A stretch of DNA of 64,000 bases from an uncultured Maribacter sp. (GTDB lineage Bacteria > Bacteroidota > Bacteroidia > Flavobacteriales > Flavobacteriaceae). Of the stretch, positions 1 to 64,000 are shown one piece after another (position 1 is the stretch's first letter; each line of letters begins with the position of its first letter). The notes under the pieces were generated by a model. It was given only the letters and a program-made list of their open reading frames with translations. It had not been told where the DNA came from and made no database searches. Position numbers and translations under genes: made by a program. The stretch covers positions 186,001 through 250,000 of the forward strand of contig NZ_CANMDU010000003.1 in NCBI RefSeq assembly GCF_947496775.1, written 5' to 3'.

Positions 1-1964
1 ACGCTAGATAGCATGTGAGAGTGTCCATCTTGGTGTTGTACCCCTTCCCCATTAAGTGTTGTTCTACCCGAGGTTCCACCAATAAGAAATCCTTTACAAA
101 GCATATCTCCACAGGCCCAAATCATATCTCCCACGCGTTGAAAACCAAAAATAGAATAGAATACATAAAAAGGAATCATTGGTAATCCATGCATGGCATA
201 GGCCGAACCAGCAGCCATAAATGATGCTATGGCCCCAGCTTCGCAAATTCCTTCTTGTAGTATTTGGCCATCAACACTTTCTCTGTAATAGGAAACGCTA
301 CCAGCATCAACGGGTTTATATAATTGTCCTTTAGGTTGATATATTCCTGCATATCGGAAAAGACCATCTAAACCAAAAGTTCTTGCTTCATCTGGAATAA
401 TAGGAACTATATATTCTTTAATATCATCATGACGAATTAATTTTGTTATTAACCGTACTAAGACCATCGTGGTAGAAACTTCCCTATCTCCTGTACCTTC
501 GTAAAACTCTCCAAATAAATCGTCTCCGGGAGTTTTTATAGCAATACTCTCATCTTTACGCTCTGGTAAGTAGCCTCCTAAAGCTTCTCTTTTTTCTTTA
601 AGGTATTTAATCTCTGGACTATCTGGAGACGGAATGTAAAATTTAGCTTTTGCAGCATCTTCCTTACTCATAGGTATACCAAATCTTGCAGCAGCGTCTA
701 TACGTTCTTCTGCCGTCATGCTTTTTTTCTGGTGCGTGGTATTTTTTCCTTCACCGGAATCTCCCATTCCGTAACCCTTTAGAGTTTTCATTAGGATAAC
801 ACTTGGTTTACCATTAGGTTTTTCTGCCTTATCAAATGCTGCAAAAATCTTTTTATAATCGTGCCCTCCACGTCTTATGGTTCTTATCTCTTCATCAGAT
901 AAAGATTTCATCAATTCTTCGAGCTCCGGGTTGTCTTTTATCCAATGCTTGCGAACCTCATCTCCTGGAAGTACAGAATACATTTGGTAATCGCCATCCA
1001 AAGCCTCATTCATTCTATCTACTAAAATACCTTCATGGTCTCTTTCTATTAAAGAATCCCACTCACTGCCCCAAATAACCTTAGTAACATTCCAACCTGC
1101 TCCCAAGAAACTTCTTTCTAATTCTTGAATAACTTTTCCGTTACCACGAACAGGCCCATCTAATCTTTGTAAATTACAATTAACAACGAGAACCAAATTG
1201 TCTAACTGTTCTCTTACCGCAATATTTAATGTTCCAAGAGTTTCTGGTTCGTCCATTTCACCATCACCAACAAAGGCCCATATTTTTCCTCCTTTTTTCT
1301 CTTTTAATCCTCTATTTTCCAAATATTTTTGAAACCTTGCTTGGTAAATCGCACTTACTCCTATAAGCCCCATAGAAGCCGCTGGAATTTCCCAAAAAGA
1401 AGGCATTCTTCTTGGATGTGGATACGATGGCAAGCCACCTTCTTTCTGTAGTTCTCTTCTAAAGTTTTTAAGGTTATCTTCTGTTAATCTTCCTTCTAGT
1501 AATGCGCGTGCATATATTCCTGGCGCAGCATGTGGCTGAAAAGAAACCAAATCACCCCCATAATCTTCGGACTTTTTTCTAAAAAAATGATTTAAACCTA
1601 CCTCGTACATACTAGCAGCCGATGCGTAAGTGGCAATATGACCACCTACGCCAGCGCCACTATCATAACCTTGTAATACCATTGCCATAGCATTCCATCG
1701 ATTAATATTCTCAATTTTAGTTTCTAGCACTGTATCTCCAGGATACGGTGGTTGGTGTTTTACATTAATTGTATTTATATAAGGGGAGTTTAGTGCTTCG
1801 CCTCCTAATTTTACCCCTTTTTTTATTGCGAAAGCTCGTAAATGGCGTATCAGTTTTGCCGCTTGGTCATCCCCTAAATCTTGGATAACTTCATCTAAAG
1901 ATGCTATCCATTCTTGCAATTCTTGACTCCATTCTAATTCGTTAGCTTCTACTGTTTTATTCAT
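1..1964 (-). CDS. aceE: Pyruvate dehydrogenase E1 component, homodimeric AceE type (C-terminal part beyond the left edge)
   Basis: This is the first 654 codons of an AceE-type E1, a thiamine-diphosphate enzyme that decarboxylates pyruvate or a close 2-oxoacid and passes the acyl group to a lipoyl E2. The ATG is at 1962-1964 and the frame stays open to the window edge. The ThDP motif GDGEMDEPET lies near residues 229-238, and the sequence around it (SFWEIPAASMG upstream, NCNLQRLDGPVRGNGK downstream) is typical of the about 890-residue homodimeric family, not of the PdhA/PdhB type. It has its own 338-bp leader, with a double AGTTAA operator at 2012-2044 and a -7-like TATCTTTA on the minus strand at 2003-1996. 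The operator ties it to the neighbouring catabolic cluster. A 2-oxobutyrate dehydrogenase role, as for the related MdeB, is possible; the family call is secure and the substrate is inference. Confidence 0.95.
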   Translation of the reverse strand, partial: MNKTVEANELEWSQELQEWIASLDEVIQDLGDDQAAKLIRHLRAFAIKKGVKLGGEALNSPYINTINVKHQPPYPGDTVLETKIENINRWNAMAMVLQGYDSGAGVGGHIATYASAASMYEVGLNHFFRKKSEDYGGDLVSFQPHAAPGIYARALLEGRLTEDNLKNFRRELQKEGGLPSYPHPRRMPSFWEIPAASMGLIGVSAIYQARFQKYLENRGLKEKKGGKIWAFVGDGEMDEPETLGTLNIAVREQLDNLVLVVNCNLQRLDGPVRGNGKVIQELERSFLGAGWNVTKVIWGSEWDSLIERDHEGILVDRMNEALDGDYQMYSVLPGDEVRKHWIKDNPELEELMKSLSDEEIRTIRRGGHDYKKIFAAFDKAEKPNGKPSVILMKTLKGYGMGDSGEGKNTTHQKKSMTAEERIDAAARFGIPMSKEDAAKAKFYIPSPDSPEIKYLKEKREALGGYLPERKDESIAIKTPGDDLFGEFYEGTGDREVSTTMVLVRLITKLIRHDDIKEYIVPIIPDEARTFGLDGLFRYAGIYQPKGQLYKPVDAGSVSYYRESVDGQILQEGICEAGAIASFMAAGSAYAMHGLPMIPFYVFYSIFGFQRVGDMIWACGDMLCKGFLIGGTSGRTTLNGEGVQHQDGHSHMLSS

Positions 1965-2302
1965 AACCTTAATATTGAGTATGTTAAATACCGTATAAAG
2001 ATAATAAATTTAATTAATATTATTAACTATTAATAATGTTAACTAAATTAAATTTTAATGTTTTTGGATAAAAAGTGATTTATTTGCGCTTAATGGCACT
2101 TTCAAAACCCACTCTAACGCAATACACTTCTCTTACCATTTTTCATTCGAAGACCCCATTAAATGGGTTTTGCAATGGCATAAAAAATAAAATCTGAGAA
2201 TTTAAAAATATAAGTACTAGTAATTCAAGGTAAGTATTATGATTTTGTTCGCAACCAATTTTTATTATTGTTGCTAATACATAAGCATTATATAAATGGT
2301 TA
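1965..2302. other. Intergenic region upstream of aceE
   Basis: No gene is supported in these 338 bases. The part nearest aceE holds the double AGTTAA-type operator and a -7-like element. The part nearest the VOC gene holds a short CCCAT/ATGGG hairpin at 2155-2167 and an AAAACCCA/TGGGTTTT inverted repeat (2105-2112 and 2164-2171); neither has a T-tract in the direction needed to end the VOC gene. Confidence 0.6.
1996..2044 (-). promoter_or_regulatory. Double AGTTAA-N5-TTAACT operator and -7-like element before aceE
   Basis: Copy one (2012-2028) reads AATTAA-TATTA-TTAACT. Copy two (2028-2044) reads TATTAA-TAATG-TTAACT and starts exactly 16 bp later, sharing the central TTAACTATTAA. Eight bases further in the direction of aceE is TATCTTTA (2003-1996), one base off the Bacteroidota -7 consensus TAnnTTTG. 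Overlap of the operator with the -33 region would suit repression. Confidence 0.7.
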
Positions 2303-3331
2303 TCATTTTAAATTACCTACTAAGTTCCACGATAATCCATCGGGGGATTTAAATGAAATACTAGGTTCTTTAAATTCATTTTCATAAATTTCTGTTACTT
2401 CAGTTGCTCCACCATTAATGACTTTTTTTCTATAAGCTTCAATATCTCTTACTTGATACGTTAAAAGAGACATCCCAAGTGAGCCTGGTCGAGAAAGGTC
2501 ATGAACATCTTTCATCTCTGAAGAAGTAAACATTCTAACAATTTTTAAACGACCCGACAAATGGCCTTTAACATCTAAAGAAGACCTAGGGTCATCAAAA
2601 TCATGAATACTATAAACCTCTGAACTACTAAGGCCAAAGGTCTGTTGATTTCCTGATGAACATGTAGGTTTTCCTCCTAAATTTTGTTCTTTTTGTCTTA
2701 AAAGCCCAAGACATTCATCATAAAACTTTAATGAACCAATATCATCCATGCGCAATAAGATGCCGTGATGTGTAAATTGGCTAGATTTTAGAAAAGAGTT
2801 TTCATCTATCTTACCGTAGGTTGGCTTTTCATAATTATATCTTTCAAAAATTGCCAATCTGCAATAAGGGTGTAGAGCAATTCCTTCTCTAACACCAAGT
2901 GGTCTGTCAAAAAATGGCTTTCCTTTTTCCATTTGATATACCTGTAACCAATGCGGCATAATAAAAGACCATAAATCTCCTTTAGTAATGGCATCTTCTA
3001 CATGGTTTAGAATATTAAGAACGCTTTTTGTTAATAATACGCACCATCTACCGCCATTATGACGGAGATTTGCAGTATACCCTATACCTTTATTTATTGG
3101 TTTATCCCATTGCATTAATCGTATAAAACTGTGATCACTATCTAAATGTTGTAATTGAACTGACTTAACCTTTGAATTAACATTGTAAAGTTTTTTAGCA
3201 CTTTCCATAGATAGTTCTCCATGGTCCACAATTCGATAACCAAATTGGTTCCAAAATGAAATTGCCGATATGAGGTCTGGCACTCCTATACATGATTCAT
3301 AAACTCCTCTAATTTCTTGTTGGCTGGCCAT
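2303..3331 (-). CDS. Two-domain VOC (glyoxalase/dioxygenase fold) protein, cytoplasmic
   Basis: A 342-residue protein with two vicinal-oxygen-chelate modules, about residues 8-140 and 183-340. The second module opens with FTHHG at 186-190, where the first His is the usual metal-ligand position, and both modules show the beta-alpha-beta-beta-beta pattern. No signal peptide is visible. It is a clear paralogue of the exported VOC protein at 23550-24662: both share GIGY, the FDRP/FNRP stretch, FERY/FQRY and FTHH in the same order. VOC enzymes include extradiol dioxygenases, glyoxalases, epimerases and hydratases, and the sequence does not choose among them. It lies 130 bp downstream of the DUF1838-like lipoprotein gene on the same strand and is probably read with it. 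Its place in the cluster suggests work on the cluster's substrate. Confidence 0.75.
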   Translation of the reverse strand: MASQQEIRGVYESCIGVPDLISAISFWNQFGYRIVDHGELSMESAKKLYNVNSKVKSVQLQHLDSDHSFIRLMQWDKPINKGIGYTANLRHNGGRWCVLLTKSVLNILNHVEDAITKGDLWSFIMPHWLQVYQMEKGKPFFDRPLGVREGIALHPYCRLAIFERYNYEKPTYGKIDENSFLKSSQFTHHGILLRMDDIGSLKFYDECLGLLRQKEQNLGGKPTCSSGNQQTFGLSSSEVYSIHDFDDPRSSLDVKGHLSGRLKIVRMFTSSEMKDVHDLSRPGSLGMSLLTYQVRDIEAYRKKVINGGATEVTEIYENEFKEPSISFKSPDGLSWNLVGNLK

Positions 3332-3461
3332 ACTATTTTTTTTCTAAATTTCTATTCCCTAATTATTAATAACCTTTTTTAACTAAAGGTATTACACACA
3401 CAACTTTAAGTTTAATTTGGAATTATAGCGCTTAGATACTATAATAAGGTAACATATAGAA

Positions 3462-4343
3462 TTACCTTCCCCATCCGTCACCAGCTTCTCCTTTTTGCAA
3501 ACTACGTACTTCCGCAACATCTTTTGGTGGATTGAGCCATTGTGGTTTAACTTCCTTTGCCCAAGTTAACAACTGCTTTGGAAATTCATCATGACTTTCC
3601 ACTCGCCAAGAATATAGTTGTATAATTGCAGGGCCACTGCCTGCCCATTTAGGTAATTGCCCATACCGCTGCCAACTCATTTGATGTGGTTCTTCTACAC
3701 TACCCTCTGGGTGAATAAAAAAATCATAGTTCTCCCATGCCTGGTATTGGTTCCCAGAGGGCAACGGAAAATCTAAAAAAACTGCAGCGTTAAATATAAA
3801 AGTATTTCCCATTTTACGGTATGGGATACCCTCTTTTGCTTCTATTAGTTGTACTCTATCTCCGACACCCTGTTCTACATCCCCATATATTCTATTATTT
3901 TCTAGTCTATAAGTTATCATTTGATAAGGATATGCAATCGGTGCAACTACTTTTCCATTATACTCCGTAATAACCTCTCCCGTTTCAACATCTGTATACG
4001 CAAATGTTTTTCTGGTAAGGTGGGTTATTTTACCTTCAGGGGTATCTGGCCAAATAATAGTGGAACTATCAAAACCTATCATTCCAAAAAGCTTTTTGCC
4101 GGAAGGGTATTCATATACGCCGCCTTCTGCAATCCAATGAACAGCGTCCCCAGTACCTGCCCTAGCATTCACCCATATTTTAAGTGCCTCTGGTGCGTTT
4201 TTGTAAGATGACTTATCTTCAGAAGGATGTACAAACTCTCTTGTACGTTTTTCTTCTTCTTTCTCTATCGAAGTACTTTTTTCTTCTTTACAACCAAGAA
4301 GAAAAAATAAACCAAGCAATAAACCAGTAGCAATATGTTTCAT
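3462..4343 (-). CDS. DUF1838-like lipoprotein
   Basis: A 293-residue protein with a lipoprotein signal; the lipobox LLGC places the acylated Cys near residue 18, followed by a Lys/Glu-rich linker. The core resembles DUF1838 proteins: an aromatic strand (VHWIAEGGVYEY), a GMIGFDSS strand, then FAYTDVETGEVITEYNG and a YPYQMITYRL strand. DUF1838 has no settled biochemical role that I can name, but such proteins often sit among oxidoreductase and hydrolase genes in catabolic loci. A second member is at 18149-19042, which supports a role in this pathway. The gene starts 83 bp from a double AGTTAA operator (4427-4459) and is divergent from the TonB receptor gene. The family call rests on remembered sequence style and should be treated as probable. 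Confidence 0.6.
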   Translation of the reverse strand: MKHIATGLLLGLFFLLGCKEEKSTSIEKEEEKRTREFVHPSEDKSSYKNAPEALKIWVNARAGTGDAVHWIAEGGVYEYPSGKKLFGMIGFDSSTIIWPDTPEGKITHLTRKTFAYTDVETGEVITEYNGKVVAPIAYPYQMITYRLENNRIYGDVEQGVGDRVQLIEAKEGIPYRKMGNTFIFNAAVFLDFPLPSGNQYQAWENYDFFIHPEGSVEEPHQMSWQRYGQLPKWAGSGPAIIQLYSWRVESHDEFPKQLLTWAKEVKPQWLNPPKDVAEVRSLQKGEAGDGWGR

Positions 4344-4409
4344 AGTTCTTTGTATTATTTAGAAAATTCAAGCTATACAATAAAAAATGTAGCGCTTTTT
4401 AAACATGCT

Positions 4410-4459
4410 CTAAAATACAATTAATTAGTTAACTAATCAAACTATTAACTTAATTAACT
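4410..4459 (-). promoter_or_regulatory. Double operator and -7-like element before the DUF1838-like gene
   Basis: Copy one (4427-4443) is degenerate, AGTTAA-CTAAT-CAAACT. Copy two (4443-4459) is TATTAA-CTTAA-TTAACT, again 16 bp on. On the minus strand TATTTTAG (4417-4410), one base from TAnnTTTG, begins 9 bp after the operator edge, the same geometry as at aceE and the carboxylase operon. Confidence 0.65.
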
Positions 4460-4634
4460 AACATATATATTTACATAAGAAAAAATAACTACACCTTAAT
4501 ATATAGAAAACGAACCATGCATTTTCTAACAAAAATCCCCCAAAACCTCTAATTATACAATATAAAAGACCATTAGTTACCAATAGTGAATAACATATGT
4601 TAAAAACAATAAAAATGTAATTTTTTAAAAAAAT

Positions 4635-4677
4635 AGTTAATTTAATTAACCATTAACATAATTAATTATTATATTAG
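4635..4677 (+). promoter_or_regulatory. Double operator and -7-like element before the TonB receptor gene
   Basis: Copy one (4635-4651) is AGTTAA-TTTAA-TTAACC and copy two (4651-4667) is CATTAA-CATAA-TTAATT, 16 bp on. TATATTAG at 4670-4677 is one base from TAnnTTTG and starts 3 bp after the operator. This would leave a 5' leader of about 100 nt before the ATG at 4786. Confidence 0.65.
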
Positions 4678-4785
4678 TGAAGAAATTAAGCGCTTTTTTT
4701 CAAAAAAACAAGAAACAAAAAAGGCGAAACCAACCGAAAACACTAGGTTATATCAACTAAATTGAACTAAATAATTACTACATCT

Positions 4786-7440
4786 ATGAAAACGTACAAA
4801 ACTTCAAATTTGATCTGTTTACTTAGTTTTTTACTTTTCTCGGCAGGAATATTTGCCCAAGGAACAGTAACAGGAACAGTAACGGACAACAACAATCTTC
4901 CCATCTTGGGCGCAACAGTACAACAACAAGGCACTTCCAACGGTGTTGTTACTGATGACAATGGTATGTATAGCATACAAGCAGCAAACGGAGATATTCT
5001 TATCTTTTCTTATATTGGTTTCGGTCGCAAAAAGGCCGAAGTAACAGGACCTACATTAAACATACAACTTAAGGAAGATGTAAGTTTATTAAATGAAGTG
5101 GTAGTGTCTTCTACCAGAAAACCTGTACGAAAATTACAGGCCACGACTGCCATTAATACTATTGGCACTCAAGAACTAAATATTTTAAAACCTGAATCAT
5201 TTACAGAGGCGATTCAAAATACACCGGGTGTCACCATAGACGAAACTCAAGGTAGAAAAGGTGGATTTAACATTCGTGGTTTTCCTGGAGGATCAAGTTA
5301 CACAACAACCTTAATAGATGGTTTACCCATTTCTGGTACGCAAGGATTAACTGGAGGTACTCAAGAATTCTACGGTATTGATCCAAGTATTCAAAATATT
5401 GAAGTAGTACGTGGTGCGGCAGCAACCTTATTTGGTAGAGCAGCAGCAGCGGGTGCCATCAATATTATATCTAAAACAGGTGGAACAGAACATAAAGGTT
5501 CTTTTTCTTTAACAAAGTACAGTAACAATTCAAGACAAGGGCATCAATTCGAAGATGAAGTAGATTTCCGAACAGATTTTAACTTTAATGGCCCTCTTAC
5601 TGAAAAAATTCGCTATAATATTGGTGGGTACCTTTTAGAAGATTCTGGTGTAAAAGAACAATTCGAAAAAGATAGAGGTGCGCAAATAAGAGCTAATTTT
5701 GATTGGTTAATTACGGAAACTTCTTCCATTCGTGTATACGGAAGTACTTTTAATAACCAGTTTCAAAATATTACAGATGCACCTTGGGATTTAGAAAATG
5801 GCAAAATACTTGATGGATGGCACCCTGCAAATACATTTTTTAATGATGCAGGAAACCTTACTCAGGCTTTTGGTGAAATAGGAGTTAGAAATGCTTTCTT
5901 TGATACTTCCGCTGCGATAGATGCCAATACTGGCAATGCTCTTAGAGATAATCCTGGGAGAAACAAAGAGAAAGCTCGTGGAACAACAGTCGGTGTGGAT
6001 TTTAATATTGATTTAGGAAACGGATGGTTCTGGAATGAAAGATTTAGATATAATGACTTTAAATACCTAGACATAAATGAGTTTAACTTCTCTACTTTTT
6101 ATGATGTTAACACTACAGTTAGTAGGTTTAATGGTCAGGCAGATAACCAAAATAGAGATTTAATTACCGAACATAGAATTTCAAAACAGATTAAAGGAGC
6201 CAATACTGAACACAATATTAGTGGAGGTGTTTATTACAGTACAGCCGAAAGGGATCGTTTAGGTTTAAACTTTATATATGGTTCTAGCGTAACATTTAGG
6301 AACCCTACTGTTGGACCAAATGGTTTTACTAGAGGTAGCTTTAGTAATCCAAATTTACCAAGTACCTCTTATGTTTCTAACACTTCTTCTAATAGGTCCG
6401 AAACTAGTACGGCTATCTTTATAGGGGATGAAATGGTGTTTAACGAGAAATTAAGTGTTAATGTATCTTTTCGTTATGATTGGCTAAAAACTAGATTTAA
6501 CAACGATCCAGAAGAAATTAGATCCACTGGAATAAATTACGACCCTGGTACATTTGAAGAAAATGAGTTAAAATTCAAAGATTTATCTTATTCTATAGGT
6601 GCCAATTATTTATTAGGAAAATCCTCAGCTATTTACGGAAACTTCGTTAGAGCATTTTCATTACCCGGATCTATTAACTTAACAACAATATTACCAGAAG
6701 ATAATGAGGTTGTAAATAATTTAGAGATAGGGTATAGAGCAGGTTTAGGAGATTTAACATTAGATTTTACCCTGTTTAACACCACTATTGATAATAGAAC
6801 TGCAACTATTTTTGATGGTGACCTTGGTGAATGGGTAGAACAACCAGCAGGTGCCAATAAAGTGTTTGGTGGTGAATTTTCTGCAGTATATACGCCTAAA
6901 GCTATAAAAGGTCTTTTATTCAGAGGAGCCGTTACACTTTCTAATTCTGAATATGATACATTTTTAGTGCCATTAAGTTCTGGTACTGATCCTGATAATA
7001 TCTATGGACTTAACCTTGTAACTACAGAGAATGGTTTACAAGCCTTTGATATTGGAGGGTTAAAAGCTCAAAATAGACCTTCTACTATATATAATTTAAA
7101 CATAGGATACGGAACGGATAGATGGGGCGCAGACTTTGGAGGTATTACATATTCCGGAGCTTACGCAGATGTGCTAAATCTTGTGGAGTTACCAACATTA
7201 TCTGAATATAACCTTGGCGCATATTATACTTTCCCTATGGGTAAAAATGAATTAAAAGTTAGCATGCGTATTAAGAATCTTTTTGATGGTGCCAATGCAA
7301 GACAGCTTGTTGTTGGTGGACAGGATGGTGATGCTAGTTTAAGAGAACTACAAGCTAATCCAGATGGTATAGGAAGAATATCATCCGCTGTATTCCAAAA
7401 TCCTAAAAGAGTATTGTTTACTTTAGGGTATACGTTTTAA
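4786..7440 (+). CDS. TonB-dependent outer-membrane receptor with carboxypeptidase-regulatory-like domain, no SusD partner
   Basis: An 884-residue receptor expected to carry a specific ligand across the outer membrane using TonB energy. It has a signal peptide ending near residue 25 (AGIFAQ), a carboxypeptidase-D regulatory-like domain at about 25-105 (GTVTGTVTDNNNLPILGATV to YIGFG), a plug at about 110-235 (NIRGFPGG, LIDGLPI, VVRGAAATLFG) and a 22-strand-type barrel ending in GYTF with the terminal Phe. It is a single gene without a SusD lipoprotein beside it, and its length and plug match siderophore, cobalamin or haem-type receptors better than SusC glycan importers. It has its own double operator at 4635-4667, so it probably imports the substrate of the surrounding catabolic genes. 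Confidence 0.9.
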   Translation: MKTYKTSNLICLLSFLLFSAGIFAQGTVTGTVTDNNNLPILGATVQQQGTSNGVVTDDNGMYSIQAANGDILIFSYIGFGRKKAEVTGPTLNIQLKEDVSLLNEVVVSSTRKPVRKLQATTAINTIGTQELNILKPESFTEAIQNTPGVTIDETQGRKGGFNIRGFPGGSSYTTTLIDGLPISGTQGLTGGTQEFYGIDPSIQNIEVVRGAAATLFGRAAAAGAINIISKTGGTEHKGSFSLTKYSNNSRQGHQFEDEVDFRTDFNFNGPLTEKIRYNIGGYLLEDSGVKEQFEKDRGAQIRANFDWLITETSSIRVYGSTFNNQFQNITDAPWDLENGKILDGWHPANTFFNDAGNLTQAFGEIGVRNAFFDTSAAIDANTGNALRDNPGRNKEKARGTTVGVDFNIDLGNGWFWNERFRYNDFKYLDINEFNFSTFYDVNTTVSRFNGQADNQNRDLITEHRISKQIKGANTEHNISGGVYYSTAERDRLGLNFIYGSSVTFRNPTVGPNGFTRGSFSNPNLPSTSYVSNTSSNRSETSTAIFIGDEMVFNEKLSVNVSFRYDWLKTRFNNDPEEIRSTGINYDPGTFEENELKFKDLSYSIGANYLLGKSSAIYGNFVRAFSLPGSINLTTILPEDNEVVNNLEIGYRAGLGDLTLDFTLFNTTIDNRTATIFDGDLGEWVEQPAGANKVFGGEFSAVYTPKAIKGLLFRGAVTLSNSEYDTFLVPLSSGTDPDNIYGLNLVTTENGLQAFDIGGLKAQNRPSTIYNLNIGYGTDRWGADFGGITYSGAYADVLNLVELPTLSEYNLGAYYTFPMGKNELKVSMRIKNLFDGANARQLVVGGQDGDASLRELQANPDGIGRISSAVFQNPKRVLFTLGYTF

Positions 7441-7467
7441 AAAACAAAATTTGAGTTAGTCAGCTTT

Positions 7468-7513
7468 AAAGACATCTTGATCTTATTTATATCAAGGTGT
7501 CTTTAATTTTTTT
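7468..7513 (+). terminator. Intrinsic terminator of the TonB receptor gene
   Basis: A 14-bp stem (AAAGACATCTTGAT at 7468-7481 with ATCAAGGTGTCTTT at 7491-7504, one G-T pair), a 9-nt loop, and a run of seven T at 7507-7513, starting 28 bp after the receptor stop codon. Confidence 0.85.
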
Positions 7514-7631
7514 ATACAAAAAATAAAAAACTATAAAAGAGTTAAAGGTCCTATTACATAGAAAAGCTATATAGATTACTTTAAGTAGAAAAATTGCTAC
7601 TAACTAACATTCACTTTCGAAATTTAAATAT

Positions 7632-8201
7632 ATGAACGTATTACGTAAACTTTTAAGTATTACAATTATCATTACCAGCTTAAACAGCATTCATGCTCAG
7701 GATCCAGTTACAAATAAACACGCCTCTAAATCTGAAATTAGCGCAACTGTTTCGGGAATGACTTTTGTAACAAAAGACCTTGAAAGTTCCATTTTATTTT
7801 ACACTAAGTTTTTAGGATTCACTGTGCGAAAACGCATAAAAATCGATACTCCTGAGGGGCTTGCTAATTTTGGCGTTAAAGGTGACCAAGAACTAGATTA
7901 TGTTGGCCTTGTTCCAGCAGAGTTTTCCGAAGATAATATTATAATGGGAATTAATTTCATTGAAATTACAGAAGCTTTAGACGGTCCCCTCCTACAAAAA
8001 GAAAATAGAAATCCAATTGCAGGGGAACAAATGATAGCTTTTTCGGTTCAAAGTTTATTAGAAATTGAAAAACAAATGCAAGCAGCTAATATACCTTTAA
8101 TAGCACCGATAACTCCTTCTGCAACAGGAAAATCAATGACGCTAACAGTTTTAGATCCAAATGGAATTAGAATTCACATGTATGAATACATTAAAAATTA
8201 G
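7632..8201 (+). CDS. Exported single-domain VOC protein
   Basis: A 189-residue protein with a cleavable signal peptide (hydrophobic residues 5-20, cut after HAQ near residue 23) and one VOC module at about 41-186: SGMTFVTKDLESSILFYTKFLGFTVRK opens the fold and MTLTVLDPNGIRIHMYEY closes it. The TVLDPNGI strand is the usual C-terminal ligand strand of glyoxalase/bleomycin-resistance-type proteins. A periplasmic VOC enzyme is unusual; with the other exported VOC protein and the lipoproteins of this cluster it suggests that early steps take place outside the cytoplasm. It follows the receptor terminator, so it needs its own promoter; I saw no AGTTAA operator before it. Function is not assignable beyond the fold. 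Confidence 0.75.
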   Translation: MNVLRKLLSITIIITSLNSIHAQDPVTNKHASKSEISATVSGMTFVTKDLESSILFYTKFLGFTVRKRIKIDTPEGLANFGVKGDQELDYVGLVPAEFSEDNIIMGINFIEITEALDGPLLQKENRNPIAGEQMIAFSVQSLLEIEKQMQAANIPLIAPITPSATGKSMTLTVLDPNGIRIHMYEYIKN

Positions 8202-8271
8202 AAAGATTATCCCTTTTAACTACACGAACATTCTAAAAGGATGTGAATTTTAATTTTCGAAAAATTAGCCG

Positions 8272-8315
8272 AATAATAAAGCCTTTCCAATACTTATTGG
8301 AAAGGCTTTATTATT
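8272..8315. terminator. Bidirectional terminator between VOC and aldehyde dehydrogenase genes
   Basis: A perfect 21-bp stem, 8272-8292 paired with 8295-8315, with a 2-nt loop (CT, opening in practice to a larger loop). Each arm ends in T- or A-rich sequence, so it can stop transcription from both the converging VOC gene and the ALDH gene. The 3' arm overlaps the first bases of the ALDH stop codon. Confidence 0.85.
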
Positions 8316-9726
8316 ATTGCATTTCTTCAAAACCAGACATGGTATCTGGATGAGCTGTTTGAAATAGTACTGCCTTTTTTCTAAAAAAACGTAAAAAACC
8401 AGAGTCTCCCATGCGAGAACCATTTATACCAGACTCTTTAAATGAGTTTTTCTCTGCATCGAAAACTTTATTAGTAAGACTACCATCATTAATACTAATA
8501 GCACCAGCCTCTATTTGCGAAGCAATTTCTAAAGCTCTTTCTTTATTTTTAGAAAATACAGAAGCAGATAAACCAAATATACTATCGTTAGCTAAGGTAA
8601 TAGCTTCTTCGTCCGACTTAAAAGCCATAATTGGTATTACTGGTCCAAAAGTCTCCTCTGTCATTACTTGCATGCTATGATCTACATTAATTAAAACTGT
8701 AGGCCTACACCATAAACCTCCATTAATGTTTTTGACCTTACCACCTGTAAGTATTTTTGCTCCTTTTACTTCTGCCTCATCCAATTGTAGTTGAATTTTT
8801 TCTGCTTGCTTTTCAAAAATCAAAGGTCCCATCTGTCCTTTATTAGGGTCTGTTGTTAAAGTAACATCGGCAGATTTATTGGTAATAATTGTTACAAATT
8901 CATCATATATTTTTTCATCTACATAGATTCTTTCCAAGGATTGACAGGCTTGCCCTGTTGCTCCTACTGCACTTCTTAAAATGGCATCAGTCGCAACTTG
9001 CATATCCGCGTCATCTAATACAATTGCTGGGTCTTTTCCTCCCAATTCTAAAAAAGCAGGAATGAAACGTTCCGCACAAGCAGCTCCAATTTTTTTTCCA
9101 GTGGGCACGCTTCCTGTAAAACATATAGCATCTACACTTTGAACTACTGCTTTACCAGCTTCTGCACCACCACGCACTAATTTTAAAACACCATTAAGTT
9201 CTGGTACTTCTTGTATACTTTTTTCCAAACCATCCATAAACCTAGGTGTTACTTCACTTGGCTTTAGTAAAACCGAACACCCAGCTAGCAATGCAGGAAT
9301 AGTATCTATCAAGGCCAGTAATAAAGGAAAATTCCAAGGACTTATTACGCCAATTAATTGGTAAGGAACCCATTGTTGACCAATTTGTACTGTATTACAC
9401 GAAGCAGATTGTCTTTCCTTGGGAGGATTATATAATTGTGGCGCTCTAAAAAACCATGCTTCTAACAAACCAAATATGCCTTTTACCTCTACCTTAGCGA
9501 TTTGTTTTCTAGAGGTGTCAACAGCAAGTTGCTCGGCTATTTCATTTTCATACTTTTTAATACTCTCCAACCAATTTTTTAAAACGGAAACGCGTTCATC
9601 AATACTTTTAAGCTGCCATTTTTTTTGGTTTAAACGAGCATTATCCGCCATTGCAATAACGGACTCTGCACTATTTTCGCTTAGCTCATAATCAAACTCT
9701 CCCGTTCTTGGATTTCTTATTTTCAT
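8314..9726 (-). CDS. NAD(P)-dependent aldehyde dehydrogenase
   Basis: A 470-residue member of the aldehyde dehydrogenase superfamily, oxidising an aldehyde to the acid. Visible features are the ISPWNFP cofactor strand (128-134), the FTGS segment (203-206), the general base Glu227 in FLELGGKDP and the nucleophile Cys261 in GATGQACQS, followed by EETFGPV. All catalytic residues are intact and the length is normal. It is transcribed divergently from the lyase operon, from a shared 144-bp region with the double operator at 9805-9837, so it belongs to the same regulon. Together with the SDR genes it could carry an alcohol or aldehyde side chain to a carboxylate. The substrate cannot be read from sequence; the family is certain. 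Confidence 0.92.
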   Translation of the reverse strand: MKIRNPRTGEFDYELSENSAESVIAMADNARLNQKKWQLKSIDERVSVLKNWLESIKKYENEIAEQLAVDTSRKQIAKVEVKGIFGLLEAWFFRAPQLYNPPKERQSASCNTVQIGQQWVPYQLIGVISPWNFPLLLALIDTIPALLAGCSVLLKPSEVTPRFMDGLEKSIQEVPELNGVLKLVRGGAEAGKAVVQSVDAICFTGSVPTGKKIGAACAERFIPAFLELGGKDPAIVLDDADMQVATDAILRSAVGATGQACQSLERIYVDEKIYDEFVTIITNKSADVTLTTDPNKGQMGPLIFEKQAEKIQLQLDEAEVKGAKILTGGKVKNINGGLWCRPTVLINVDHSMQVMTEETFGPVIPIMAFKSDEEAITLANDSIFGLSASVFSKNKERALEIASQIEAGAISINDGSLTNKVFDAEKNSFKESGINGSRMGDSGFLRFFRKKAVLFQTAHPDTMSGFEEMQ

Positions 9727-9779
9727 ATTGATAAATTAATTTTTTAATACACAAAAACCCTATTTTAATAGATTCTTTA

Positions 9780-9851
9780 CTAAGTTAATCGAAAAAATCG
9801 TAATAGTTAACCTTATTAACTATTAATTTACTTAACTTTTTTGTACTTTAG
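9780..9851. promoter_or_regulatory. Divergent promoter with double operator between ALDH and lyase operon
   Basis: Copy one (9805-9821) is a perfect AGTTAA-CCTTA-TTAACT with arms extendable to 9 bp (9802-9824). Copy two (9821-9837) is TATTAA-TTTAC-TTAACT, 16 bp on. Rightwards, TACTTTAG at 9844-9851 is one base off TAnnTTTG and starts 7 bp after the operator. Leftwards, TAACTTAG on the minus strand (9787-9780) is an equally imperfect candidate for the ALDH gene. Confidence 0.75.
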
Positions 9852-9870
9852 AACTTTCAACTTAAAATAT

Positions 9871-10773
9871 ATGAAAGTAATTCTTGAAGAACAAGGACTA
9901 AGAGATGGTTTTCAAACCCTCTCCAAAATAATTCCAACTACTAAAAAATTGGAATATATTAACCTGCTTATTGAGGCGGGTATAACTCGTATACAAGTAG
10001 CATCTTTTGTTCATCCAAAATTAGTGCCTCAAATGGCAGACGCCGAAGAAGTCTGTAAAAACCTTAAACCCAAACCTGGAATAATTTATAGCGGTTTAGT
10101 ACTTAACAAAAAAGGCGTTGAAAGAGCAATTGATACTGGATTACAGCACCTAGCATGTTCTATATCGGCAAGTGATACCCACAGTCAAAAAAATGCGAGA
10201 CTTACTCTTTCTGAAGCAAAAAAGACTTTTCAAGAAATGGTTAAACTTTCTAAGGCTAACAAAATTACGGTACGTGGTGGTATACAATGTGCTTTTGGTT
10301 GTAGGTATGAAGGTATAATAGACGAGAATCATGTTCTCGATATGGTAGAACATCATTTAGACTCCGGAATCGACGAAATAGCTTTGGCAGATTCCACTGG
10401 CATGGGAAATCCAAAACAATTGGGCGAGTTAATGTCTAAAGTTGTAGAAAAGGCAAAGGACATTCCGGTTATTCTACACCTTCATAATACAGAAAATAAA
10501 GGTTATGCCAATTTATATGCTGCGATTGAAGGTGGTGTTCAAATTTTTGACACGGCTTTCGGTGGTCTTGGCGGATGCCCTTTCATAAAAAGTGCCACTG
10601 GGAATATTGCCACAGAAGATAGTGCCAATATGATTCATCAAATGGGTTACCAAACTGGAATAAATATTAATAAAGTGGCTGAAATAAGTAAAGAATTAGA
10701 ATCTACTCTTGGTCATGAACTACCAGGACAATTATACAAATTACTAGATAATAACACTATTAAAATGATCTAA
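9871..10773 (+). CDS. HMG-CoA lyase-like enzyme, candidate citramalyl-CoA-type lyase
   Basis: A 300-residue DRE-TIM enzyme of the HMG-CoA lyase family, which cleaves a 3-hydroxyacyl-CoA into an acyl-CoA and an oxoacid. LRDGFQ at 10-15 carries the Arg-Asp pair, HLH at 203-205 gives the metal ligands, and GGLGGCPF (231-238) holds the signature Cys236, followed by GNIATED. The ATG at 9871 is preferred: a TTG 30 bp upstream would overlap the -7 element. In this operon with a CoA-transferase and a LeuCD-like hydro-lyase, the closest described parallel is R-citramalyl-CoA lyase of Chloroflexus, also an HMG-CoA lyase homologue. A role in leucine breakdown is the alternative, but none of the other leucine genes lie in the operon. 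The stop codon overlaps the next ATG. Confidence 0.85.
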   Translation: MKVILEEQGLRDGFQTLSKIIPTTKKLEYINLLIEAGITRIQVASFVHPKLVPQMADAEEVCKNLKPKPGIIYSGLVLNKKGVERAIDTGLQHLACSISASDTHSQKNARLTLSEAKKTFQEMVKLSKANKITVRGGIQCAFGCRYEGIIDENHVLDMVEHHLDSGIDEIALADSTGMGNPKQLGELMSKVVEKAKDIPVILHLHNTENKGYANLYAAIEGGVQIFDTAFGGLGGCPFIKSATGNIATEDSANMIHQMGYQTGININKVAEISKELESTLGHELPGQLYKLLDNNTIKMI

Positions 10774-12008
10774 TGGGACAGACAATATCTGAAAAAATAA
10801 TATCGAACCATGTAGGGCATAAAGTTTATGCAGGGGAGCTTGTAATTAGCAATGTAGATGGTGCTATGGCTAGTGACACTACTGGACCTTTAACCATTAA
10901 AGCATTTAAAGAAATGGGAGGTAAAAAGGTTTTTAATCCTGATAAATGTGCCTTAATTATTGACCATGCCGCGCCATCACCTAACGAACGTATCGCCAAT
11001 TTACATAAAATGATGCGCGATTTTGCAAAAGAACAAGGTATGCGTCTTTTTGAAATAGGTGAAGGTATATGCCACCAAGTAATGGTAGAAAACCAATATG
11101 TAAAACCCGGAGATATTTTTATTGGTGCAGATTCTCATACCCCAACTTACGGTGCGTTAAATGCGTTTGCTTGTGGGGTTGGCTCTACGGATTTAGCTGC
11201 CGTAATGATGACCGGAAAAATATGGTTAAAAGTACCACAAACCATAAAGGTACATTGCTCAGGAAAATTAAAAGATGGTGTTACTGCTAAAGATTTAATT
11301 TTGTTTTTAGTTGGTAAAATAACCGTTTCAGGAGCTACTTACCAAGCCATAGAATTTTGCGGAGAAGCTTTTGAAGGATTGAGTCTTGCTAGTAGAATGA
11401 CCATTGCCAACATGTCGTCAGAAATGGGAGCAAAAACAGGTATTGTACATCCTGCTGGTTTAGAATTAGATTACGATTTTAGTGCCATTACCCCAGACGA
11501 AGACGCCAAGTATATTAAAACTTTCGATTTTGACGTATCCGATTTAGAACCCCAAGTTAGTGCGCCAGAATCTCCAGATAATGTACACAACATATCTAAC
11601 TACGAAGGAACTAAAGTAGACTATGCTTTTATAGGTACTTGCTGCAATGGCAGGCTAGAAGATTTAGATATTGCTGCTAAGATTTTAAAAGGCAAAAAAA
11701 TACACCCAGATGTGCGATTAATTATTGCTCCTGCTTCTCAAAGTGTTTTACTAGATGCTATGAGTAATGGTACTATGGCTACACTTATAGAATCTGGCGC
11801 ATCTTTAATAACATCGGGTTGTGGCCCGTGCGTAGGAACACATCAAGGTGTTCCCGCAGATGGCGAAGTTGTTATTTCTGCAGCAAACAGGAATTTTAGA
11901 GGAAGAATGGGTAACCCAAATTCTAACATATACTTAGGAGCACCAGCCACTGTAGCTGCATCTGCTTTAGAAGGTAAAATTATTAACCCCAAAAAATATT
12001 TAATATGA
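10773..12008 (+). CDS. Aconitase-family hydro-lyase, large subunit (LeuC/DmdA-like)
   Basis: A 411-residue large subunit of the short, archaeal-type isopropylmalate-dehydratase family; it also contains homoaconitase, citraconate/maleate hydratase and 2,3-dimethylmalate dehydratase. The three [4Fe-4S] ligands are present: Cys290 in GTCCNGR and Cys350/Cys353 in SGCGPCVG. The substrate-side motif GADSHTPTYGALNAFACGVGS begins at residue 118. The start overlaps the lyase stop (TAATG) and the end overlaps leuD-like by 4 bp (ATGA), so the two subunits are made together. No leuA or leuB is nearby, which argues against leucine synthesis; addition of water to a substituted maleate is the reading best suited to the context. 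Confidence 0.88.
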   Translation: MGQTISEKIISNHVGHKVYAGELVISNVDGAMASDTTGPLTIKAFKEMGGKKVFNPDKCALIIDHAAPSPNERIANLHKMMRDFAKEQGMRLFEIGEGICHQVMVENQYVKPGDIFIGADSHTPTYGALNAFACGVGSTDLAAVMMTGKIWLKVPQTIKVHCSGKLKDGVTAKDLILFLVGKITVSGATYQAIEFCGEAFEGLSLASRMTIANMSSEMGAKTGIVHPAGLELDYDFSAITPDEDAKYIKTFDFDVSDLEPQVSAPESPDNVHNISNYEGTKVDYAFIGTCCNGRLEDLDIAAKILKGKKIHPDVRLIIAPASQSVLLDAMSNGTMATLIESGASLITSGCGPCVGTHQGVPADGEVVISAANRNFRGRMGNPNSNIYLGAPATVAASALEGKIINPKKYLI

Positions 12009-12514
12009 GCTCCATAAATACAATAATAGAAGCTAAAGCACATGTGTATGGCGACCATATTGATACGGATCGTATTATCCCAGGAAAATACACCAAAACT
12101 CTAGATTTATCTACGCTAGCAAATCATGTTTTAGAAGATTTAGACCCAAATTTTAATAAAATAGTACAGAAAGGAGATATACTTATTGCTGGGATAAATT
12201 TTGGCTGTGGTTCCTCTAGAGAACAAGCACCTTTAGCATTAAAGCAATCCGGAATATCCGTAGTTATAGCAGAAGATTTTGCTCGTATTTTTTTTAGAAA
12301 TGCTATTAATATTGGACTCCCCGTTCTTGAAATTGGCAAACATACTATTCAAAAAGGAGCAAAAATTGCAGTAAATCTAAAAGAAGGAACAGTTACAGAT
12401 ATTACTGCCAATAAAATATATACTGCAACAAAATTGCCAGATATAATGATCGCTATCTTAAACGAAGGCGGATTAGTACCATATCTTAATAAAAATGGAA
12501 ATTATACTTTATAA
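12005..12514 (+). CDS. Aconitase-family hydro-lyase, small subunit (LeuD/DmdB-like)
   Basis: A 169-residue swivelling-domain subunit that completes the active site of the preceding large subunit. DTDRIIPGKY starts at residue 20 and the substrate carboxylate-binding GCGSSREQAP at 68-76. The loop after DTDRIIPG, which sets side-chain preference in this family, reads KYTKTLD here. I cannot assign a substrate from it, but it is where a comparison with DmdB, LeuD and homoaconitase small subunits would be informative. The length is normal for the archaeal-type small subunit. Coupled by a 4-bp overlap to the large subunit gene. Confidence 0.88.
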   Translation: MSSINTIIEAKAHVYGDHIDTDRIIPGKYTKTLDLSTLANHVLEDLDPNFNKIVQKGDILIAGINFGCGSSREQAPLALKQSGISVVIAEDFARIFFRNAINIGLPVLEIGKHTIQKGAKIAVNLKEGTVTDITANKIYTATKLPDIMIAILNEGGLVPYLNKNGNYTL

Positions 12515-12517
12515 ATT

Positions 12518-13078
12518 ATGAGTAGAATAGATCCCATAGCAAACCCAAAAGAAAGCGAGTTAGGCTCCCTATTTTCTAACGCAGAAAAATGGATGGGTTT
12601 TTTACCTAATGACGGACTTATTATGGCACATAAACCAGAGGTTCTAAAATCCTTTTTTTTATTGGCAAAAGCAGTATATGCAGAAGGTAAAGTTAATGCT
12701 GGCCTAAAAAGAATGATAGGACACCTTTCTAGCAAAGTAAGTGGTTGCCAATATTGTAGTGCCCACACTGCCTATGGAGCTAACGAGCAAGGTGTAGAAA
12801 AAGAAAAATTAGAAAAACTATGGGAATATAAAACCTCCCCTATCTTTTCTGAAGCAGAAAAAGCTGCTCTAAATATTACGGTTAATGGCAGTATGGTTCC
12901 TAACCAAACTACCGATGCCGATTTTATTGAGCTAAAAAAACATTATGACAGTGAAGCTATTGTAGAAATAGTAGGTGTAATTTCTATGTTCGGCTTTTTA
13001 AATAGATGGAACGCTACATTAGATACACAAATTGAAGATGCTCCAGAAACTTTTTATAAATCTTTAAATTCAAAATAA
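12518..13078 (+). CDS. Carboxymuconolactone decarboxylase/AhpD-like protein
   Basis: A 186-residue protein of the AhpD/CMD superfamily. The redox motif is intact: SGCQYCSAH with Cys77, Cys80 and His83, typical of peroxidase-related alkylhydroperoxidase D-like proteins rather than true carboxymuconolactone decarboxylases, which lack the Cys pair. It begins 3 bp after the leuD-like gene and ends directly at the start of the CoA-transferase gene, so it is part of the operon. It may defend oxygen-sensitive steps, such as the Fe-S hydro-lyase, against peroxide, or act on a pathway intermediate. The first is inference from the motif. Confidence 0.8.
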   Translation: MSRIDPIANPKESELGSLFSNAEKWMGFLPNDGLIMAHKPEVLKSFFLLAKAVYAEGKVNAGLKRMIGHLSSKVSGCQYCSAHTAYGANEQGVEKEKLEKLWEYKTSPIFSEAEKAALNITVNGSMVPNQTTDADFIELKKHYDSEAIVEIVGVISMFGFLNRWNATLDTQIEDAPETFYKSLNSK

Positions 13079-14257
13079 ATGAGTTCTCCTTTAAAAGGTA
13101 TAAAAGTATTAGAATTTACACATGCAGTTATGGGGCCTTGTGCTGGGCTTATGCTTGCAGATATGGGTGCAGATGTATTGCATGTAGAACCCGTACATGG
13201 CGATAGTACCAGAAGGCTACAAGGTTTTGGAACAGGGTATTTTTGGTTTTATAATAGAAATAAAAAAAGTCTTGCCGTAAATATTAAAACAGAAGAAGGT
13301 CGTAAAATTATTTATGATCTTGTAAAAGAATATGATGTTGTTGTAGAAAATTTTGGTCCTGGAACTATGGACCGTTTGGGGCTTGGGTATGATAAATTAA
13401 AACATCTAAACAAACGCCTCATCTATTGCTCTCTTAAGGGTTTTTTAAGTGGCCCTTATGAGAAGCGTCATGCAATGGATGAGGTTGTTCAGATGATGGG
13501 AGGGCTTGCATATATGACCGGTCGTGAAGGAGACCCTTTACGTGCAGGAACATCCGTAATAGATATTACAGGCGGTATGTTTGGTTATATTGGCATTTTA
13601 CAAGCATTATACGAACGTGAGAAAACAGGAGAAGGCGGCTTTGTAAAATCTGCTTTGTTTGAAACCTGTGCTTTTTTAATGGGGCAACACATGGCATATT
13701 CTTCACAAATAGATTATAAAATTCCGCCAATGCCATCAAGAGTAAGTGCTTGGTCTATTTATAAAGTTTTTGACACTAAGGACAATGACAAAACTTTTAT
13801 TGGCATTATAAGTGAAAAACATTGGGAACGTTTTTGCGAAGTTTTTAACTGGCAAGATTGGTTAGCCGACGAGCGCTTAAAAACGAACAACCTACGCATT
13901 GATGAACGAGAATGGTTTATCCCCGCATTAGAAGAAAGAGTTAAACAATTTACCAAACAAGAGATTATTGCAAAGTGCGAAAAAGGACATATTCCTTTTG
14001 CTCCAATAAGTAGACCCGAAGACCTTTTTGAAGATGAACAATTAAATAAAGGCAATAGTCTTATGGAGGTTGATATGGGAGGTGGTAAAATTACCAAACT
14101 ACCAAAATTCCCTATAGAATATAAAGGCACTAGAGTTAAAAAAAGATTAGATCCTCCAAAAATTGGAGAGCATACAACTGAAGTTTTAAAAGGCCTAAAT
14201 ATAGATGATGCAACTATTGAAAAAATGATTGCGGAAGGAATAATTAAAACAGAATAA
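13079..14257 (+). CDS. Class III (CaiB/BaiF) CoA-transferase
   Basis: A 392-residue family III CoA-transferase, which moves CoA between carboxylic acids through an aspartyl-CoA thioester. The catalytic Asp is Asp134 in KRHAMDEVVQMMGG, matching the Asp of formyl-CoA transferase. The N-terminal LKGIKVLEFTHAVMGPCAGLMLADMGADV is the usual opening and GHIPFAPI is present near the C-terminus. It starts on the base after the AhpD-like stop. In this operon it would activate the hydroxylated diacid made by the LeuCD-like enzyme so that the HMG-CoA-lyase-like protein can split it, parallel to succinyl-CoA:D-citramalate CoA-transferase, which is also class III. Carnitine- or bile-acid-type transfer is the main alternative. 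Confidence 0.88.
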   Translation: MSSPLKGIKVLEFTHAVMGPCAGLMLADMGADVLHVEPVHGDSTRRLQGFGTGYFWFYNRNKKSLAVNIKTEEGRKIIYDLVKEYDVVVENFGPGTMDRLGLGYDKLKHLNKRLIYCSLKGFLSGPYEKRHAMDEVVQMMGGLAYMTGREGDPLRAGTSVIDITGGMFGYIGILQALYEREKTGEGGFVKSALFETCAFLMGQHMAYSSQIDYKIPPMPSRVSAWSIYKVFDTKDNDKTFIGIISEKHWERFCEVFNWQDWLADERLKTNNLRIDEREWFIPALEERVKQFTKQEIIAKCEKGHIPFAPISRPEDLFEDEQLNKGNSLMEVDMGGGKITKLPKFPIEYKGTRVKKRLDPPKIGEHTTEVLKGLNIDDATIEKMIAEGIIKTE

Positions 14258-14261
14258 TCTT

Positions 14262-14693
14262 ATGAAATTAGTAGCTACCATATTTTGTACGTTATTTATT
14301 TACATGGGTTGTATTTCTCAAGAAATAAGTACTGCTGAAAAAGAACAAATATTACTTCAGATTACGAATTTAAAAACCGCACATCTAAATAGTGATGCAG
14401 TCTTGGCAGATAAAATATACCATGATAATCTTATTCTTACTTCTCAAAGTGGAAAAAAATATAGTAAAAAAGAAGCCTTAGCAAATATTAAGAACGCTTT
14501 TGAAAGTTATGAGAATTCGGATATTTCCTTTCTAAAAATTGATACTAATGTAATTCTAACAAATTATAGTAACAAACGAAAGTTTAAAGAGTTTGATGAA
14601 GGGGAATATAGACTTACTGTAGTATGGAAAAAACAAGAAACTAATTGGGTTATAATTTCAATGCAATCTTCGAAAATCAAAAAAAAGAAATAA
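14262..14693 (+). CDS. Small SnoaL/DUF4440-like lipoprotein
   Basis: A 143-residue protein with a short N-terminal hydrophobic stretch and a probable lipobox (IYMGC, Cys near residue 17). The rest fits the NTF2-like alpha+beta barrel of DUF4440/SnoaL proteins: the helix ILLQITNLKTAHLNSDAVLADKIY, a YSKKEALANIKNAF helix, and paired strands ending in YRLTVVWKKQETNWVIISMQ. Such folds bind small hydrophobic ligands or act as cyclases, isomerases or hydratases. It starts 4 bp after the CoA-transferase gene and ends 17 bp before the amidase-like gene. As an envelope protein inside an operon of cytoplasmic enzymes it again suggests an extracytoplasmic step. Confidence 0.65.
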   Translation: MKLVATIFCTLFIYMGCISQEISTAEKEQILLQITNLKTAHLNSDAVLADKIYHDNLILTSQSGKKYSKKEALANIKNAFESYENSDISFLKIDTNVILTNYSNKRKFKEFDEGEYRLTVVWKKQETNWVIISMQSSKIKKKK

Positions 14694-14710
14694 AATTTAA
14701 AAATAGTACT

Positions 14711-15373
14711 ATGCAGACCACAGATAAAACAGCCAAAGAACTTTATTTTGAAGTAAAAGCTAACCCAGCACGTAAACGTTTTGGGTTTGGTAAAAAAGCT
14801 GCTTTAGTCAATATAGATATACAAAAAGCATATACCAGAACCGATCTTTTTAAAACAGCTTATCAAAATGATCCCAAACAGTTGGATTATGTAAATGAAT
14901 TAGCCGCGAAATTCAGAAAATTAGGATGGCCAGTAGTCTGGACCAATGTTGCTTATATGGATACTGCTGCCGATGCCGGAGTATGGGGAACCCGAACCGA
15001 CACTCCAGATAGTTTACAAAACATAAAATTTGGTTCCGAACGTTCGGAATTAGATGATCGTTTAATTTTAGATAGGAGCACCGATGTTTTTTATGAAAAG
15101 AAAATGCCTTCTCCTTTTTTTGAAACTCCATTACAATCCCTTTTAGTATGGCATCAGGTAGATACTATTATTCTTACTGGCGGCTCTACTTCTGGCTGTA
15201 TTAGAGCTGCAGGAGTAGATTCTCTTTCTAGAGGATATAGAACTATAATTCCTGAAGAATGCGTTGCAGATAAACATGAGAGTTACCATTATGCAAATCT
15301 TACAGATTTATCTTTAAAATATTGCGATGTTAGAGAAGTTAATGAAGTTTTCACTTGGCTAAATAATATATAA
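14711..15373 (+). CDS. Isochorismatase-superfamily amidohydrolase, N-carbamoylsarcosine/maleamate amidase type
   Basis: A 220-residue cysteine hydrolase that releases ammonia from an amide. The triad is visible: Asp36 in LVNIDIQKAYT, Lys130 or Lys131 in YEKKMPSPFF, and Cys163 in GGSTSGCIRAAGVDS. The stretches KMPSPFFETPL, GSTSGCIRA and ECVADKHESYHYANLTDLSLKY match the N-carbamoylsarcosine amidase / NicF maleamate amidohydrolase branch rather than isochorismatase or nicotinamidase. The ATG at 14711 is chosen; an upstream in-frame ATG lies inside the preceding gene and would add an unrelated Lys-rich tail. Between a ring-opening pair and a maleate-hydratase-like enzyme, a substituted maleamate is the natural substrate. 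This last point is inference. Confidence 0.85.
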   Translation: MQTTDKTAKELYFEVKANPARKRFGFGKKAALVNIDIQKAYTRTDLFKTAYQNDPKQLDYVNELAAKFRKLGWPVVWTNVAYMDTAADAGVWGTRTDTPDSLQNIKFGSERSELDDRLILDRSTDVFYEKKMPSPFFETPLQSLLVWHQVDTIILTGGSTSGCIRAAGVDSLSRGYRTIIPEECVADKHESYHYANLTDLSLKYCDVREVNEVFTWLNNI

Positions 15374-15375
15374 TT

Positions 15376-16326
15376 ATGAAGGAAGACCCAGGATACTACG
15401 ATTATTGGCCTTACGAAAACAGACCCAAAATTAAATGGCCTAATGGGGCTAAAGTTGCTTTTTGGGTGGCTCCAAATATTGAATTTTACGAGCTAAATCC
15501 TCCAAATAATCCTTTTAGGAAACCATGGCCGCAACCCAATCCTGCTTTACCGGGTTATACCAGTAGAGATTGGGGTAATAGAGTTGGACATATTCGCCAA
15601 ATGAAACTTTTAGAAAAATATGGTATTCGCGGTTCTATATCCCTTTCTACCGCTTTATGCGACCATCATCCAGAAATAATAGAATTGTGTAAAGAACGTA
15701 ATTGGGAGTTTTTTAGCCACGGCATATATAATACAAGATATACCTATGGAATGTCTGAAATTCAAGAAAGAGACATGATAAAAGATTCTATAGAAACCAT
15801 ATACAAACATACCGGACAAAAATGTGCGGGATATTTAGCCCCTGCCCTTTCTCATTCCGAAAATACCTTAGATTTATTTGCAGAAGTAGGCACTGAATTG
15901 TTTGGAGACGAAGCGGGATTTTATTCCTGTGATTTATTTCACGATGACCAACCAACTCCAATTCATCTAAGAAGCGGAAAACGTTTTGCTTCTATTCCTT
16001 ATTCTTTAGAAATGAATGATACTATTGCGTACTTAGTTCAAAAAATAACGCCTCGTAGATACGGACAAGAACTTAAGGATAATTTTGACCGCCTTTATGC
16101 GGAGGGTGCCGAAAGCGGAACTATTATGTGTATACCCACGCATAATTACCAAGTAACCAATGCACATCGTATAAAAGCATATGAAGAAGCCCTAGAATAC
16201 ATTACAGGGCATCCCGATGTTTGGGTTACTACTGGAAAAGAAATTGCTACTTTCTTTTTAGATAATTATTATGAGACTTCTTTAAAGGACATTCAAGAAA
16301 AAAACAATCGTTATGGCATTAGATAA
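15376..16326 (+). CDS. PuuE-like polysaccharide-deacetylase-fold hydrolase, copy 1
   Basis: A 316-residue member of the NodB-fold branch that contains PuuE allantoinase and related cyclic amide/imide hydrolases. The opening PKIKWPNGAKVAFWVAPNIEFYE and the YTSRDWGNRVGHIRQMKLLEKYGIRGS segment are typical of that branch; the TFDD motif of peptidoglycan and chitin deacetylases is missing, and only part of the H-xxx-H motif is seen (SHGIYNTRY). No signal peptide is present, which also speaks against a cell-wall substrate. It starts 2 bp after the amidase-like gene and overlaps its own paralogue by 14 bp. Opening of a cyclic imide to a half-amide for the neighbouring amidase is the best fit. Confidence 0.8.
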   Translation: MKEDPGYYDYWPYENRPKIKWPNGAKVAFWVAPNIEFYELNPPNNPFRKPWPQPNPALPGYTSRDWGNRVGHIRQMKLLEKYGIRGSISLSTALCDHHPEIIELCKERNWEFFSHGIYNTRYTYGMSEIQERDMIKDSIETIYKHTGQKCAGYLAPALSHSENTLDLFAEVGTELFGDEAGFYSCDLFHDDQPTPIHLRSGKRFASIPYSLEMNDTIAYLVQKITPRRYGQELKDNFDRLYAEGAESGTIMCIPTHNYQVTNAHRIKAYEEALEYITGHPDVWVTTGKEIATFFLDNYYETSLKDIQEKNNRYGIR

Positions 16327-17233
16327 ATCGTACCTAGAATATCCAGAGCGTTCCTATGGTATGGATCATGAGCGTTACGAATGGAATATGCTTAGCAACA
16401 GAAAACCTATAGTATGGCCTAAGGGTAAAAAAATTGCTCTTTGGGTTAATGTAGGAGTTCAATTTTTTCCGCTAAACCAAAAAGGAATTCCATTTAAAGT
16501 TCCTGGTGGTATGACAAAGCCATATCCAGATTTACGGCACTACAGTTTAAGAGATTATGGTAACCGAGTTGGTATTTATCGTTTTTTTAAAGCGTTAGAT
16601 AAATATAATATAGTACCAACTTTTGCTATGAATACGAGACTTGCAGAACGTTTACCCTATTTAACAGGAACAATAAAAGATAGAGGTAATGAAATTTTGT
16701 GTCATGGTTATGACATGGATAAATTACATTACGGCGGACAAAATATAAAAGAAGAAAAAGAATTGGTAAAACGTTCTTTAGATGGACTAAGAAATCTAAC
16801 AAAACAAGATATTAAAGGTTGGGTTAGTCCCGCAAAAAATGAATCGGAAAACACCCCAGATATATTAGCAGAAAATGGCATTACTTATTTTTGCGATTGG
16901 GTAAATGATGAAATGCCATACAATTTTAAAACAAAAAATGGTATCTTAACAGCTATGCCATTGACTACAGAATTAGATGATCATTTTATTATTTTAAACA
17001 ATCTTCATTCCGCTGAAGATTGGAAACATCAAGTAATAGATGCTTTTCATTTTCTGTTACAAGAAACGGAAACGCAAGGAGGAAGAATTTTAAGTATAAA
17101 TATTCATCCATGGATACTAGGGCAACCGCATAGAATTAAATATTTAGAGCACGTTTTAGATTTTCTCGGAAGTCATGAAGCGGTATGGTCCACATCGGCT
17201 AGCTCCATTTTAAAAGCTTGGAAAAACAACTAA
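16313..17233 (+). CDS. PuuE-like polysaccharide-deacetylase-fold hydrolase, copy 2
   Basis: A 306-residue paralogue of the preceding protein with the same order of motifs (KPIVWPKGKKIALWVNVGVQFF, YSLRDYGNRVGIYRFFKALDKY, LCHGYDMDKLHYGG, WVSPAKNESENTPDILAENG). The two are diverged outside these segments. The 14-bp overlap (shared bases 16313-16326) makes coupled translation and a hetero-oligomer likely. Both copies keep the HG of the second NodB motif, but the residues after it differ (HGIYNTRY against HGYDMDKL), so the copies may differ in metal binding or substrate. No signal peptide. The function is inferred from family and context. Confidence 0.78.
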   Translation: MALDKSYLEYPERSYGMDHERYEWNMLSNRKPIVWPKGKKIALWVNVGVQFFPLNQKGIPFKVPGGMTKPYPDLRHYSLRDYGNRVGIYRFFKALDKYNIVPTFAMNTRLAERLPYLTGTIKDRGNEILCHGYDMDKLHYGGQNIKEEKELVKRSLDGLRNLTKQDIKGWVSPAKNESENTPDILAENGITYFCDWVNDEMPYNFKTKNGILTAMPLTTELDDHFIILNNLHSAEDWKHQVIDAFHFLLQETETQGGRILSINIHPWILGQPHRIKYLEHVLDFLGSHEAVWSTSASSILKAWKNN

Positions 17234-17246
17234 AAATAAAATATAA

Positions 17247-18152
17247 ATGACGGCACAAATCTTATCCTATATTCCTGTCATTTTACAAATTATTTTATTC
17301 CTTGTTATGTTAGGAATGGGTTTAACACTTACTATTAAAGATTTTAAAAGAGTAGGCGTAGCTCCAAAAGCAATTTTTGTAGGCCTCTTTAATCAAATAG
17401 TACTTGTTCCTATTATTGCATTTACCATTATTGCTATTGTACCCATGCAACCAATGGTTGCTATGGGATTAATGATTGTAGCCTGTTGTCCTGGAGGAGC
17501 GGTATCCAACTTATTTTCGCACTTAGCAAAAGGTGATACTGCTTTATCTATAAGCCTAACCGCTATTTCTAGTTTGATAACCATCATCACTATTCCCTTT
17601 ATAATAAATTTCTCTTTAGATGCAATTTTAGGGACATCCTCCAAAAGTATACAGCTCCCTTTTGGACCTACCGTATTCAATATTTTTAAGTTAACGGCCC
17701 TTCCTGTTCTAATTGGAATGTACATTAAACATAAATTTCCTCTTTTTTCAGAAAAAAGTAAATCCGTAATTTCTTGGGGCTCCGGAATAGTTATTATTTT
17801 AGCTCTAGTACTAATGATTATGAAACTGGAAGAAATTGGAGACAGTTGGTATTTTATTAAAGCGTCTTTTTTAGGTGTAATCTTACTAAATGTAGCTACG
17901 CTTTCCGTTGGATATTTTAGTGCCAAATCTTTAAAAATATCTACCAAACAAGCGGCAACAATAGCCATTGAAAGTGGTATGCAAAATAATGTCTTAGGAA
18001 TGACAATTGCTCTTTCCGCCGGACTTTTAAACGAACCAAAGATGGCCGCTACAGCAGGTGTTTATGGTGTAGTAATGTGTGTTATTGCTGTTGGGGTAAT
18101 AGCTATATTTACTCGAATAATTGCTAGGGAGAAAAAGACTGCTTTATCATGA
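17247..18152 (+). CDS. Bile acid:sodium symporter-family (BASS/SBF) transporter
   Basis: A 301-residue integral membrane protein with about nine hydrophobic helices. The motif VACCPGGAVSNLFSHLAKGDTALSISLTAISS is the first crossover region of the BASS/SBF family, and the second half has ATIAIESGMQNNVLGMTIAL, the second crossover with the conserved E-x-G-x-Q-N. Members import organic anions such as bile acids, pyruvate, pantoate or sulfonates with sodium. In this operon it may carry a carboxylic acid intermediate across the inner membrane after an extracytoplasmic step. The gene begins 13 bp after the deacetylase pair and overlaps the next gene by 4 bp. Confidence 0.88.
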   Translation: MTAQILSYIPVILQIILFLVMLGMGLTLTIKDFKRVGVAPKAIFVGLFNQIVLVPIIAFTIIAIVPMQPMVAMGLMIVACCPGGAVSNLFSHLAKGDTALSISLTAISSLITIITIPFIINFSLDAILGTSSKSIQLPFGPTVFNIFKLTALPVLIGMYIKHKFPLFSEKSKSVISWGSGIVIILALVLMIMKLEEIGDSWYFIKASFLGVILLNVATLSVGYFSAKSLKISTKQAATIAIESGMQNNVLGMTIALSAGLLNEPKMAATAGVYGVVMCVIAVGVIAIFTRIIAREKKTALS

Positions 18153-19042
18153 AAAAACCGTTAAGAACATCTGTTCTAATACTGCTCTTTATTTGCTTTA
18201 TAGCAATAGGATGTATGGAGCAACAAGAGGAGAGTAAAGATAACCTTCCAGCTAAAGAAAATACAGCTCAAATTTTCACTTATGACCTTAACAATCCAAA
18301 AGACAAGGTTTTACTCTATGAAAAATTACAAAGTGATGTTACCGAAAAGAAAACCTATGTTTTTACAGAAACTCGTGTTTTTGGAGTAAGACCGGATAAG
18401 ACAGAATCCCTGAATGAATTTGGTAAAGAGCTATTTCGGTATTCAAGTTGCGAAATAAAAATAAAAAGAGTTCTGGAAGATGGTAATATCGAAGGTAAAT
18501 CTAAAATAGCTCGCATTTACCAGGACCCAATAACTAATAAGTACATTGAAAAAATTAAGAACCCATACCATTTAGACACCCTATCTCTCCCAATATACAT
18601 TTCAAAACCAAATGGTGGTATCATGACACCAAATGGGCCTGTTACTGGGTTTAATATGCAAATAGAAAGTACCGCTATAGGAAAACCTTTAAATTTTGTT
18701 ATTACTGAATTAGAAGAACAATTTTGTTTAACAAGACACTCTTTTACAAAGTGGTATTCTAAAAAAAATAACAGCTGGAGAACTCGGATGGGAATGGACA
18801 CATATTATTTTGATAAAAAATATATGATGGATCGTTCATTTAGTTATATTCCATCAATACATACTAAAATGAGCCAAGATAATTGGATTCCTCAACTTAA
18901 TCTAGCAAATGCACGTGGACATATGACCTATACTTCAATTGTGCGGCGCTATTTTTCTAAAGATAAAATGCCAAAAGATTTTGTTAGTATTATTGAGACA
19001 CAGGAGCCTATTTTCTTTGATGCTATCATATCTTGGAATTAA
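18149..19042 (+). CDS. DUF1838-like lipoprotein, second member
   Basis: A 297-residue lipoprotein; the lipobox IAIGC puts the acylated Cys near residue 22. The body starts with YDLNNPKDKVLLYEKLQSDVTEKKTYVFTETRVFG, followed by ELFRYSSCEIKIKRVLEDG, IYQDPITNKYIEKIKNPY and, near the end, ARGHMTYTSIVRRY. This order of strand, fat-hydrophobic segment, D-P-x-T-N-x and NPY recalls DUF1838 proteins (DP-ETG-V.. NP). The gene overlaps the transporter by 4 bp and is followed after 16 bp by an SDR gene. It is only distantly similar to the 3462-4343 protein. Biochemistry is unknown; presence of two in one regulon suggests that the family has a direct role in the pathway. Confidence 0.55.
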   Translation: MKKPLRTSVLILLFICFIAIGCMEQQEESKDNLPAKENTAQIFTYDLNNPKDKVLLYEKLQSDVTEKKTYVFTETRVFGVRPDKTESLNEFGKELFRYSSCEIKIKRVLEDGNIEGKSKIARIYQDPITNKYIEKIKNPYHLDTLSLPIYISKPNGGIMTPNGPVTGFNMQIESTAIGKPLNFVITELEEQFCLTRHSFTKWYSKKNNSWRTRMGMDTYYFDKKYMMDRSFSYIPSIHTKMSQDNWIPQLNLANARGHMTYTSIVRRYFSKDKMPKDFVSIIETQEPIFFDAIISWN

Positions 19043-19058
19043 ATTAAAATAAATTATT

Positions 19059-19832
19059 ATGAACCTACATCTTAACAATAGACTGTTTTTAGTTGGTGGT
19101 GCCACTAGTGGTTTTGGTAAAGCAATTACAGAACAATTAATTTCTGAGAACGCTAAAGTTATTGCAGTTGCCCGTACTATTGAAAAACTAAAAGAACTTC
19201 AAAAATTAAGTGATAACATAGAAATTATTGCTGGCGATTTATCGGATGAAAAAGTTTTGGATACTATCGTAAATACTATAGGAAATAGAGTTTTAACAGG
19301 AGCAGTTATTAACTCTGGCGGACCACCGGCAATGCCTGTTTTGGATACAAAGTTATCTGATTGGGATGATGCTTACAAAACTGTAGTACGTTGGAAAATT
19401 GGGTTAACACAAGCCCTAATACCTAAAATGATAGAGCAACAATATGGTCGTTTACTATATATTGAAAGTGTTTCGGTTAAACAACCTATAGAAAATTTAG
19501 TACTTAGCAACGCCATGCGATTAGCTGTAGTGGGTTATGTAAAAACACTTTCTCAAGAAATAGGAGCTTCTGGCGTTACCTTAAATATTCTTGGCCCTGG
19601 ATTTCATGCCACGCAACGAATGGAAAACCTATTCAAAAAAAACAGCGAACTTAAAGGAATTCCGGAATCAGAAATTAGAGCTTCAGTAGCCAAACAAGCG
19701 GCAATGGAAAAAATAGGTAGTCCTAATGATTTTGCTTCTTTAGCACTTTGGTTACTATCACCGCATAGTGGTTATATTTCGGGTCAGACTATATCAGTAG
19801 ATGGCGGGTTAGTAAAAGGCACTATGGGATAA
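19059..19832 (+). CDS. SDR-family protein with altered active site
   Basis: A 257-residue Rossmann-fold protein of the short-chain dehydrogenase/reductase superfamily. The nucleotide motif is GGATSGFG at 13-20 and the C-terminal SGYISGQTISVDGGL is standard. The catalytic YxxxK is not there: the aligned segment is LSNAMRLAVVGYVKTLS, where Ser150 takes the place of Tyr and Arg154 the place of Lys. A minority SDR branch with an S-N-x-x-R arrangement exists, so this may be a working enzyme with another mechanism rather than a dead one. Last gene of the lyase operon; it converges with the next SDR gene with a 3-bp gap. Confidence 0.8.
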   Translation: MNLHLNNRLFLVGGATSGFGKAITEQLISENAKVIAVARTIEKLKELQKLSDNIEIIAGDLSDEKVLDTIVNTIGNRVLTGAVINSGGPPAMPVLDTKLSDWDDAYKTVVRWKIGLTQALIPKMIEQQYGRLLYIESVSVKQPIENLVLSNAMRLAVVGYVKTLSQEIGASGVTLNILGPGFHATQRMENLFKKNSELKGIPESEIRASVAKQAAMEKIGSPNDFASLALWLLSPHSGYISGQTISVDGGLVKGTMG

Positions 19833-19835
19833 TAT

Positions 19836-20600
19836 TTAGTGCATACCTGCACCCCCATTTACATGTAAGCATTGTCCCGTCATATGTGATGCCCCAGCAC
19901 TTAATAAAAACAAAACAACAGAACTTATTTCTTCTGGTTTAGCAATAGAACCTAAAGGAACAATTTTTTGGTATTGCTCTTTATTAATCCGTGTAGACCC
20001 ATCTTCCTTATAAATAAAGTTAGTATCAACAGCTCCTGGTGCTACCGTATTTACTCTTGTATTTGGTGCTAACTCCGCCGCTAAGGTTTTACTAAAACTA
20101 ATTACCGAAGCTTTTGCTGCACTATAAGGACCATAATTTTTTTGTCCAATAAAAGCTAAACCAGAAGACATATTTACCACCGAAGAATTTGGCGTATTTC
20201 TTAAAAGTGATGCAAAAGCTTTACAAGAATTAAAACAACTTTTAAAACTAATATTATAGGTATGGTTCCATTCTTGCATACTCATTTCTTCAATAGATTT
20301 AAAATAAGTAATTGCGCCAGATAAATTTACCAAGCCAATAATTTCGTTAGTTTGTTCCTTTACAAAATCTACAAATCGTAGAATAGCATTTTCATCTAAA
20401 GGATCTACTTGGGAATAGGAGTAATTTTCCGTTAAAGTGCTTTTAGAGTGTTCTTGAATATCTGCACCAATTACTCTAGCATTAATCTCTAATAATTGCT
20501 TTATTAATGCTATACCAATGCCGCTATTACAACCAATAATAACTACAAAATTTTTGTTTGCTTTATATAACTGTTCTATCATTCTTTCTTCTTTCTCCAA
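19836..20600 (-). CDS. Short-chain dehydrogenase/reductase, intact catalytic residues
   Basis: A 254-residue NAD(P)-dependent oxidoreductase. The dinucleotide motif is GCNSGIG near residues 23-29 and the catalytic Ser and YSAAK are intact (NMSSGLAF, then GPYSAAKASVISFSKTLAAEL); the end GQCLHVNGGAG is the usual SDR C-terminus. It is read after the 20579-21334 gene, which it overlaps by 22 bp, and belongs to the leftward unit that starts with the alpha/beta-hydrolase-fold gene. It could oxidise an alcohol for the aldehyde dehydrogenase of the cluster. Substrate unknown. A second in-frame ATG six codons downstream is possible. Confidence 0.88.
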   Translation of the reverse strand: MEKEERMIEQLYKANKNFVVIIGCNSGIGIALIKQLLEINARVIGADIQEHSKSTLTENYSYSQVDPLDENAILRFVDFVKEQTNEIIGLVNLSGAITYFKSIEEMSMQEWNHTYNISFKSCFNSCKAFASLLRNTPNSSVVNMSSGLAFIGQKNYGPYSAAKASVISFSKTLAAELAPNTRVNTVAPGAVDTNFIYKEDGSTRINKEQYQKIVPLGSIAKPEEISSVVLFLLSAGASHMTGQCLHVNGGAGMH

Positions 20601-21334
20601 GTATTTTGATTAACAAATCCGGGTTCTATAAATGTCCAACCAGAAATAATTTTTCTTAAATTAATTCCAATTCTTTTCGCTTCTGGATTAACCCAAGTAT
20701 AACTAATAGAACGGCTATTAATGCCAACACTATCTAAAGGCATATCGTATACTGCCAACTTCATAATAGCCAATTTTTTACCATAAACTAATTGCGTTAG
20801 TTCTACTGTATAATCTACTCCGTCAACATCTAACTCTGCCATTCCACCTTGATCACTTATTTCTAAATTTCCTTGATGGTATTTTCCATCTGGCTCCGAT
20901 TCCATAGGAATTTCAATCCATCCAGAAAATTTCCGAGCTCTTATAAACTTGTAAGGGTCTTTATTTTTAAAGTGATTCTCCCCTTTTATAAACAGCGTAT
21001 CGCCTTTTAAAACAAAATCATCGCTTTCGGTTTGATTTTTAGATAGGTTTATTTTTTCTATAAAATTCTTACCATTTCGTCCTTCTCGGATTTCCATAGA
21101 TAAACCTCCGTTTTCTATTTTCTTTACTATTAATGATAAATGTTTGTGTTTATCATCTGTTTCTATACCATGTATTTTTTCTGCCGTATTCTCTTGCCAA
21201 TACTGTTGAAAATTATCCCACTCCCCTATTATTAATGGTTCATGACTAAAAGTAGTTTTGTTCGTTTCATGAAAAGACTTAAAACTAAAAAATACCAAGC
21301 AAATAATTCCAAGATAAGTAACTATAGATTTCAT
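20579..21334 (-). CDS. Exported protein of unknown function
   Basis: A 251-residue protein I do not recognise. An N-terminal hydrophobic stretch (TYLGIICLVFFSF, residues 6-18) looks like a signal peptide or anchor; no lipobox is seen. The rest is rich in strands and charged residues, with FIRARKFSGWIEIPMESEPDGKYHQGNLEISDQGG and a C-terminal SYTWVNPEAKRIGINLRKIISGWTFIEPGF. It lies between the alpha/beta-hydrolase-fold gene (10-bp gap) and the SDR gene (22-bp overlap), so it is cotranscribed with them under the operator at 22403-22435. It probably acts in the envelope on the same substrate. Confidence 0.6.
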   Translation of the reverse strand: MKSIVTYLGIICLVFFSFKSFHETNKTTFSHEPLIIGEWDNFQQYWQENTAEKIHGIETDDKHKHLSLIVKKIENGGLSMEIREGRNGKNFIEKINLSKNQTESDDFVLKGDTLFIKGENHFKNKDPYKFIRARKFSGWIEIPMESEPDGKYHQGNLEISDQGGMAELDVDGVDYTVELTQLVYGKKLAIMKLAVYDMPLDSVGINSRSISYTWVNPEAKRIGINLRKIISGWTFIEPGFVNQNTWRKKKE

Positions 21335-21344
21335 ATTGTAATTT

Positions 21345-22376
21345 TTAAATTTCTGTAAACCATTTTACCATAAGATTTTGTATTTCCTGGGCGCTAAAAT
21401 TTGGGTTTTCCCTTTTAAGTATTTCCCAAGCTTCAAAAAAATGTAAACCATCAGCTGAAATTTTGGGAATCTTTCTGTTGGGTATTTTTCCTTTAATAAC
21501 AGATTTTATTTCTGGCTCTTGACTAAACTTCTCCGGCTGCTGATAGTTTAGCACACCCTCTTTTTTACTTCTAATTAGCTTAATCATTTCTAAATTTCTT
21601 TCTGTATGCCCCTCTGGTATGGAAACAGCCTCAACATGTTCCGGAAAATCAAAAGCAAGCAAATCGTCAATGTGCTTTTTAATTATGCTTCCTTTCCATC
21701 TAAAAATGGTAGTGGGTACTTTTAATTGTTGTACATATTCTCCCTTTTCATGTAAAAATGCTGCCTTATACGCTAAATGATATATTCCTCCTGCTTTTAA
21801 AAAATCTAGTGCAATCATATGCAAGGCTTCTTTAGGTAATTGTGGACGGTTAAGGGCATATTCACTTTCCGCAAAACACCATGGAAAATACTGAAACATT
21901 CTATTAACCATTACCCAAACTTGTCTAAGGTGACTGCCATTTATTACAGGTGTGAGATCTGGAAAATAATGCCGTAATATAGCGGCACGTAAATTATCAT
22001 TAAAATGAGCTGCATTATCTAAAAAAATATGAGAAACTTCATTTGGATAATCTAATGCATATCTTATTGCAAGTTGCGCCCCGGTTGCCGAACCGTATAA
22101 AAGTGGTTGTTCTACTTCAATTTCTTTAAAAAAAATATGCAATACTTCTGTATAGTCACTTAAACTTGTTGGATCAACGTTTAATCTATCCGATTTTCCA
22201 TAACCAGGAGTATCTACACAAATCACAGTATAGTCAAAAGCTAATTCTTTAGCTAAAGGCAAAAGAAGTTCCCCCGAGTGCGGAGAGGGGTGAAACATAA
22301 CAAGTGCGGGTCCATCACCCATTATATAATAATGAACCTTTAAATTACCTACTGTAACCCATCTTCTCTTTTCCAA
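21345..22376 (-). CDS. Alpha/beta-hydrolase-fold protein without the nucleophile serine
   Basis: A 343-residue protein with a complete alpha/beta-hydrolase core at about 12-255 and a C-terminal extension of some 80 residues (LNYQQPEKFSQEPEIKSV onwards) that I do not recognise. The oxyanion strand (MFHPSPHSG) and the DTPGYGKSD turn are typical. The nucleophile elbow reads G-S-A-T-G at 95-99, so Ala97 stands where Ser, Cys or Asp is expected; the codons are GGT TCG GCA ACC GGG. A His is still present in PEGHTERN. This may be a non-hydrolytic member (lyase, cofactor-free oxygenase or binding protein) or may use Ser96. First gene of the leftward unit, under the 22403-22435 operator. Confidence 0.8.
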   Translation of the reverse strand: MEKRRWVTVGNLKVHYYIMGDGPALVMFHPSPHSGELLLPLAKELAFDYTVICVDTPGYGKSDRLNVDPTSLSDYTEVLHIFFKEIEVEQPLLYGSATGAQLAIRYALDYPNEVSHIFLDNAAHFNDNLRAAILRHYFPDLTPVINGSHLRQVWVMVNRMFQYFPWCFAESEYALNRPQLPKEALHMIALDFLKAGGIYHLAYKAAFLHEKGEYVQQLKVPTTIFRWKGSIIKKHIDDLLAFDFPEHVEAVSIPEGHTERNLEMIKLIRSKKEGVLNYQQPEKFSQEPEIKSVIKGKIPNRKIPKISADGLHFFEAWEILKRENPNFSAQEIQNLMVKWFTEI

Positions 22377-22402
22377 AATAAAAATGTTATATTAAAAATT
22401 TT

Positions 22403-22435
22403 AGTTAATATAGTTAATTATTTACAATGTTAACT
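22403..22435. promoter_or_regulatory. Double operator between the divergent hydrolase-fold and MDR reductase genes
   Basis: Copy one (22403-22419) is AGTTAA-TATAG-TTAATT and copy two (22419-22435) is TATTTA-CAATG-TTAACT, 16 bp on. Rightwards TATTTTTA at 22446-22453 is a -7 candidate one base off TAnnTTTG. No good -7 element was found leftwards. The 160-bp gap 22377-22536 holds nothing else. Confidence 0.65.
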
Positions 22436-22536
22436 ATATTTTTTGTATTTTTAAATATTCAGGAGTCATATTTAACATATTTCTTTCCTAAAACAAGAGC
22501 GTAAAAACCAACTCTGCTCCAAATAACAACAAGAAA

Positions 22537-23538
22537 ATGAAAAACACCAAGGTAATTTTAGCTAATAGACCAAAAGGCGAAATAGAAGATACTAATTTTG
22601 ATATAAAGATAGAAGAACTTCGCGAAATTAAAGATGGAGAGGTATTAATTCAAATTTATGATATTTCATTAGACCCAGCTATTCGTGGTTGGATGAATGA
22701 AGGTACAACCTATATTAAAGGAATAGAAATTGGAGCTGTAGTACGAACATTTTCTGCTGGAAAAATAATACAATCTAAAAATGAAAATTTCAAAGAAGGA
22801 AATTGCGTTTCTGGTTTATTAGGAGCACAAAACTATTGTATATCTAACGGAGAAGAATTAACACTTTTAGACATTTCTAGTAGTAAAATATCTCATCATT
22901 TAGGTGTTTTGGGTATGCCAGGAATGACTGCGTATTTTGGTCTTTTAAAAAGTGGCGAGCCCGTATCTGGTGATGTTGTTTATATTTCGGGAGCTGCCGG
23001 AATTGTTGGCTCCACAGTAGGTCAAATCGCAAAAATAAAAGGCTGCACTGTTATTGGCTCGGCTGGTAGCGACTCTAAATGTAAATTCTTAGTAGAGGAA
23101 TGCGGTTTTGATTATGCTATTAATTATAAAACCGAGGATTTAAATCAAAAATTAAAAGAATACGCTCCAAATGGCGTGCATATATATTATGATAATGTCG
23201 GTGGTCCAACATTAGATATTGCTCTATTAAACTTGGCAAGAGGAGCGCGTGTAGTAATTTGTGGCGCCATTTCTCAGTATAATGATATGGCAAATATATA
23301 TGGCCCAAAAAACTATATGAAAATAGTTACTGCTAGAGGAAAAATGAACGGAATTATTGTTTTTGATTATATAGAACAATGGCCAGCAGCTGTAAAAGAA
23401 ATTGCTAACTGGATAAATGAAGGAAAAATAAAGGTAAAAGAACATAGTATTACCGGTTTAGATAATTTTCCTTCTGCATTGAAAATGCTATACACAGGAG
23501 AAAATTTTGGAAAATTAATTCTAAACGTACATTCCTAA
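22537..23538 (+). CDS. NADP-dependent MDR-family reductase (CurA / 2-alkenal reductase type)
   Basis: A 333-residue zinc-free medium-chain reductase of the leukotriene-B4 12-hydroxydehydrogenase / CurA branch, which reduces an activated C=C bond with NADPH. ILANRPKGE opens the protein, LDPAIRGWMNEG is the catalytic-domain signature, GMPGMTAYFGL and YISGAAGIVGSTVGQIAKIKG (near residues 150-170) form the nucleotide-binding start, and YDNVGG and RGKMNGIIVFDY close it. No structural-zinc Cys cluster is present. It is divergent from the hydrolase-fold gene and followed 11 bp on by an exported VOC gene. Reduction of a vinyl or other conjugated double bond in the pathway would fit, but is inference. 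Confidence 0.88.
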   Translation: MKNTKVILANRPKGEIEDTNFDIKIEELREIKDGEVLIQIYDISLDPAIRGWMNEGTTYIKGIEIGAVVRTFSAGKIIQSKNENFKEGNCVSGLLGAQNYCISNGEELTLLDISSSKISHHLGVLGMPGMTAYFGLLKSGEPVSGDVVYISGAAGIVGSTVGQIAKIKGCTVIGSAGSDSKCKFLVEECGFDYAINYKTEDLNQKLKEYAPNGVHIYYDNVGGPTLDIALLNLARGARVVICGAISQYNDMANIYGPKNYMKIVTARGKMNGIIVFDYIEQWPAAVKEIANWINEGKIKVKEHSITGLDNFPSALKMLYTGENFGKLILNVHS

Positions 23539-23549
23539 AGTCAAGTAAT

Positions 23550-24662
23550 ATGACTTTGAAAAAATACATTTTACTATTAACATTTCTTTTTATGATAACT
23601 GAAACCTCTTCCCAAAAAATACCTGATACTGGTATTAGTGGCTTATATGAAGTAATGATAGGCGTAGACAATGCGGATTATGCTATAAAATATTTTAAAG
23701 ATTTTGGCTTTAATGTAACAGATAGTGCCACCATACAAGCTAAAGAAGCTATTAACTTATATGGTGTAGATTCCGAATTAACCTCCTATAGATTACAAAA
23801 TGGATCTATAGACAGTCATGGACTCTTACGGATATTAGAATGGAAAAAACCTCTTGGAGAAGGAATTGGTTATGCTCCCGTAGAAACTATTGGAACTAGA
23901 ATAGCAGTAATGCGAACTACTGATATCTTTAGACTCTACGATATTTACCAAACCGCTAGAGAATCTGGCAAAAAGCCTTGGCTACCAACAGAACCTATTG
24001 CAGATGATTTGTTTGGATTAAATACTGGCGAAAGAGATTTTTTCAATAGACCAATTATTGTTAGAGAAAATGCAGTCTACGGCGAGTTTTTTAATCACAT
24101 ATTCTTTCAACGTTATGGTTATAAAATTCCTGGGTACGGTACTATCGAAAACAATACTCCATTAAAAACGAGTGAATTTACGCACCATGATTTTGTTATA
24201 AATGCCTCTTCCATGGAGCAAATGGCCTACTTATCTACTGCGTTGGGGTTACAGGCTGAAGAAGAACCCACTGTAGATGGCGATTGGCTAAAAGGCCCTA
24301 AACGTGTTTTTCAAATGGAACCTGGCTATAGTCATTGGTACCAAGGATTTGTGTCTCCTAATAATATTTGTGGTAAAATGAAATTTTTTATTCCAAGAGG
24401 AGATAAAACCAATAAATCTGATAAACAAAAAGTAGGCGAAAAAGGAATTACACTTCATTCTTTTTATACCCCAAAACTAAAAATGGTACATAAATTAGTA
24501 ACAGAACACAAATTAAACCCAACTGTAATTCAGAATAATGAATTTAATGAAAAGGCTTTTGTTTTTACTGATACTGCGGGGGTTAGTTGGCAAATTATTG
24601 AAAAAACAGAGCCAACAAAAAATAAACCAATTCAAGAATTGGAATTTAAACTTACCAATTAA
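23550..24662 (+). CDS. Two-domain VOC protein with signal peptide, paralogue of the 2303-3331 protein
   Basis: A 370-residue protein with an N-terminal signal peptide (hydrophobic 6-16, cut near ETSSQ at 18-22) and two VOC modules, about 30-150 and 208-352. FTHHD at 210-214 matches FTHHG in the cytoplasmic paralogue, and the order GIGYAP, FFNRPIIVRE, FFQRYGY is shared. The pair therefore looks like one enzyme type placed in two compartments. Possible activities are dioxygenase, lyase or isomerase. Read with the MDR reductase gene 11 bp upstream; the next gene has its own operator 61 bp downstream. Confidence 0.75.
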   Translation: MTLKKYILLLTFLFMITETSSQKIPDTGISGLYEVMIGVDNADYAIKYFKDFGFNVTDSATIQAKEAINLYGVDSELTSYRLQNGSIDSHGLLRILEWKKPLGEGIGYAPVETIGTRIAVMRTTDIFRLYDIYQTARESGKKPWLPTEPIADDLFGLNTGERDFFNRPIIVRENAVYGEFFNHIFFQRYGYKIPGYGTIENNTPLKTSEFTHHDFVINASSMEQMAYLSTALGLQAEEEPTVDGDWLKGPKRVFQMEPGYSHWYQGFVSPNNICGKMKFFIPRGDKTNKSDKQKVGEKGITLHSFYTPKLKMVHKLVTEHKLNPTVIQNNEFNEKAFVFTDTAGVSWQIIEKTEPTKNKPIQELEFKLTN

Positions 24663-24719
24663 AAAAAATAACCACCTAAATTTACTGGATACGTTTATTT
24701 TGAACTGATTTTATAGCTT

Positions 24720-24747
24720 AAATAGTTAATAATGTTAACTATTTTTA
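24720..24747 (+). promoter_or_regulatory. Single perfect operator and -7-like element before the nitrilase-family gene
   Basis: The core is AGTTAA-TAATG-TTAACT (24724-24740) and the arms extend to 10 perfect base pairs (24720-24729 with 24735-24744). TATTTTTA at 24740-24747 is a -7 candidate one base off consensus. Unlike five of the other sites, no second copy lies 16 bp away. Confidence 0.7.
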
Positions 24748-24779
24748 GTAACTTTAATAAAATCCTAATTTCAAATAAA

Positions 24780-25793
24780 TTGATTAAAAGATACAAAGCA
24801 CTAGCCCTACAAATAGAATGCGCTGCAATAAACTCTTGTACAGACAAGAAGTCTGCACATGCATTAATGCAAAAAACCTTAACCAGCGTTTTAGCGCAAA
24901 CAAGTGGTTCTAAAAAATTTATTGGACCAGACTTAAAATTGGTTGTCTTACCAGAATATTTTTTAACTAGTTTTCCTTTTGGGGAATCTATAGAAGAATG
25001 GCATACTAAAGCATGTATAACAACAGACGATACTCTCTTTACTCAAATGAAAGAGTTCTGCATAAAAGAATCCATTTTCTTATCTGGTAATTTTTATGAG
25101 CTAGATGAAAACTTTCCAGACTTATATTTTCAAAGTAGTTTTATCATTGATGATGAAGGCGAACTTATTTTAAAATATAGACGATTAAACTCCATGTTTG
25201 CTCCAACACCTCATGATGTCTTGGATGATTATTTAAAAATCTATGGTGAAGATTCTTTATTTCCTGTAGCAGACACCAAACTTGGAAAACTGGCTTGTAT
25301 CGCATCCGAAGAAATATTATATCCAGAAATTGCTCGCTGTTTAATGATGCGGGGAGCAGAGGTATTTTTACATTCTTCTTCAGAAGCTGGAAGCCCAAAT
25401 TTAACACATAAAGATATTGCAAAAAGGGCAAGGTCCATAGAAAATATGTGTTATACAATTTCTGCCAATTCTGCTGGAATATCCGGGATAGATTTTCCGT
25501 TTGCTAGTACTGACGGACTATCTAAAATTGTACATTTTGAAGGAAATGTACTTTCCGAAGCAGGTACCGGAGACAGTATGGTAGCTAATAGCTATATTGA
25601 TATTAACGCATTAAGAGATTATCGTTCTAAAATTTCCATGCAAAACTACATTGCAAGGCAACGCTTTGAATTGTACGCACCTTCCTACACATCTTATAGC
25701 CATTACCCTCCAAACTCATTCAAAGGAAAAATACCTACTAAAGAATTGTTTATACAAACCCAACTAAAAATAGTTAACAAACTATATAATTAG
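24780..25793 (+). CDS. Nitrilase-superfamily carbon-nitrogen hydrolase (amidohydrolase)
   Basis: A carbon-nitrogen hydrolase, 337 residues from the proposed TTG start. The Glu-Lys-Cys triad is complete: Glu59 in LPEYF, Lys132 in LKYRRLN and Cys173 in LACIASEE (numbered from the TTG). An ATG at 24732 is in frame but lies inside the operator and upstream of where transcription should start if the -7 element at 24740-24747 is used; the 16 extra residues also precede the beta-strand (YKALALQI) with which nitrilase folds begin. So TTG at 24780 is preferred, with moderate certainty. It hydrolyses an amide, nitrile or carbamoyl group, and adds a third C-N hydrolase type to the cluster. marR follows after 49 bp. 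Confidence 0.8.
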   Translation: MIKRYKALALQIECAAINSCTDKKSAHALMQKTLTSVLAQTSGSKKFIGPDLKLVVLPEYFLTSFPFGESIEEWHTKACITTDDTLFTQMKEFCIKESIFLSGNFYELDENFPDLYFQSSFIIDDEGELILKYRRLNSMFAPTPHDVLDDYLKIYGEDSLFPVADTKLGKLACIASEEILYPEIARCLMMRGAEVFLHSSSEAGSPNLTHKDIAKRARSIENMCYTISANSAGISGIDFPFASTDGLSKIVHFEGNVLSEAGTGDSMVANSYIDINALRDYRSKISMQNYIARQRFELYAPSYTSYSHYPPNSFKGKIPTKELFIQTQLKIVNKLYN

Positions 25794-25805
25794 ATCTTTA
25801 AATTA

Positions 25806-25813
25806 TATATTTG
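25806..25813 (+). promoter_or_regulatory. -7 promoter element before marR
   Basis: TATATTTG is an exact match to TAnnTTTG, 30 bp before the marR ATG. No clear TTG -33 element is seen at the right distance, so this may only supplement read-through from the nitrilase gene. A lone AGTTAA half-site is at 25772-25777. Confidence 0.45.
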
Positions 25814-25842
25814 CCAACTTATTTTTCTAATAGAAAAAACAC

Positions 25843-26346
25843 ATGATTAATAAAAGCATTGAAGAATCGATAGTATTAAGCATCTTTGATTTAGCAAATC
25901 AGCTTAAAAAAATAGGAGATGACGTATATTTAAAAGTTGGTTTAACGACACAACAATGGTTAATTTTATTACATCTCTCTGGCAATCCCAACTTACCTTT
26001 TTTCAAAAGAGAAAAACACGTAAAAGATCTAATGGCTAGTGAGTTGGCAGAATCTTTAAATGTTTCAAGAGCCAATATAACCAATCTTATAAATGTCTTA
26101 TTAGAAAAAAAGCTCATAAAACAATTTGAAGATGGTCAGGATAGAAGAAAAAAACGTTTAAGGCTTACGAAAAAAGGAATAGCTTTAATAGATAAAACGC
26201 AACCATCTCGTCTTGGGGTTATTCATTTTTTAACAGAAGGATTTTCTACAGAACAAAAACAAACTTTCCTTACGTTTTTAGAAGAATGCATGAGTAAGTT
26301 AATTAATGAAGATGATAAAATAAAATCGTTCCATAAGTTAATTTAA
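25843..26346 (+). CDS. MarR-family transcriptional regulator
   Basis: A 167-residue winged-helix regulator. The first helix (SIFDLANQLKKIGDDVYLKVGLTTQQWLILLHL) and the DNA-binding part (ASELAESLNVSRANITNLINVLLEKKLIKQF) are typical; the wing is EDGQDRRKKRLRLTKKG with the D-x-R motif. MarR proteins bind as dimers to short palindromes and release on binding a phenolic or other small ligand. It is the only DNA-binding regulator seen in the catabolic region and sits within reach of one of the seven AGTTAA-N5-TTAACT operators, so it is the natural candidate for reading them. The 33-bp double sites would hold two dimers. The pairing of protein and site is inference. Confidence 0.9.
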   Translation: MINKSIEESIVLSIFDLANQLKKIGDDVYLKVGLTTQQWLILLHLSGNPNLPFFKREKHVKDLMASELAESLNVSRANITNLINVLLEKKLIKQFEDGQDRRKKRLRLTKKGIALIDKTQPSRLGVIHFLTEGFSTEQKQTFLTFLEECMSKLINEDDKIKSFHKLI

Positions 26347-26360
26347 ACAATCTTTTTTAC

Positions 26361-26410
26361 AAAAGCATGGAAACATTACCCCATTATAAGGGTATGTTTC
26401 CGTGCTTTTT
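26361..26410. terminator. Bidirectional terminator between marR and the carboxylase operon
   Basis: A roughly 20-bp stem (26361-26381 with 26390-26409, one bulged A and one G-T pair), an 8-nt loop, and A/T runs on both sides. The stop codon of the carboxylase gene (26384-26386) lies in the loop, so the hairpin is partly coding. Confidence 0.8.
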
Positions 26411-27934
26411 CTTAGGAAGTTTTATATTCTTATTCTCGAACATAGAGAACGCTTTTATCAGCTTTTTTCTAGTATCTTTCGGAACTATTACTTCGTCTAT
26501 AAAGCCTCTTTCTGCTGCACTGTAGGGGTTTGCAAATTTGTCAGCGTATTCTTTTTCCTTTTCTATTAACTTAGCTTCAGAGTCCTTCGCAGAAGCTATT
26601 TCTTTTCTAAAAATAATTTCACTAGCACCTTTAGCCCCCATTACTGCAATTTCTGCGCCTGGCCAAGCGTAATTCATATCTGCACCAATATGCTTAGAAT
26701 TCATAACATCGTAAGCACCACCATAAGCTTTTCTTGTAATAACCGTAATCTTTGGTACCGTAGCCTCACTTAAAGCAAACAATAGCTTTGCTCCATTAGT
26801 AATAATTCCATTCCATTCTTGATCAGTCCCTGGAAGAAATCCCGGTACATCTACTAATACTAATAACGGAATATTAAAGCAATCGCAAAAACGTGTAAAC
26901 CTAGCCGCTTTCTTAGAAGCTTCTACATCTAAAACCCCTGCTAAACTTATGGGTTGATTAGCAACTATACCTATACTTCTACCGGCTAATCTTGCAAAAC
27001 CAACTACAATATTTTCTGCGTAATCTTTATGAATTTCAAAAAAGGATTCCTGATCTATAACCCCATTTATTACATGACGCATATCATAAGGTTGGTTTGG
27101 GTTTTCTGGAACAATATCTTCTAATTCTTCCCTTATTTCTTCTCCTAATTCATATGGTATTTGTTCAGGAGTATCCTCACAATTTTGCGGCATATAACTC
27201 ACCAATTCCTTTATTTGGTTAATACAAGCTATATCATTCGCAGCAGTTACATGCGTTACTCCGGACTTTGTTGCATGTGTATTTGCACCTCCCAATTCCT
27301 CCGAAGTTACTTCTTCATTAGTTACGGTTTTTACAACATTAGGCCCAGTTACGAACATATAACTAGAGTTCTCTACCATTAAAGTAAAATCGGTCATTGC
27401 AGGAGAGTATACCGCTCCTCCGGCGCATGGCCCCATTATAGCCGAAATTTGCGGGATTACTCCAGAAGCCATAACATTTTTATGAAAAATATCTGCATAG
27501 CCTCCCAAAGATCGTACTCCTTCTTGTATCCGAGCTCCACCACTATCATTAAGACCTATTAATGGCACCCCAACACGCATTGCCAAATCCATTACTTTGC
27601 ATATTTTTTCTGCGTGAGTTTCGGATAAAGCGCCTCCAAAAACCGTGAAATCTTGGGCAAAAACATACACTTTACGTTCATTAATAGTTCCATACCCTGT
27701 TACAACACCATCGCCATAGAAAATTTGTTTATCCATTCCAAAATCTTTAGTTCTATGAGTTACTAAAGCCCCTAACTCTTCAAAAGAGCCTTCATCTAAT
27801 AAAAAATGAATGCGTTCCCTCGCTGTTAATTTTCCTTTAGCGTGTTGCTTTTTAATACGTTCTTTACCGCCTCCTAATTTAGCAGCTTCTAGTTTATCTG
27901 TAAGGATTTTTTGTTTGTCTTTCATTATATACAT
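26384..27934 (-). CDS. Acyl-CoA carboxylase, carboxyltransferase subunit (propionyl-CoA carboxylase beta type)
   Basis: A 516-residue carboxyltransferase that moves CO2 from biotin to an acyl-Co[34 protein letters not shown] (N-terminal oxyanion loop) and [16 protein letters not shown] (C-terminal loop) are all present, and the length matches PccB. A second ATG three codons inside (27925) is equally possible. Last gene of a three-gene operon with the biotin carboxylase 21 bp upstream and a separate biotin carrier. The perfect operator at 30002-30018 puts it in the catabolic regulon, so propionyl-CoA released by the pathway is a likely substrate, although housekeeping use is also possible. Whether acetyl-, propionyl- or methylcrotonyl-CoA is used cannot be decided here. 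Confidence 0.9.
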
Positions 27935-27955
27935 TTTGATAAAGGCAATATTAAA

Positions 27956-29437
27956 CTAGTTTCTATTTTTTTTCCAATTAGAAGATGCGTTCCTAGGAAC
28001 TTTTACTCCTTTGAGGTTATCTAAATATAATTTTAAACCAACCTCAGCTGCTATTTCTTTTTCCATAGCAAACTCTTTTATTAAGTGTTCTGGGTTATAA
28101 TAATCCTTTACAAAATGCGTGTCGAAATTTCCAGTTTGAAAAGCTTCATGCTCACAAACAAATTTGCCAAAGGGTAAAGTGGTAGAAACTCCTTCTATTT
28201 TATAATTGTCAATAGCTTTAATCATTAACTGTATAGCTTCTGTTCTATTTTTACCATAGGTAATTAACTTCGAAAGCATTGGATCATAATAAATTGGAAT
28301 AGGCATTCCTTGCTCAAAACCATCATCTACTCTTACACCAGAGCCTTCTGGCTTTATATAGGTAGACAACGTTCCAATACTAGGTAAAAAATTATCTAAC
28401 GGATCTTCTGCATAAACTCTAACTTCTAACGCATGTCCTTTTATTGATAATTGATCTTGCGTAAATTCTAACAATTCTCCTCTTGCTATTTTTATTTGTT
28501 GTTCTACTAAATCTAAATCAGTAATAAGCTCCGTTACAGGGTGTTCTACTTGTAAGCGCGTATTCATCTCTAAGAAATAAAAATTCTTATCTGCGTCTAA
28601 CAAAAACTCTACTGTTCCTGCACCTACATAATCGCATGCTTTAGCTACTTTTATTGCTGCTTCTCCCATTGCTTTTCTTATCTCTGGAGTTAAAACAGAT
28701 GAAGGTGCCTCTTCTACAACTTTTTGATGTCTTCTCTGTACACTACATTCTCTTTCGAACAAATGCACAACATTACCAAAAGTGTCTGCTAATACTTGTA
28801 TTTCTATATGCCTTGGTGATGTAACATACTTTTCTATAAATACCGAACCATCTCCAAAGGCAGCAACAGCTTCACTTATTGCTCTTTCCATTTGTTCCGG
28901 AAGGTCTTGGATAGATTCTACAACACGCATACCTTTTCCACCACCACCAGCGGATGCTTTTATTAATATCGGAAAGCCTATTTTTTTAGCTATTTTTTTA
29001 GCCAATTCAATATCTGTAATAGCTTCTTCTATTCCTGGAACCATAGGTATACTATAGTCTTTAACAGCTTCTTTAGCTGCTAATTTATTTCCCATAACTT
29101 CAATGGCATGCGGCTTTGGTCCTATAAAAGTTATCCCATTATCCGTGACCATTTTAGCAAATTCTGCATTTTCACTCAAAAAACCATAACCCGGGTGAAT
29201 CCCTTGTGCTCCGGTTTCTTTTGCGGCCTCAATAATCTTATCCATTACCAGATAAGATTCTGAAGAAGGTGCCTTCCCTAAAAGAACGGCTTCATCTGCA
29301 AATTTTACATGAGGGGCATTACGATCCACATCTGAATATACTGCCACTGTTTTTATTCCCATTTTCTGGGCTGTTTTCATTATTCGTAGAGCTATCTCTC
29401 CTCTATTGGCTATTAGTATCTTTTTCATGCTTTTCAT
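27956..29437 (-). CDS. Biotin carboxylase subunit of acyl-CoA carboxylase
   Basis: A 493-residue ATP-grasp enzyme that carboxylates biotin. KKILIANRGEIALRI is the N-terminal signature, KASAGGGGKGMRVV the glycine-rich ATP loop, SVQRRHQKVVEEAPS the second signature and FLEMNTRLQVEHPVTE the metal-binding segment with the catalytic region. The end is short and lacks a fused biotin domain, in agreement with the separate carrier gene. Two in-frame starts, 29437 and 29428 (MKKIL), are possible. The stop of the carrier gene abuts the start at 29438. Confidence 0.92.
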   Translation of the reverse strand: MKSMKKILIANRGEIALRIMKTAQKMGIKTVAVYSDVDRNAPHVKFADEAVLLGKAPSSESYLVMDKIIEAAKETGAQGIHPGYGFLSENAEFAKMVTDNGITFIGPKPHAIEVMGNKLAAKEAVKDYSIPMVPGIEEAITDIELAKKIAKKIGFPILIKASAGGGGKGMRVVESIQDLPEQMERAISEAVAAFGDGSVFIEKYVTSPRHIEIQVLADTFGNVVHLFERECSVQRRHQKVVEEAPSSVLTPEIRKAMGEAAIKVAKACDYVGAGTVEFLLDADKNFYFLEMNTRLQVEHPVTELITDLDLVEQQIKIARGELLEFTQDQLSIKGHALEVRVYAEDPLDNFLPSIGTLSTYIKPEGSGVRVDDGFEQGMPIPIYYDPMLSKLITYGKNRTEAIQLMIKAIDNYKIEGVSTTLPFGKFVCEHEAFQTGNFDTHFVKDYYNPEHLIKEFAMEKEIAAEVGLKLYLDNLKGVKVPRNASSNWKKNRN

Positions 29438-29917
29438 TTATTCCATCTCGATTATTATCTGTCCTTTTTCAACAGCGTCTTCCTTTTTTGCAGTAATAGA
29501 TTTTACAATACCTTCTCCTTGAGAAAGAATTATATTTTCCATTTTCATAGCAGATAAAACCAATAAAGGTGTTCCTTCTTCTATTTCCTGACCAACAGTA
29601 ACCATAATATCTACAATAAGTCCTGGCATTGGAGCCTTTATATTATTTAGTTTCTGAGTAGTGTTAGAAAGTAGACCCATTTGTTTTACCATTTGATCGT
29701 ACTCGTCTTCTATTTTTACGTCATAATTATTCCCATTAATAGAAATAGTTAACTCTTTTGCTGCATAGTTAGCCTTAACTAGCTCTACATTGTAAGCTTT
29801 ATTATCTTTAAGCAAATGAAATTTTTCCTTGTCTATAGTATTTATATCCAGGGAGTCTACCAATTCATTATCTCGCCTAAACTCCTGTTTATCAACAGTA
29901 ATTAAATAGTCCGCCAT
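29438..29917 (-). CDS. Biotin carboxyl carrier protein
   Basis: A 159-residue carrier. The last 75 residues form the biotinyl domain, with the biotinylated Lys125 in LSAMKMENII and the APMPGLIVDI strand about 30 residues before it. The first 85 residues are the extra domain seen in carriers of acyl-CoA carboxylases of Bacteroidota. It is the first gene of the carboxylase operon and is directly joined to the biotin carboxylase gene. Its promoter carries the perfect 13-bp-arm operator at 29996-30024. Confidence 0.9.
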   Translation of the reverse strand: MADYLITVDKQEFRRDNELVDSLDINTIDKEKFHLLKDNKAYNVELVKANYAAKELTISINGNNYDVKIEDEYDQMVKQMGLLSNTTQKLNNIKAPMPGLIVDIMVTVGQEIEEGTPLLVLSAMKMENIILSQGEGIVKSITAKKEDAVEKGQIIIEME

Positions 29918-29985
29918 ATTATTAAAATATTTATTTTCGAGTTAAAAAAATATAACACTCAGATTTAAAAGATGTTCCTTTTGTT

Positions 29986-30024
29986 CAAAAATACAAAAAT
30001 TAGTTAACATTGTTAACTAATTTT
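29986..30024 (-). promoter_or_regulatory. Promoter and perfect long-arm operator of the carboxylase operon
   Basis: The operator core is AGTTAA-CATTG-TTAACT (30002-30018). Its arms extend to 13 perfect base pairs (29996-30008 with 30012-30024) around a 3-nt centre, the longest of the seven sites. On the minus strand TATTTTTG (29993-29986) is an exact TAnnTTTG, 8 bp after the core. It lies in the 163-bp gap before the amidase gene. Confidence 0.8.
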
Positions 30025-30080
30025 GAATGAACTATGGATTTATTAAAAATATAACAATAACAAACCCTTTATTTATATTA

Positions 30081-31133
30081 TTATTTTTTGGTGTAATCTA
30101 GAATAGCACCTTCACTAATCCATTTGGCAAGGGCTTGCCTATTATCTGGTTCTAAAATTCGTTTTTGATCCTTTTTATTTTTAATATTCCCTATCTCTAT
30201 ATAGGTCATAGCAGGATGTGTTTTACGAACCAAATACAATTCTGTTCTGTCCGAAAAAGTTCCGGAATATGCTCTATTTGGTTGGTATTTTTTATATTTT
30301 TTTTGAAAGGTTGCATGAATATTTTCTGCTATTTTTTTTCCATTCTTGCTTTTTTCGTGATGATAAAAGAAAACATCTATATTCTGACCTTTACTTCTAC
30401 TATCAATATGCGTTACTATTAAGCGTTGGTACTTACCTCTATGCTTCTTATATAATTTATTAATAATATCTACACGCTGCTTTAATCTAGCAACTTGATT
30501 TAATGGAATTGCTTCGTCGGGGTAAGCTACTTCATCATGATCAATCTTTAAATAGCGTTCGTCTCGAATTCCGTCATTCATATCTCTTATTATAATATAA
30601 ACCAGTGCTCCATGAGAAATTAGCTCTCTAGCTAACCTTAAAGTTATATCATAAGCATATTCATCCTCTGCAATAGATTTCCCAATATAAGTACCCATTG
30701 CTCCTGGATCTGGTCCGCCATGACCTGAAACTAAATAGTAGACTGCATTTTTAAGCTTGGTACTCTTAGTAGGTATTCTATTGTATTTTTTTCCAAAAAT
30801 ATCGTACCCTTTCCCATCATTTAATACTGTATTTTCGATTACATTTTTTTCTGTAGTCACTTCCTCTAAAGTATCTTTCTTTAAAGCCGGAATCTTATAC
30901 GTTCTGCCCTCGTATAAATGAATACTATCGCGCATATTATCTATGTTTAAGGAAACAAAGGCATCAAAAGTTTCGTAAGGGTTCCTTCCTTTTTTACGCA
31001 ACAAAGCATAAACCCCCTCTCCTTTTTCGGCAACTGCAACATCTAAACTGTCTTGTGCTATAGTAATAAAAGAAAAGCTTAGTACTATTATGGTAAGGAT
31101 ATTCCTTGTAAAAAATGGTTTAAATCTGGACAT
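30081..31133 (-). CDS. N-acetylmuramoyl-L-alanine amidase (Amidase_3) with LysM-like region
   Basis: A 350-residue exported enzyme that cuts the bond between muramic acid and the stem peptide. A signal peptide covers about residues 1-26. Residues 30-95 resemble a LysM-type wall-binding module (GEGVYALLRKKGRNPYETFDAFVSLN, then LYEGRTYKIP). The catalytic domain (about 130-345) has the zinc motifs YLVSGHGGPDPGA with its His, EDEYAYDITLRLAREL with the Glu, and LIVTHIDSRS with a further His, and ends with YIEIGNIKNKKD. Role: septal cleavage or wall turnover. It follows the barrel gene after 115 bp on the same strand. Confidence 0.88.
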   Translation of the reverse strand: MSRFKPFFTRNILTIIVLSFSFITIAQDSLDVAVAEKGEGVYALLRKKGRNPYETFDAFVSLNIDNMRDSIHLYEGRTYKIPALKKDTLEEVTTEKNVIENTVLNDGKGYDIFGKKYNRIPTKSTKLKNAVYYLVSGHGGPDPGAMGTYIGKSIAEDEYAYDITLRLARELISHGALVYIIIRDMNDGIRDERYLKIDHDEVAYPDEAIPLNQVARLKQRVDIINKLYKKHRGKYQRLIVTHIDSRSKGQNIDVFFYHHEKSKNGKKIAENIHATFQKKYKKYQPNRAYSGTFSDRTELYLVRKTHPAMTYIEIGNIKNKKDQKRILEPDNRQALAKWISEGAILDYTKK

Positions 31134-31248
31134 ATAAATTAGAATTCAAAAATGATGCCTAATAGTAATAAATAGACAATTCAAATTTATACAACTCTAA
31201 GGTATTCTAGAAAAGGATTTAAAAAAGAAACTAACTATGTTTTAAACA

Positions 31249-32511
31249 TTAAAAATATTGACCGATACCAAATACCAATCCTCGGGAAGCATCTTGGGTT
31301 ATTCCGTAACCGTAATCTATTCTAAAAATAGCATTAAATATTTTCTTATGCATAAAGCGTAACCCAACTCCTGGATATATACGAAGGTTCTGCGTATCAC
31401 TAAAATCTCCAAAATCTCCTCCGGGGTTTCTCCAAGAACCTCCATCGACAAATACATTGCTTTGTAAAACAAACCAGTCTTTATCTACTAGAGTATGTCT
31501 ATACTCTGTATTTACAATAATTGCCGCAGTTCCGCGATCTATAGTATTGCCAACTCCTCTAATATTTATATTATTATCTACTGTAAAAGGAGCAAAAGGG
31601 GTATCTATATTGGTTGCTAAACCCAAACGTACTCTACTTGCCCAATTTCCTTTTTCTCCTATTCTTTTAAAAAAAGTAAAATCATTAAAGCCAATTAAAA
31701 ATTCTGGTAAATTAGTATCCGTACTTCCAACATACTGAAAATTTAAGTAGCTTCTAAAACCTGATAAATATTGATAGTGATAATCGATATTATCATAATT
31801 ATAAATAAGTTTCCATAAGTGTTTATCTACGTTTAAAGCTAATGGTACCTCAGTATTTTGAGCTCCAGAAATATATTTATAGTCTTCCGTAAATGCGCTA
31901 TAGCCAAACTCTACTCTATTTTTAAAATTTATTTGATATAACCCCAAAACCTCAACACCATTATTATTATACTTATAATCTGCACTTGTATTGTCAAAAA
32001 ACACAGGTTCTTGAGTGGTCAAATCTTTATAATTTATTGCCAAACCTAATTTAGAATTAAATAAATAAGGGGCTCTAATATTAACTCCAAACGAATTAAA
32101 AATATCGTATTGATAAAAAGCACCTAGGGTAACTCCTTTACCTAAAAAATTAAATTCTTGTAATCCTACCCTAAAAGCAAAATCGTCATTAGAAGAACTA
32201 AAAAGATTAGCAAAGGGAATTAGAGTAAAATTCTCTTCTATTTGGTATACTACTTCATAACCAATTCCTATTTTCTTTACTACGGAAAAATTAGCACTGG
32301 CTACAAAAGGTAATCTTTTAAGGTGCTCTATATCCGAAATTAAAACAGTAGAATCTAATTCCGTTCTGGCTTCTACTTTTATTAGTTTTTTAAGAAAGGA
32401 AACTTTTGTTTTTTTTGTTCCTTTTATGGTTACCTCTGTAATAGTTTCCTTCTGTGCATACCCGTTTAAAAAAACAAAAATTAGAAGGAAAAAAGAGTAT
32501 AATTTTTTCAT
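31249..32511 (-). CDS. BamA/TamA-family outer-membrane protein with a single POTRA domain
   Basis: A 420-residue protein: signal peptide 1-19, one POTRA-like domain at about 22-95 (ITEVTIKGTKKTKVSFLKKLIKVEARTELDSTVLISDIEHLKRLPF), and a 16-strand-type barrel that ends in GLVFGIGQYF with the terminal Phe. Much shorter than BamA (5 POTRA, over 800 residues), so it is an accessory Omp85-like protein and not the essential assembly factor. The preceding lipoprotein gene ends 3 bp upstream, and together with the GH113-like gene they form a tight unit. Cargo unknown. Confidence 0.8.
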   Translation of the reverse strand: MKKLYSFFLLIFVFLNGYAQKETITEVTIKGTKKTKVSFLKKLIKVEARTELDSTVLISDIEHLKRLPFVASANFSVVKKIGIGYEVVYQIEENFTLIPFANLFSSSNDDFAFRVGLQEFNFLGKGVTLGAFYQYDIFNSFGVNIRAPYLFNSKLGLAINYKDLTTQEPVFFDNTSADYKYNNNGVEVLGLYQINFKNRVEFGYSAFTEDYKYISGAQNTEVPLALNVDKHLWKLIYNYDNIDYHYQYLSGFRSYLNFQYVGSTDTNLPEFLIGFNDFTFFKRIGEKGNWASRVRLGLATNIDTPFAPFTVDNNINIRGVGNTIDRGTAAIIVNTEYRHTLVDKDWFVLQSNVFVDGGSWRNPGGDFGDFSDTQNLRIYPGVGLRFMHKKIFNAIFRIDYGYGITQDASRGLVFGIGQYF

Positions 32512-32514
32512 AAT

Positions 32515-33243
32515 TTAAAATTGCAGAGCAAATGGTTTTATAGAAAATAAATTTACCCAATTATCTTCACTAACACCCATTAAATTAAACACATAATCTG
32601 TTTCATTTTGTAATTCTGGAGGTGTATTTGTGGTTATATTTAACACTACATTATTTAAATTATAATAGGTAAATGTTTTAGCGAAGGTATAAGTCCCTGA
32701 TAACAAGTTACTTTGCGAATTAGATACTACTTGAAAGTATATTTTAGAATCCGTATATGCCCCGTCTTGCCATGTAAAGATTGGCATTTGTGTGTTCGTT
32801 TGAATCTCAATATTTTCTGGTAAATACTCCGTTTCTTTGCTTAAATGTTTTAAACGAATAGGGTTAGATAAATGTATTTTCCCGCTTTCTTCAAAAGTAA
32901 CAATAACCCATTTTTCAGCATCAAATTGGCCATCAAACTTCATTAAATATCCATTAAAAACATCCGAAATAGGCAAGTTTATTAATTTGTAATTTCCGTA
33001 GTTATTTTTATCGTCATTTGCAGTATTTGTGCTATAACATTGCATATTCGTTGCCCCATCTCTTGGATAAAAATAGATACTTACTTTTTCTGAATCTTCA
33101 TTACTTGCAGCGCACGCTATTACATTATCTTTTACTATTTCTCTTCCTTGTATATTGGTGCCTAAAGTGTCTAGTCTAGATTCCAAATCATTAGAACAAC
33201 TACAAATTACAGTTAGTAAAAAAAGGAAAAAAACATTTTTCAT
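32515..33243 (-). CDS. Lipoprotein of unknown function
   Basis: A 242-residue lipoprotein (lipobox VICSC, acylated Cys at 15 or 17). I do not recognise a family. The sequence is rich in predicted strands, with VSIYFYPRDGATNMQCYSTNT, then KWVIVTFEESGKIHLSNPIRLKHL and a C-terminal NNVVLNITTNTPPELQNETDYVFNLMGVSEDNWVNLFSI, which suggests a beta-sandwich. It is encoded 1 bp after the GH113-like gene and 3 bp before the Omp85-like gene, so it probably works with one of these at the cell surface. Confidence 0.6.
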   Translation of the reverse strand: MKNVFFLFLLTVICSCSNDLESRLDTLGTNIQGREIVKDNVIACAASNEDSEKVSIYFYPRDGATNMQCYSTNTANDDKNNYGNYKLINLPISDVFNGYLMKFDGQFDAEKWVIVTFEESGKIHLSNPIRLKHLSKETEYLPENIEIQTNTQMPIFTWQDGAYTDSKIYFQVVSNSQSNLLSGTYTFAKTFTYYNLNNVVLNITTNTPPELQNETDYVFNLMGVSEDNWVNLFSIKPFALQF

Positions 33244-33244
33244 C

Positions 33245-34246
33245 TTAGTATATTTTGTAAAAGCTTTTTATAACGTTTTGTGCTGGCTTATTCTGAGGGG
33301 TAAATCTATTATCATTTTGTCCTCCTACATTTTCGTGATTTAAAAACCATTTCCAAACATAACCGCCAGCGAACCAATCTTCTTGCCAAAATTCCGAAAA
33401 TATAGCCTCTTTAGCATTGGCTTGAGCTATTAAATTAACGCCTTCATCAGTACGATCTACCAACCATGGTTTTTTAGCAGTATAATCCATACTTCTATAT
33501 CCAAATTCTGTAAATAGTACAGATTTACTGGTTGCGTTAGACAAAGATTTTATTTTATTTTTCCAGGGCTGCCAGCCTTCTTTCAGTTCTTTCACAGATG
33601 GAGTTTTAGACTCTGATAATGGGAAATAAGCATCTATTCCTATATAATCTAATTGGTCCCAAAATATTACCTTAGGATATTCGTCCCAATTAGCAGCGTA
33701 GGTTAACTTTCCTTTATATGTTTTTCTAATTTTAGCTATTAATTGTCTCCAATAGTGGGGCCTGTTATTTACAAAATTCTCTAATTCTGTCCCTATACAT
33801 AAAAGTTCCACATTTGTTTCTTGCGCCAATTGCGCATAGGTCATAATAAACTTTTCGTAAGATTTCTCTAAAAATACCCAATCTTCTTCTGATTCCATTT
33901 TTAGAGTTCCAGTAAACTCCCCATGCCATATCCAAATTTGCGGTTTTAGCATTACATTAATCTTATTCTTATGTAAAAGCTCTATATACTGTTTTGCCCC
34001 TTTTTTTGTTTCTCCAAACCATTGACGGTCTGTATTAAAAATAATTTTAGGAGAATTTATATCTTTTAGGAAACCAAACGGCATTACTGCCGCACTATTT
34101 GCATTAATATGTTTTACATTATCTACATGTTCTTGTAGCGCTTCTTCTCCGGATGCTACAAAACTTACTCCATTCATTTTTATAACCTTTTGACTAGAAC
34201 AAGAAAATTGTGCTAATAACAAAAAAAGAAGTCCTAATTTTTTCAT
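33245..34246 (-). CDS. GH113-like glycoside hydrolase lipoprotein
   Basis: A 333-residue TIM-barrel enzyme on a lipoprotein anchor (QFSC, Cys near 16). The two catalytic carboxylates typical of clan GH-A are visible: the acid/base Glu in CIGTELENF and the nucleophile Glu in SVLFTEFGYRS; WIWHGEF and YIGIDAYFPL are also characteristic of GH113-like proteins. GH113 members are mostly beta-1,4-mannanases or act on glucomannan-type links; the substrate is not certain here. No SusCD pair is near, so it may act alone on a surface glycan. Confidence 0.75.
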   Translation of the reverse strand: MKKLGLLFLLLAQFSCSSQKVIKMNGVSFVASGEEALQEHVDNVKHINANSAAVMPFGFLKDINSPKIIFNTDRQWFGETKKGAKQYIELLHKNKINVMLKPQIWIWHGEFTGTLKMESEEDWVFLEKSYEKFIMTYAQLAQETNVELLCIGTELENFVNNRPHYWRQLIAKIRKTYKGKLTYAANWDEYPKVIFWDQLDYIGIDAYFPLSESKTPSVKELKEGWQPWKNKIKSLSNATSKSVLFTEFGYRSMDYTAKKPWLVDRTDEGVNLIAQANAKEAIFSEFWQEDWFAGGYVWKWFLNHENVGGQNDNRFTPQNKPAQNVIKSFYKIY

Positions 34247-34291
34247 TTAATGAGTATTAAGACTTCTAATTTAAGCTATTTATTATGTTTG

Positions 34292-35200
34292 CTACAATAT
34301 TACTCTAAGCCCTAAATTAAATGTTTGTCCTAGGCCAGTATTATTTCCTCTTAAGAAGTTGGTATATAGAGCTTCCAAGTTCAAAGCATCTGTCAATTGA
34401 AATTTAACCCCACCACCAGCGGCAGTAAAATCTTGTTCAAAATTATTTCCTAAATCTATACGTTGTGAATGTTGTACTAGACCAAGAATAGTAAATTTAG
34501 AACTTGGAAAATAACTTAAGAATACTCCTGGAGTTAGATTTAAACTATTATTTGCAAAACTCTCTTCCTTGTCTCCAAAATTGTATTCTGAGTTTAATTC
34601 CGTAAATAATTGCCATTTGTTCCCAGGGAAGGTATAATCATAGAAAAAACGGTTTTGCCATGTAAATCCTTTCTGATCTAGAAAAACTCCATTTTCGGTT
34701 TCATTATCTACCAAAGGAATAAAAAAGGAACTTTGAATACTAAAATTACTAACAGATTTAATAGGCACAAATTTTACAGATGGAGCAATGGATGTTAAAC
34801 CTGAACGTGCTGAGTTATCTTCCCCATCAAACTTAAAAACATCTAAAGCATCTCTACCTCCTATTACATTAGAACGGAATTCAAATATGGCACCTATATT
34901 CCATCTATTATTTTCTCCGATACCAGTATACGCCTCTAAAGTAGAGGTGAAAAAAGTTTGCCTTGCTTCTTTACCTTCTGAAAAAGTACTTTCTGTTTGT
35001 GTATATAAATTATTAAACCACTTTATATCTACTTGCCCTTTACCTATTAGTTTAGAAGGTGTATATTGTTGTATATTACTTATTTCTTGTTCTGGTTCAG
35101 AAGACATCATTTTTTTGTCTTCCATTTCTTCTTGTGCAAAACTTACACTAGTTCCTAAAAGAACTGCTGATGCAACTATATATTTTTTTATTGATTTCAT
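34292..35200 (-). CDS. Outer-membrane beta-barrel protein (transporter/porin-like)
   Basis: A 302-residue protein with a signal peptide cut near residue 22 (VSFAQ), a short acidic linker and about 12 amphipathic strands, ending in LGQTFNLGLRVIL. The strands with aromatic belts (WQNRFFYDYTFPGNKWQLFTELNSEYNFG) are typical of outer-membrane barrels. No ligand can be assigned. The gene follows DUF547 by 25 bp and precedes the GH113-like gene by 45 bp on the same strand. Confidence 0.7.
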   Translation of the reverse strand: MKSIKKYIVASAVLLGTSVSFAQEEMEDKKMMSSEPEQEISNIQQYTPSKLIGKGQVDIKWFNNLYTQTESTFSEGKEARQTFFTSTLEAYTGIGENNRWNIGAIFEFRSNVIGGRDALDVFKFDGEDNSARSGLTSIAPSVKFVPIKSVSNFSIQSSFFIPLVDNETENGVFLDQKGFTWQNRFFYDYTFPGNKWQLFTELNSEYNFGDKEESFANNSLNLTPGVFLSYFPSSKFTILGLVQHSQRIDLGNNFEQDFTAAGGGVKFQLTDALNLEALYTNFLRGNNTGLGQTFNLGLRVIL

Positions 35201-35225
35201 TATATTTTTTTTAGGTTGTTGTTTT

Positions 35226-35939
35226 TTATTTTAAATCATTTAACGTCCAGTCATAAGGATAATAAGACACCTTAGCTTTCATTGGTAATTTTTCCTTTTT
35301 GTATTGATTAATATAATCTACTAAAGATCCATTCTTTGTAAAATCGCCTTTGTACCACTCAAATATTTGAGAAATTTTTACTTTGTTTTTATTTACCTGT
35401 ATAAATTTAGTGTCATTTAATGCTGCAACGGTTTGCATCTGCAATTGTTTCTCTAAAGTGCTTGGCTTATAGGCAGTATTTATTATTGGTGGGCAGCCTA
35501 AACCTGCGCAAACAAGAACAAAATGAAAACGAGGTTCTTTAGGAAAATTACCTCTTAATAATTTATTCTCAATATCATTAAGCGTAATGTTTTTACCTCC
35601 TATATTATGCTTTATCTTATCAAAAAAACCTGCTTTATTTAATGGCGATTTAATAGGGTAGTTATCTACTATACTTTTAATTACTGTTAAATTATAACCA
35701 TTTATCCAAAAAGATTGGTATTCTTTAACATTGCTCTTTTCCACTTTTATTTCTTGAGCTAATTGCAATATAGCATCTAATTCTGCTGTATTTTTTTTGA
35801 TATCAGAATATGCAACTTTACCATTTTTAACATGTTTACCTAAAAAAACATCTGCCTTATTAATAAACATTTCTGTACTTTGAGCAATACTAAAGTGACC
35901 TATAAAAGCCAATAATATTAGAGCTACTATTTTTTTCAT
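35226..35939 (-). CDS. DUF547 protein, exported
   Basis: A 237-residue exported protein of the DUF547 family: signal peptide 1-19 (FSIAQ), then AYSDIKKNTAELDAILQLAQ, the core YQSFWINGYNLTVIKSIVDNYP, the segment FDKIKHNIGGKNITLNDIENKLLRGNF with RFHFVLVCAGLGCPPI, and a C-terminal ISQIFEWYKGDF. These motifs are diagnostic. DUF547 has a papain/transglutaminase-like fold with a Cys in the GLGCPP segment; its activity is not established in bacteria. First gene of the leftward block that continues to the amidase. Confidence 0.85.
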   Translation of the reverse strand: MKKIVALILLAFIGHFSIAQSTEMFINKADVFLGKHVKNGKVAYSDIKKNTAELDAILQLAQEIKVEKSNVKEYQSFWINGYNLTVIKSIVDNYPIKSPLNKAGFFDKIKHNIGGKNITLNDIENKLLRGNFPKEPRFHFVLVCAGLGCPPIINTAYKPSTLEKQLQMQTVAALNDTKFIQVNKNKVKISQIFEWYKGDFTKNGSLVDYINQYKKEKLPMKAKVSYYPYDWTLNDLK

Positions 35940-36117
35940 AATTATTTTTTTAAATTAATATTTCTGAAAGAAAAATCTTGTTAATTATATCGATAAATAA
36001 TAATATAAATTGTATTGTTTACGTTTTAAATGCAATTTACATATGCTATGTCGCTTATATTTTAAAAACTTAACAAAGCAATACTTTTTCTTTCTTGGGT
36101 CAAAGGAACTTCAAAAG

Positions 36118-36157
36118 TATCACATAGTTATCACGAAGAATATCACGTGATTATCAC
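36118..36157 (+). promoter_or_regulatory. Four TATCAC direct repeats, candidate operator of the redox operon
   Basis: TATCAC occurs at 36118-36123, 36129-36134, 36141-36146 and 36152-36157, spaced 11, 12 and 11 bp, about one helical turn, so all face the same side of the DNA. The third copy is part of the palindrome ATCACGTGAT (36142-36151). A -7-like TATGTTTA is at 36189-36196, 34 bp before the ATG. Position and phasing suit an activator or cooperative repressor; no candidate protein is visible nearby. Confidence 0.55.
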
Positions 36158-36229
36158 AAAAATAAATTTCAAAATTTTGTTAAGTTTTTATGTTTAACTT
36201 CGACAGACATCAAATAACCAATCAATTTT

Positions 36230-37588
36230 ATGGAACATATAGTCATCATAGGTAATGGTATTTCTGGGGTAACAGCGGCTCGCCATATTAGAAAATTATC
36301 CGATAAGAAAATTACAATTATATCTGCGGAAACAGATTATTTTTTTTCAAGAACCGCACTTATGTATATCTATATGGGCCATATGAAGTTTGAACATACG
36401 CAACCCTACGAAAATTGGTTTTGGAAAAAAAACAGAATTAATTTAGTTAAAGGGTATGTACATTTTATTGACCATAAAAACCAAACTCTTAAAATTGAAA
36501 ATAGCACGGATATATCATATGATAAATTAATTATTGCTACAGGTTCCAAACCAAATAAATTTGGCTGGCCTGGGCAAGATTTAAGTCATGTACAAGGCCT
36601 ATATTCTAAACAAGATTTAGATGCATTAGAAAAAAATGCTCCTAATAAAAAAATCTGCAAAAGAGCTGTAATTGTTGGCGGCGGTTTAATTGGAATAGAA
36701 ATGGCCGAAATGCTAAGGAGCAGAGATATTCCTGTAACTTTTTTAGTTCGTGAAAGTAGTTTTTGGAATGGAGTACTTCCAAACGGAGAATCTCAAATGA
36801 TCAATGAACATATTTTAGAACACCATATAGATTTACGATTAGAGACGAATTTGGTGGAAATACTATCCGATGAAAGTGGTAAAGCAAAAGCTGTTGTTAC
36901 GGATAAAGGAGATACTATTGATTGCGATGTTGTTGGCCTTACAGCTGGCGTTTCTCCGAATATTAGTTTTTTAAGGGATTCTGGAATAGAACTGGGTCGA
37001 GGGATAAAAGTAAATAGGATGTTAGAAACCAATATTCCTAATATTTATGCTATAGGAGATTGCGCAGAACAACACGAAGGAATAGGTAATCGAAGACCAA
37101 TTGAGGCCGTTTGGTATACTGGAAGAATGATGGGAGAAACTCTTGCGCAAACTATTTGCGGCAATCCAACAGAATACAAGCCTGGACATTGGTTTAACTC
37201 TGCCAAATTTTTGGATCTAGAATACCAAACCTATGGTTGGGTTTTTAGTGAATTAAATAAAAAAGAGTACGAGCAACACTTTCATTGGCGACATGCATCA
37301 GAAAAAATATGTGTAACTATCGCTTTTCATAAAGACACAAAAGAATTTTTAGGAATTAACACATTCGGTATTCGCATGCGTCATAAAATATTTGATCAAT
37401 GGCTTACTGAAAATAGAAATATAGAATACGTCATGGAATATCTTAAAGACGCTAATTTTGACCCTGAGTTTTATGCTCAGTACGAACAAGAAATTATAAC
37501 TCATTTCAACAAAAAATTTGACACTCAAATTTCTCCAAAGAAAAAAAGTTGGACAAGAATCTTTACTACACCTAAATCTAGAGCGTAA
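36230..37588 (+). CDS. FAD/NAD(P)-dependent oxidoreductase (rubredoxin/nitrite reductase-like)
   Basis: A 452-residue pyridine-nucleotide disulphide-oxidoreductase-like flavoprotein. IVIIGNGISGVTAARHIRK at 4-22 is the FAD site, AVIVGGGLIGIEMAEMLRSR near 150 the NAD(P)H site, and IPNIYAIGDCAEQ near 275 the second FAD contact. The redox Cys pair of true disulphide reductases is absent, so it belongs with NADH:rubredoxin/ferredoxin or nitrite-reductase flavoproteins. About 130 extra C-terminal residues (HWFNSAKFLDLEYQTYGWVFSELN onward) are specific to this type. The gene for a membrane polyferredoxin starts 2 bp after it, which makes electron transfer between the two likely. Confidence 0.85.
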   Translation: MEHIVIIGNGISGVTAARHIRKLSDKKITIISAETDYFFSRTALMYIYMGHMKFEHTQPYENWFWKKNRINLVKGYVHFIDHKNQTLKIENSTDISYDKLIIATGSKPNKFGWPGQDLSHVQGLYSKQDLDALEKNAPNKKICKRAVIVGGGLIGIEMAEMLRSRDIPVTFLVRESSFWNGVLPNGESQMINEHILEHHIDLRLETNLVEILSDESGKAKAVVTDKGDTIDCDVVGLTAGVSPNISFLRDSGIELGRGIKVNRMLETNIPNIYAIGDCAEQHEGIGNRRPIEAVWYTGRMMGETLAQTICGNPTEYKPGHWFNSAKFLDLEYQTYGWVFSELNKKEYEQHFHWRHASEKICVTIAFHKDTKEFLGINTFGIRMRHKIFDQWLTENRNIEYVMEYLKDANFDPEFYAQYEQEIITHFNKKFDTQISPKKKSWTRIFTTPKSRA

Positions 37589-37590
37589 TT

Positions 37591-39180
37591 ATGAAAGCAA
37601 TACAAAACATAGGGATTACCATATTTTTAGTTGGACTAGGATTTTTTACTGCCTTACCATTTTTAGGTAATTTTAAACTAGACCAAAAAGGTTTTGATGA
37701 ATTGATTACTAGTCAGGGTATAAAAAGTGAACTATTCATTCAAAATCTAAAAAGCAAAATAGTAGACAAAGACTTTACTGGAGTAACTTCTTTAGAACCA
37801 ATAGTAGATAAGGTAATTACCAATGCCAATACTGTTCATTCCAAAAACAAAGAATGGAGCAAAAAAGTTTATGTTAGCGGTGGAGATTTAGCAACTACTA
37901 TTCGTAAAAAATCGGGTTACGGTTTTATTCCTGAAAATAAAGGTTTAATGTGGTTTTTAACCTTTGGCTTAGGTATTATTGGAGCCCTAATGTTTATAGT
38001 GCCTCAAGTAATAACTTTAGGGAAAAAAGGAATTAAAAATGACCATATTTACCACCAAAGTTCTACAAACAAAGGTTGGATAGCCTGGCTGGTTTTTATT
38101 TTTTTAGTGAGTTTTTATCTCATTTTATATTTTAAATCGGAGTATGCGGTAAACTGGACGTATTTAGTAGACCCAATAAGTGTGTCTTTAAGTGGCAATC
38201 TTGCAGGGCATTGGTTTGTTTACGGGTTTATGTATTGTGTAGTTATGACCGTTATGGCCATACGTATGTACATTAAATATCGCCATAATATGTACCAAAT
38301 GGTAAGGACAACATCTGTATTATTCTTTCAGATTGTATTTGCTTTTTTAATTCCAGAGATTATGGTAAGGTTACAGTTATCTTACTCTAAAGGGTACGAT
38401 TTTAAAAATGCCTTCCCTTTAGACTATGATTTCTTTTTCAATTGGAATTTAAAAGAATTAATATCAAGTGGAGGTTTAGGCTTATTTATTCTTGTTTGGG
38501 GTATTCTATTAACAGTAGTCATTGTACCAGTAATGGTTTACTTCTTTGGAAAAAGATGGTACTGCTCATGGGTTTGCGGATGTGGTGGACTAGCAGAAAC
38601 TCTAGGAGACCCTTATCGCCAACATTCAAGCAAATCCTTATTTTCTTGGAAAGTAGAACGTTGGTTAATTCATGGGGTATTACTTTTTGCATTAGTTATG
38701 ACCGGATTTACATTATATGGCTTTTTTGCAGAAACTGGAACTGTACTAGGTATTAAAGTTCAAAGTATAATGAATACCTACAGCTTTTTAATAGGAGCTA
38801 TCTTTGCTGGTGTAATTGGAACCGGTTTTTACCCTATTTTTGGAAATAGAGTTTGGTGCAGATTTGGTTGCCCATTGGCTGCTTATTTAGGATTCGTGCA
38901 ACGTTTTAAATCTAGATTTAGAATTACTACCAATGGAGGGCAATGTATTTCTTGCGGAAATTGTTCCACATATTGCGAACAAGGTATTGATGTTAGAGCA
39001 TATGCGCAAAAAGGAGAAAATATTGTTAGATCTAGTTGTGTTGGTTGCGGTGTTTGTTCTGCTGTTTGTCCACGTGGTGTTTTAAAACTAGAAAATGGCC
39101 CTACTGAAGGGAGAATTAACCCTACCGAAGTGCTCCTCGGCAATGATGTAGATTTAATGGAATTAGTAAATAAAAAATAG
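37591..39180 (+). CDS. Membrane-bound polyferredoxin (NosR/NapH/CcoG-related), 4Fe-4S
   Basis: A 529-residue membrane protein with about seven to eight helices and two kinds of Fe-S segments. In the membrane part are KRWYCSWVCGCGGLAETLG (near 325-343) and RVWCRFGCPLAAYLG (near 418-432), the CX3CP-like motifs of the NapH/NosR/CcoG group; the C-terminal soluble part has two 4Fe-4S sites, CISCGNCSTYCEQG and CVGCGVCSAVCPRG. N-terminal residues 60-110 are extracytoplasmic. It probably passes electrons between the flavoprotein and the quinone pool or a periplasmic acceptor. The physiological partner is not known. Confidence 0.85.
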   Translation: MKAIQNIGITIFLVGLGFFTALPFLGNFKLDQKGFDELITSQGIKSELFIQNLKSKIVDKDFTGVTSLEPIVDKVITNANTVHSKNKEWSKKVYVSGGDLATTIRKKSGYGFIPENKGLMWFLTFGLGIIGALMFIVPQVITLGKKGIKNDHIYHQSSTNKGWIAWLVFIFLVSFYLILYFKSEYAVNWTYLVDPISVSLSGNLAGHWFVYGFMYCVVMTVMAIRMYIKYRHNMYQMVRTTSVLFFQIVFAFLIPEIMVRLQLSYSKGYDFKNAFPLDYDFFFNWNLKELISSGGLGLFILVWGILLTVVIVPVMVYFFGKRWYCSWVCGCGGLAETLGDPYRQHSSKSLFSWKVERWLIHGVLLFALVMTGFTLYGFFAETGTVLGIKVQSIMNTYSFLIGAIFAGVIGTGFYPIFGNRVWCRFGCPLAAYLGFVQRFKSRFRITTNGGQCISCGNCSTYCEQGIDVRAYAQKGENIVRSSCVGCGVCSAVCPRGVLKLENGPTEGRINPTEVLLGNDVDLMELVNKK

Positions 39181-39181
39181 C

Positions 39182-39667
39182 ATGGTTTTTAAAGTTTCAA
39201 TAATCGCTATATTATGTCTTTTTCTAAATTTAAAAGAAAAAGACGATACCCGGTATCATAAGGCGTTTTACGAAAATGGAAAAATAAAAGAAGAAGGATG
39301 GCTCCGAAAAAATATTAAAACAGGATATTGGAAATTTTATCATGAAAACGGAACCCTTTCCGAACAAGGTCATTATAAAAACAATAAAAGAGAAAACTAT
39401 TGGTATTTTTACAGTAAAAATAATGTTAGACTTCGCGAAGGGAAGTATGAAAATGGACAGATGATTAATTGGTGGCTTTTTTATGATAAAAAAGGAGTAA
39501 TTACCCATAAATGCCAACTTAAAGACGGTAAAAAAAATGGATATTGCCTAAAATATAAAAATGAAAAAATTACTGCCGCTGTTCAATATATTAATGGAAA
39601 AAGAATAAAAGAATGGACAACTTTTTCCAGTTTTAAAAAAGAAAATAAATTATCCGATTTACATTAA
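39182..39667 (+). CDS. MORN/YwqK-type repeat protein
   Basis: A 161-residue protein with an N-terminal hydrophobic stretch and five to six repeats of the YxNGxxxExGxYKNxxxxGxWxFY type (YENGKIKEEGWLRKN, YHENGTLSEQGHYKNN, YENGQMINWWLFYDKKG and so on). This is the MORN-like variant often called YwqK antitoxin family; no toxin gene is beside it, so an antitoxin role is not supported. It starts 1 bp after the polyferredoxin gene and its stop overlaps the next start, so it is translated with them. Confidence 0.7.
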   Translation: MVFKVSIIAILCLFLNLKEKDDTRYHKAFYENGKIKEEGWLRKNIKTGYWKFYHENGTLSEQGHYKNNKRENYWYFYSKNNVRLREGKYENGQMINWWLFYDKKGVITHKCQLKDGKKNGYCLKYKNEKITAAVQYINGKRIKEWTTFSSFKKENKLSDLH

Positions 39668-40356
39668 TGACCAATATAAAAGTTATTATTCCGGCTTTTA
39701 ACGAAGCAGATTCTATTTCCCAGGTAATAAAGGAAATTCCTAAAGAAGTATCAGAAATTATTGTAGTAAACAATAATTCTACTGATAAAACGGTCATAAA
39801 TGCAGAAAAATCAGGTGCTACAGTACTTACGGAAACTAAAATGGGTTACGGATTTGCCTGTTTAGCTGGACTAGATTATGTAAGCAAACAATCCAAAAAA
39901 CCCGATATTATCGTATTCCTTGACGGAGACTATTCGGATTACCCCGAAGAACTTACTAAATTAGTGCAACCAATAGTAGATAAAAAAGTAGATTTTGTTA
40001 TTGGTGCACGTGTAAAAGAGCTTAGAGAAGATGGTAGTATGACACCGCAACAAATTTTTGGTAATTGGCTAGCTACTAGCTTAATGAAAGTACTTTTTAA
40101 AGCTACATTTACAGATTTAGGACCTTTTAGAGCAATACAATATGATAAATTATTGTCTCTACAAATGGAAGACGAAACCTATGGCTGGACAGTTGAAATG
40201 CAACTTAAAGCTTTAAAACAAAAACTAGCATATACCGAAGTTCCAGTACGTTACAAAAAAAGAATTGGTATCTCAAAAGTATCAGGAACAGTAAAAGGTA
40301 GTATATTTGCTGGCATTAAAATATTAAGTTGGATATTTAAATATAGCATCAAATAA
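39667..40356 (+). CDS. Family 2 glycosyltransferase, dolichyl/polyprenyl-phosphate hexose synthase type
   Basis: A 229-residue GT2 enzyme. VIIPAFNEADSISQVI at 5-20 binds the nucleotide, and IVFLDGDYSDYPEEL near 80 holds the metal-binding D-x-D; a product/acceptor part GPFRAIQYDKLLSL and a QLKALKQKLAYTEVPVRYKKRIGISK follow. No membrane helices apart from a short C-terminal one. It probably makes a polyprenyl-phosphate-linked sugar. Adjacent to a processive-type GT2 (1-bp gap), and a mannosyltransferase-like membrane enzyme is encoded at 49636-50997. Confidence 0.82.
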   Translation: MTNIKVIIPAFNEADSISQVIKEIPKEVSEIIVVNNNSTDKTVINAEKSGATVLTETKMGYGFACLAGLDYVSKQSKKPDIIVFLDGDYSDYPEELTKLVQPIVDKKVDFVIGARVKELREDGSMTPQQIFGNWLATSLMKVLFKATFTDLGPFRAIQYDKLLSLQMEDETYGWTVEMQLKALKQKLAYTEVPVRYKKRIGISKVSGTVKGSIFAGIKILSWIFKYSIK

Positions 40357-40357
40357 A

Positions 40358-41842
40358 ATGGGACTTACAATTGCATACATAATTATTGCCATTTACAGCA
40401 TTGCTCTGGTGTTGATTTTTTTCTACAGCTTAGCACAACTTAATCTGCTAGTCAATTATTTAGGTTATAAAAAACGGAATAAGACAGCTCCAAAATTTAA
40501 CCTTTTAGACCCAAAAGAAATTCCTTTTGTAACCATTCAACTTCCTGTATATAATGAAGAATATGTGATGGACCGCCTTTTGGAAAATATTGCAAAATTA
40601 GAATATCCTCTTAGTAAATTAGAAATTCAGGTACTAGACGACTCTACAGATGAAACTGTAATAGATACGGCAAAGCACATAAAAAAACTGCAAGCAACTG
40701 GTTTAGATATAAAACATATTTGTAGAACAAATAGGCAAGGTTTTAAAGCGGGTGCTTTAAAAGAAGGACTCGAAGTTGCTAAAGGAGATTTTATCGCCAT
40801 TTTCGATGCTGATTTTTTACCAGATAGCGATTGGCTTAAGAAAACCGTTATTTATTTTAAAGATGAAGAAATAGGTGTTGTACAAACGCGTTGGGGGCAT
40901 ATTAATAGAGATTATTCTACTTTAACTAAAATACAAGCCTTTGCCTTAGATGCTCACTTTACTTTAGAACAGGTAGGACGTAATGCTAAAGGTCATTTTA
41001 TAAACTTTAATGGTACCGCAGGTATTTGGCGTAAAGAATGTATTCTAGATGCCGGGAATTGGGAAGGCGACACCCTAACAGAAGATTTAGATTTAAGCTA
41101 TAGAGCACAATTAAAAAATTGGAAGTTTAAATATTTAGAAGATGTAGAAACTCCCGCTGAGTTACCTGTTGTAATTAGTGCTGCACGTTCCCAACAATTT
41201 AGATGGAATAAAGGTGGGGCTGAAAATTTTAGAAAAACGGTATGGAGCGTAATTAGCGCTAAAAATATTCCTTTTAAAACCAAATTTCATGGTGTAATGC
41301 ACTTACTTAATAGCTCTATGTTTCTTTGCGTATTTATAGTTGCTCTTTTAAGTATTCCTATGCTTTACATAAAAAACATGTACGGACATTTAGGTTGGGT
41401 TTTTGAAGTAACAAGTTTTTTCATCGTCAGTACTATTATACTTTTTGTTTGTTATTGGTTTACCTATAAAAGCATCCAAGGAAGTAGTTTTGATAATTTT
41501 ATAGATTATATAAAACTATTTTTTACCTTTTTCTCTGTAGCGCTCGGGTTTTCACTGCATAATTCTATTGCTGTGCTAGAAGGTCATATGGGAAAACGTA
41601 GCGAGTTTGTTAGAACACCGAAATTTAATCTTAATAATCTTAGAGATAGCTGGAAAGGCAATAAATACCTAGCAAAGAAACTTTCTCCTAATATGATAAT
41701 AGAAGCTGCGCTTATGATTTACTTCCTTTTTGGAATGTATAGTGCTATTCCATTAAATGATTTTGGACTCTTTCCCTTTCATTTTATGTTATTTCTAGGT
41801 TTTGGTTATGTATTTTTTAAGTCTCTTACGGCAAGAGCTTAA
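40358..41842 (+). CDS. Membrane family 2 glycosyltransferase (processive, cellulose-synthase-like)
   Basis: A 494-residue membrane enzyme with one N-terminal helix and four to five C-terminal helices. The cytosolic catalytic part has PVYNEEYVMDRLLENIAKLEYP, IFDADFLPD (DxD), ENWEGDTLTEDLDLSYR with TED, and QQFRWNKGGAEN, the Q-x-x-R-W of processive beta-glycosyltransferases. Substrate (glucose, mannose or other) cannot be said; it resembles CESA-like glucomannan/beta-mannan type proteins as well as glucosyltransferases. Joined to the small GT2 by 1 bp. Confidence 0.85.
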   Translation: MGLTIAYIIIAIYSIALVLIFFYSLAQLNLLVNYLGYKKRNKTAPKFNLLDPKEIPFVTIQLPVYNEEYVMDRLLENIAKLEYPLSKLEIQVLDDSTDETVIDTAKHIKKLQATGLDIKHICRTNRQGFKAGALKEGLEVAKGDFIAIFDADFLPDSDWLKKTVIYFKDEEIGVVQTRWGHINRDYSTLTKIQAFALDAHFTLEQVGRNAKGHFINFNGTAGIWRKECILDAGNWEGDTLTEDLDLSYRAQLKNWKFKYLEDVETPAELPVVISAARSQQFRWNKGGAENFRKTVWSVISAKNIPFKTKFHGVMHLLNSSMFLCVFIVALLSIPMLYIKNMYGHLGWVFEVTSFFIVSTIILFVCYWFTYKSIQGSSFDNFIDYIKLFFTFFSVALGFSLHNSIAVLEGHMGKRSEFVRTPKFNLNNLRDSWKGNKYLAKKLSPNMIIEAALMIYFLFGMYSAIPLNDFGLFPFHFMLFLGFGYVFFKSLTARA

Positions 41843-41894
41843 TATACCCTTACGCACCTTTTAACATTATATATTTAAATTTCACCTTTTAAAG

Positions 41895-42500
41895 ATGGAT
41901 TTATTTAATCAAGATACTACTCCTAATATTTTACCTTTCGATGGAGAAGTTATTTATTATGGTACCGTATTAAATCTTTCCAAATGTCAATTTTATTTTA
42001 ACACTCTCTACAACACCATAGCATGGAAGCCTGATGAGGCCGTAATTTTTGGAAAAAAGATTTTTACCAAACGTAAAGTCGCTTGGTATGCTGCTAGATC
42101 ATTTGAATATACCTATTCTAAGAGCACAAAAATATCTCTACCATGGACTAAAGAGCTTTTAGAGCTAAAAGAAATAGTAGAAAATAAAACAGGTGAAACA
42201 TATAACTCTTGTTTATTAAATCTTTACCATAATGGAGAAGAAGGTATGGCTTGGCATAGTGATGGTGAAAAAGATTTAAAACAAAATGGAGCCATTGCTT
42301 CCCTTAGTTTTGGTGCAGAGAGAAAGTTTCTTTTTAAACATAAAGACACCAAAAAGACCGTTAATATAATTCTAGAAAAAGGTAGCTTATTGGTAATGAA
42401 AGGCGAAACACAAAAACATTGGTTACACCGATTACCGCCAACCAAAAAAGTACATACACCAAGAATAAATCTAACTTTTAGAACTATAGAAACTTCGTAA
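41895..42500 (+). CDS. AlkB-like 2-oxoglutarate/Fe(II)-dependent dioxygenase
   Basis: A 201-residue 2-oxoglutarate oxygenase of the AlkB family, which repairs alkylated bases by oxidative demethylation. MAWHSDGE gives the H-x-D metal ligands, HWLHRLPPTKKV the second His, and TPRINLTFRTI the Arg residues that hold 2-oxoglutarate; NLYHNGEEG is the N-YxxG motif before it. The last 110 bp around the stop codon are repeated at 45054-45163 with one difference. The gene converges with the T9SS adhesin gene with a 3-bp gap. Confidence 0.9.
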   Translation: MDLFNQDTTPNILPFDGEVIYYGTVLNLSKCQFYFNTLYNTIAWKPDEAVIFGKKIFTKRKVAWYAARSFEYTYSKSTKISLPWTKELLELKEIVENKTGETYNSCLLNLYHNGEEGMAWHSDGEKDLKQNGAIASLSFGAERKFLFKHKDTKKTVNIILEKGSLLVMKGETQKHWLHRLPPTKKVHTPRINLTFRTIETS

Positions 42501-42507
42501 ATCTTAT
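42398..42507 (+). repeat. 110-bp direct repeat, left copy (tail of the alkB-like gene)
   Basis: This segment, from within alkB codon 169 to 7 bases past its stop codon, is repeated at 45054-45163 with a single difference (A to G near 42492/45148). The stop codon of the T9SS adhesin gene (42504-42506, minus strand) lies inside it. Confidence 0.95.
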
Positions 42508-44972
42508 TGAATTAGTACTTTTTTAATTTCCTCCATGTCGTCATTTTTAATGTAGATAAAATATATTCCCCGAGATAATTGACTTACATTTAATTTAGCT
42601 TCGTAAGTCCCATTTTTTAAATTATTAGAATATACTATGTTCCCTTTTCCGTTATATATTTTAATAATGGTTTCCGATTTTTGTACTGCCTTCCATAATA
42701 AATTAATAGATTCTGTATGCCCTGTATTTTGAAAAACAACCACTTCTTTTTTAAGATCTAATTCCGTAACAGATTCGGGATGAATTTCTTTTTCTAAATA
42801 ATCTGCAACCCCACTTTTGTTAATATCATCATCTGCAGGATTTCCATTATTATTATAATCTTCGTCTATAGTTAAATAGCCATCTCCGTCATCATCACTA
42901 TCTATATAATTGGGTATATTATCTTTATCGGTATCTAAATACACTACTTTCTTAGCCGATTTTTTATTTTTATCTGTACCAATATTATCTATTTCATCTA
43001 TTGTAGAAACTCCATCCCCATCATCATCACTATCTAAATAATTAGGAATACCGTCATTATCCGTATCATCATCTTCTAAATTTCCGTTATTATTTACATC
43101 TTCATCCCTATCTAAAACACCATCAGACTCTGAATCTCTAAAATCAATAGTTACTGTGATAGAACTTTTACAATCATTTTTATCCTTTACATAAAATATA
43201 TATTCTCCATTTATTAGACCGTTAAATAAAGGAAAGGTACTATATACTACGTCATCATTAGAGAAATAATATGGAGCTTCTCCCCCATCTACAGATATTT
43301 TTACCGATGATTTATTGGTCTCAAAATCATATGCTATTTCATTATTTAACGATAACCCTTCTGACTCTTCTACTGTAAAATCTACCGTTTTAAAATAACC
43401 ACTAGCATCGAATACTGAAATAAAATGATTACCAGGAGTTATGCTCATAAAAATATTGTCTACTTGAGCATCTATTATATCTAAAGAATTATAAGCGTAT
43501 AAAAAATTTCCTGAGCCCCCTGTAGCTATAATTTTCACTTGCGTATCTACCGCTACTCCACATAAAATGGAAGGTACCTCTAACGTTACCATTAACTCTT
43601 CTGGCTCTGTAATTTCTTGTGTAACATTTACAATACACCCATTAGCATCACTAACCATTATTGTATAAGCGCCAGGAGCTAAACCTGTAAAAGTATTATC
43701 TGTAGAAAATAAATTTAAGTTTGGCGAAATAGCAAACGTATAATCTGGTGTACCTCCTGATGGTGTAATTGTAATAATGCCATCATTTGCCCCATGACCA
43801 GTTATTGACGTAACTGAAACAGAAGTATCTAAAGCTAGTGGCTCTGTAATTACAATAGTTGGAAGAATTAAAACACATCCTAAGCTATCTTGCACATTAA
43901 TTTCATAAGACCCAACTGCCAAATTATTAAAAACGTTACTATTTTGGTAAGGAACTAAAACATCTATTCCGTTAGATAGCTGGTACTGATACTGTCCTGA
44001 ACCACCTATAGTTTCCACCGTAATACTCCCATTTGATTCTCCATAACAAGTTACGTTTTGAACTGTATAAGTACTCTGTATATCTTCTAATGAAGTTACA
44101 CTTACACCGTTAGTACTAATAACAATGTTGCTAGCATCTCTAATATTAACTGTATAATTACCAATACCTAAATTGGAAAAAACATTTGTATTTACATAAG
44201 TCATCCCTCCGTTTATAGAATACATATATGGTGGCATTCCGCCAGATGCATTTGCCGTAATTACTCCTGTATCTAAACAAGAAGATGTTGCTTGGGTTTG
44301 GATTAACTGGCCTACTAAAATTGGAGGTTCTGTAAGGCTAATTTGTGAAGTAACTTCACACCCATAGGAGTTAATAGTACTTATGTTATACGTTCCAGCA
44401 GGAAGATTTGTAAAAACTGGGTTAGCTTGATAAGCTACAATCGGATTAAAATTAAAATCTAATAACTGATAACTATATGGACCTGAATTACCCGATACAA
44501 AAACTTCAATAATACCATCACTTGCACCATTACTACTTATAGGCTGAACTGTTAAAACCGAAGATGTAATATTATTTTCAAAAACCTTAGCATAAAAACT
44601 TTCAAAAACATCATTTTCATAACCTAGAACCACCCGATACTGCCCAATAGAATTTATCGATAAAGATGCTTCTGTAGAAATAGTATTCCAGGTACAAGTT
44701 GGGTTTAAGTTTGCACAATCTGCACCTACAGGAGAACAAGAGTTTTCATCTAATTTTTGCCATTGTACAGAAAGAACCTCTGGATCTGAAACTTGCACTA
44801 TACGCATGTCACCAGGGTAACAAAGAGAAAGCTCTGGTGTTATACTACCATCTGTAGGACAGACAGCAGAGTTATTAGACAATACCAGAAAAGGATTTAC
44901 ACCTGCCGCATTAATAATATTAGAAATACTAAGAAATAAAGAAAATAGTAGAATACGTAAAACGTGATGCAT
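42504..44972 (-). CDS. SprB-repeat adhesin with type IX secretion (T9SS type A) C-terminal domain
   Basis: An 822-residue surface protein. Signal peptide 1-23, then a non-repeated region, then about six SprB-type repeats (150-560) with the form T-E-P-x-x-L, DGxIxxxxxGGxxPYxYxI, FxxLxxGxYxxxVxDxxGC. Residues 610-715 are Asp/Asn-rich calcium-binding thrombospondin-type-3 repeats (DTDNDGIPNYLDSDDDGDG and relatives). The last 80 residues (SINLLWKAVQKSETIIKIYNGKGN to KKVLIQ) are the T9SS sorting domain. The repeats recall the gliding adhesin SprB, though this protein is far shorter. Its stop codon lies in the duplicated alkB tail. No gene of the pathway of secretion itself is near. Confidence 0.85.
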   Translation of the reverse strand: MHHVLRILLFSLFLSISNIINAAGVNPFLVLSNNSAVCPTDGSITPELSLCYPGDMRIVQVSDPEVLSVQWQKLDENSCSPVGADCANLNPTCTWNTISTEASLSINSIGQYRVVLGYENDVFESFYAKVFENNITSSVLTVQPISSNGASDGIIEVFVSGNSGPYSYQLLDFNFNPIVAYQANPVFTNLPAGTYNISTINSYGCEVTSQISLTEPPILVGQLIQTQATSSCLDTGVITANASGGMPPYMYSINGGMTYVNTNVFSNLGIGNYTVNIRDASNIVISTNGVSVTSLEDIQSTYTVQNVTCYGESNGSITVETIGGSGQYQYQLSNGIDVLVPYQNSNVFNNLAVGSYEINVQDSLGCVLILPTIVITEPLALDTSVSVTSITGHGANDGIITITPSGGTPDYTFAISPNLNLFSTDNTFTGLAPGAYTIMVSDANGCIVNVTQEITEPEELMVTLEVPSILCGVAVDTQVKIIATGGSGNFLYAYNSLDIIDAQVDNIFMSITPGNHFISVFDASGYFKTVDFTVEESEGLSLNNEIAYDFETNKSSVKISVDGGEAPYYFSNDDVVYSTFPLFNGLINGEYIFYVKDKNDCKSSITVTIDFRDSESDGVLDRDEDVNNNGNLEDDDTDNDGIPNYLDSDDDGDGVSTIDEIDNIGTDKNKKSAKKVVYLDTDKDNIPNYIDSDDDGDGYLTIDEDYNNNGNPADDDINKSGVADYLEKEIHPESVTELDLKKEVVVFQNTGHTESINLLWKAVQKSETIIKIYNGKGNIVYSNNLKNGTYEAKLNVSQLSRGIYFIYIKNDDMEEIKKVLIQ

Positions 44973-45053
44973 TGGTAATGGTTTTTATAGTTTTGACAAC
45001 CATTCTCTAACGTTTAGTATATATTTTTATTGAATATTAATTTTTTTTTCGAC

Positions 45054-45163
45054 GAAAGGCGAAACACAAAAACATTGGTTACACCGATTACCGCCAACCA
45101 AAAAAGTACATACACCAAGAATAAATCTAACTTTTAGAACTATAGAAGCTTCGTAAATCTTAT
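45054..45163 (+). repeat. 110-bp direct repeat, right copy (orphan alkB tail)
   Basis: An untranslated copy of the alkB 3' end, directly upstream of the adhesin gene and directly downstream of the GH2 gene, whose stop codon (45160-45162, minus strand) lies inside it. With the left copy it brackets exactly one gene, the T9SS adhesin, in direct orientation (offset 2656 bp). It has no start codon or promoter and is not expressed as a protein. Confidence 0.95.
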
Positions 45164-47706
45164 GGAACTGTTATTAAAAATTCTTTTGATTTTACCCCAT
45201 TAACAGTAGCCGAAACTTTAACTATTCCTTTTTCTTTTTTAGTCTGTACTATTAGTATCGCTTTTCCTTGATGCGTTATTATCCCGTTCGATTTATGGGA
45301 TTGTACGTTCTTTTCCCATCCGTTATCTATTCCAATAATTTTGGCATTATCAGAAATAGAAAAAACAATTTCTTTATCCGCTGTGGTAATTAAATTTCCT
45401 TTATCATCCAATAATTTAGCTGTTATAACAGTAATATCATTAACATACACCTCTTCTTTATTTGCTTTTAAACTAATTTTTGCCACCTCATCGCTATTAG
45501 TATGTAGCATATATTCTTTCTCTTTTATACCATTATTATAGCCTACTACCTTTAATTCTCCTTGAGTAAAAGGAACTTGCCATTTTATAATATTATCCTC
45601 ATTAAAATCCGATAATTTTTGCTTTCCTAAAGAAACACTGTTTAAAAATAATTCAGCCTCCTCACAATTGGTATATGTTTGTACTATAATAGGCTCACCT
45701 TCATCATATTTCCACTTAGAATATACTTTATACCATTCCCATTTTCGCAGCATTTTCCATACTGGTGGAGGTGTCAACTGCATGTTAAACTCCCATCCCT
45801 TTTTCTTATCAAAAGAAAACTCAGATTCATTTGCAGGAGTGGTTACCATATAAACTTTTGAATCTTCTTTCCATAAACATTCAAAAAAATGTCCTCTTGG
45901 GTTTTTAAATCCTGCAAAATCGAAAAGAGAAATATTTAATCCTTTTCTTGGCCATGGTCCTGCCTCTCCCAAGTAAGCAAATCCTGTCCAAAGAAACACA
46001 CCTGAAACAAAATCGCGTTCTAAACAGTTTTTCCATTCCATATAATCTACCCAATTTTCGGAACCGAGTATTTTTAAGTCTGGATACGTTTTGTGAGCAG
46101 CATCATAATCTGCAGCTCTATAGTTAAAACCAAGAACATCAACAGCCTTACCATAACCACTAGCGATACTTACAGATGGCAATACACTACCGCAAGTTAC
46201 TGGCCTTGAAATATCTTCTTCTTTAACCCATTTTACTAGCTGCTTTGCCGTATTTGCCAACTCATCATTAGCACCTACATTTTTTTTCAAAATTGCTTTT
46301 ATAGCAATAGAATCATATTTTGGAGTAAAGTGATAAGAATCTGCCATAATATCTTTATTTACCTCATTAAAGGTCTTGGAATATTCCGGAAAAGTCCATT
46401 CAATTTCATTACCAATACTCCACATAATAACCGACGGATGATTAAAATCTCTTTTAATTAAATCTTTTAAATCTCTTTCCGCCCATTCCTTAAAATGTTC
46501 AGGGTAAGCTTTAGAAGCCTCTTCACTTGCCGCATTATCCCCTAAATAAACTTTACTTTTTCCTTTAGGAAGGTGCCACTCATCAAAAGCCTCATTCATA
46601 ACTAAAAGCCCTAAAGCATCACAAACTTCTAATAGTTCAACAGCATGCGGATTATGAGACAAGCGAATGGCATTTACTCCAACAGATTTTAGTTTTTCCA
46701 TACGATACTCCCATATCCCTTTAGGAACTGCTGCACCAAGAGCACCTGCATCATGATGTATATTTACACCTTTTATTTTCATCGATTTTCCGTTTAAAGA
46801 AAACCCTTTGTTGGCATCAAAATTAAAACTACGGACTCCAAATTTTTCAGAAACGTTATCCACCACAGTACCATCCTGTAAAACTTCTACTTTTAAGGTA
46901 TATAAATTTGGATTTTCCACAGACCAAAGAAGAGCTTTTTTAATTTCTAATTTTATAGAGGATTGTAATTCATTTTTAAGAGTTATCTCTTTAAACGCCA
47001 CTGATACCCCCAAACTATCTTGTACCACGTATCTTAACGTTATGTTTTTAGGGTTTTTAATTCCTGTATTTTCTAACTTGGTTTCAATATTTATTTCTGC
47101 ATACTCCTTAGTAATTTTAGGTGTCGTAATCTGAACTCCCCAATTAGCAATATGTAGAGGAGATTTTTTTATTAACTGTACTTTTCTATAAATACCAGAA
47201 CCTGTATACCATCTAGAATCTACATACGCACTATGATCTACTTTTACAGCTAATACATTTAAAGAATCTCCATGTTTTAAATAAGGCGTTAAATTATATT
47301 GAAAAGAACTATACCCATTAGGTCTTGTCCCCAGCAAATTACCATTTAACCATACGCTAGAGTTGTTATAGACACCATCAAAAAGAATACTTATATGTTT
47401 ATGAACATCTTCTTTGTTAAGCCTAAAAGATTTTCTATACCAACCTATTCCTCCTGGGGTAAAACCAGTACTCGCAGCTGTTTCTTCTACGTTTTTGTAG
47501 CCCTCTTCAATACTCCAATCGTGCGGAACATTAATTGTTTTCCAACTATCATCTTCATAATTCATTTGAAATGCTTCTGATTCGTCTCCCAACCTAAATT
47601 TCCAATCCTTATTAAAATCTTGCGTTATACGTTTTACATCTTTTTTAAAATTACAACCTATTAAAAGAATAACGGAACTTACTAAAATTACGAATGACGT
47701 TTTCAT
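45160..47706 (-). CDS. GH2 beta-galactosidase-like glycoside hydrolase, lipoprotein
   Basis: An 848-residue GH2 enzyme anchored as a lipoprotein: the ATG at 47704-47706 gives MKTSFVILVSSVILLIGC with Cys18; an upstream in-frame ATG (47796) would add 30 residues before the signal and is rejected. Order: sugar-binding domain (NVPHDWSIEEGY, GGIGWYRKSF), immunoglobulin-like domain, TIM barrel with IKGVNIHHDAGALG, acid/base Glu in MWSIGNEIEW, nucleophile Glu in LGSENWVDYMEW, then a DUF4982-like segment and a bacterial Ig-like end. It cleaves beta-linked galactose or a related sugar; algal galactan use is plausible for a marine organism. It stands alone, with a 220-bp gap upstream. Confidence 0.88.
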   Translation of the reverse strand: MKTSFVILVSSVILLIGCNFKKDVKRITQDFNKDWKFRLGDESEAFQMNYEDDSWKTINVPHDWSIEEGYKNVEETAASTGFTPGGIGWYRKSFRLNKEDVHKHISILFDGVYNNSSVWLNGNLLGTRPNGYSSFQYNLTPYLKHGDSLNVLAVKVDHSAYVDSRWYTGSGIYRKVQLIKKSPLHIANWGVQITTPKITKEYAEINIETKLENTGIKNPKNITLRYVVQDSLGVSVAFKEITLKNELQSSIKLEIKKALLWSVENPNLYTLKVEVLQDGTVVDNVSEKFGVRSFNFDANKGFSLNGKSMKIKGVNIHHDAGALGAAVPKGIWEYRMEKLKSVGVNAIRLSHNPHAVELLEVCDALGLLVMNEAFDEWHLPKGKSKVYLGDNAASEEASKAYPEHFKEWAERDLKDLIKRDFNHPSVIMWSIGNEIEWTFPEYSKTFNEVNKDIMADSYHFTPKYDSIAIKAILKKNVGANDELANTAKQLVKWVKEEDISRPVTCGSVLPSVSIASGYGKAVDVLGFNYRAADYDAAHKTYPDLKILGSENWVDYMEWKNCLERDFVSGVFLWTGFAYLGEAGPWPRKGLNISLFDFAGFKNPRGHFFECLWKEDSKVYMVTTPANESEFSFDKKKGWEFNMQLTPPPVWKMLRKWEWYKVYSKWKYDEGEPIIVQTYTNCEEAELFLNSVSLGKQKLSDFNEDNIIKWQVPFTQGELKVVGYNNGIKEKEYMLHTNSDEVAKISLKANKEEVYVNDITVITAKLLDDKGNLITTADKEIVFSISDNAKIIGIDNGWEKNVQSHKSNGIITHQGKAILIVQTKKEKGIVKVSATVNGVKSKEFLITVP

Positions 47707-47927
47707 GTAGTTGGTTTTTATTATAAATGGATTAAAGAAAATGATTGTACTCTTCTTAAATTCACCTGTAAACAATATTAAAATAAGAATGCACAACTGT
47801 ATTTAACTATATTATCCTATACTTACCCCATATTAACAAAGTAATATAGAGGCATCTTTTGTAAAAAAGTGATTCTAATTTGCACGCTATTTCTATAATA
47901 AACTACCTTTAACTGAATTCATTAAAA

Positions 47928-49106
47928 ATGACAAACCAATCAGATTTTTCTACAAGAATACATGCAGTAGACGCGTTACGAGGTTTTGCAATAGTGTCTA
48001 TTATGTTACTGCATAATTTAGAACATTTTGATGTTTACTTCTTACCTCCCAATTTACCCGATTGGATGGTCCAATTGGACAAAAAAATATGGGATACTTC
48101 CTTTTTTTTATTCGCCGGTAAATCCTATGCCATTTTTGCTCTTTTATTTGGCCTTACATTCTTTATACAAACCAATAATCAAGAAAAAAAAGGAAAAGAT
48201 TTTAGGTTAATTTTTGCTTGGAGGCTTGTACTATTATTAGCCTTTGGCTTTATTAACTCTGCTTTTTACCAAGGAGATATTCTTACTATATATGCTGCAC
48301 TAGGCTTTTTCATTATTCCATTTAGTAAAATGAATAATAAAGCTATTTTTATTATTTCTCTTCTATTACTTGCCCAACCAATAGAACTAGCTAATTTATA
48401 CAGCGCAATACAAAACCCCAATCTAGAAATTGCCAATCCTAAATCTTGGACCTATTTTGGAAAAATGGATAGTTATATTAAAGCAGGTTCTTTTATAGAT
48501 ACTGTTTATGGGAATTTAACTAACGGTAAATTAGCAGTTTTACAGTGGAGTCATGAAAACGGTAGATATGCACATATTCTTGCCCTTTTTTTATTGGGCA
48601 TGCTTGGAGGAAGGGTTGGTATTTTTTCTCCCTCTAAAAAGAATAGAAAAATATGGTTAAAGTGCTTATTGTTGTCCTTCTTAGCTTTTGTTATTCTCTA
48701 TTACGTGCAAAAGAATATTCTACCAGAAATAGATAGTAAAATTATTAATCGCTCTATAACCATTATAGAAAAATCATGGACAAACATTGCATTTATGCTT
48801 GTTTTAGTATCTAGCTTTTTACTCCTTTTTCAGTCTAAAATTGGAGCCAAAATTCTACATTATTTATCACCAATAGGAAAAATGAGTTTATCCAACTACA
48901 TTATTCAGTCTATTTTAGGTTCTAGTATTTATTACGGCTTTGGTCTTGGATTATATAAATATACAGGCGCTACTTATAGTATGCTTTTAAGTATAGTTTT
49001 AGCTATAATAATGGGTATATTTTCTACTTGGTGGATGCATAAAAACAAACGAGGACCTTTAGAAACGCTTTGGCATAAGGCAACTTGGGCATTTAGCAGA
49101 AAATAA
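47928..49106 (+). CDS. DUF418 membrane protein
   Basis: A 392-residue integral membrane protein with about nine helices. The start (RIHAVDALRGFAIVSIMLLHN) and the C-terminal LSPIGKMSLSNYIIQSILGSSIYYGFGLGLY are the DUF418 (YeiB) signatures. Members are distantly related to acyltransferase-3 and heparan-alpha-glucosaminide acetyltransferase-like membrane enzymes; a specific activity is not known. Not in an obvious operon: 28 bp downstream is a small DUF3291 gene on the same strand. Confidence 0.85.
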   Translation: MTNQSDFSTRIHAVDALRGFAIVSIMLLHNLEHFDVYFLPPNLPDWMVQLDKKIWDTSFFLFAGKSYAIFALLFGLTFFIQTNNQEKKGKDFRLIFAWRLVLLLAFGFINSAFYQGDILTIYAALGFFIIPFSKMNNKAIFIISLLLLAQPIELANLYSAIQNPNLEIANPKSWTYFGKMDSYIKAGSFIDTVYGNLTNGKLAVLQWSHENGRYAHILALFLLGMLGGRVGIFSPSKKNRKIWLKCLLLSFLAFVILYYVQKNILPEIDSKIINRSITIIEKSWTNIAFMLVLVSSFLLLFQSKIGAKILHYLSPIGKMSLSNYIIQSILGSSIYYGFGLGLYKYTGATYSMLLSIVLAIIMGIFSTWWMHKNKRGPLETLWHKATWAFSRK

Positions 49107-49134
49107 AAATTAAACAAGGATAAATATTAAAAAA

Positions 49135-49584
49135 ATGAACTACCAATTAGCAGAAATAAATATTGCTCGCATTAAAGGTATTACTATAGATGACCCTATA
49201 ATGAAAGAGTTTGTTGACAACTTAGATACCATTAACAATCTAGCCGAAAACAGCCCTGGTTTTGTTTGGCGTCTTAAAGATGATTCTAACAACGCTACAA
49301 ACCTTAACCCATATAATGATGTACAGATTATTATTAATATTTCTGTCTGGGAAAACGTGGAAACTTTAAGTAATTATGTTTATAAAACGGTCCACAGTGA
49401 TTTTTTAAGAAGACGCAAAGAGTGGTTTAAAAATTATGGTAATGTAAGTACTGCAATGTGGTGGATTCCTGAAGGAAAATATCCTTCTGTGGAAGAAGCA
49501 GTAGAAAAGCTTGCCGAGCTTCAAAAAAATGGAACAAGTACCAGTGTTTTTAATTTTAAAAATACATTCCCAAAACCTAAATAA
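49135..49584 (+). CDS. DUF3291 protein (dimeric alpha/beta barrel, monooxygenase-like)
   Basis: A 149-residue protein of DUF3291. MNYQLAEINIARIKG, ENSPGFVWRLKDDSNNAT, NISVWENVETLSNYVYKTVHSDFLRRRKEWF and TAMWWIPEGKYPSVEEAVEKL are diagnostic of this family of ferredoxin-like dimeric barrels. Function is not established; the fold is shared with antibiotic-biosynthesis monooxygenases. Encoded 28 bp downstream of the DUF418 gene and 51 bp upstream of a mannosyltransferase-like gene. Confidence 0.85.
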   Translation: MNYQLAEINIARIKGITIDDPIMKEFVDNLDTINNLAENSPGFVWRLKDDSNNATNLNPYNDVQIIINISVWENVETLSNYVYKTVHSDFLRRRKEWFKNYGNVSTAMWWIPEGKYPSVEEAVEKLAELQKNGTSTSVFNFKNTFPKPK

Positions 49585-49635
49585 AAACAATCTGTATTAT
49601 TGGTTATTCGTATATTGCAGTAAACCAACTTACGT

Positions 49636-50997
49636 ATGTGGAGGCAACTAACTTCCCATTGGAGACTACATAAATATTCTATATTACTTGTCCTAGCAAG
49701 CATTGCTTTATATGCATCGTTTGCTTACAACTTGCATAGAGAAGATTTTATAAAACTTCTTACGCTCTGTATTGCATTATTTTTTCTCTGTTATAAAATT
49801 ATACAATTCCAAAAATGGAATTTTAAATTCTTACTTGGAGCTGGTATTATTTTTAGGCTCGTATTTCTTTTCGCTGAGCCAAACTTATCGCAAGATTTTT
49901 ACAGATTTATTTGGGATGGAGAACTTATTTATAATTTAAAAAATCCGTATCTATACTTACCTAAGGTACTTATAGAGCAAAAAGATTTAGCTATTGCTAA
50001 TGCTCATGAATTATATAAAGGTATGGGAGATTTAAGTCCCAAGTTTTATAGTAATTACCCACCTTTAAATCAACTTATTTTTTCTTTATCGACATTACTC
50101 GGAGGAAAAACCATACTAGGCTCTGTAATTGTAATGCGAGTTATAATTATACTATCCGATATTGGGGTTGTATATTTTGGTCGCAAACTTTTGAAAAGCT
50201 TAAACCGCTCCCCACATTTAATATTTTGGTACTTCCTAAATCCATTGGTACTAATAGAACTTACAGGAAACCTACATTTTGAAGGTGTAATGCTTTTCTT
50301 CTTTATTTGGTCTCTTTATTTACTTTCTATGAACCACTGGAAATCTGGCGCATTAGTTTACGCCCTTTCCATAATGGTAAAATTGGTTCCTCTGTTATTT
50401 CTGCCATTATTCCTTAGCCATTTTAAGCTTAAAAAATGTATTCTTTTTTATAGTATCGTTGGGGGTACTATGTTATCACTGCTATTACCTTTTTATTCTC
50501 CTCAGTTTTTTGCCAACTACGCAGAAACAGTAGGTCTTTGGTTTTCTAATTTTGAGTTTAATGCGAGTATTTATAATGGTATCAAAAAAATTGCAATAGC
50601 ATATGATGCAAAGCCTTGGGAGCTTATAAAAACTTATGGTAAAATTACCCCCCTAATAACCATATGTATGGTTTTTCTTTTTACATTTTTAAGAAAAAAC
50701 AAAAATTTAAACGCTCTTATTACTTCCATGCTGTTTATTTTAAGTATTTATTATTTCATATCGCCAACGGTACACCCTTGGTACATAATTTTCTTAATTC
50801 TATTAACCATTTTTACAGATTATAGATATTCCTTACTCTGGTCTGCTTCTGTTATTTTAAGCTATTGGGCTTATAGCCAGCCAGATTTTAAAGAACATTT
50901 AGGATTAATTACTATTGAATATATAGCAGTATTTGGGTTTCTTATCTATGAATTAACAATACTTCGTAACAAAAAGCAGCTTTTTTGTAAAAATTAA
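49636..50997 (+). CDS. Membrane glycosyltransferase (GT-C fold, mannosyltransferase/DUF2029-like)
   Basis: A 453-residue protein with about ten to twelve helices. The extracytoplasmic first loop has FLFAEPNLSQDFYRFIWDGELIYNLKNPYLY, with the acidic residues that GT-C enzymes use, and later LSKFYSNYPPLNQLIFSL-like and FYFLNPLVLIELTGNLHFEG segments typical of polyprenol-phosphate-mannose-dependent mannosyltransferases of Bacteroidota. The substrate is not known. It may take its donor from the GT2 polyprenyl-phosphate synthase at 39667-40356; this is inference. It is the last gene before the arginine leader. Confidence 0.75.
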   Translation: MWRQLTSHWRLHKYSILLVLASIALYASFAYNLHREDFIKLLTLCIALFFLCYKIIQFQKWNFKFLLGAGIIFRLVFLFAEPNLSQDFYRFIWDGELIYNLKNPYLYLPKVLIEQKDLAIANAHELYKGMGDLSPKFYSNYPPLNQLIFSLSTLLGGKTILGSVIVMRVIIILSDIGVVYFGRKLLKSLNRSPHLIFWYFLNPLVLIELTGNLHFEGVMLFFFIWSLYLLSMNHWKSGALVYALSIMVKLVPLLFLPLFLSHFKLKKCILFYSIVGGTMLSLLLPFYSPQFFANYAETVGLWFSNFEFNASIYNGIKKIAIAYDAKPWELIKTYGKITPLITICMVFLFTFLRKNKNLNALITSMLFILSIYYFISPTVHPWYIIFLILLTIFTDYRYSLLWSASVILSYWAYSQPDFKEHLGLITIEYIAVFGFLIYELTILRNKKQLFCKN

Positions 50998-51007
50998 ACA
51001 CTTACCA

Positions 51008-51036
51008 TTGTCAATTCAGTATAATTTGTACATTTG
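51008..51036 (+). promoter_or_regulatory. Promoter of the arginine leader and operon
   Basis: TTG at 51008-51010 and the exact TAnnTTTG match TACATTTG at 51029-51036 are 18 bp apart, a good Bacteroidota promoter. The expected start of transcription, some 5-8 bases later, falls at or just before the leader ATG at 51044, so the leader may be read from an mRNA with almost no 5' untranslated region. Confidence 0.7.
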
Positions 51037-51043
51037 ACCTATA

Positions 51044-51127
51044 ATGAAAACAAAAGCACATACATATAGTAACTTCTGGGTAACTTCTCCAGCTCGTTCT
51101 TTTGTACCTACTCGTCGCCGCCCGTAG
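51044..51127 (+). CDS. Candidate arginine leader peptide (27 residues)
   Basis: A short ORF, ATG AAA at the start and TAG at 51125-51127, encoding 27 residues that end in PTRRRP. The Arg codons are CGT at 51095 and CGT CGC CGC at 51113-51121, unlike the AGA that dominates neighbouring genes, and the ORF is richer in G+C than its surroundings. A 5-bp G+C-rich hairpin (51119-51123 with 51128-51132) spans the last Arg codon, Pro and the stop; a second hairpin (GGAAAT 51145-51150 with ATTTCC 51161-51166) follows. The first gene of the arg operon begins 86 bp later. Attenuation or ribosome stalling in response to arginyl-tRNA or arginine is the natural reading. No T-tract terminator is obvious, so the mechanism may be translational or Rho-based. 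Not previously known to me. Confidence 0.65.
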   Translation: MKTKAHTYSNFWVTSPARSFVPTRRRP

Positions 51128-51144
51128 GGGTGCATTATATTTCT

Positions 51145-51166
51145 GGAAATAGGTGAGTCCATTTCC
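51145..51166 (+). promoter_or_regulatory. Hairpin in the arg leader region
   Basis: GGAAAT and ATTTCC flank a 10-nt loop, 17 bases after the leader stop codon. It is not followed by a T-run, so it is not a simple intrinsic terminator; it may be one arm of an alternative fold. Confidence 0.4.
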
Positions 51167-51213
51167 CTTCTCAAAACAATTAGTCATTCATTTTTAAATT
51201 AAATAAGCATTCA

Positions 51214-51837
51214 ATGAAAATTGTAATTGCTAATACATCACATTTTACTTACGCCGATATTATTTGCGATACCATTGGGGAATCTGCAAAGGTAAGAGGC
51301 ACTGGTATTGCCAAACGTAGTCCAGAATATATAAAGCAAAAACTTGAAAAAGGTAATGCTGTTATTGCTCTGGATGGCGAAAGATTCGCTGGATTCTGTT
51401 ATATAGAAGTTTGGGGGCACGAAAAATTTGTTGCCAATTCTGGTCTTATAGTACACCCTGATTTCAGAAATAAAGGTTTAGCCAAGAAAATAAAAAAAGC
51501 AGTCTTTAATCTCTCTAAAGAAAAATTTCCTGATGCAAAAATATTCGGGATTACTACGGGACTTGCTGTAATGAAAATTAATTACGAACTAGGATACAAA
51601 CCTGTTACTTTCTCTGAACTTACGGATGACCCTGAATTTTGGAAAGGTTGTCAAACCTGCAAAAATTTTGATATCCTAACAAGAACCGAAAGAAAAATGT
51701 GTTTGTGTACTGGAATGTTACACGACCCCAAAGCGGCACAAAAAGAGAAGGAAATAGAAGAAAAAGTGAATGGCAAAGCTTTTAAAAGATTAAAAAGAAT
51801 AAAGGAACAGTTATTCTTAAAAAAGAAACAAAAATAG
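51214..51837 (+). CDS. GNAT-family acyltransferase opening the arginine operon, probable N-acyl-glutamate synthase
   Basis: A 207-residue acetyltransferase-fold protein. VANSGLIVHPDFRNKGLAKKIKKAVFNLS holds the acyl-CoA-binding V-x-P-x-x-R-x-x-G-x-A motif. The C-terminal part has four Cys in the order GCQTC ... MCLC (near residues 147-172) that could bind a metal, an unusual addition for the family. It is followed 35 bp on by argG and lies behind the Arg leader. In Bacteroidota that use N-succinylornithine, a GNAT at this place is taken to acylate glutamate as the first step in place of ArgA/ArgJ; no other candidate for that step is in the operon. The acyl donor is inference. Confidence 0.75.
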   Translation: MKIVIANTSHFTYADIICDTIGESAKVRGTGIAKRSPEYIKQKLEKGNAVIALDGERFAGFCYIEVWGHEKFVANSGLIVHPDFRNKGLAKKIKKAVFNLSKEKFPDAKIFGITTGLAVMKINYELGYKPVTFSELTDDPEFWKGCQTCKNFDILTRTERKMCLCTGMLHDPKAAQKEKEIEEKVNGKAFKRLKRIKEQLFLKKKQK

Positions 51838-51872
51838 ATTTTCCGTTAATACGGGAGTAAATAATACATAGA

Positions 51873-53063
51873 ATGAAAAAATTAGTTTTAGCATATAGTG
51901 GAGGTTTAGATACATCCTATTGCGCAAAATATTTATCAAAAGACAAAGGATTTGAAGTACATGCTGTAAGTGTAAATACAGGTGGCTTTTCTAAAGAAGA
52001 AATTGCTACTATTAATTCTAAGGCTTTAGATTTAGGAGCTACTAGTTATACATCTTTAGATGCCGTACAAACCTTCTATGATAAAGTGGTTAAATATTTA
52101 ATTTTTGGCAATGTATTAAAAAACAACACCTACCCTCTTTCTGTTAGCGCCGAGCGTATTGTACAAGCTATTGAGATTGTAAATTATGCAAAAAAAATTG
52201 GTGCAGATTATATTGCCCACGGTAGTACTGGGGCTGGTAATGACCAAGTTAGATTTGATATGATTTTTCAAATTATTGCTCCAGAAATAGAAATTATAAC
52301 TCCTATTAGAGACAATAAACTATCTAGAGAAGCAGAAATAGAATATCTAAAAGAAAATGGTGTAGATTATTCTTGGGAAAAAGCAAAATACTCTATAAAC
52401 AGAGGCCTTTGGGGAACATCTGTTGGTGGTGAAGAAACGCTAACTTCCGAAAAAGCTTTGCCAGATAGCGCATACCCAAGTCAGTTGCAAGAAAAAGAAC
52501 CTACAGATGTAAAACTAACTTTTGAAAAAGGAGAATTAGTTGCTATTGATGGTGCTAAAGATAACCCAGTTGCTAATATAGAAAAGCTAGAAGCCATGGC
52601 TTCTAAGTATGCTATTGGAAGAGACATACATGTTGGAGATACTATTATTGGTACAAAAGGTAGAGTTGGTTTTGAAGCTGCCGCTGCATTAATTATAATA
52701 AAAGCACACCATCTACTAGAGAAACATACGTTAAGCAAATGGCAACAATACCAAAAAGAACAGCAAGGTAACTTCTACGGAATGTTATTACATGAAGGCA
52801 ATTATTTAGATGAAGTAATGCGAAATATCGAGGCTTTTCTTACAGATACGCAAAAGAATGTTTCTGGTGATGTTTTCTTAAGCCTTTACCCTTTCCAGTT
52901 TAGATTAAACGGAATAGCTTCTAAGCACGATTTAATGACCGATGCTTTTGGTAAATATGGGGAAGTAAATAAAGGTTGGACGGCAGATGATGCTAAAGGT
53001 TTTATTAAAATACTTTCTAACTCTGGAAAAATATATAACCACGTAAATCAAGAAAATGATTAA
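51873..53063 (+). CDS. argG: Argininosuccinate synthase
   Basis: A 396-residue ATP-dependent ligase that joins citrulline and aspartate. LAYSGGLDTS at 4-13 is the PP-loop motif and GSTGAGNDQVRFD near 117-129 the substrate/ATP segment; RGLWGTSVGGE is the third. The length is normal. It overlaps argC by 8 bp. Part of the operon 51214-62407. Confidence 0.96.
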   Translation: MKKLVLAYSGGLDTSYCAKYLSKDKGFEVHAVSVNTGGFSKEEIATINSKALDLGATSYTSLDAVQTFYDKVVKYLIFGNVLKNNTYPLSVSAERIVQAIEIVNYAKKIGADYIAHGSTGAGNDQVRFDMIFQIIAPEIEIITPIRDNKLSREAEIEYLKENGVDYSWEKAKYSINRGLWGTSVGGEETLTSEKALPDSAYPSQLQEKEPTDVKLTFEKGELVAIDGAKDNPVANIEKLEAMASKYAIGRDIHVGDTIIGTKGRVGFEAAAALIIIKAHHLLEKHTLSKWQQYQKEQQGNFYGMLLHEGNYLDEVMRNIEAFLTDTQKNVSGDVFLSLYPFQFRLNGIASKHDLMTDAFGKYGEVNKGWTADDAKGFIKILSNSGKIYNHVNQEND

Positions 53064-54030
53064 AGTAGGAATTATTGGTGGTTCTGGTTATACTGGTGGA
53101 GAACTCATTAGAATTTTATTAAACCACCCGCAAGTAGAAATAGATTTTGTATACAGCACTACAAGAGCTGGTAAAAAAATTACCAGTGCTCATGGAGATT
53201 TATTGGGCGTTACCGATTTGGCTTTTACAGGCGATGTAAATCTAAATGTAGATTTGGTTTTTCTTTGCTTAGGACACGGTAATTCTACCAAATTTCTAAA
53301 TGAGAATCCTTTCTCTGAGAACACTAAAATTATTGACTTAAGTAATGATTTTAGATTAAATGATGATGCTGTTTTTCAAGGAAAAGAATTTGTTTATGGC
53401 TTACCAGAACTTTTAAAAGCAGACATTAAAAAGGCAAATTATATTGCCAATCCTGGTTGTTTCGCTACTACTATTCAATTAGCCTTATTACCATTAGCAA
53501 AAGAAAATAAACTACAGGATAATGTACATATAAACGCAGTTACAGGTAGTACAGGTGCAGGTGTAAGTCCTTCTGCAACGTCTCATTTTAGCTGGAGAAA
53601 TAATAATGTGTCGTGGTACAAACCTTTTACGCATCAGCATTTAGGAGAAATAGGAGAAAGTCTAGCTAGTTTACAAGAAAATATAGGAGAACTTTTCTTC
53701 CTTCCAAATAGAGGAAACTTTACAAGAGGAATTTTAGCAACAGTTTATACAAAATATGAGGGTGATCTAGAAAGTGCCAAAGTTATTTTCAATGATTTTT
53801 ATAAAGATGCACTTTTTACGCAAATTTCTGAAGAGCCTATACACTTAAAGCAAGTTGTAAATACCAATCAATGTCATATTCATTTACATAAACATGGCAA
53901 TACTTTATTGGTTACTTCTGCCATAGATAACCTTTTAAAAGGAGCATCTGGCCAAGCAGTACAAAACATGAATTTAATGTTTGGGTTTAATGAAAACGAA
54001 GGTCTAAATTTAAAGGCTGGAGTATTTTAA
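53056..54030 (+). CDS. argC: N-acyl-gamma-glutamyl-phosphate reductase
   Basis: A 324-residue NADPH-dependent reductase. VGIIGGSGYTGGELIRIL at 3-20 is the dinucleotide site, ANPGCFATT carries the catalytic Cys near 135, and HQHLGEIGESL has the conserved His. Reduces the acyl phosphate made by ArgB; the acyl group may be succinyl in this organism. Starts inside the last codons of argG (8-bp overlap). A 7-bp tandem repeat begins right after its stop codon. Confidence 0.95.
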   Translation: MIKVGIIGGSGYTGGELIRILLNHPQVEIDFVYSTTRAGKKITSAHGDLLGVTDLAFTGDVNLNVDLVFLCLGHGNSTKFLNENPFSENTKIIDLSNDFRLNDDAVFQGKEFVYGLPELLKADIKKANYIANPGCFATTIQLALLPLAKENKLQDNVHINAVTGSTGAGVSPSATSHFSWRNNNVSWYKPFTHQHLGEIGESLASLQENIGELFFLPNRGNFTRGILATVYTKYEGDLESAKVIFNDFYKDALFTQISEEPIHLKQVVNTNQCHIHLHKHGNTLLVTSAIDNLLKGASGQAVQNMNLMFGFNENEGLNLKAGVF

Positions 54031-54110
54031 ATGAGTAATGAGTAATGAGTAATGAGTAATGAGTAATGAGTAATGAGTAATGAGTAATGAGTAATGAGTA
54101 ATGAGTAATG
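54031..54110 (+). repeat. 7-bp tandem repeat, unit ATGAGTA, about 11.4 copies
   Basis: Eighty bases of perfect ATGAGTA repeats begin on the base after the argC stop codon. The remaining bases to proC (54111-54272) hold no gene. The unit of 7 bp is not a multiple of three; the array lies outside coding sequence. Each unit contains the words ATG and TAA or TGA, so it is full of starts and stops on the mRNA. Confidence 0.97.
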
Positions 54111-54272
54111 AAAATATTATTGCGAATTGAAATAACAACCTTAATACTAACTACTTAATGCATTTTACCAACAATTATAAATAGGAACAAAAAAATTTAA
54201 ACCATCAAAAGTTGTACATTTTTAAGGCATTAAAAACTTAATACGTTGTAATAACCACTTAATACTAAAAGT

Positions 54273-55067
54273 ATGAGAGTAGCCATCATAGGAACAGGAA
54301 ATTTAGGATTAGCCATTGGTAAAGGAATATTAGATAGCAAAGGAGCTAGTTCTATGTACCTAACCAAAAGAAATCTAGAGGACATTAAAGAGTACACTAG
54401 TTATGAAAACGTAGTTTTAACCAGTGATAACAGAGAAGCTGTTAAAAATTCTGACGTTCTAATTTTTGCTATTCAACCGCGCCATTTAGAGGCCATCCTA
54501 GAAGATGTAAAAGATTTACTAACGTCAAACCATATTATAATCTCTGTAATTACTGGGTTTAGTATTGCTCGTATAGAAAGTATTGTTGGTAGTGATAAAA
54601 ATATTATCCGAAGTATGCCAAACACTGCTATTGCGGTAGGTAAGTCTATGACTTGTATGTGTTGTAATGATATTGGTAAAAGCAAAATAGCTATAGCGCA
54701 ATCTATTTTTGATAAAGTAGGTGCATCTATGGTTATTCCAGAAGAGCAAATGCAAGCCGCTACAGTAATTTGTGCAAGTGGTATCGCTTTTTGGATGCGT
54801 TTAATACGTGCTACCACGCAAGGTGCTATACAACTAGGTTTTGAAGCTAAAGAAGCCCAAGAATTAGCAAAACACACTTGCGATGGTGCAGCCGGTTTAT
54901 TATTAGCATCTGGGAATCATCCGGAAGAAGAAATAGACCGTGTAACCACTCCTGGAGGCTGTACTATTGAAGGATTAAATGAAATGGAGCATCAAGGCTT
55001 AAGCTCTTCTTTAATTCAAGGAATTGTAGCATCCTTCGAAAAAATAAATCAAATTAAAAAAGAGTAA
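54273..55067 (+). CDS. proC: Pyrroline-5-carboxylate reductase
   Basis: A 264-residue reductase for the last step of proline synthesis. IGTGNLGLAIGKGIL at 5-19 is the NAD(P)H site; RSMPNTAIAVGKSMT near 114 and VTTPGGCTIEGLNEME near 226-240 are family signatures. Normal length. It is one of three proline genes set among the arg genes, in the same orientation, so both pathways are likely controlled together here. 27 bp precede the next gene. Confidence 0.93.
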   Translation: MRVAIIGTGNLGLAIGKGILDSKGASSMYLTKRNLEDIKEYTSYENVVLTSDNREAVKNSDVLIFAIQPRHLEAILEDVKDLLTSNHIIISVITGFSIARIESIVGSDKNIIRSMPNTAIAVGKSMTCMCCNDIGKSKIAIAQSIFDKVGASMVIPEEQMQAATVICASGIAFWMRLIRATTQGAIQLGFEAKEAQELAKHTCDGAAGLLLASGNHPEEEIDRVTTPGGCTIEGLNEMEHQGLSSSLIQGIVASFEKINQIKKE

Positions 55068-55094
55068 ATCCAACCTATTCTTAAAAAACATAGT

Positions 55095-56219
55095 ATGAAA
55101 TTATTTGATGTATATCCGCTTTATAATGTCACTCCTGTTTCTGCAAAAGGAATGGTAGTTATAGATGATAAAGGACAAGAATACTTAGATTTTTATGGCG
55201 GACACGCTGTAATTTCTATTGGTCATGGGCACCCTCATTATGTGGAAAAACTAAAAAACCAATTAGACAAAATTGGTTTTTATAGCAATGCGGTACAGAA
55301 CCCTTTACAAGTAGAGCTTGCTACCAAGTTAGGCAAGTTATCTAACTGTGAAGGTTACAACTTATTTTTATGTAATTCTGGGGCCGAAGCCAATGAAAAT
55401 GCATTAAAATTAGCCTCTTTTAAAACTGGGAAATCTCGCGTAATTGCATTTAAAAATGGCTTCCACGGAAGAACATCTGCTGCAGTTGCTGCAACAGATA
55501 ATGAGAAAATCAATGCGCCAATAAACAAACAACAAAAAGTAACTATTTTACCTTTTAATGATATTGCTGCCTTTACTGCAGAAATTAGTAAAGGAGATGT
55601 TTGCGCGGTTATTTTAGAAGCAATACAAGGTGTTGGAGGTTTGGATGAGCCAAATGCAGAATTTTTTCAAGCAATTACCAAATTAACCAAAGAAAATGGA
55701 GCGCTTCTTATTGCAGACGAAGTACAATGTGGCTTTGGCAGAAGTGGTAAATTCTTTGGATTTCAACATCATGCTATAAAACCAGATATTATTAGTATCG
55801 CAAAAGGAATGGGTAATGGCTTCCCAGTTGGAGGCGTTCTAATACACGAGAGTATAGAGGCTTCTTACGGAATGTTAGGAACCACTTTTGGCGGCAATCA
55901 TTTGGCATGTGCTGCAACAACCGCAGTTTTAGAAGTTTTAGAAAATGAAAACCTAATAGAAAACGCTGATGAAGTGGGTAATTATTTTAAAGAAAAAGCA
56001 AAAGAAATTCCACAAATAAAAGACATTAAAGGAAAAGGTTTAATGCTAGGGATTGAATTTGATTTTGAAGTAGGTGACTTACGCAAAAAAATGATTTATA
56101 ACCAGCATATATTTACAGGTGGAGCTATGAATAAAAAACTACTCCGTTTTTTACCAGCTCTAAACTGTACCAAGGAACAAATAGATATATTTTTTAATGC
56201 TCTTAAAGAAGAACTATAG
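55095..56219 (+). CDS. argD: Class III aminotransferase, N-acyl-ornithine aminotransferase
   Basis: A 374-residue PLP enzyme. FYGGHAVISIGHGHP at 30-45, NSGAEANENALKLA near 97, ADEVQCGFGRSG near 210, and the PLP Lys in DIISIAKGMGNGFPVGG near 236 are intact. It makes the N-acylornithine from the semialdehyde; ornithine aminotransferase activity is also possible given the proline genes beside it. The stop codon overlaps the GTG start of proA by one base. Confidence 0.9.
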   Translation: MKLFDVYPLYNVTPVSAKGMVVIDDKGQEYLDFYGGHAVISIGHGHPHYVEKLKNQLDKIGFYSNAVQNPLQVELATKLGKLSNCEGYNLFLCNSGAEANENALKLASFKTGKSRVIAFKNGFHGRTSAAVAATDNEKINAPINKQQKVTILPFNDIAAFTAEISKGDVCAVILEAIQGVGGLDEPNAEFFQAITKLTKENGALLIADEVQCGFGRSGKFFGFQHHAIKPDIISIAKGMGNGFPVGGVLIHESIEASYGMLGTTFGGNHLACAATTAVLEVLENENLIENADEVGNYFKEKAKEIPQIKDIKGKGLMLGIEFDFEVGDLRKKMIYNQHIFTGGAMNKKLLRFLPALNCTKEQIDIFFNALKEEL

Positions 56220-57415
56220 TGAGTATCTTATTAAACATAAAAGAACGTAATACCGTTTTACTGACCATGGCCGAGCTCATTCTAGAGCATAAATCGGAAT
56301 TATTAAAAGCTAATACCGTAGACTTAGAATCTTATAAAGGCGATGATATTTCTATGCGTGATCGCTTAAAGGTAGACCAAGATAAAATAGACGGCATGGT
56401 TTTATCGCTAAAGCAACTAGCTAATGAACCAGACCCATTAGGCATTGAACGTTTTGCTTTTACCCATGAAAATGGAATACATGTGAAAAATAAAACAGCT
56501 CCTTTTGGAACTATTTTAATTATATATGAATCTAGACCCGATGTTACTATTGAGGCTGCCGGTATTGCTTTTAAATCTGGGAATAAAATACTTTTAAAAG
56601 GAGGTAAAGAATCGTTAAATAGTAATTTAGTATTGATAAATTTATGGCATAAAGCCTTAGATAGGCATGCATGCGATAAAGATTGGGTTACTTATTTACA
56701 GTTTGATAGAAAAGAAACACAAGCATTCTTAGAGAACCCTTCACAAAAATTAGATTTAATTGTCCCAAGAGGAGGCGAAAAATTAATTGCTTTTGTAAAA
56801 CAACATGCAACCTGTCCCGTAATAGTTAGCGGTAGAGGTAACAATTTTGTATATATAGATGCAGAAGCCGATTTGCAAATGGCAATGGATATTATTATTA
56901 ATGCAAAAACAACCAAAATTTCTGCCTGCAATGCTTTAGATAAAGTACTTATAGCAGCTGATTTACCTAGAAAACAGCAGTTTGTACAACAACTAATGAC
57001 CGAACTTAAGAAAAGTAATGTTCAAATTTTCACGGACGAAGCTTTTTCCTCTTTAGATGGAACAACTTCCATAGAAAATGAAGAAATTTGGTATGAGGAA
57101 TTTTTAGATTACAAAATTGTTCTAGGCCAAACTTCATCCCTAGAAGAAGCAATTTCTAAAATTAACTTATATGGAGGCGGGCATTCTGCTGCTATTATAA
57201 CCTCTAATGAAGAAAACGCAAATGTATTTATGCAGTCTGTAGATACAGCTGCCGTTTATCATAACGCATCAACAAGATTTACAGATGGTGGGCAATTTGG
57301 TTTAGGAGGAGAACTAGCCATAAGTACAGATAAACTACACCAACGTGGACCAATAGGATTACAGCATTTGGTAACTAATAAATGGTATGTTCTAGGAAAC
57401 GGACAAACAAGGTAA
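56219..57415 (+). CDS. proA: Gamma-glutamyl phosphate reductase
   Basis: A 398-residue NADPH-dependent reductase of proline synthesis. The start is GTG at 56219, overlapping the argD stop. IYESRPDVTIEAAGIAFKSGN, KGGKESLNSN, IVPRGGEKLIAFV and the catalytic Cys in TKISACNALDK (near 236) are present. TRFTDGGQFGLGGELAISTDKLHQRGP near the end is diagnostic. Normal length. Confidence 0.95.
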   Translation: MSILLNIKERNTVLLTMAELILEHKSELLKANTVDLESYKGDDISMRDRLKVDQDKIDGMVLSLKQLANEPDPLGIERFAFTHENGIHVKNKTAPFGTILIIYESRPDVTIEAAGIAFKSGNKILLKGGKESLNSNLVLINLWHKALDRHACDKDWVTYLQFDRKETQAFLENPSQKLDLIVPRGGEKLIAFVKQHATCPVIVSGRGNNFVYIDAEADLQMAMDIIINAKTTKISACNALDKVLIAADLPRKQQFVQQLMTELKKSNVQIFTDEAFSSLDGTTSIENEEIWYEEFLDYKIVLGQTSSLEEAISKINLYGGGHSAAIITSNEENANVFMQSVDTAAVYHNASTRFTDGGQFGLGGELAISTDKLHQRGPIGLQHLVTNKWYVLGNGQTR

Positions 57416-57473
57416 CTCTCATTGAGAAGTTTTTTTAATAAACGTTAGACATAAGTCTAAGGAAGAGTATTAA

Positions 57474-58244
57474 ATGAAAAAGAAGCGCATTTTACTAAAA
57501 ATAGGATCCAATACCCTAACCAAAGAAACTAACCATATTTCTAGAGGAAAAATTGAGGATATTGGAAGGCAAATTGCAGATTTACAAGATGAATATGAAT
57601 TTATCATTGTAAGTTCAGGCGCCATTGCCGCTGCCAAACAGTTTGTAAAACTAGAGCATAACGGAGAAGAGATTAATGTTAAGCAAGCTTTAGCTTCCAT
57701 AGGACAACCACACCTAATGCGTATTTTTCAAGAAAATTTTAGAGAGCTAGGCTTATTCAGTTCACAATGTCTACTATCCTATTCCGACTTCGAAAAACCT
57801 AAGACGCAATCTAATATAAAAAATACTATTAATGTATTAGTGGCTAACAACTATATTCCCATAATTAATGAGAACGATACTGTGGCAACAGATGAAATAA
57901 AATTTGGAGATAATGATAAACTTGCAGCATTAACAGCCGCTTTATTAAATGTCGATTTATTAATCATAGCAACTAATACAGACGGTATTTATACCAAAAA
58001 ATCTCTATTAAATAATTTTCCTGAAACCATTAAAAAAGTAAGAAAAATCTCTAATTTAGTAGCTGAAGTAAATAATGAAAAATCCTCCCATGGCACAGGA
58101 GGAATGCAATCTAAAATTGATGCAGCGACTATAGCTCAAAAAGCTGGAATAGAAACTTGGATTGTAAATGGTATAAAAGATAATTTTATCCTAGATGCCA
58201 TAATGAACAAAAGTGATTTTACTAAAATTAACCCCGAAAATTAA
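57474..58244 (+). CDS. proB: Glutamate 5-kinase without PUA domain
   Basis: A 256-residue amino-acid kinase that phosphorylates glutamate for proline synthesis. LLKIGSNTLTKE at 6-17, VSSGAIAAAKQF near 43, INENDTVATDEIKFGDNDKLAALTA near 130-155 and GTGGMQSKIDAATIAQKAGIE near 205 define ProB. It ends after the kinase domain: the C-terminal PUA domain of the about 370-residue E. coli type is absent, as in many other bacteria. 58 bp after proA and 18 bp before argF'. Confidence 0.93.
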   Translation: MKKKRILLKIGSNTLTKETNHISRGKIEDIGRQIADLQDEYEFIIVSSGAIAAAKQFVKLEHNGEEINVKQALASIGQPHLMRIFQENFRELGLFSSQCLLSYSDFEKPKTQSNIKNTINVLVANNYIPIINENDTVATDEIKFGDNDKLAALTAALLNVDLLIIATNTDGIYTKKSLLNNFPETIKKVRKISNLVAEVNNEKSSHGTGGMQSKIDAATIAQKAGIETWIVNGIKDNFILDAIMNKSDFTKINPEN

Positions 58245-58262
58245 ACACTAAAACCATTATAC

Positions 58263-59201
58263 ATGAAAAACTATCTTTCTATAAAGGATATTGATTCACT
58301 TCCTAAATTAGTAGAAGAAGCCAGAGAACTTAAGAAAAATCCAAAAAAAAATAATGACTTAGGTGCAAATAAAACTATAGGCTTATTATTTTTTAATAAT
58401 TCCCTTAGAACAAGACTTAGTACCCAAAAAGCAGCTACAAATTTGGGTATGGAAGTTATGGTTATGAATTTTGGGAATGAAGGTTGGGCTCTAGAATATG
58501 AAGATGGTACCATAATGAATAAAGGCACTTCGGAACACATAAAAGAAGCGGCTCAAGTAGTTTCTCAATATTGCGATATTATAGGTATACGTGCCTTTGC
58601 TGGGTTAACAGATAAAGAACAAGATGAAGCGGAGTTGGTTTTAAACGGTTTTAAAAAACACGCTTCAGTTCCTATTGTAAATATGGAGAGTTCTACTGGT
58701 CATCCGCTACAAGGTTTGGCAGATGCAATTACTATAGAAGAAAACAAAGGTAAAAAAAGACCGAAAGTTGTTTTATCCTGGGCTCCTCATCCTAAAGCAC
58801 TTCCTCATGCTGTAGCCAATTCTTTTGTAGAAATGATGAAATTGCAAGATGCAGAATTTGTTATAACACATCCTATTGGTTACGAATTAAATCCTCAAAT
58901 TACACAAGGTGCTAAAATTGAATACAACCAAGAAAAAGCACTTCAAAATGCTGACTTTGTTTCTGTAAAAAATTGGAGTAATTATTCCGATTATGGTAAA
59001 ATACTGAGCACCGAAGCTAAATGGATGATGACCAAGGAAAAATTAGGAAACGCTAAATTTATGCACTGCTTACCCGTTCGTAGGAATGTAGTAGTAAATG
59101 ATGCTGTTTTAGATAGTGACCAATCTATAGTTATAGAACAAGCAAATAATAGAACCTACGCTGCGCAAATAGTACTTAAGAAAATATTAGAAAGCCTATA
59201 A
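58263..59201 (+). CDS. argF': N-succinyl-ornithine (or N-acetyl-ornithine) transcarbamylase
   Basis: A 312-residue carbamoyltransferase of the AOTCase/SOTCase branch. NNSLRTRLST (near 45-54) is the carbamoyl-phosphate site and FMHCLPVRRNV the HCLP motif. Residue 90 is a Ser (NKGTSEHIKEAA). In the published pair, Glu92 of the Xanthomonas acetylornithine enzyme and Pro90 of the Bacteroides fragilis succinylornithine enzyme set specificity, and replacing the Glu by small residues favours the succinyl substrate; Ser thus suggests N-succinylornithine. This comes from family knowledge and is not tested here. The stop overlaps the argB start. Confidence 0.9.
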   Translation: MKNYLSIKDIDSLPKLVEEARELKKNPKKNNDLGANKTIGLLFFNNSLRTRLSTQKAATNLGMEVMVMNFGNEGWALEYEDGTIMNKGTSEHIKEAAQVVSQYCDIIGIRAFAGLTDKEQDEAELVLNGFKKHASVPIVNMESSTGHPLQGLADAITIEENKGKKRPKVVLSWAPHPKALPHAVANSFVEMMKLQDAEFVITHPIGYELNPQITQGAKIEYNQEKALQNADFVSVKNWSNYSDYGKILSTEAKWMMTKEKLGNAKFMHCLPVRRNVVVNDAVLDSDQSIVIEQANNRTYAAQIVLKKILESL

Positions 59202-59980
59202 TGAAAGAGAAATTATCCATCGTAAAAATTGGAGGTAACGTAATAGAGAACAAAGAAGAACTTGCTAAATTTTTAAACTTCTTTTCTCAATTAAAAGGCG
59301 CTAAAATATTAGTGCATGGTGGCGGAAAACTTGCTACACAATTAGCTGCCAAATTAGGGATAAAATCCCAAATGGTAAACGGTCGTAGAGTTACAGATGC
59401 TAAAAGCCTAGAAATTATTACTATGGTTTATGGCGGATTAACCAATAAAAATATAGTTGCTAGCTTACAAGCAAAAGGAACGAATGCTATAGGATTAAGT
59501 GGCGCAGATGGTAACGCAATACAAGCACATAAAAGACCAGTAAAAGAAGTAGATTTTGGTTTTGTTGGCGATATAGATGGCATAAATGCCACCTTTTTAA
59601 ACACCCTTATTACAACTGGAGTAACTCCTGTTTTTTGTGCATTATCTCATGATGGCGAAGGAAACATCTTAAATACTAACGCAGATACTATAGCATCTGA
59701 GGTAGCTATTGGGATGAGTAAAATTTATGAAACAACTCTTTATTATTGTTTTGAAAAAAAAGGAGTTCTTTTAGACATTAAAGATGAAAACTCTGTAGTA
59801 ACGGACATTAACACTAGTAAATACCAAGAGCTTTTAGAGCAAAAAATTATTGCAGATGGCATGCTTCCAAAATTGGAAAATTGTTTTCATGCGCTTCATA
59901 ACAACGTAAATAAAGTTTGTTTGGGAGATATTGAAATGATACAGCCAAATGCTAAACTCTTTACATCAATTACTTTATAA
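59201..59980 (+). CDS. argB: N-acyl-glutamate kinase
   Basis: A 259-residue amino-acid kinase. VKIGGNVIENKE at 8-19, LVHGGGKLATQLAAKLGI near 37-54 and NGRRVTDAKSLEI near 60 are ArgB signatures; the ADP-side segment has NTNADTIASEVAIGMSK. Phosphorylates N-acetyl- or N-succinylglutamate. No long N-terminal helix of arginine-sensitive hexameric ArgB is present, so direct feedback inhibition is less likely, which makes the leader-based control more relevant. Overlaps argF' by one base and abuts argE. Confidence 0.94.
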   Translation: MKEKLSIVKIGGNVIENKEELAKFLNFFSQLKGAKILVHGGGKLATQLAAKLGIKSQMVNGRRVTDAKSLEIITMVYGGLTNKNIVASLQAKGTNAIGLSGADGNAIQAHKRPVKEVDFGFVGDIDGINATFLNTLITTGVTPVFCALSHDGEGNILNTNADTIASEVAIGMSKIYETTLYYCFEKKGVLLDIKDENSVVTDINTSKYQELLEQKIIADGMLPKLENCFHALHNNVNKVCLGDIEMIQPNAKLFTSITL

Positions 59981-61045
59981 ATGGAACAAAAAGTACTTAC
60001 AGAGAAAGCTATTGCGTTATTAAAGCAACTAATAAGTATACAATCTTTCTCTAAAGAAGAAGATAAAACAGCCAATGCTATTGAAGCTTGGTTTACTAGT
60101 TTTTCTATTCCTTTTACAAGAGATAATAATAACGTTTACGCAAAAAACAAACATTGGGACGATAGTAAACCAACCTTACTATTAAACTCTCATCATGACA
60201 CCGTAAAACCTAATAAAGCTTACACCAGAGACCCATATTTACCAGAAGTAATTGACGGTAAATTATACGGTTTAGGAAGTAATGATGCTGGTGGATGTTT
60301 GGTTTCTCTTTTAGCTACTTTCTCTCATTTTTATGCGCAAGAAAATTTAAACCATAATATTCTTATGGTAGCTTCGGCCGAAGAGGAAAATGCCGGAGTT
60401 AACAGTTTAAGAGGATTACTTCCTAGTCTTCCTAAAATAGATGTTGCTATTGTTGGCGAACCAACCTTAATGCAATTAGCAATCGCAGAAAAAGGTTTGG
60501 TAGTTTTTGATGCTATTGTAAAAGGAACTCCGTCTCACGCGGCACACCCAAACAATAATAATTCTATTTATAACACTATTGAAGTTTTAGATTGGTTTAA
60601 GAATTACAAATTTCCCAAAACCTCCGAAGCATTAGGCGATGTAAAACTCACAGTAACGCAAATAAATGCTGGAAGCCAACACAATGTGGTACCCGCGCAA
60701 GTAGAGCTAGTTATTGATGTTCGTGTTAATGACAGTTATACGAATAAAGAAATAGCAGATTTATTAAAGGCAGAAGCGCCATGCGAAATTCAAGAACGCG
60801 GACTTAAGTTAAACTCCTCAAAAATTGACAAAAACCATGCATTGGTTAAAAGTGGAATAGCTTTAGGAAGAGAAACCTACGGTTCTCCTACCCTATCAGA
60901 CCAAGCAGCATTAACTTGCCAATCTGTAAAATTAGGACCTGGAGATAGTACACGTTCGCATTCAGCAGATGAATTTATCTACATAAATGAAATTGAAGAA
61001 GGAATAGATTTATATATTAAAATATTAAACGGATTTATAAAATAG
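59981..61045 (+). CDS. argE: M20-family N-acyl-ornithine deacylase (ArgE/DapE type)
   Basis: A 354-residue metallopeptidase-fold hydrolase that removes the acyl group. The metal motifs are LLNSHHDTVKP (His, Asp) near 70, GSNDAGGC near 105 and SAEEENAG near 131, followed by VGEPT, and HSADEFIY near the end supplies the last His. Family members include acetylornithine deacetylase and succinyl-diaminopimelate desuccinylase; in this operon, N-succinyl- (or N-acetyl-) citrulline or -ornithine is the substrate. A 7-bp tandem repeat lies between it and argH. Confidence 0.88.
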   Translation: MEQKVLTEKAIALLKQLISIQSFSKEEDKTANAIEAWFTSFSIPFTRDNNNVYAKNKHWDDSKPTLLLNSHHDTVKPNKAYTRDPYLPEVIDGKLYGLGSNDAGGCLVSLLATFSHFYAQENLNHNILMVASAEEENAGVNSLRGLLPSLPKIDVAIVGEPTLMQLAIAEKGLVVFDAIVKGTPSHAAHPNNNNSIYNTIEVLDWFKNYKFPKTSEALGDVKLTVTQINAGSQHNVVPAQVELVIDVRVNDSYTNKEIADLLKAEAPCEIQERGLKLNSSKIDKNHALVKSGIALGRETYGSPTLSDQAALTCQSVKLGPGDSTRSHSADEFIYINEIEEGIDLYIKILNGFIK

Positions 61046-61084
61046 ATTTTAGTATTAAGTAAAGAGTATTTAGATATACTCAAC

Positions 61085-61125
61085 ACTAAATACTAAATAC
61101 TAAATACTAAATACTAAATACTAAA
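61085..61125 (+). repeat. 7-bp tandem repeat, unit ACTAAAT, about 5.9 copies
   Basis: Forty-one bases of perfect ACTAAAT repeats end 4 bases before the argH ATG (61130). A second heptamer array with a different unit is in the same operon at 54031-54110. The array sits where ribosomes would bind the argH start region. Confidence 0.97.
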
Positions 61126-61129
61126 GATT

Positions 61130-62407
61130 ATGAAACTCTGGGATAAAGGATTTAGCACCGATAAAAAAATAGACCATTTTACGGTTGGTAATGATAGGGA
61201 ACTCGATTTACAATTAGCAAAGTACGATGTAATTGCATCTACAGCGCATGCTAAAATGCTAGGAAAAATTGGTTTACTTACACAAAAAGAAACGGATGCT
61301 CTTGTGCAAGAGTTGGCATCTATTAAAAAAACTATTGAAAAAGAAACTTTTACTATTGAAGATTCTTTTGAAGATATGCACTCTAAAATAGAATTTCTTT
61401 TAATTAAAAAACTGGGAGACACTGGGAAAAAAATACATACGGCAAGATCTAGAAATGACCAAGTTTTAGTTGCTATGCATTTGTATTTAAAAAATGAATT
61501 AGAAGAAATTAAAGAACAAACTAAATCTCTTTTTAGTCTTCTTATAAATCTTGCAGATAAATATAAAACAGTGCTACTTCCTGGTTACACGCATTTACAA
61601 ATTGCAATGCCTTCTTCTTTTGGCTTATGGTTTTCTGCTTATGCAGAAAGTTTAGTAGACGATTTATATTTTATTGATGCTGCCTACAAAATTGCAGACC
61701 AAAACCCACTAGGAAGCGCTGCTGGCTACGGAAGTTCTTTTCCTATAGACCGAAGTTTTACTACCAAAGAAATGGATTTTGCTACACAAAAATACAATGT
61801 AGTTGCTGCACAAATGGGGAGAGGAAAAGTAGAAAAAGCTACTGCTTTTGGTATGAGTAGTATTGCCGCTACTCTATCTAAAATGGCTATGGATATTTGC
61901 TTGTATATGAGTCAGAATTTTGATTTTATCTCTTTCCCAGATGAACTTACTACGGGTAGTAGTATAATGCCACATAAAAAAAATCCAGATGTTTTTGAGT
62001 TGGTAAGAGGTAAGTGTAATAAAATACAGGCAGTACCTAACCAATTAATTCTTATTACTAATAACCTACCTAGTGGTTATCATAGAGATTTGCAATTGGT
62101 TAAAGAAGTTATTGTTCCTGCAATTCAAGAATTAAAATCTTGTTTAGACATTTTAACTTTTAGCTTAAAAGAAGTTAAAGTAAACACAGGAATTTTAGAA
62201 GACCCTAAGTACGATTATCTATTTAGTGTAGACACCCTTAATGAGCTAGTATTAAGCGGAATACCTTTTAGAGATGCTTACAAAAAAATGGGTATAGAAA
62301 TTAACGAAGGTACTTTTTCTCCTAAACGAGATATTAAACACACCCATGAAGGAAGTTTAGGCAACCTTTGTTTAAATGAAATTCGTGAGAAAATGAATAA
62401 GGTGTAA
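61130..62407 (+). CDS. argH: Argininosuccinate lyase
   Basis: A 425-residue lyase of the fumarase/aspartase superfamily, the last step of arginine synthesis. LWDKGFSTDKKIDHFTVGNDRELD opens the protein, TARSRNDQVLVAMHLYLK near 104 and the GSSIMPHKKNPDVFELVRGKCNK signature near 278-300 are intact, with the catalytic Ser in GSSIMP. Slightly shorter at the C-terminus than E. coli ArgH. Last gene of the operon, followed by a strong terminator. Confidence 0.95.
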   Translation: MKLWDKGFSTDKKIDHFTVGNDRELDLQLAKYDVIASTAHAKMLGKIGLLTQKETDALVQELASIKKTIEKETFTIEDSFEDMHSKIEFLLIKKLGDTGKKIHTARSRNDQVLVAMHLYLKNELEEIKEQTKSLFSLLINLADKYKTVLLPGYTHLQIAMPSSFGLWFSAYAESLVDDLYFIDAAYKIADQNPLGSAAGYGSSFPIDRSFTTKEMDFATQKYNVVAAQMGRGKVEKATAFGMSSIAATLSKMAMDICLYMSQNFDFISFPDELTTGSSIMPHKKNPDVFELVRGKCNKIQAVPNQLILITNNLPSGYHRDLQLVKEVIVPAIQELKSCLDILTFSLKEVKVNTGILEDPKYDYLFSVDTLNELVLSGIPFRDAYKKMGIEINEGTFSPKRDIKHTHEGSLGNLCLNEIREKMNKV

Positions 62408-62437
62408 AAGCACCCACTCCATTTTTCTTATTTTTTT

Positions 62438-62482
62438 AAGCGGTATTTAAATAGTAGTTACTATCTAAATACCGCTTTTTTT
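62438..62482 (+). terminator. Intrinsic terminator of the arginine operon
   Basis: An 18-bp stem (62438-62455 with 62459-62476, one mismatch) closed by a 3-nt loop and followed by a run of T to 62482, 30 bp after the argH stop codon. The 195 bases from here to the next gene hold nothing else that I can support. Confidence 0.85.
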
Positions 62483-62677
62483 ATGTATTAAAATGCAAAG
62501 GCTATTTACAGCCTAATAACTTTCCCTGTTTTCAGCCTACTACACCTATATATGAACCTCTAATTTTGTCTTGTTTACCTATAAAAACATAAGGTTCACA
62601 ACAAAAAGACAAATTCAATTATACCATAAATCATAATAAAAAAAAAGTAACGTTACCATTTCATACCTAAACCTACT

Positions 62678-64000
62678 ATGATAAAACATATACTTACTAC
62701 GTTCCTATTACTTTTTAGCTTTTGTGTTTTAGGGCAAGAATTTTCCTCAATCTGGAATACCAATAACACAGAAACAGGTTCTTCTGCTATCAACCAAATA
62801 ACCATACCTACCAACCCCGCATATACTACTTACAATTATGATATAGATTGGGGAGATGGCTCTACAGATACTGGAGTAACAGGCAATATAACCCATGATT
62901 ATGCAGCACCAGGGACCTATACAATTGAAATAAGCGGAACTTTCCCAGCTATCTATTTTAATGATGATCGGGCTAATGATAAACTAAAAATCATTGAAAT
63001 ATTAGCTTGGGGCGATATTCAATGGCGAACTATGGAGAATGCTTTCTTTGGTTGTTCTAATATGAATTTTGATTTAATTGATTCACCAGATCTTTCTCAG
63101 GTTACTTCCTTAAAACAAATGTTTAGAGGCTGTCGGTCATTTAACGGAATTGTAAATAACTGGAATACAGCTACTATTACAGACATCTCGGGTGTTTTCT
63201 ATAACGCAGAAACATTTAATAGGCCATTAGAAAATTGGACAACGAACTCGGTAACAGATATGTCTTATGCTTTTTACGAAGCTGAACTATTTAATGAACC
63301 ATTAGATAGTTGGAGTACGGGTGCTGTAATTACAATGTCTAATATGTTTAACCATGCCGAAGATTTTAATCAGAACATTAACAATTGGAATGTTAGTAAC
63401 GTAACAGACATGTCTAATTTGTTTTACTATGCCAGAACTTTTAATCAGCCTTTAGAGTTATGGAATGTTAGTAAGGTAACCACAATGGCTGGGATGTTTT
63501 ACTTATCATCATTTAACCAACCTATTAACGATTGGGAAGTAGATAATGTAACAGACTTATCTAGGATGTTTCAAAATTGTCCTTTTAATCAACCCTTAGA
63601 CAAGTGGAATGTTAGTAATGTTACAACATTAGCTAGCACGTTTGCACAAAATAATAATTTTAATCAACCTTTAAATGATTGGGATGTTAGTAAGGTAACC
63701 GACATGAGCAGAACTTTTGGTAGTGCGGGTAGCTTAAAGGCATTTAACCAACCTCTAGATCAATGGGATGTTAGTAATGTTAAAACCATGGCTGGGATGT
63801 TTGAGAGTTCTTCTTTTAACCAACCACTAAATGGGTGGGATGTTAGTAAGGTAACCAATATGAGCAATATGTTTGCCGGTTGGGCATCTACATACGTAAC
63901 TGCTTATAATCAACCACTAGACCTTTGGGATGTTAGCAGCGTTACGAACATGAGTAATATGTTTCATGATTCACGTTTTAACCAAGATATTGAAGGCTGG
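62678..64000 (+). CDS. BspA-like DUF285 surface protein (N-terminal part, runs past the right edge)
   Basis: The first 441 codons of a secreted protein; the frame is open to the window end. Signal peptide 1-19 (FCVLGQ), a PKD-like module at about 40-85 (DIDWGDGSTDTG, HDYAAPGTYTIEI), then at least ten repeats of the BspA/DUF285 type from residue 115: FNxPLxxWxVSxVTxMSxMF with small spacers. Repeats four onwards are very alike. Such proteins are outer-surface adhesins; a T9SS sorting domain would be expected beyond the window. DNA repeats inside the array could allow changes in copy number. Confidence 0.88.
   Translation, partial: MIKHILTTFLLLFSFCVLGQEFSSIWNTNNTETGSSAINQITIPTNPAYTTYNYDIDWGDGSTDTGVTGNITHDYAAPGTYTIEISGTFPAIYFNDDRANDKLKIIEILAWGDIQWRTMENAFFGCSNMNFDLIDSPDLSQVTSLKQMFRGCRSFNGIVNNWNTATITDISGVFYNAETFNRPLENWTTNSVTDMSYAFYEAELFNEPLDSWSTGAVITMSNMFNHAEDFNQNINNWNVSNVTDMSNLFYYARTFNQPLELWNVSKVTTMAGMFYLSSFNQPINDWEVDNVTDLSRMFQNCPFNQPLDKWNVSNVTTLASTFAQNNNFNQPLNDWDVSKVTDMSRTFGSAGSLKAFNQPLDQWDVSNVKTMAGMFESSSFNQPLNGWDVSKVTNMSNMFAGWASTYVTAYNQPLDLWDVSSVTNMSNMFHDSRFNQDIEGW

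Follow-up and report, generated by a model that had tools for sequence, protein, structure and literature searches.

The window analysed here is a 64,000-nucleotide stretch of DNA from an uncultured Maribacter sp. From 9871 to 17233 it carries an operon whose genes all lie on the plus strand, in order and nearly without gaps (-14 to +17 bp). A first-pass annotation had read in it a candidate pathway for opening and cleaving alkyl-substituted cyclic imides; family matches and alignments of relatives confirm that all genes it named are present with intact catalytic residues, but its list omitted a CMD-family protein, a DUF4440 protein and an SBF-family transporter just past the operon's end.

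9871-10773, plus strand: HMG-CoA-lyase-like lyase (HMGL; PF00682), proposed alkylmalyl-CoA lyase
10773-12008, plus strand: large subunit of a LeuC/HacA-family hydro-lyase (LeuC), proposed alkylmaleate hydratase
12005-12514, plus strand: LeuD/DmdB-family small subunit (LeuD; TIGR02087, 199 bits, cut-off 109)
12518-13078, plus strand: CMD-family protein (domain match)
13079-14257, plus strand: class III (CaiB-type) CoA-transferase with Asp134 (PF02515)
14262-14693, plus strand: DUF4440 protein (domain match)
14711-15373 (ORF from 14645), plus strand: isochorismatase-fold amidase, proposed half-amidase (Asp58, Lys152 and Cys185; residue 1 is the ORF start, 14645)
15376-16326, plus strand: PuuE1, PuuE-type cyclic amide hydrolase, proposed imidase (profile matches, residues)
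16313-17233, plus strand: PuuE2, second PuuE-type protein, possible partner subunit (profile matches, residues)
17247-18152, plus strand: SBF-family transporter (domain match)

PuuE1 and PuuE2 are both members of the polysaccharide deacetylase family (PF01522, scores of 34.6 and 37.7 bits, gathering threshold 23.1), in its PuuE-type branch, and fall outside the PuuE equivalog itself, scoring 99.6 and 108.5 bits, far below the TIGR03212 cut-off of 424.6. Allantoinases are their best named relatives, and the best solved relative of PuuE1 is the PuuE allantoinase 3cl6, which ranks first in the sequence search as well as in the profile search (E = 1e-25 for the PuuE1 profile). The amidase is a clear member of the isochorismatase fold (Pfam, 97.6 bits; cut-off 27) and keeps the Asp-Lys-Cys triad, which is conserved across its relatives (D58 in 97 of 98, K152 and C185 each in 98/98); its best solved relative is N-carbamoylsarcosine amidohydrolase. 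LeuC is a hydro-lyase of the LeuCD/HacA/DmdAB type (NF001614, an aconitase/IPMI/homoaconitase-family model, 559 bits; cut-off 385) with its Fe-S cysteines 290, 350 and 353 present in 61/61 relatives, and it lies outside leucine-biosynthetic IPMI (TIGR00170, 230.7 bits, below the cut-off of 560.25). The model matched by LeuD is itself named LeuD/DmdB, and the substrate loop reads IIPGKYTKT in the window type and IIPSREMK or LIPARFMKE in others, a difference on which no conclusion is based. The CoA-transferase is of class III (PF02515, 360.8 bits against 23.3; D134 in 39 of 40 relatives), and HMGL belongs to its superfamily (292.9 bits; cut-off 246) with the catalytic Arg, Asp, HxH and Cys in place (R11, D12, H203, H205, C236 and N245, each in 32/32 relatives).

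At least 578 stretches encode PuuE1 relatives. A scan of genomes for PuuE1 left 80 loci, picked by PuuE1 alone, and in every one of them the amidase, PuuE1 and PuuE2 stand together as a triad; LeuC and lyase genes recur beside this core. Around PuuE homologues of 27-28% in the same family, none of 4 loci held any further homologue of window genes. Of 24 window proteins compared, 18 (G215) and 19 (G026) stay together as a single block in two further genera of the family, so that, with the triad in 80 of 80 loci, the grouping is no chance one, and the triad and other operon genes are adjacent in further genera and phyla; a short version with a TRAP transporter occurs in Gammaproteobacteria. Co-occurrence was tabulated for the 59 of the 80 loci with more than 19 kb of sequence (long-flank loci), and these counts are not independent, as they fall into 14 groups at 85% PuuE1 identity. 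LeuC is present in 42 of the 59, and 40 of these also carry an HMGL or an ICL/PEP-mutase-type (ICL/PEPM) lyase, compared with 5 of the 17 loci that lack LeuC. By lyase type, 16 long-flank loci have HMGL only, 26 ICL only and three both. The LeuC-bearing loci thus pair either with CaiB and HMGL or with an ICL/PEPM lyase, whose matches are methylisocitrate lyase, petal death protein and 2,3-dimethylmalate lyase; we propose that these are two unrelated ways of cutting the same alkylmalate bond. Because the LeuCD step co-occurs with a lyase step in two unrelated versions beside the same triad, the predicted reaction order gains independent support. In 10 of the 59 loci the triad has no LeuC, CaiB, HMGL, ICL or flavoprotein gene nearby, which suggests that it also serves other routes or unlinked genes.

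The first-pass annotation had made its reading depend on LeuC and HMGL not being ordinary leucine enzymes, and the trees, which place both outside the leucine clades, do not refute it. In the LeuC tree (ORFs of 330-619 aa from a chosen list of loci, of which L070 gave none, restricted to LeuC copies with a recovered locus), 15 LeuC proteins labelled as housekeeping (leuD beside 15/15, leuB or a leuA-like stretch beside 13) form one clade of 18 with E. coli LeuC and two further genomic LeuC (95/92); none of the 34 triad- or island-linked rows falls inside it. In the HMGL tree (ORFs of 240-400 aa, chosen locus list), 8/8 biotin-carboxylase-adjacent HMGL form one clade (100/100) free of triad-linked HMGL, so that by this placement the window HMGL is not a leucine-degrading HMG-CoA lyase. 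Triad-linked LeuC and HMGL spread over several lineages, all outside the leucine clades.

The operon is located in an island of about 75 kb. The system extends far beyond the six genes first described, taking in a second LeuCD pair, a caprolactamase-like HyuAB, CpeT and DUF1838 proteins and a regulon. Pfam scans covered most window ORFs up to 49106 and chosen ORFs of two further stretches, L152 and L153, with 49135-62407 and L242 outside the scan.

1..1964, minus strand: part of an AceE-type pyruvate dehydrogenase E1 (888 aa, G000:C3:185298-187964; PDB match 946 bits; conserved in G026 and G215)
L152:17982-19277, just outside the window: E2 gene (PF00198/PF00364)
3462..4343, minus strand: DUF1838 protein with lipobox-like start (simple scan; PF08894)
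4786..7440, plus strand: TonB-dependent receptor, conserved beside the block
8314..9726, minus strand: aldehyde dehydrogenase, divergent from the operon across the candidate operator
18149..19042, plus strand: DUF1838 protein with lipobox-like start (domain match, simple lipobox scan)
19059-19832, plus strand: short-chain dehydrogenase (PF13561/PF00106)
19836-20600, minus strand: short-chain dehydrogenase, by similarity to the 19059-19832 protein
21345..22376, minus strand: alpha/beta hydrolase (domain match, conserved block)
22537..23538, plus strand: curcumin-reductase-like NADPH reductase (score below the equivalog cut-off)
23550..24662, plus strand: possible VOC-fold protein with signal-peptide-like start, conserved in the block, paralogue of the 2303-3331 protein
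24732-25793 (true start probably later), plus strand: nitrilase-superfamily amidase (NIT; domain match)
25843-26346, plus strand: MarR regulator (domain match)
26384..29917, minus strand: propionyl-CoA carboxylase operon (beta 26384-27934, biotin carboxylase 27956-29437, BCCP 29438-29917)

The carboxylase beta subunit is that of a propionyl-CoA carboxylase, at 711 bits against 247 for methylcrotonyl (MCC) and 225 for geranyl. The 23550..24662 protein has no Pfam or NCBIfam match and a single weak PDB match (E = 0.26, glyoxalase family); its paralogue at 2303-3331 likewise has a weak glyoxalase match. NIT stands beside the triad in G311 and G330, and MarR does so in G311. Upstream in the island, outside the window, are CpeT/CpcT bilin-lyase-family proteins (PF06206, 60.8 and 52.6 bits; cut-off 21), and CpeT proteins cluster in or beside the island in the six Bacteroidota examined. 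A 239-aa protein (L152:16572-17291, a relative of a DUF3108-named protein of JE1) was considered as a CpeT relative; domain comparison gave no support.

A 21-bp palindrome precedes the operon, the NIT-MarR unit and the TonB receptor, pyruvate dehydrogenase E1 and propionyl-CoA carboxylase genes:

9803..9823: exact palindrome ATAGTTAA-N5-TTAACTAT before the operon, candidate operator
2010..2030: operator-like, differing from the W-form at one position; the pyruvate dehydrogenase E1 gene starts 56 bp away
4633..4653: operator-like with one mismatch, ahead of the TonB-dependent receptor gene
22401..22421: operator-like with one mismatch, flanked by the alpha/beta hydrolase and reductase genes
24722..24742: exact palindrome where the NIT-MarR unit begins
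30000..30020: TTAGTTAACATTGTTAACTAA, a perfect palindrome ahead of the carboxylase operon

Genome-wide, 14/14 sites in G215 and 8/8 in G026 lie within about 66 kb, in the island; in the window's own genome (G000) 9 of 14 lie within 75 kb and five elsewhere, and 9 of 11 are clustered both in Maribacter vaceletii and in a Saprospiraceae MAG. A genome of the same genus without the cluster (G152) has two. A reversed-pattern control gave 2-7 sites per genome; in G026 it gave 7 against 8 palindromes, so that there clustering alone, and not site number, favours an operator. G000, G215, G026 and the Saprospiraceae MAG all have the palindrome ahead of carboxylase genes, and in three genomes other than G000 it also stands before a carboxylase operon with a mutase-like pair. 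The operon is probably the central part of a MarR-controlled regulon, with this palindrome as the predicted partner of the regulator. Because the palindrome is common to the operon and to the propionyl-CoA carboxylase and pyruvate dehydrogenase genes, the expected end products are propionyl-CoA and a 2-oxoacid.

We consider it rather probable that the operon and its regulon mineralise small alkyl-bearing cyclic imides, with reactions, substrates and regulator-operator pairing all predicted from gene content. The basis for this is gene families, catalytic residues, co-occurrence, separate phylogeny and the shared palindrome. PuuE1/PuuE2 would hydrolyse the imide ring to a half-amide, from which the amidase would remove ammonia to leave a dialkylmaleate; LeuCD would add water to give the dialkylmalate, the CoA-transferase would convert this to its CoA ester, and HMGL would cleave the ester to a 2-oxoacid and an acyl-CoA. 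The pyruvate dehydrogenase-type E1/E2 of the island could then take the 2-oxoacid and the propionyl-CoA carboxylase the acyl-CoA, and these outlets suggest a substrate with a methyl and a second alkyl group (ethyl, vinyl or carboxyethyl): a hematinic-acid-type ring would yield propionyl-CoA and 2-oxoglutarate, and ethyl-methyl-maleimide propionyl-CoA and 2-oxobutanoate. The reaction order is essentially that of the first-pass annotation; it has gained independent support from the two lyase versions, the trees and the shared palindrome, although each of its reactions is still a prediction.

The ring might instead be six-membered, with PuuE1/2 opening a glutaconimide, the tautomer of a 2,6-dihydroxypyridine, from pyridine catabolism and the amidase delivering an aconitate-like acid to LeuCD. 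The available text on HxnM describes it opening a six-membered hydroxyglutarimide in nicotinate breakdown (PMC9304392), and Arthrobacter crystallopoietes has a distant PuuE pair, the first of which shares 35% identity with PuuE1, preceded by a molybdenum enzyme of the xanthine-dehydrogenase family and followed by an asparaginase. That locus, however, has no LeuCD or HMGL homologue, no molybdenum hydroxylase was found among the scanned subset of window and island proteins, and an aconitate would need no dedicated CoA-transferase, lyase or propionyl-CoA carboxylase, which makes this route unlikely. The flavocytochrome-c/fumarate-reductase-family flavoprotein of what we call type II loci bears on it as well: none of its matches reaches the cut-off, and the weaker ones include tricarballylate dehydrogenase. 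The same flavoprotein hints at saturated imides at those loci, and a succinimide-type ring could be opened first and oxidised to the maleate level later; such flavoproteins occur in 23 of the 59 long-flank loci and another is encoded in an upstream operon of the window's genome (L152:2001-3428). Yet the window operon has no such gene, nor does any of the 16 long-flank loci with HMGL and without ICL, and for the window we regard this variant as quite improbable.

Degradation of a hydantoin- or allantoin-type cyclic ureide by PuuE1/2 and the amidase, the other genes being unrelated, would suit the allantoinase and N-carbamoylsarcosine amidohydrolase likenesses and the hydantoinase/oxoprolinase-named genes that occur close to the triad in Salipiger and Acidiphilium and also in the island at large, as well as a rutA-named gene near it in Terrarubrum. 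But two phyla repeatedly show LeuCD, CaiB, HMGL and ICL, from different gene lineages, next to the triad, the island HyuA is closest to caprolactamase, a lactam hydrolase, and the 10 annotated regions examined contain no neighbouring gene named for urate, allantoate or ureidoglycolate; a ureide substrate is distinctly unlikely. Least probable, and very much so, is that LeuCD, CaiB and HMGL serve leucine, itaconate or citramalate with the triad as a chance neighbour. The models do name HMGL a hydroxymethylglutaryl-CoA lyase and LeuC an aconitase/IPMI/homoaconitase-family protein, both above cut-off, but both fall outside the leucine clades in the trees, triad and operon genes lie next to each other across genera and phyla and have one palindrome in common, and the genome has its own separate LeuCD, with a stretch nearby that resembles LeuA (30% to the E. 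coli protein), as well as another HMGL, 32% identical.

For the imide pathway, then, a source of substrate can be suggested. We know of no described bacterial route that returns the nitrogen and carbon of alkyl maleimides and hematinic acid to circulation, and searches of mostly non-subscription literature, including for a combined deacetylase/amidase/lyase/dehydratase cluster, imide hydrolases, citrazinic and isonicotinic acid, hematinic acid and bilirubin, dimethylmalate, citramalyl-CoA lyase, CpeT in non-phototrophs and the catabolism of bilins and other tetrapyrroles, turned up no account of this pathway among the titles and abstract openings listed. Since CpeT proteins cluster with the island in six Bacteroidota, pyrrole pigments are the boldest candidate, and we tentatively raise the possibility, itself doubtful, that the island is dedicated to mineralising them, with bilins, or other open-chain compounds formed when heme, chlorophyll or phycobilins break down, as the most likely targets. 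Capture and oxidation of the pigment would fall to exported CpeT-family proteins and their DUF1838 partners, together with the TonB receptor, a cytochrome c and exported flavoproteins of the amine-oxidase type; the caprolactamase-like HyuAB and PuuE1/2 would open lactam and imide rings, and each methyl-bearing ring would yield propionyl-CoA and a 2-oxoacid through the window operon. Gammaproteobacteria with the short TRAP-transporter version might scavenge the acidic imides set free in this way, hematinic acid for example. Oxidation of chlorophyll and heme yields alkyl maleimides and hematinic acid, and chlorophyll turnover is put on the scale of 10^12 kg per year in the available part of the source (PMC7318184). 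The analysis thus offers a widespread gene set with predicted operator, products and substrates for imide breakdown, one reaction sequence assembled repeatedly out of unrelated enzyme lineages, and a suggested context for DUF1838 and for the CpeT proteins of non-phototrophs.

Several known systems resemble parts of this one. A branch of nicotinate fermentation in Eubacterium barkeri uses DmdAB and 2,3-dimethylmalate lyase. It likewise joins LeuCD-family hydration of an alkylmaleate to C-C cleavage into a 2-oxoacid and a propionate unit, and the ICL/PEPM loci use the same lyase superfamily; its alkylmaleate, however, arises by carbon-skeleton rearrangement and not from an imide, whereas the window version has a CoA-transferase and an HMGL-type lyase. 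In the citramalate system, of Chloroflexus origin, a class III CoA-transferase acts with an HMG-CoA-lyase homologue. Its (R)-citramalate CoA-transferase (EC 2.8.3.20) and (R)-citramalyl-CoA lyase (EC 4.1.3.46) are named enzymes (PMC8307300), and the pair acts on 2-methylmalate, but it has no imide or LeuCD step, and the window enzymes are likened to it by family, not as orthologues. Aspergillus nidulans HxnM/HxnN, backed by knock-outs and metabolite analysis, likewise sets an amidase after a PuuE-related cyclic imidase, a likeness of family and order; in the available text it has a single imidase gene, takes a six-membered hydroxyglutarimide to alpha-hydroxyglutarate, and is described with no LeuCD, CoA-transferase or lyase step (PMC9304392). 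The PuuE allantoinase 3cl6, finally, is of the same family as PuuE1 and PuuE2, but it is the product of one gene, in contrast to the two adjacent genes here.

The operon that the first-pass annotation proposed to open and cleave alkyl-substituted cyclic imides (maleimides), and placed at 9871-17233, is an intact gene run of somewhat greater length with intergenic gaps of -14 to +17 bp:

9871-18152, plus strand, in order: HMG-CoA-lyase-like protein (HMGL); hydro-lyase subunits LeuC and LeuD (LeuCD); CMD; class III CoA-transferase (CaiB); DUF4440; isochorismatase-fold amidase; PuuE1 and PuuE2 (PuuE-type cyclic-amide hydrolase homologues); SBF

The gene calls and the residues kept among relatives bear out the claim that the catalytic residues are intact. 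The Arg, Asp, HxH, Cys and Asn of HMGL are kept in 32/32 relatives, the Fe-S cysteines of LeuC in 61/61 and the CoA-transferase Asp in 39/40; amidase relatives keep Asp (97/98), Lys (98/98) and Cys (98/98). Glu36, His115 and His256 of PuuE1 are found in 88 of 89 relatives, and for PuuE2 the counts are 63/77 (Gln50), 75/77 (His131) and 69/77 (His265). Because Gln50 replaces the PuuE1 Glu at the same position (matched by eye) and the two histidines are less than fully kept, PuuE2 may be a partner and not a second catalyst.

PuuE1 orthologues (at least 91%) occur in 3 of 299 genomes of the family, namely the window's own and two of other genera (G026 and G215); 4 further family genomes have a 27-28% PuuE homologue only, and G152, of the same genus, has no PuuE1 match. 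Among 24 window proteins compared, 18 are conserved in one block in G215 and 19 in G026. The G215 block is without the DUF4440 gene and one SDR, that of G026 is without the other SDR, and the DUF1838 gene at 18149 is missing there from both. PuuE1 is matched in 3 of 395 genomes of a phylum sample, the window's own and two others (G311 and G330, 62-63%). A scan of species genomes found at least 578 stretches encoding PuuE1 relatives; the best 80 of these, analysed as loci, comprise 17 from Bacteroidota (Maribacter, Croceitalea and others) and 63 others, mostly from Gammaproteobacteria. Of plasmid records, 84 match; Burkholderia plantarii and Acidiphilium are represented among them by conjugative plasmids and Sphingomonas sp. 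JE1 by a mobilizable one.

The amidase, PuuE1 and PuuE2 (the triad) stand together in 80/80 of these best loci of at least 578, with a stricter amidase count (at least 35% identity, half coverage) of 79/80. As controls, 4 loci with the 27-28% family PuuE homologues have no other homologue of window genes, and none of 7 loci that carry distant PuuE pairs or homologues has a relative of LeuC, CaiB or HMGL at the stricter cut-off. Window-type loci add LeuCD, CaiB and HMGL to the triad; Halomonas, Marinobacter and others add LeuCD, an ICL/PEP-mutase-type lyase (ICL), a flavoprotein and GntR (in Halomonas ventosae also a TRAP transporter binding protein), and the Haliea group combines both versions. 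LeuC is present in 42 of the 59 loci for which over 19 kb of sequence is available (from the best 80 of at least 578). HMGL or ICL is found in 40/42 loci with LeuC versus 5/17 without it (Fisher 4e-7, which ignores kinship: the 59 loci collapse to just 14 groups at 85% PuuE1 identity, and linkage counts are phylogenetically non-independent). By lyase, 16 of the 59 have HMGL only, 26 ICL only and 3 both; 10 have none of LeuC, CaiB, HMGL, ICL and flavoprotein. For the ICL-type protein, the matches are methylisocitrate lyase, petal death protein and 2,3-dimethylmalate lyase. Judged by family, an alkylmalate would be cut at its C2-C3 bond by either kind of lyase, as the free acid by one and as the CoA ester by the other; that one kind stands in for the other next to a shared LeuCD and triad argues most strongly for an alkylmalate intermediate.

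Some loci show other arrangements. In plasmid loci of Sphingomonas sp. JE1 (pJE1, L025) and Sphingobium TomTYG65 (L030), one triad is surrounded by two different LeuCD pairs, CaiB/HMGL and, in addition, an ICL-type lyase. Genes of the Asp/Glu-racemase family, which includes maleate isomerase, lie near the triad at L025:21597-22385 and L029:24953-26538. In Salipiger abyssi (pPABY2, L027), the triad lies between two amidases, HyuAB and a nadA-aspartate oxidase-nadC set. In the window's own genome (G000), a CaiB-type paralogue region contains an in-frame stop (TAA), and another CaiB-type match comes after it (G000:C8:40963-42736).

LeuCD within the leucine-biosynthetic enzymes and the lyase within leucine-degrading HMGL had been named as placements that would refute the proposal; both trees place the linked proteins outside these groups. 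A further LeuCD of the window's genome lies near a LeuA-like stretch (30% to E. coli LeuA), and this genome also encodes a second HMGL (32% identity). In a LeuC-family tree of 52 proteins, 15 labelled housekeeping by context (leuD adjoins 15/15, leuB or a leuA-like gene 13/15) form one clade of 18 (95/92) with E. coli LeuC and two more genomic copies. None of the 34 remaining rows, all triad- or island-linked, falls within it. These rows split into several lineages, namely the window's HacA-type, JE1/Haliea (12 rows), Halomonas/Marinobacter (12) and a second JE1 type; two rows in the window's part, Burkholderia LeuC and the upstream LeuC2, sit on long branches and are of uncertain placement. 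In an HMGL tree of 42 proteins, 8 biotin-carboxylase-adjacent HMGL form one clade (100/100) with 0 triad-linked members. The window HMGL clade (8 rows, two of them identical protein; 100/100) is separate from a JE1 clade (10 rows, 100/99), and further triad-neighbouring HMGL are placed in two other clades.

The island extends upstream of the window, where the same genome has a second operon:

Upstream of the window: LeuC2; amine-oxidase-type flavoprotein; LeuD2; HpaI-type aldolase; HapK-like protein; SDR
Further genes of this operon: HyuA; flavocytochrome-c-family flavoprotein; HyuB; methyltransferase; two small proteins

HyuA is nearest to caprolactamase (560 bits, below the cut-off of 1000), and HyuB, the methyltransferase and one small protein are named via relatives in G330. 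In G311 and G330, most second-operon genes are joined to the triad and NIT in a single run; MarR was seen in G311 only. Outside Bacteroidota, homologues beside the triad (best 80 of at least 578 loci) number 11/63 each for the methyltransferase and the 117-aa protein, 8/63 for the HapK-like protein and 7/63 for the SDR. L153:12347-13297 encodes a formylglycine-generating-enzyme-like protein that is 72% conserved in G026, close to the island. The products of window positions 2303-3331 and 23550-24662 are related to each other and possibly of the VOC fold; neither has a good match among families or in the PDB, and the second has a signal-peptide-like start. A GH113 protein and two glycosyltransferases (33245-34246 and 39667-41842) lie outside the island.

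A palindrome, ATAGTTAA-N5-TTAACTAT, precedes the window operon; it was first spotted post hoc in the data and afterwards tested in other genomes. The window has 6 sites (at most 1 mismatch; A or T at both ends), all before or at island genes, and none at 30021-64000 (at most 1 mismatch):

Pyruvate dehydrogenase E1 (E1)
TonB receptor
Operon/ALDH
Hydrolase/reductase
NIT-MarR
Carboxylase

Genome-wide, 14/14 sites in G215 and 8/8 in G026 each lie within 66 kb, 9/14 in G000 within 75 kb, 9/11 in Maribacter vaceletii within 76 kb, and 9/11 in a Saprospiraceae MAG on a single contig; G152 has 2 sites in total. A reversed-pattern control gives 3 (G000), 5 (G215), 7 (G026), 3 (M. vaceletii), 2 (Saprospiraceae) and 2 (G152); since the G026 number is at background level (8 versus 7), only clustering counts there. 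The Saprospiraceae MAG has an extra exact site on another contig than the island; it lies 96 bp upstream of an operon for BCCP, biotin carboxylase, carboxylase beta and two proteins that we take, from a motif, to be putative methylmalonyl-CoA mutase subunits. The leftmost island site in G215 and G026 precedes the same kind of carboxylase/mutase-like operon. The window carboxylase is of the propionyl-CoA type (711 bits versus 247 for methylcrotonyl), and the window E1 matches pyruvate dehydrogenase E1 at 946 bits. Exact palindromes also occur off the island: one (G000:C6:136152; L251:6152) precedes thioesterase-like (266 aa) and nitronate-monooxygenase-like (313 aa) genes, with MFS and an AMP-ligase-like gene as neighbours (all names by eye), and two (G000:C8:214866, L252:6866; G679:C6:13164, L256:8164) each lie where a cysteine-desulfurase-like gene (by eye) begins, the neighbouring genes being alike in both genomes.

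From protein families, residues, linkage, phylogeny and the palindrome, we infer the reaction at every step. PuuE1/2 would open the imide ring, after which the amidase would release ammonia, LeuCD hydrate, CaiB transfer CoA and HMGL cleave the C-C bond; propionyl-CoA would continue via carboxylase and mutase, and the 2-oxoacid via a dehydrogenase complex. A methyl on one ring carbon would be needed for propionyl-CoA, the other substituent ending in the 2-oxoacid; plain maleimide or citraconimide would not be expected to yield propionyl-CoA. Among other possible substrates, six-membered glutaconimides seem quite unlikely, and saturated imides and ureides are each more doubtful still.

For alkyl-substituted maleimides, pyrrole pigments are the boldest candidate source, one we consider somewhat improbable, suggested by the pattern of CpeT and DUF1838, oxidative genes at the left end and known pigment products. 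The upstream stretch encodes two CpeT/CpcT-family proteins with exported-type starts. In 19 genomes searched, 6/6 triad-bearing Bacteroidota have 3 or 4 copies (20 total) within or close to the island, G152 has 0, and 2/12 triad-bearing Proteobacteria have one copy each; among controls, 1/14 matches, a cyanobacterium. One proteobacterial copy (G693:C3:218810) lies ~17 kb from the G693 triad (L088), the two being on the same contig because the L088 DUF1838 gene maps to C3:191841. Family-wide, CpeT occurs in 22/299 genomes, with three weaker-scoring copies in each of 3 triad genomes and one stronger-scoring copy in each of the other 19; as these 19 are without the triad, CpeT per se is no proof of bilin use. 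DUF1838 is found in 6/6 triad-bearing Bacteroidota, 0 copies in G152, 2/5 Proteobacteria (one far from its triad) and 0/14 controls. The left end of the island carries cytochrome-c-like and amine-oxidase-type genes (names by eye or from similarity to island flavoproteins). Oxidation of chlorophyll and heme is reported to give maleimides and hematinic acid in leaves and sediments; the leaves of that study itself yielded hematinic acid and not maleimides (PMC7318184).

Parts of the proposed route resemble described systems. Nicotinate breakdown in Aspergillus uses a PuuE-related imidase and an amidase, with knock-out and metabolite support (PMC9304392), and (R)-citramalate CoA-transferase and (R)-citramalyl-CoA lyase are a named enzyme pair (PMC8307300).
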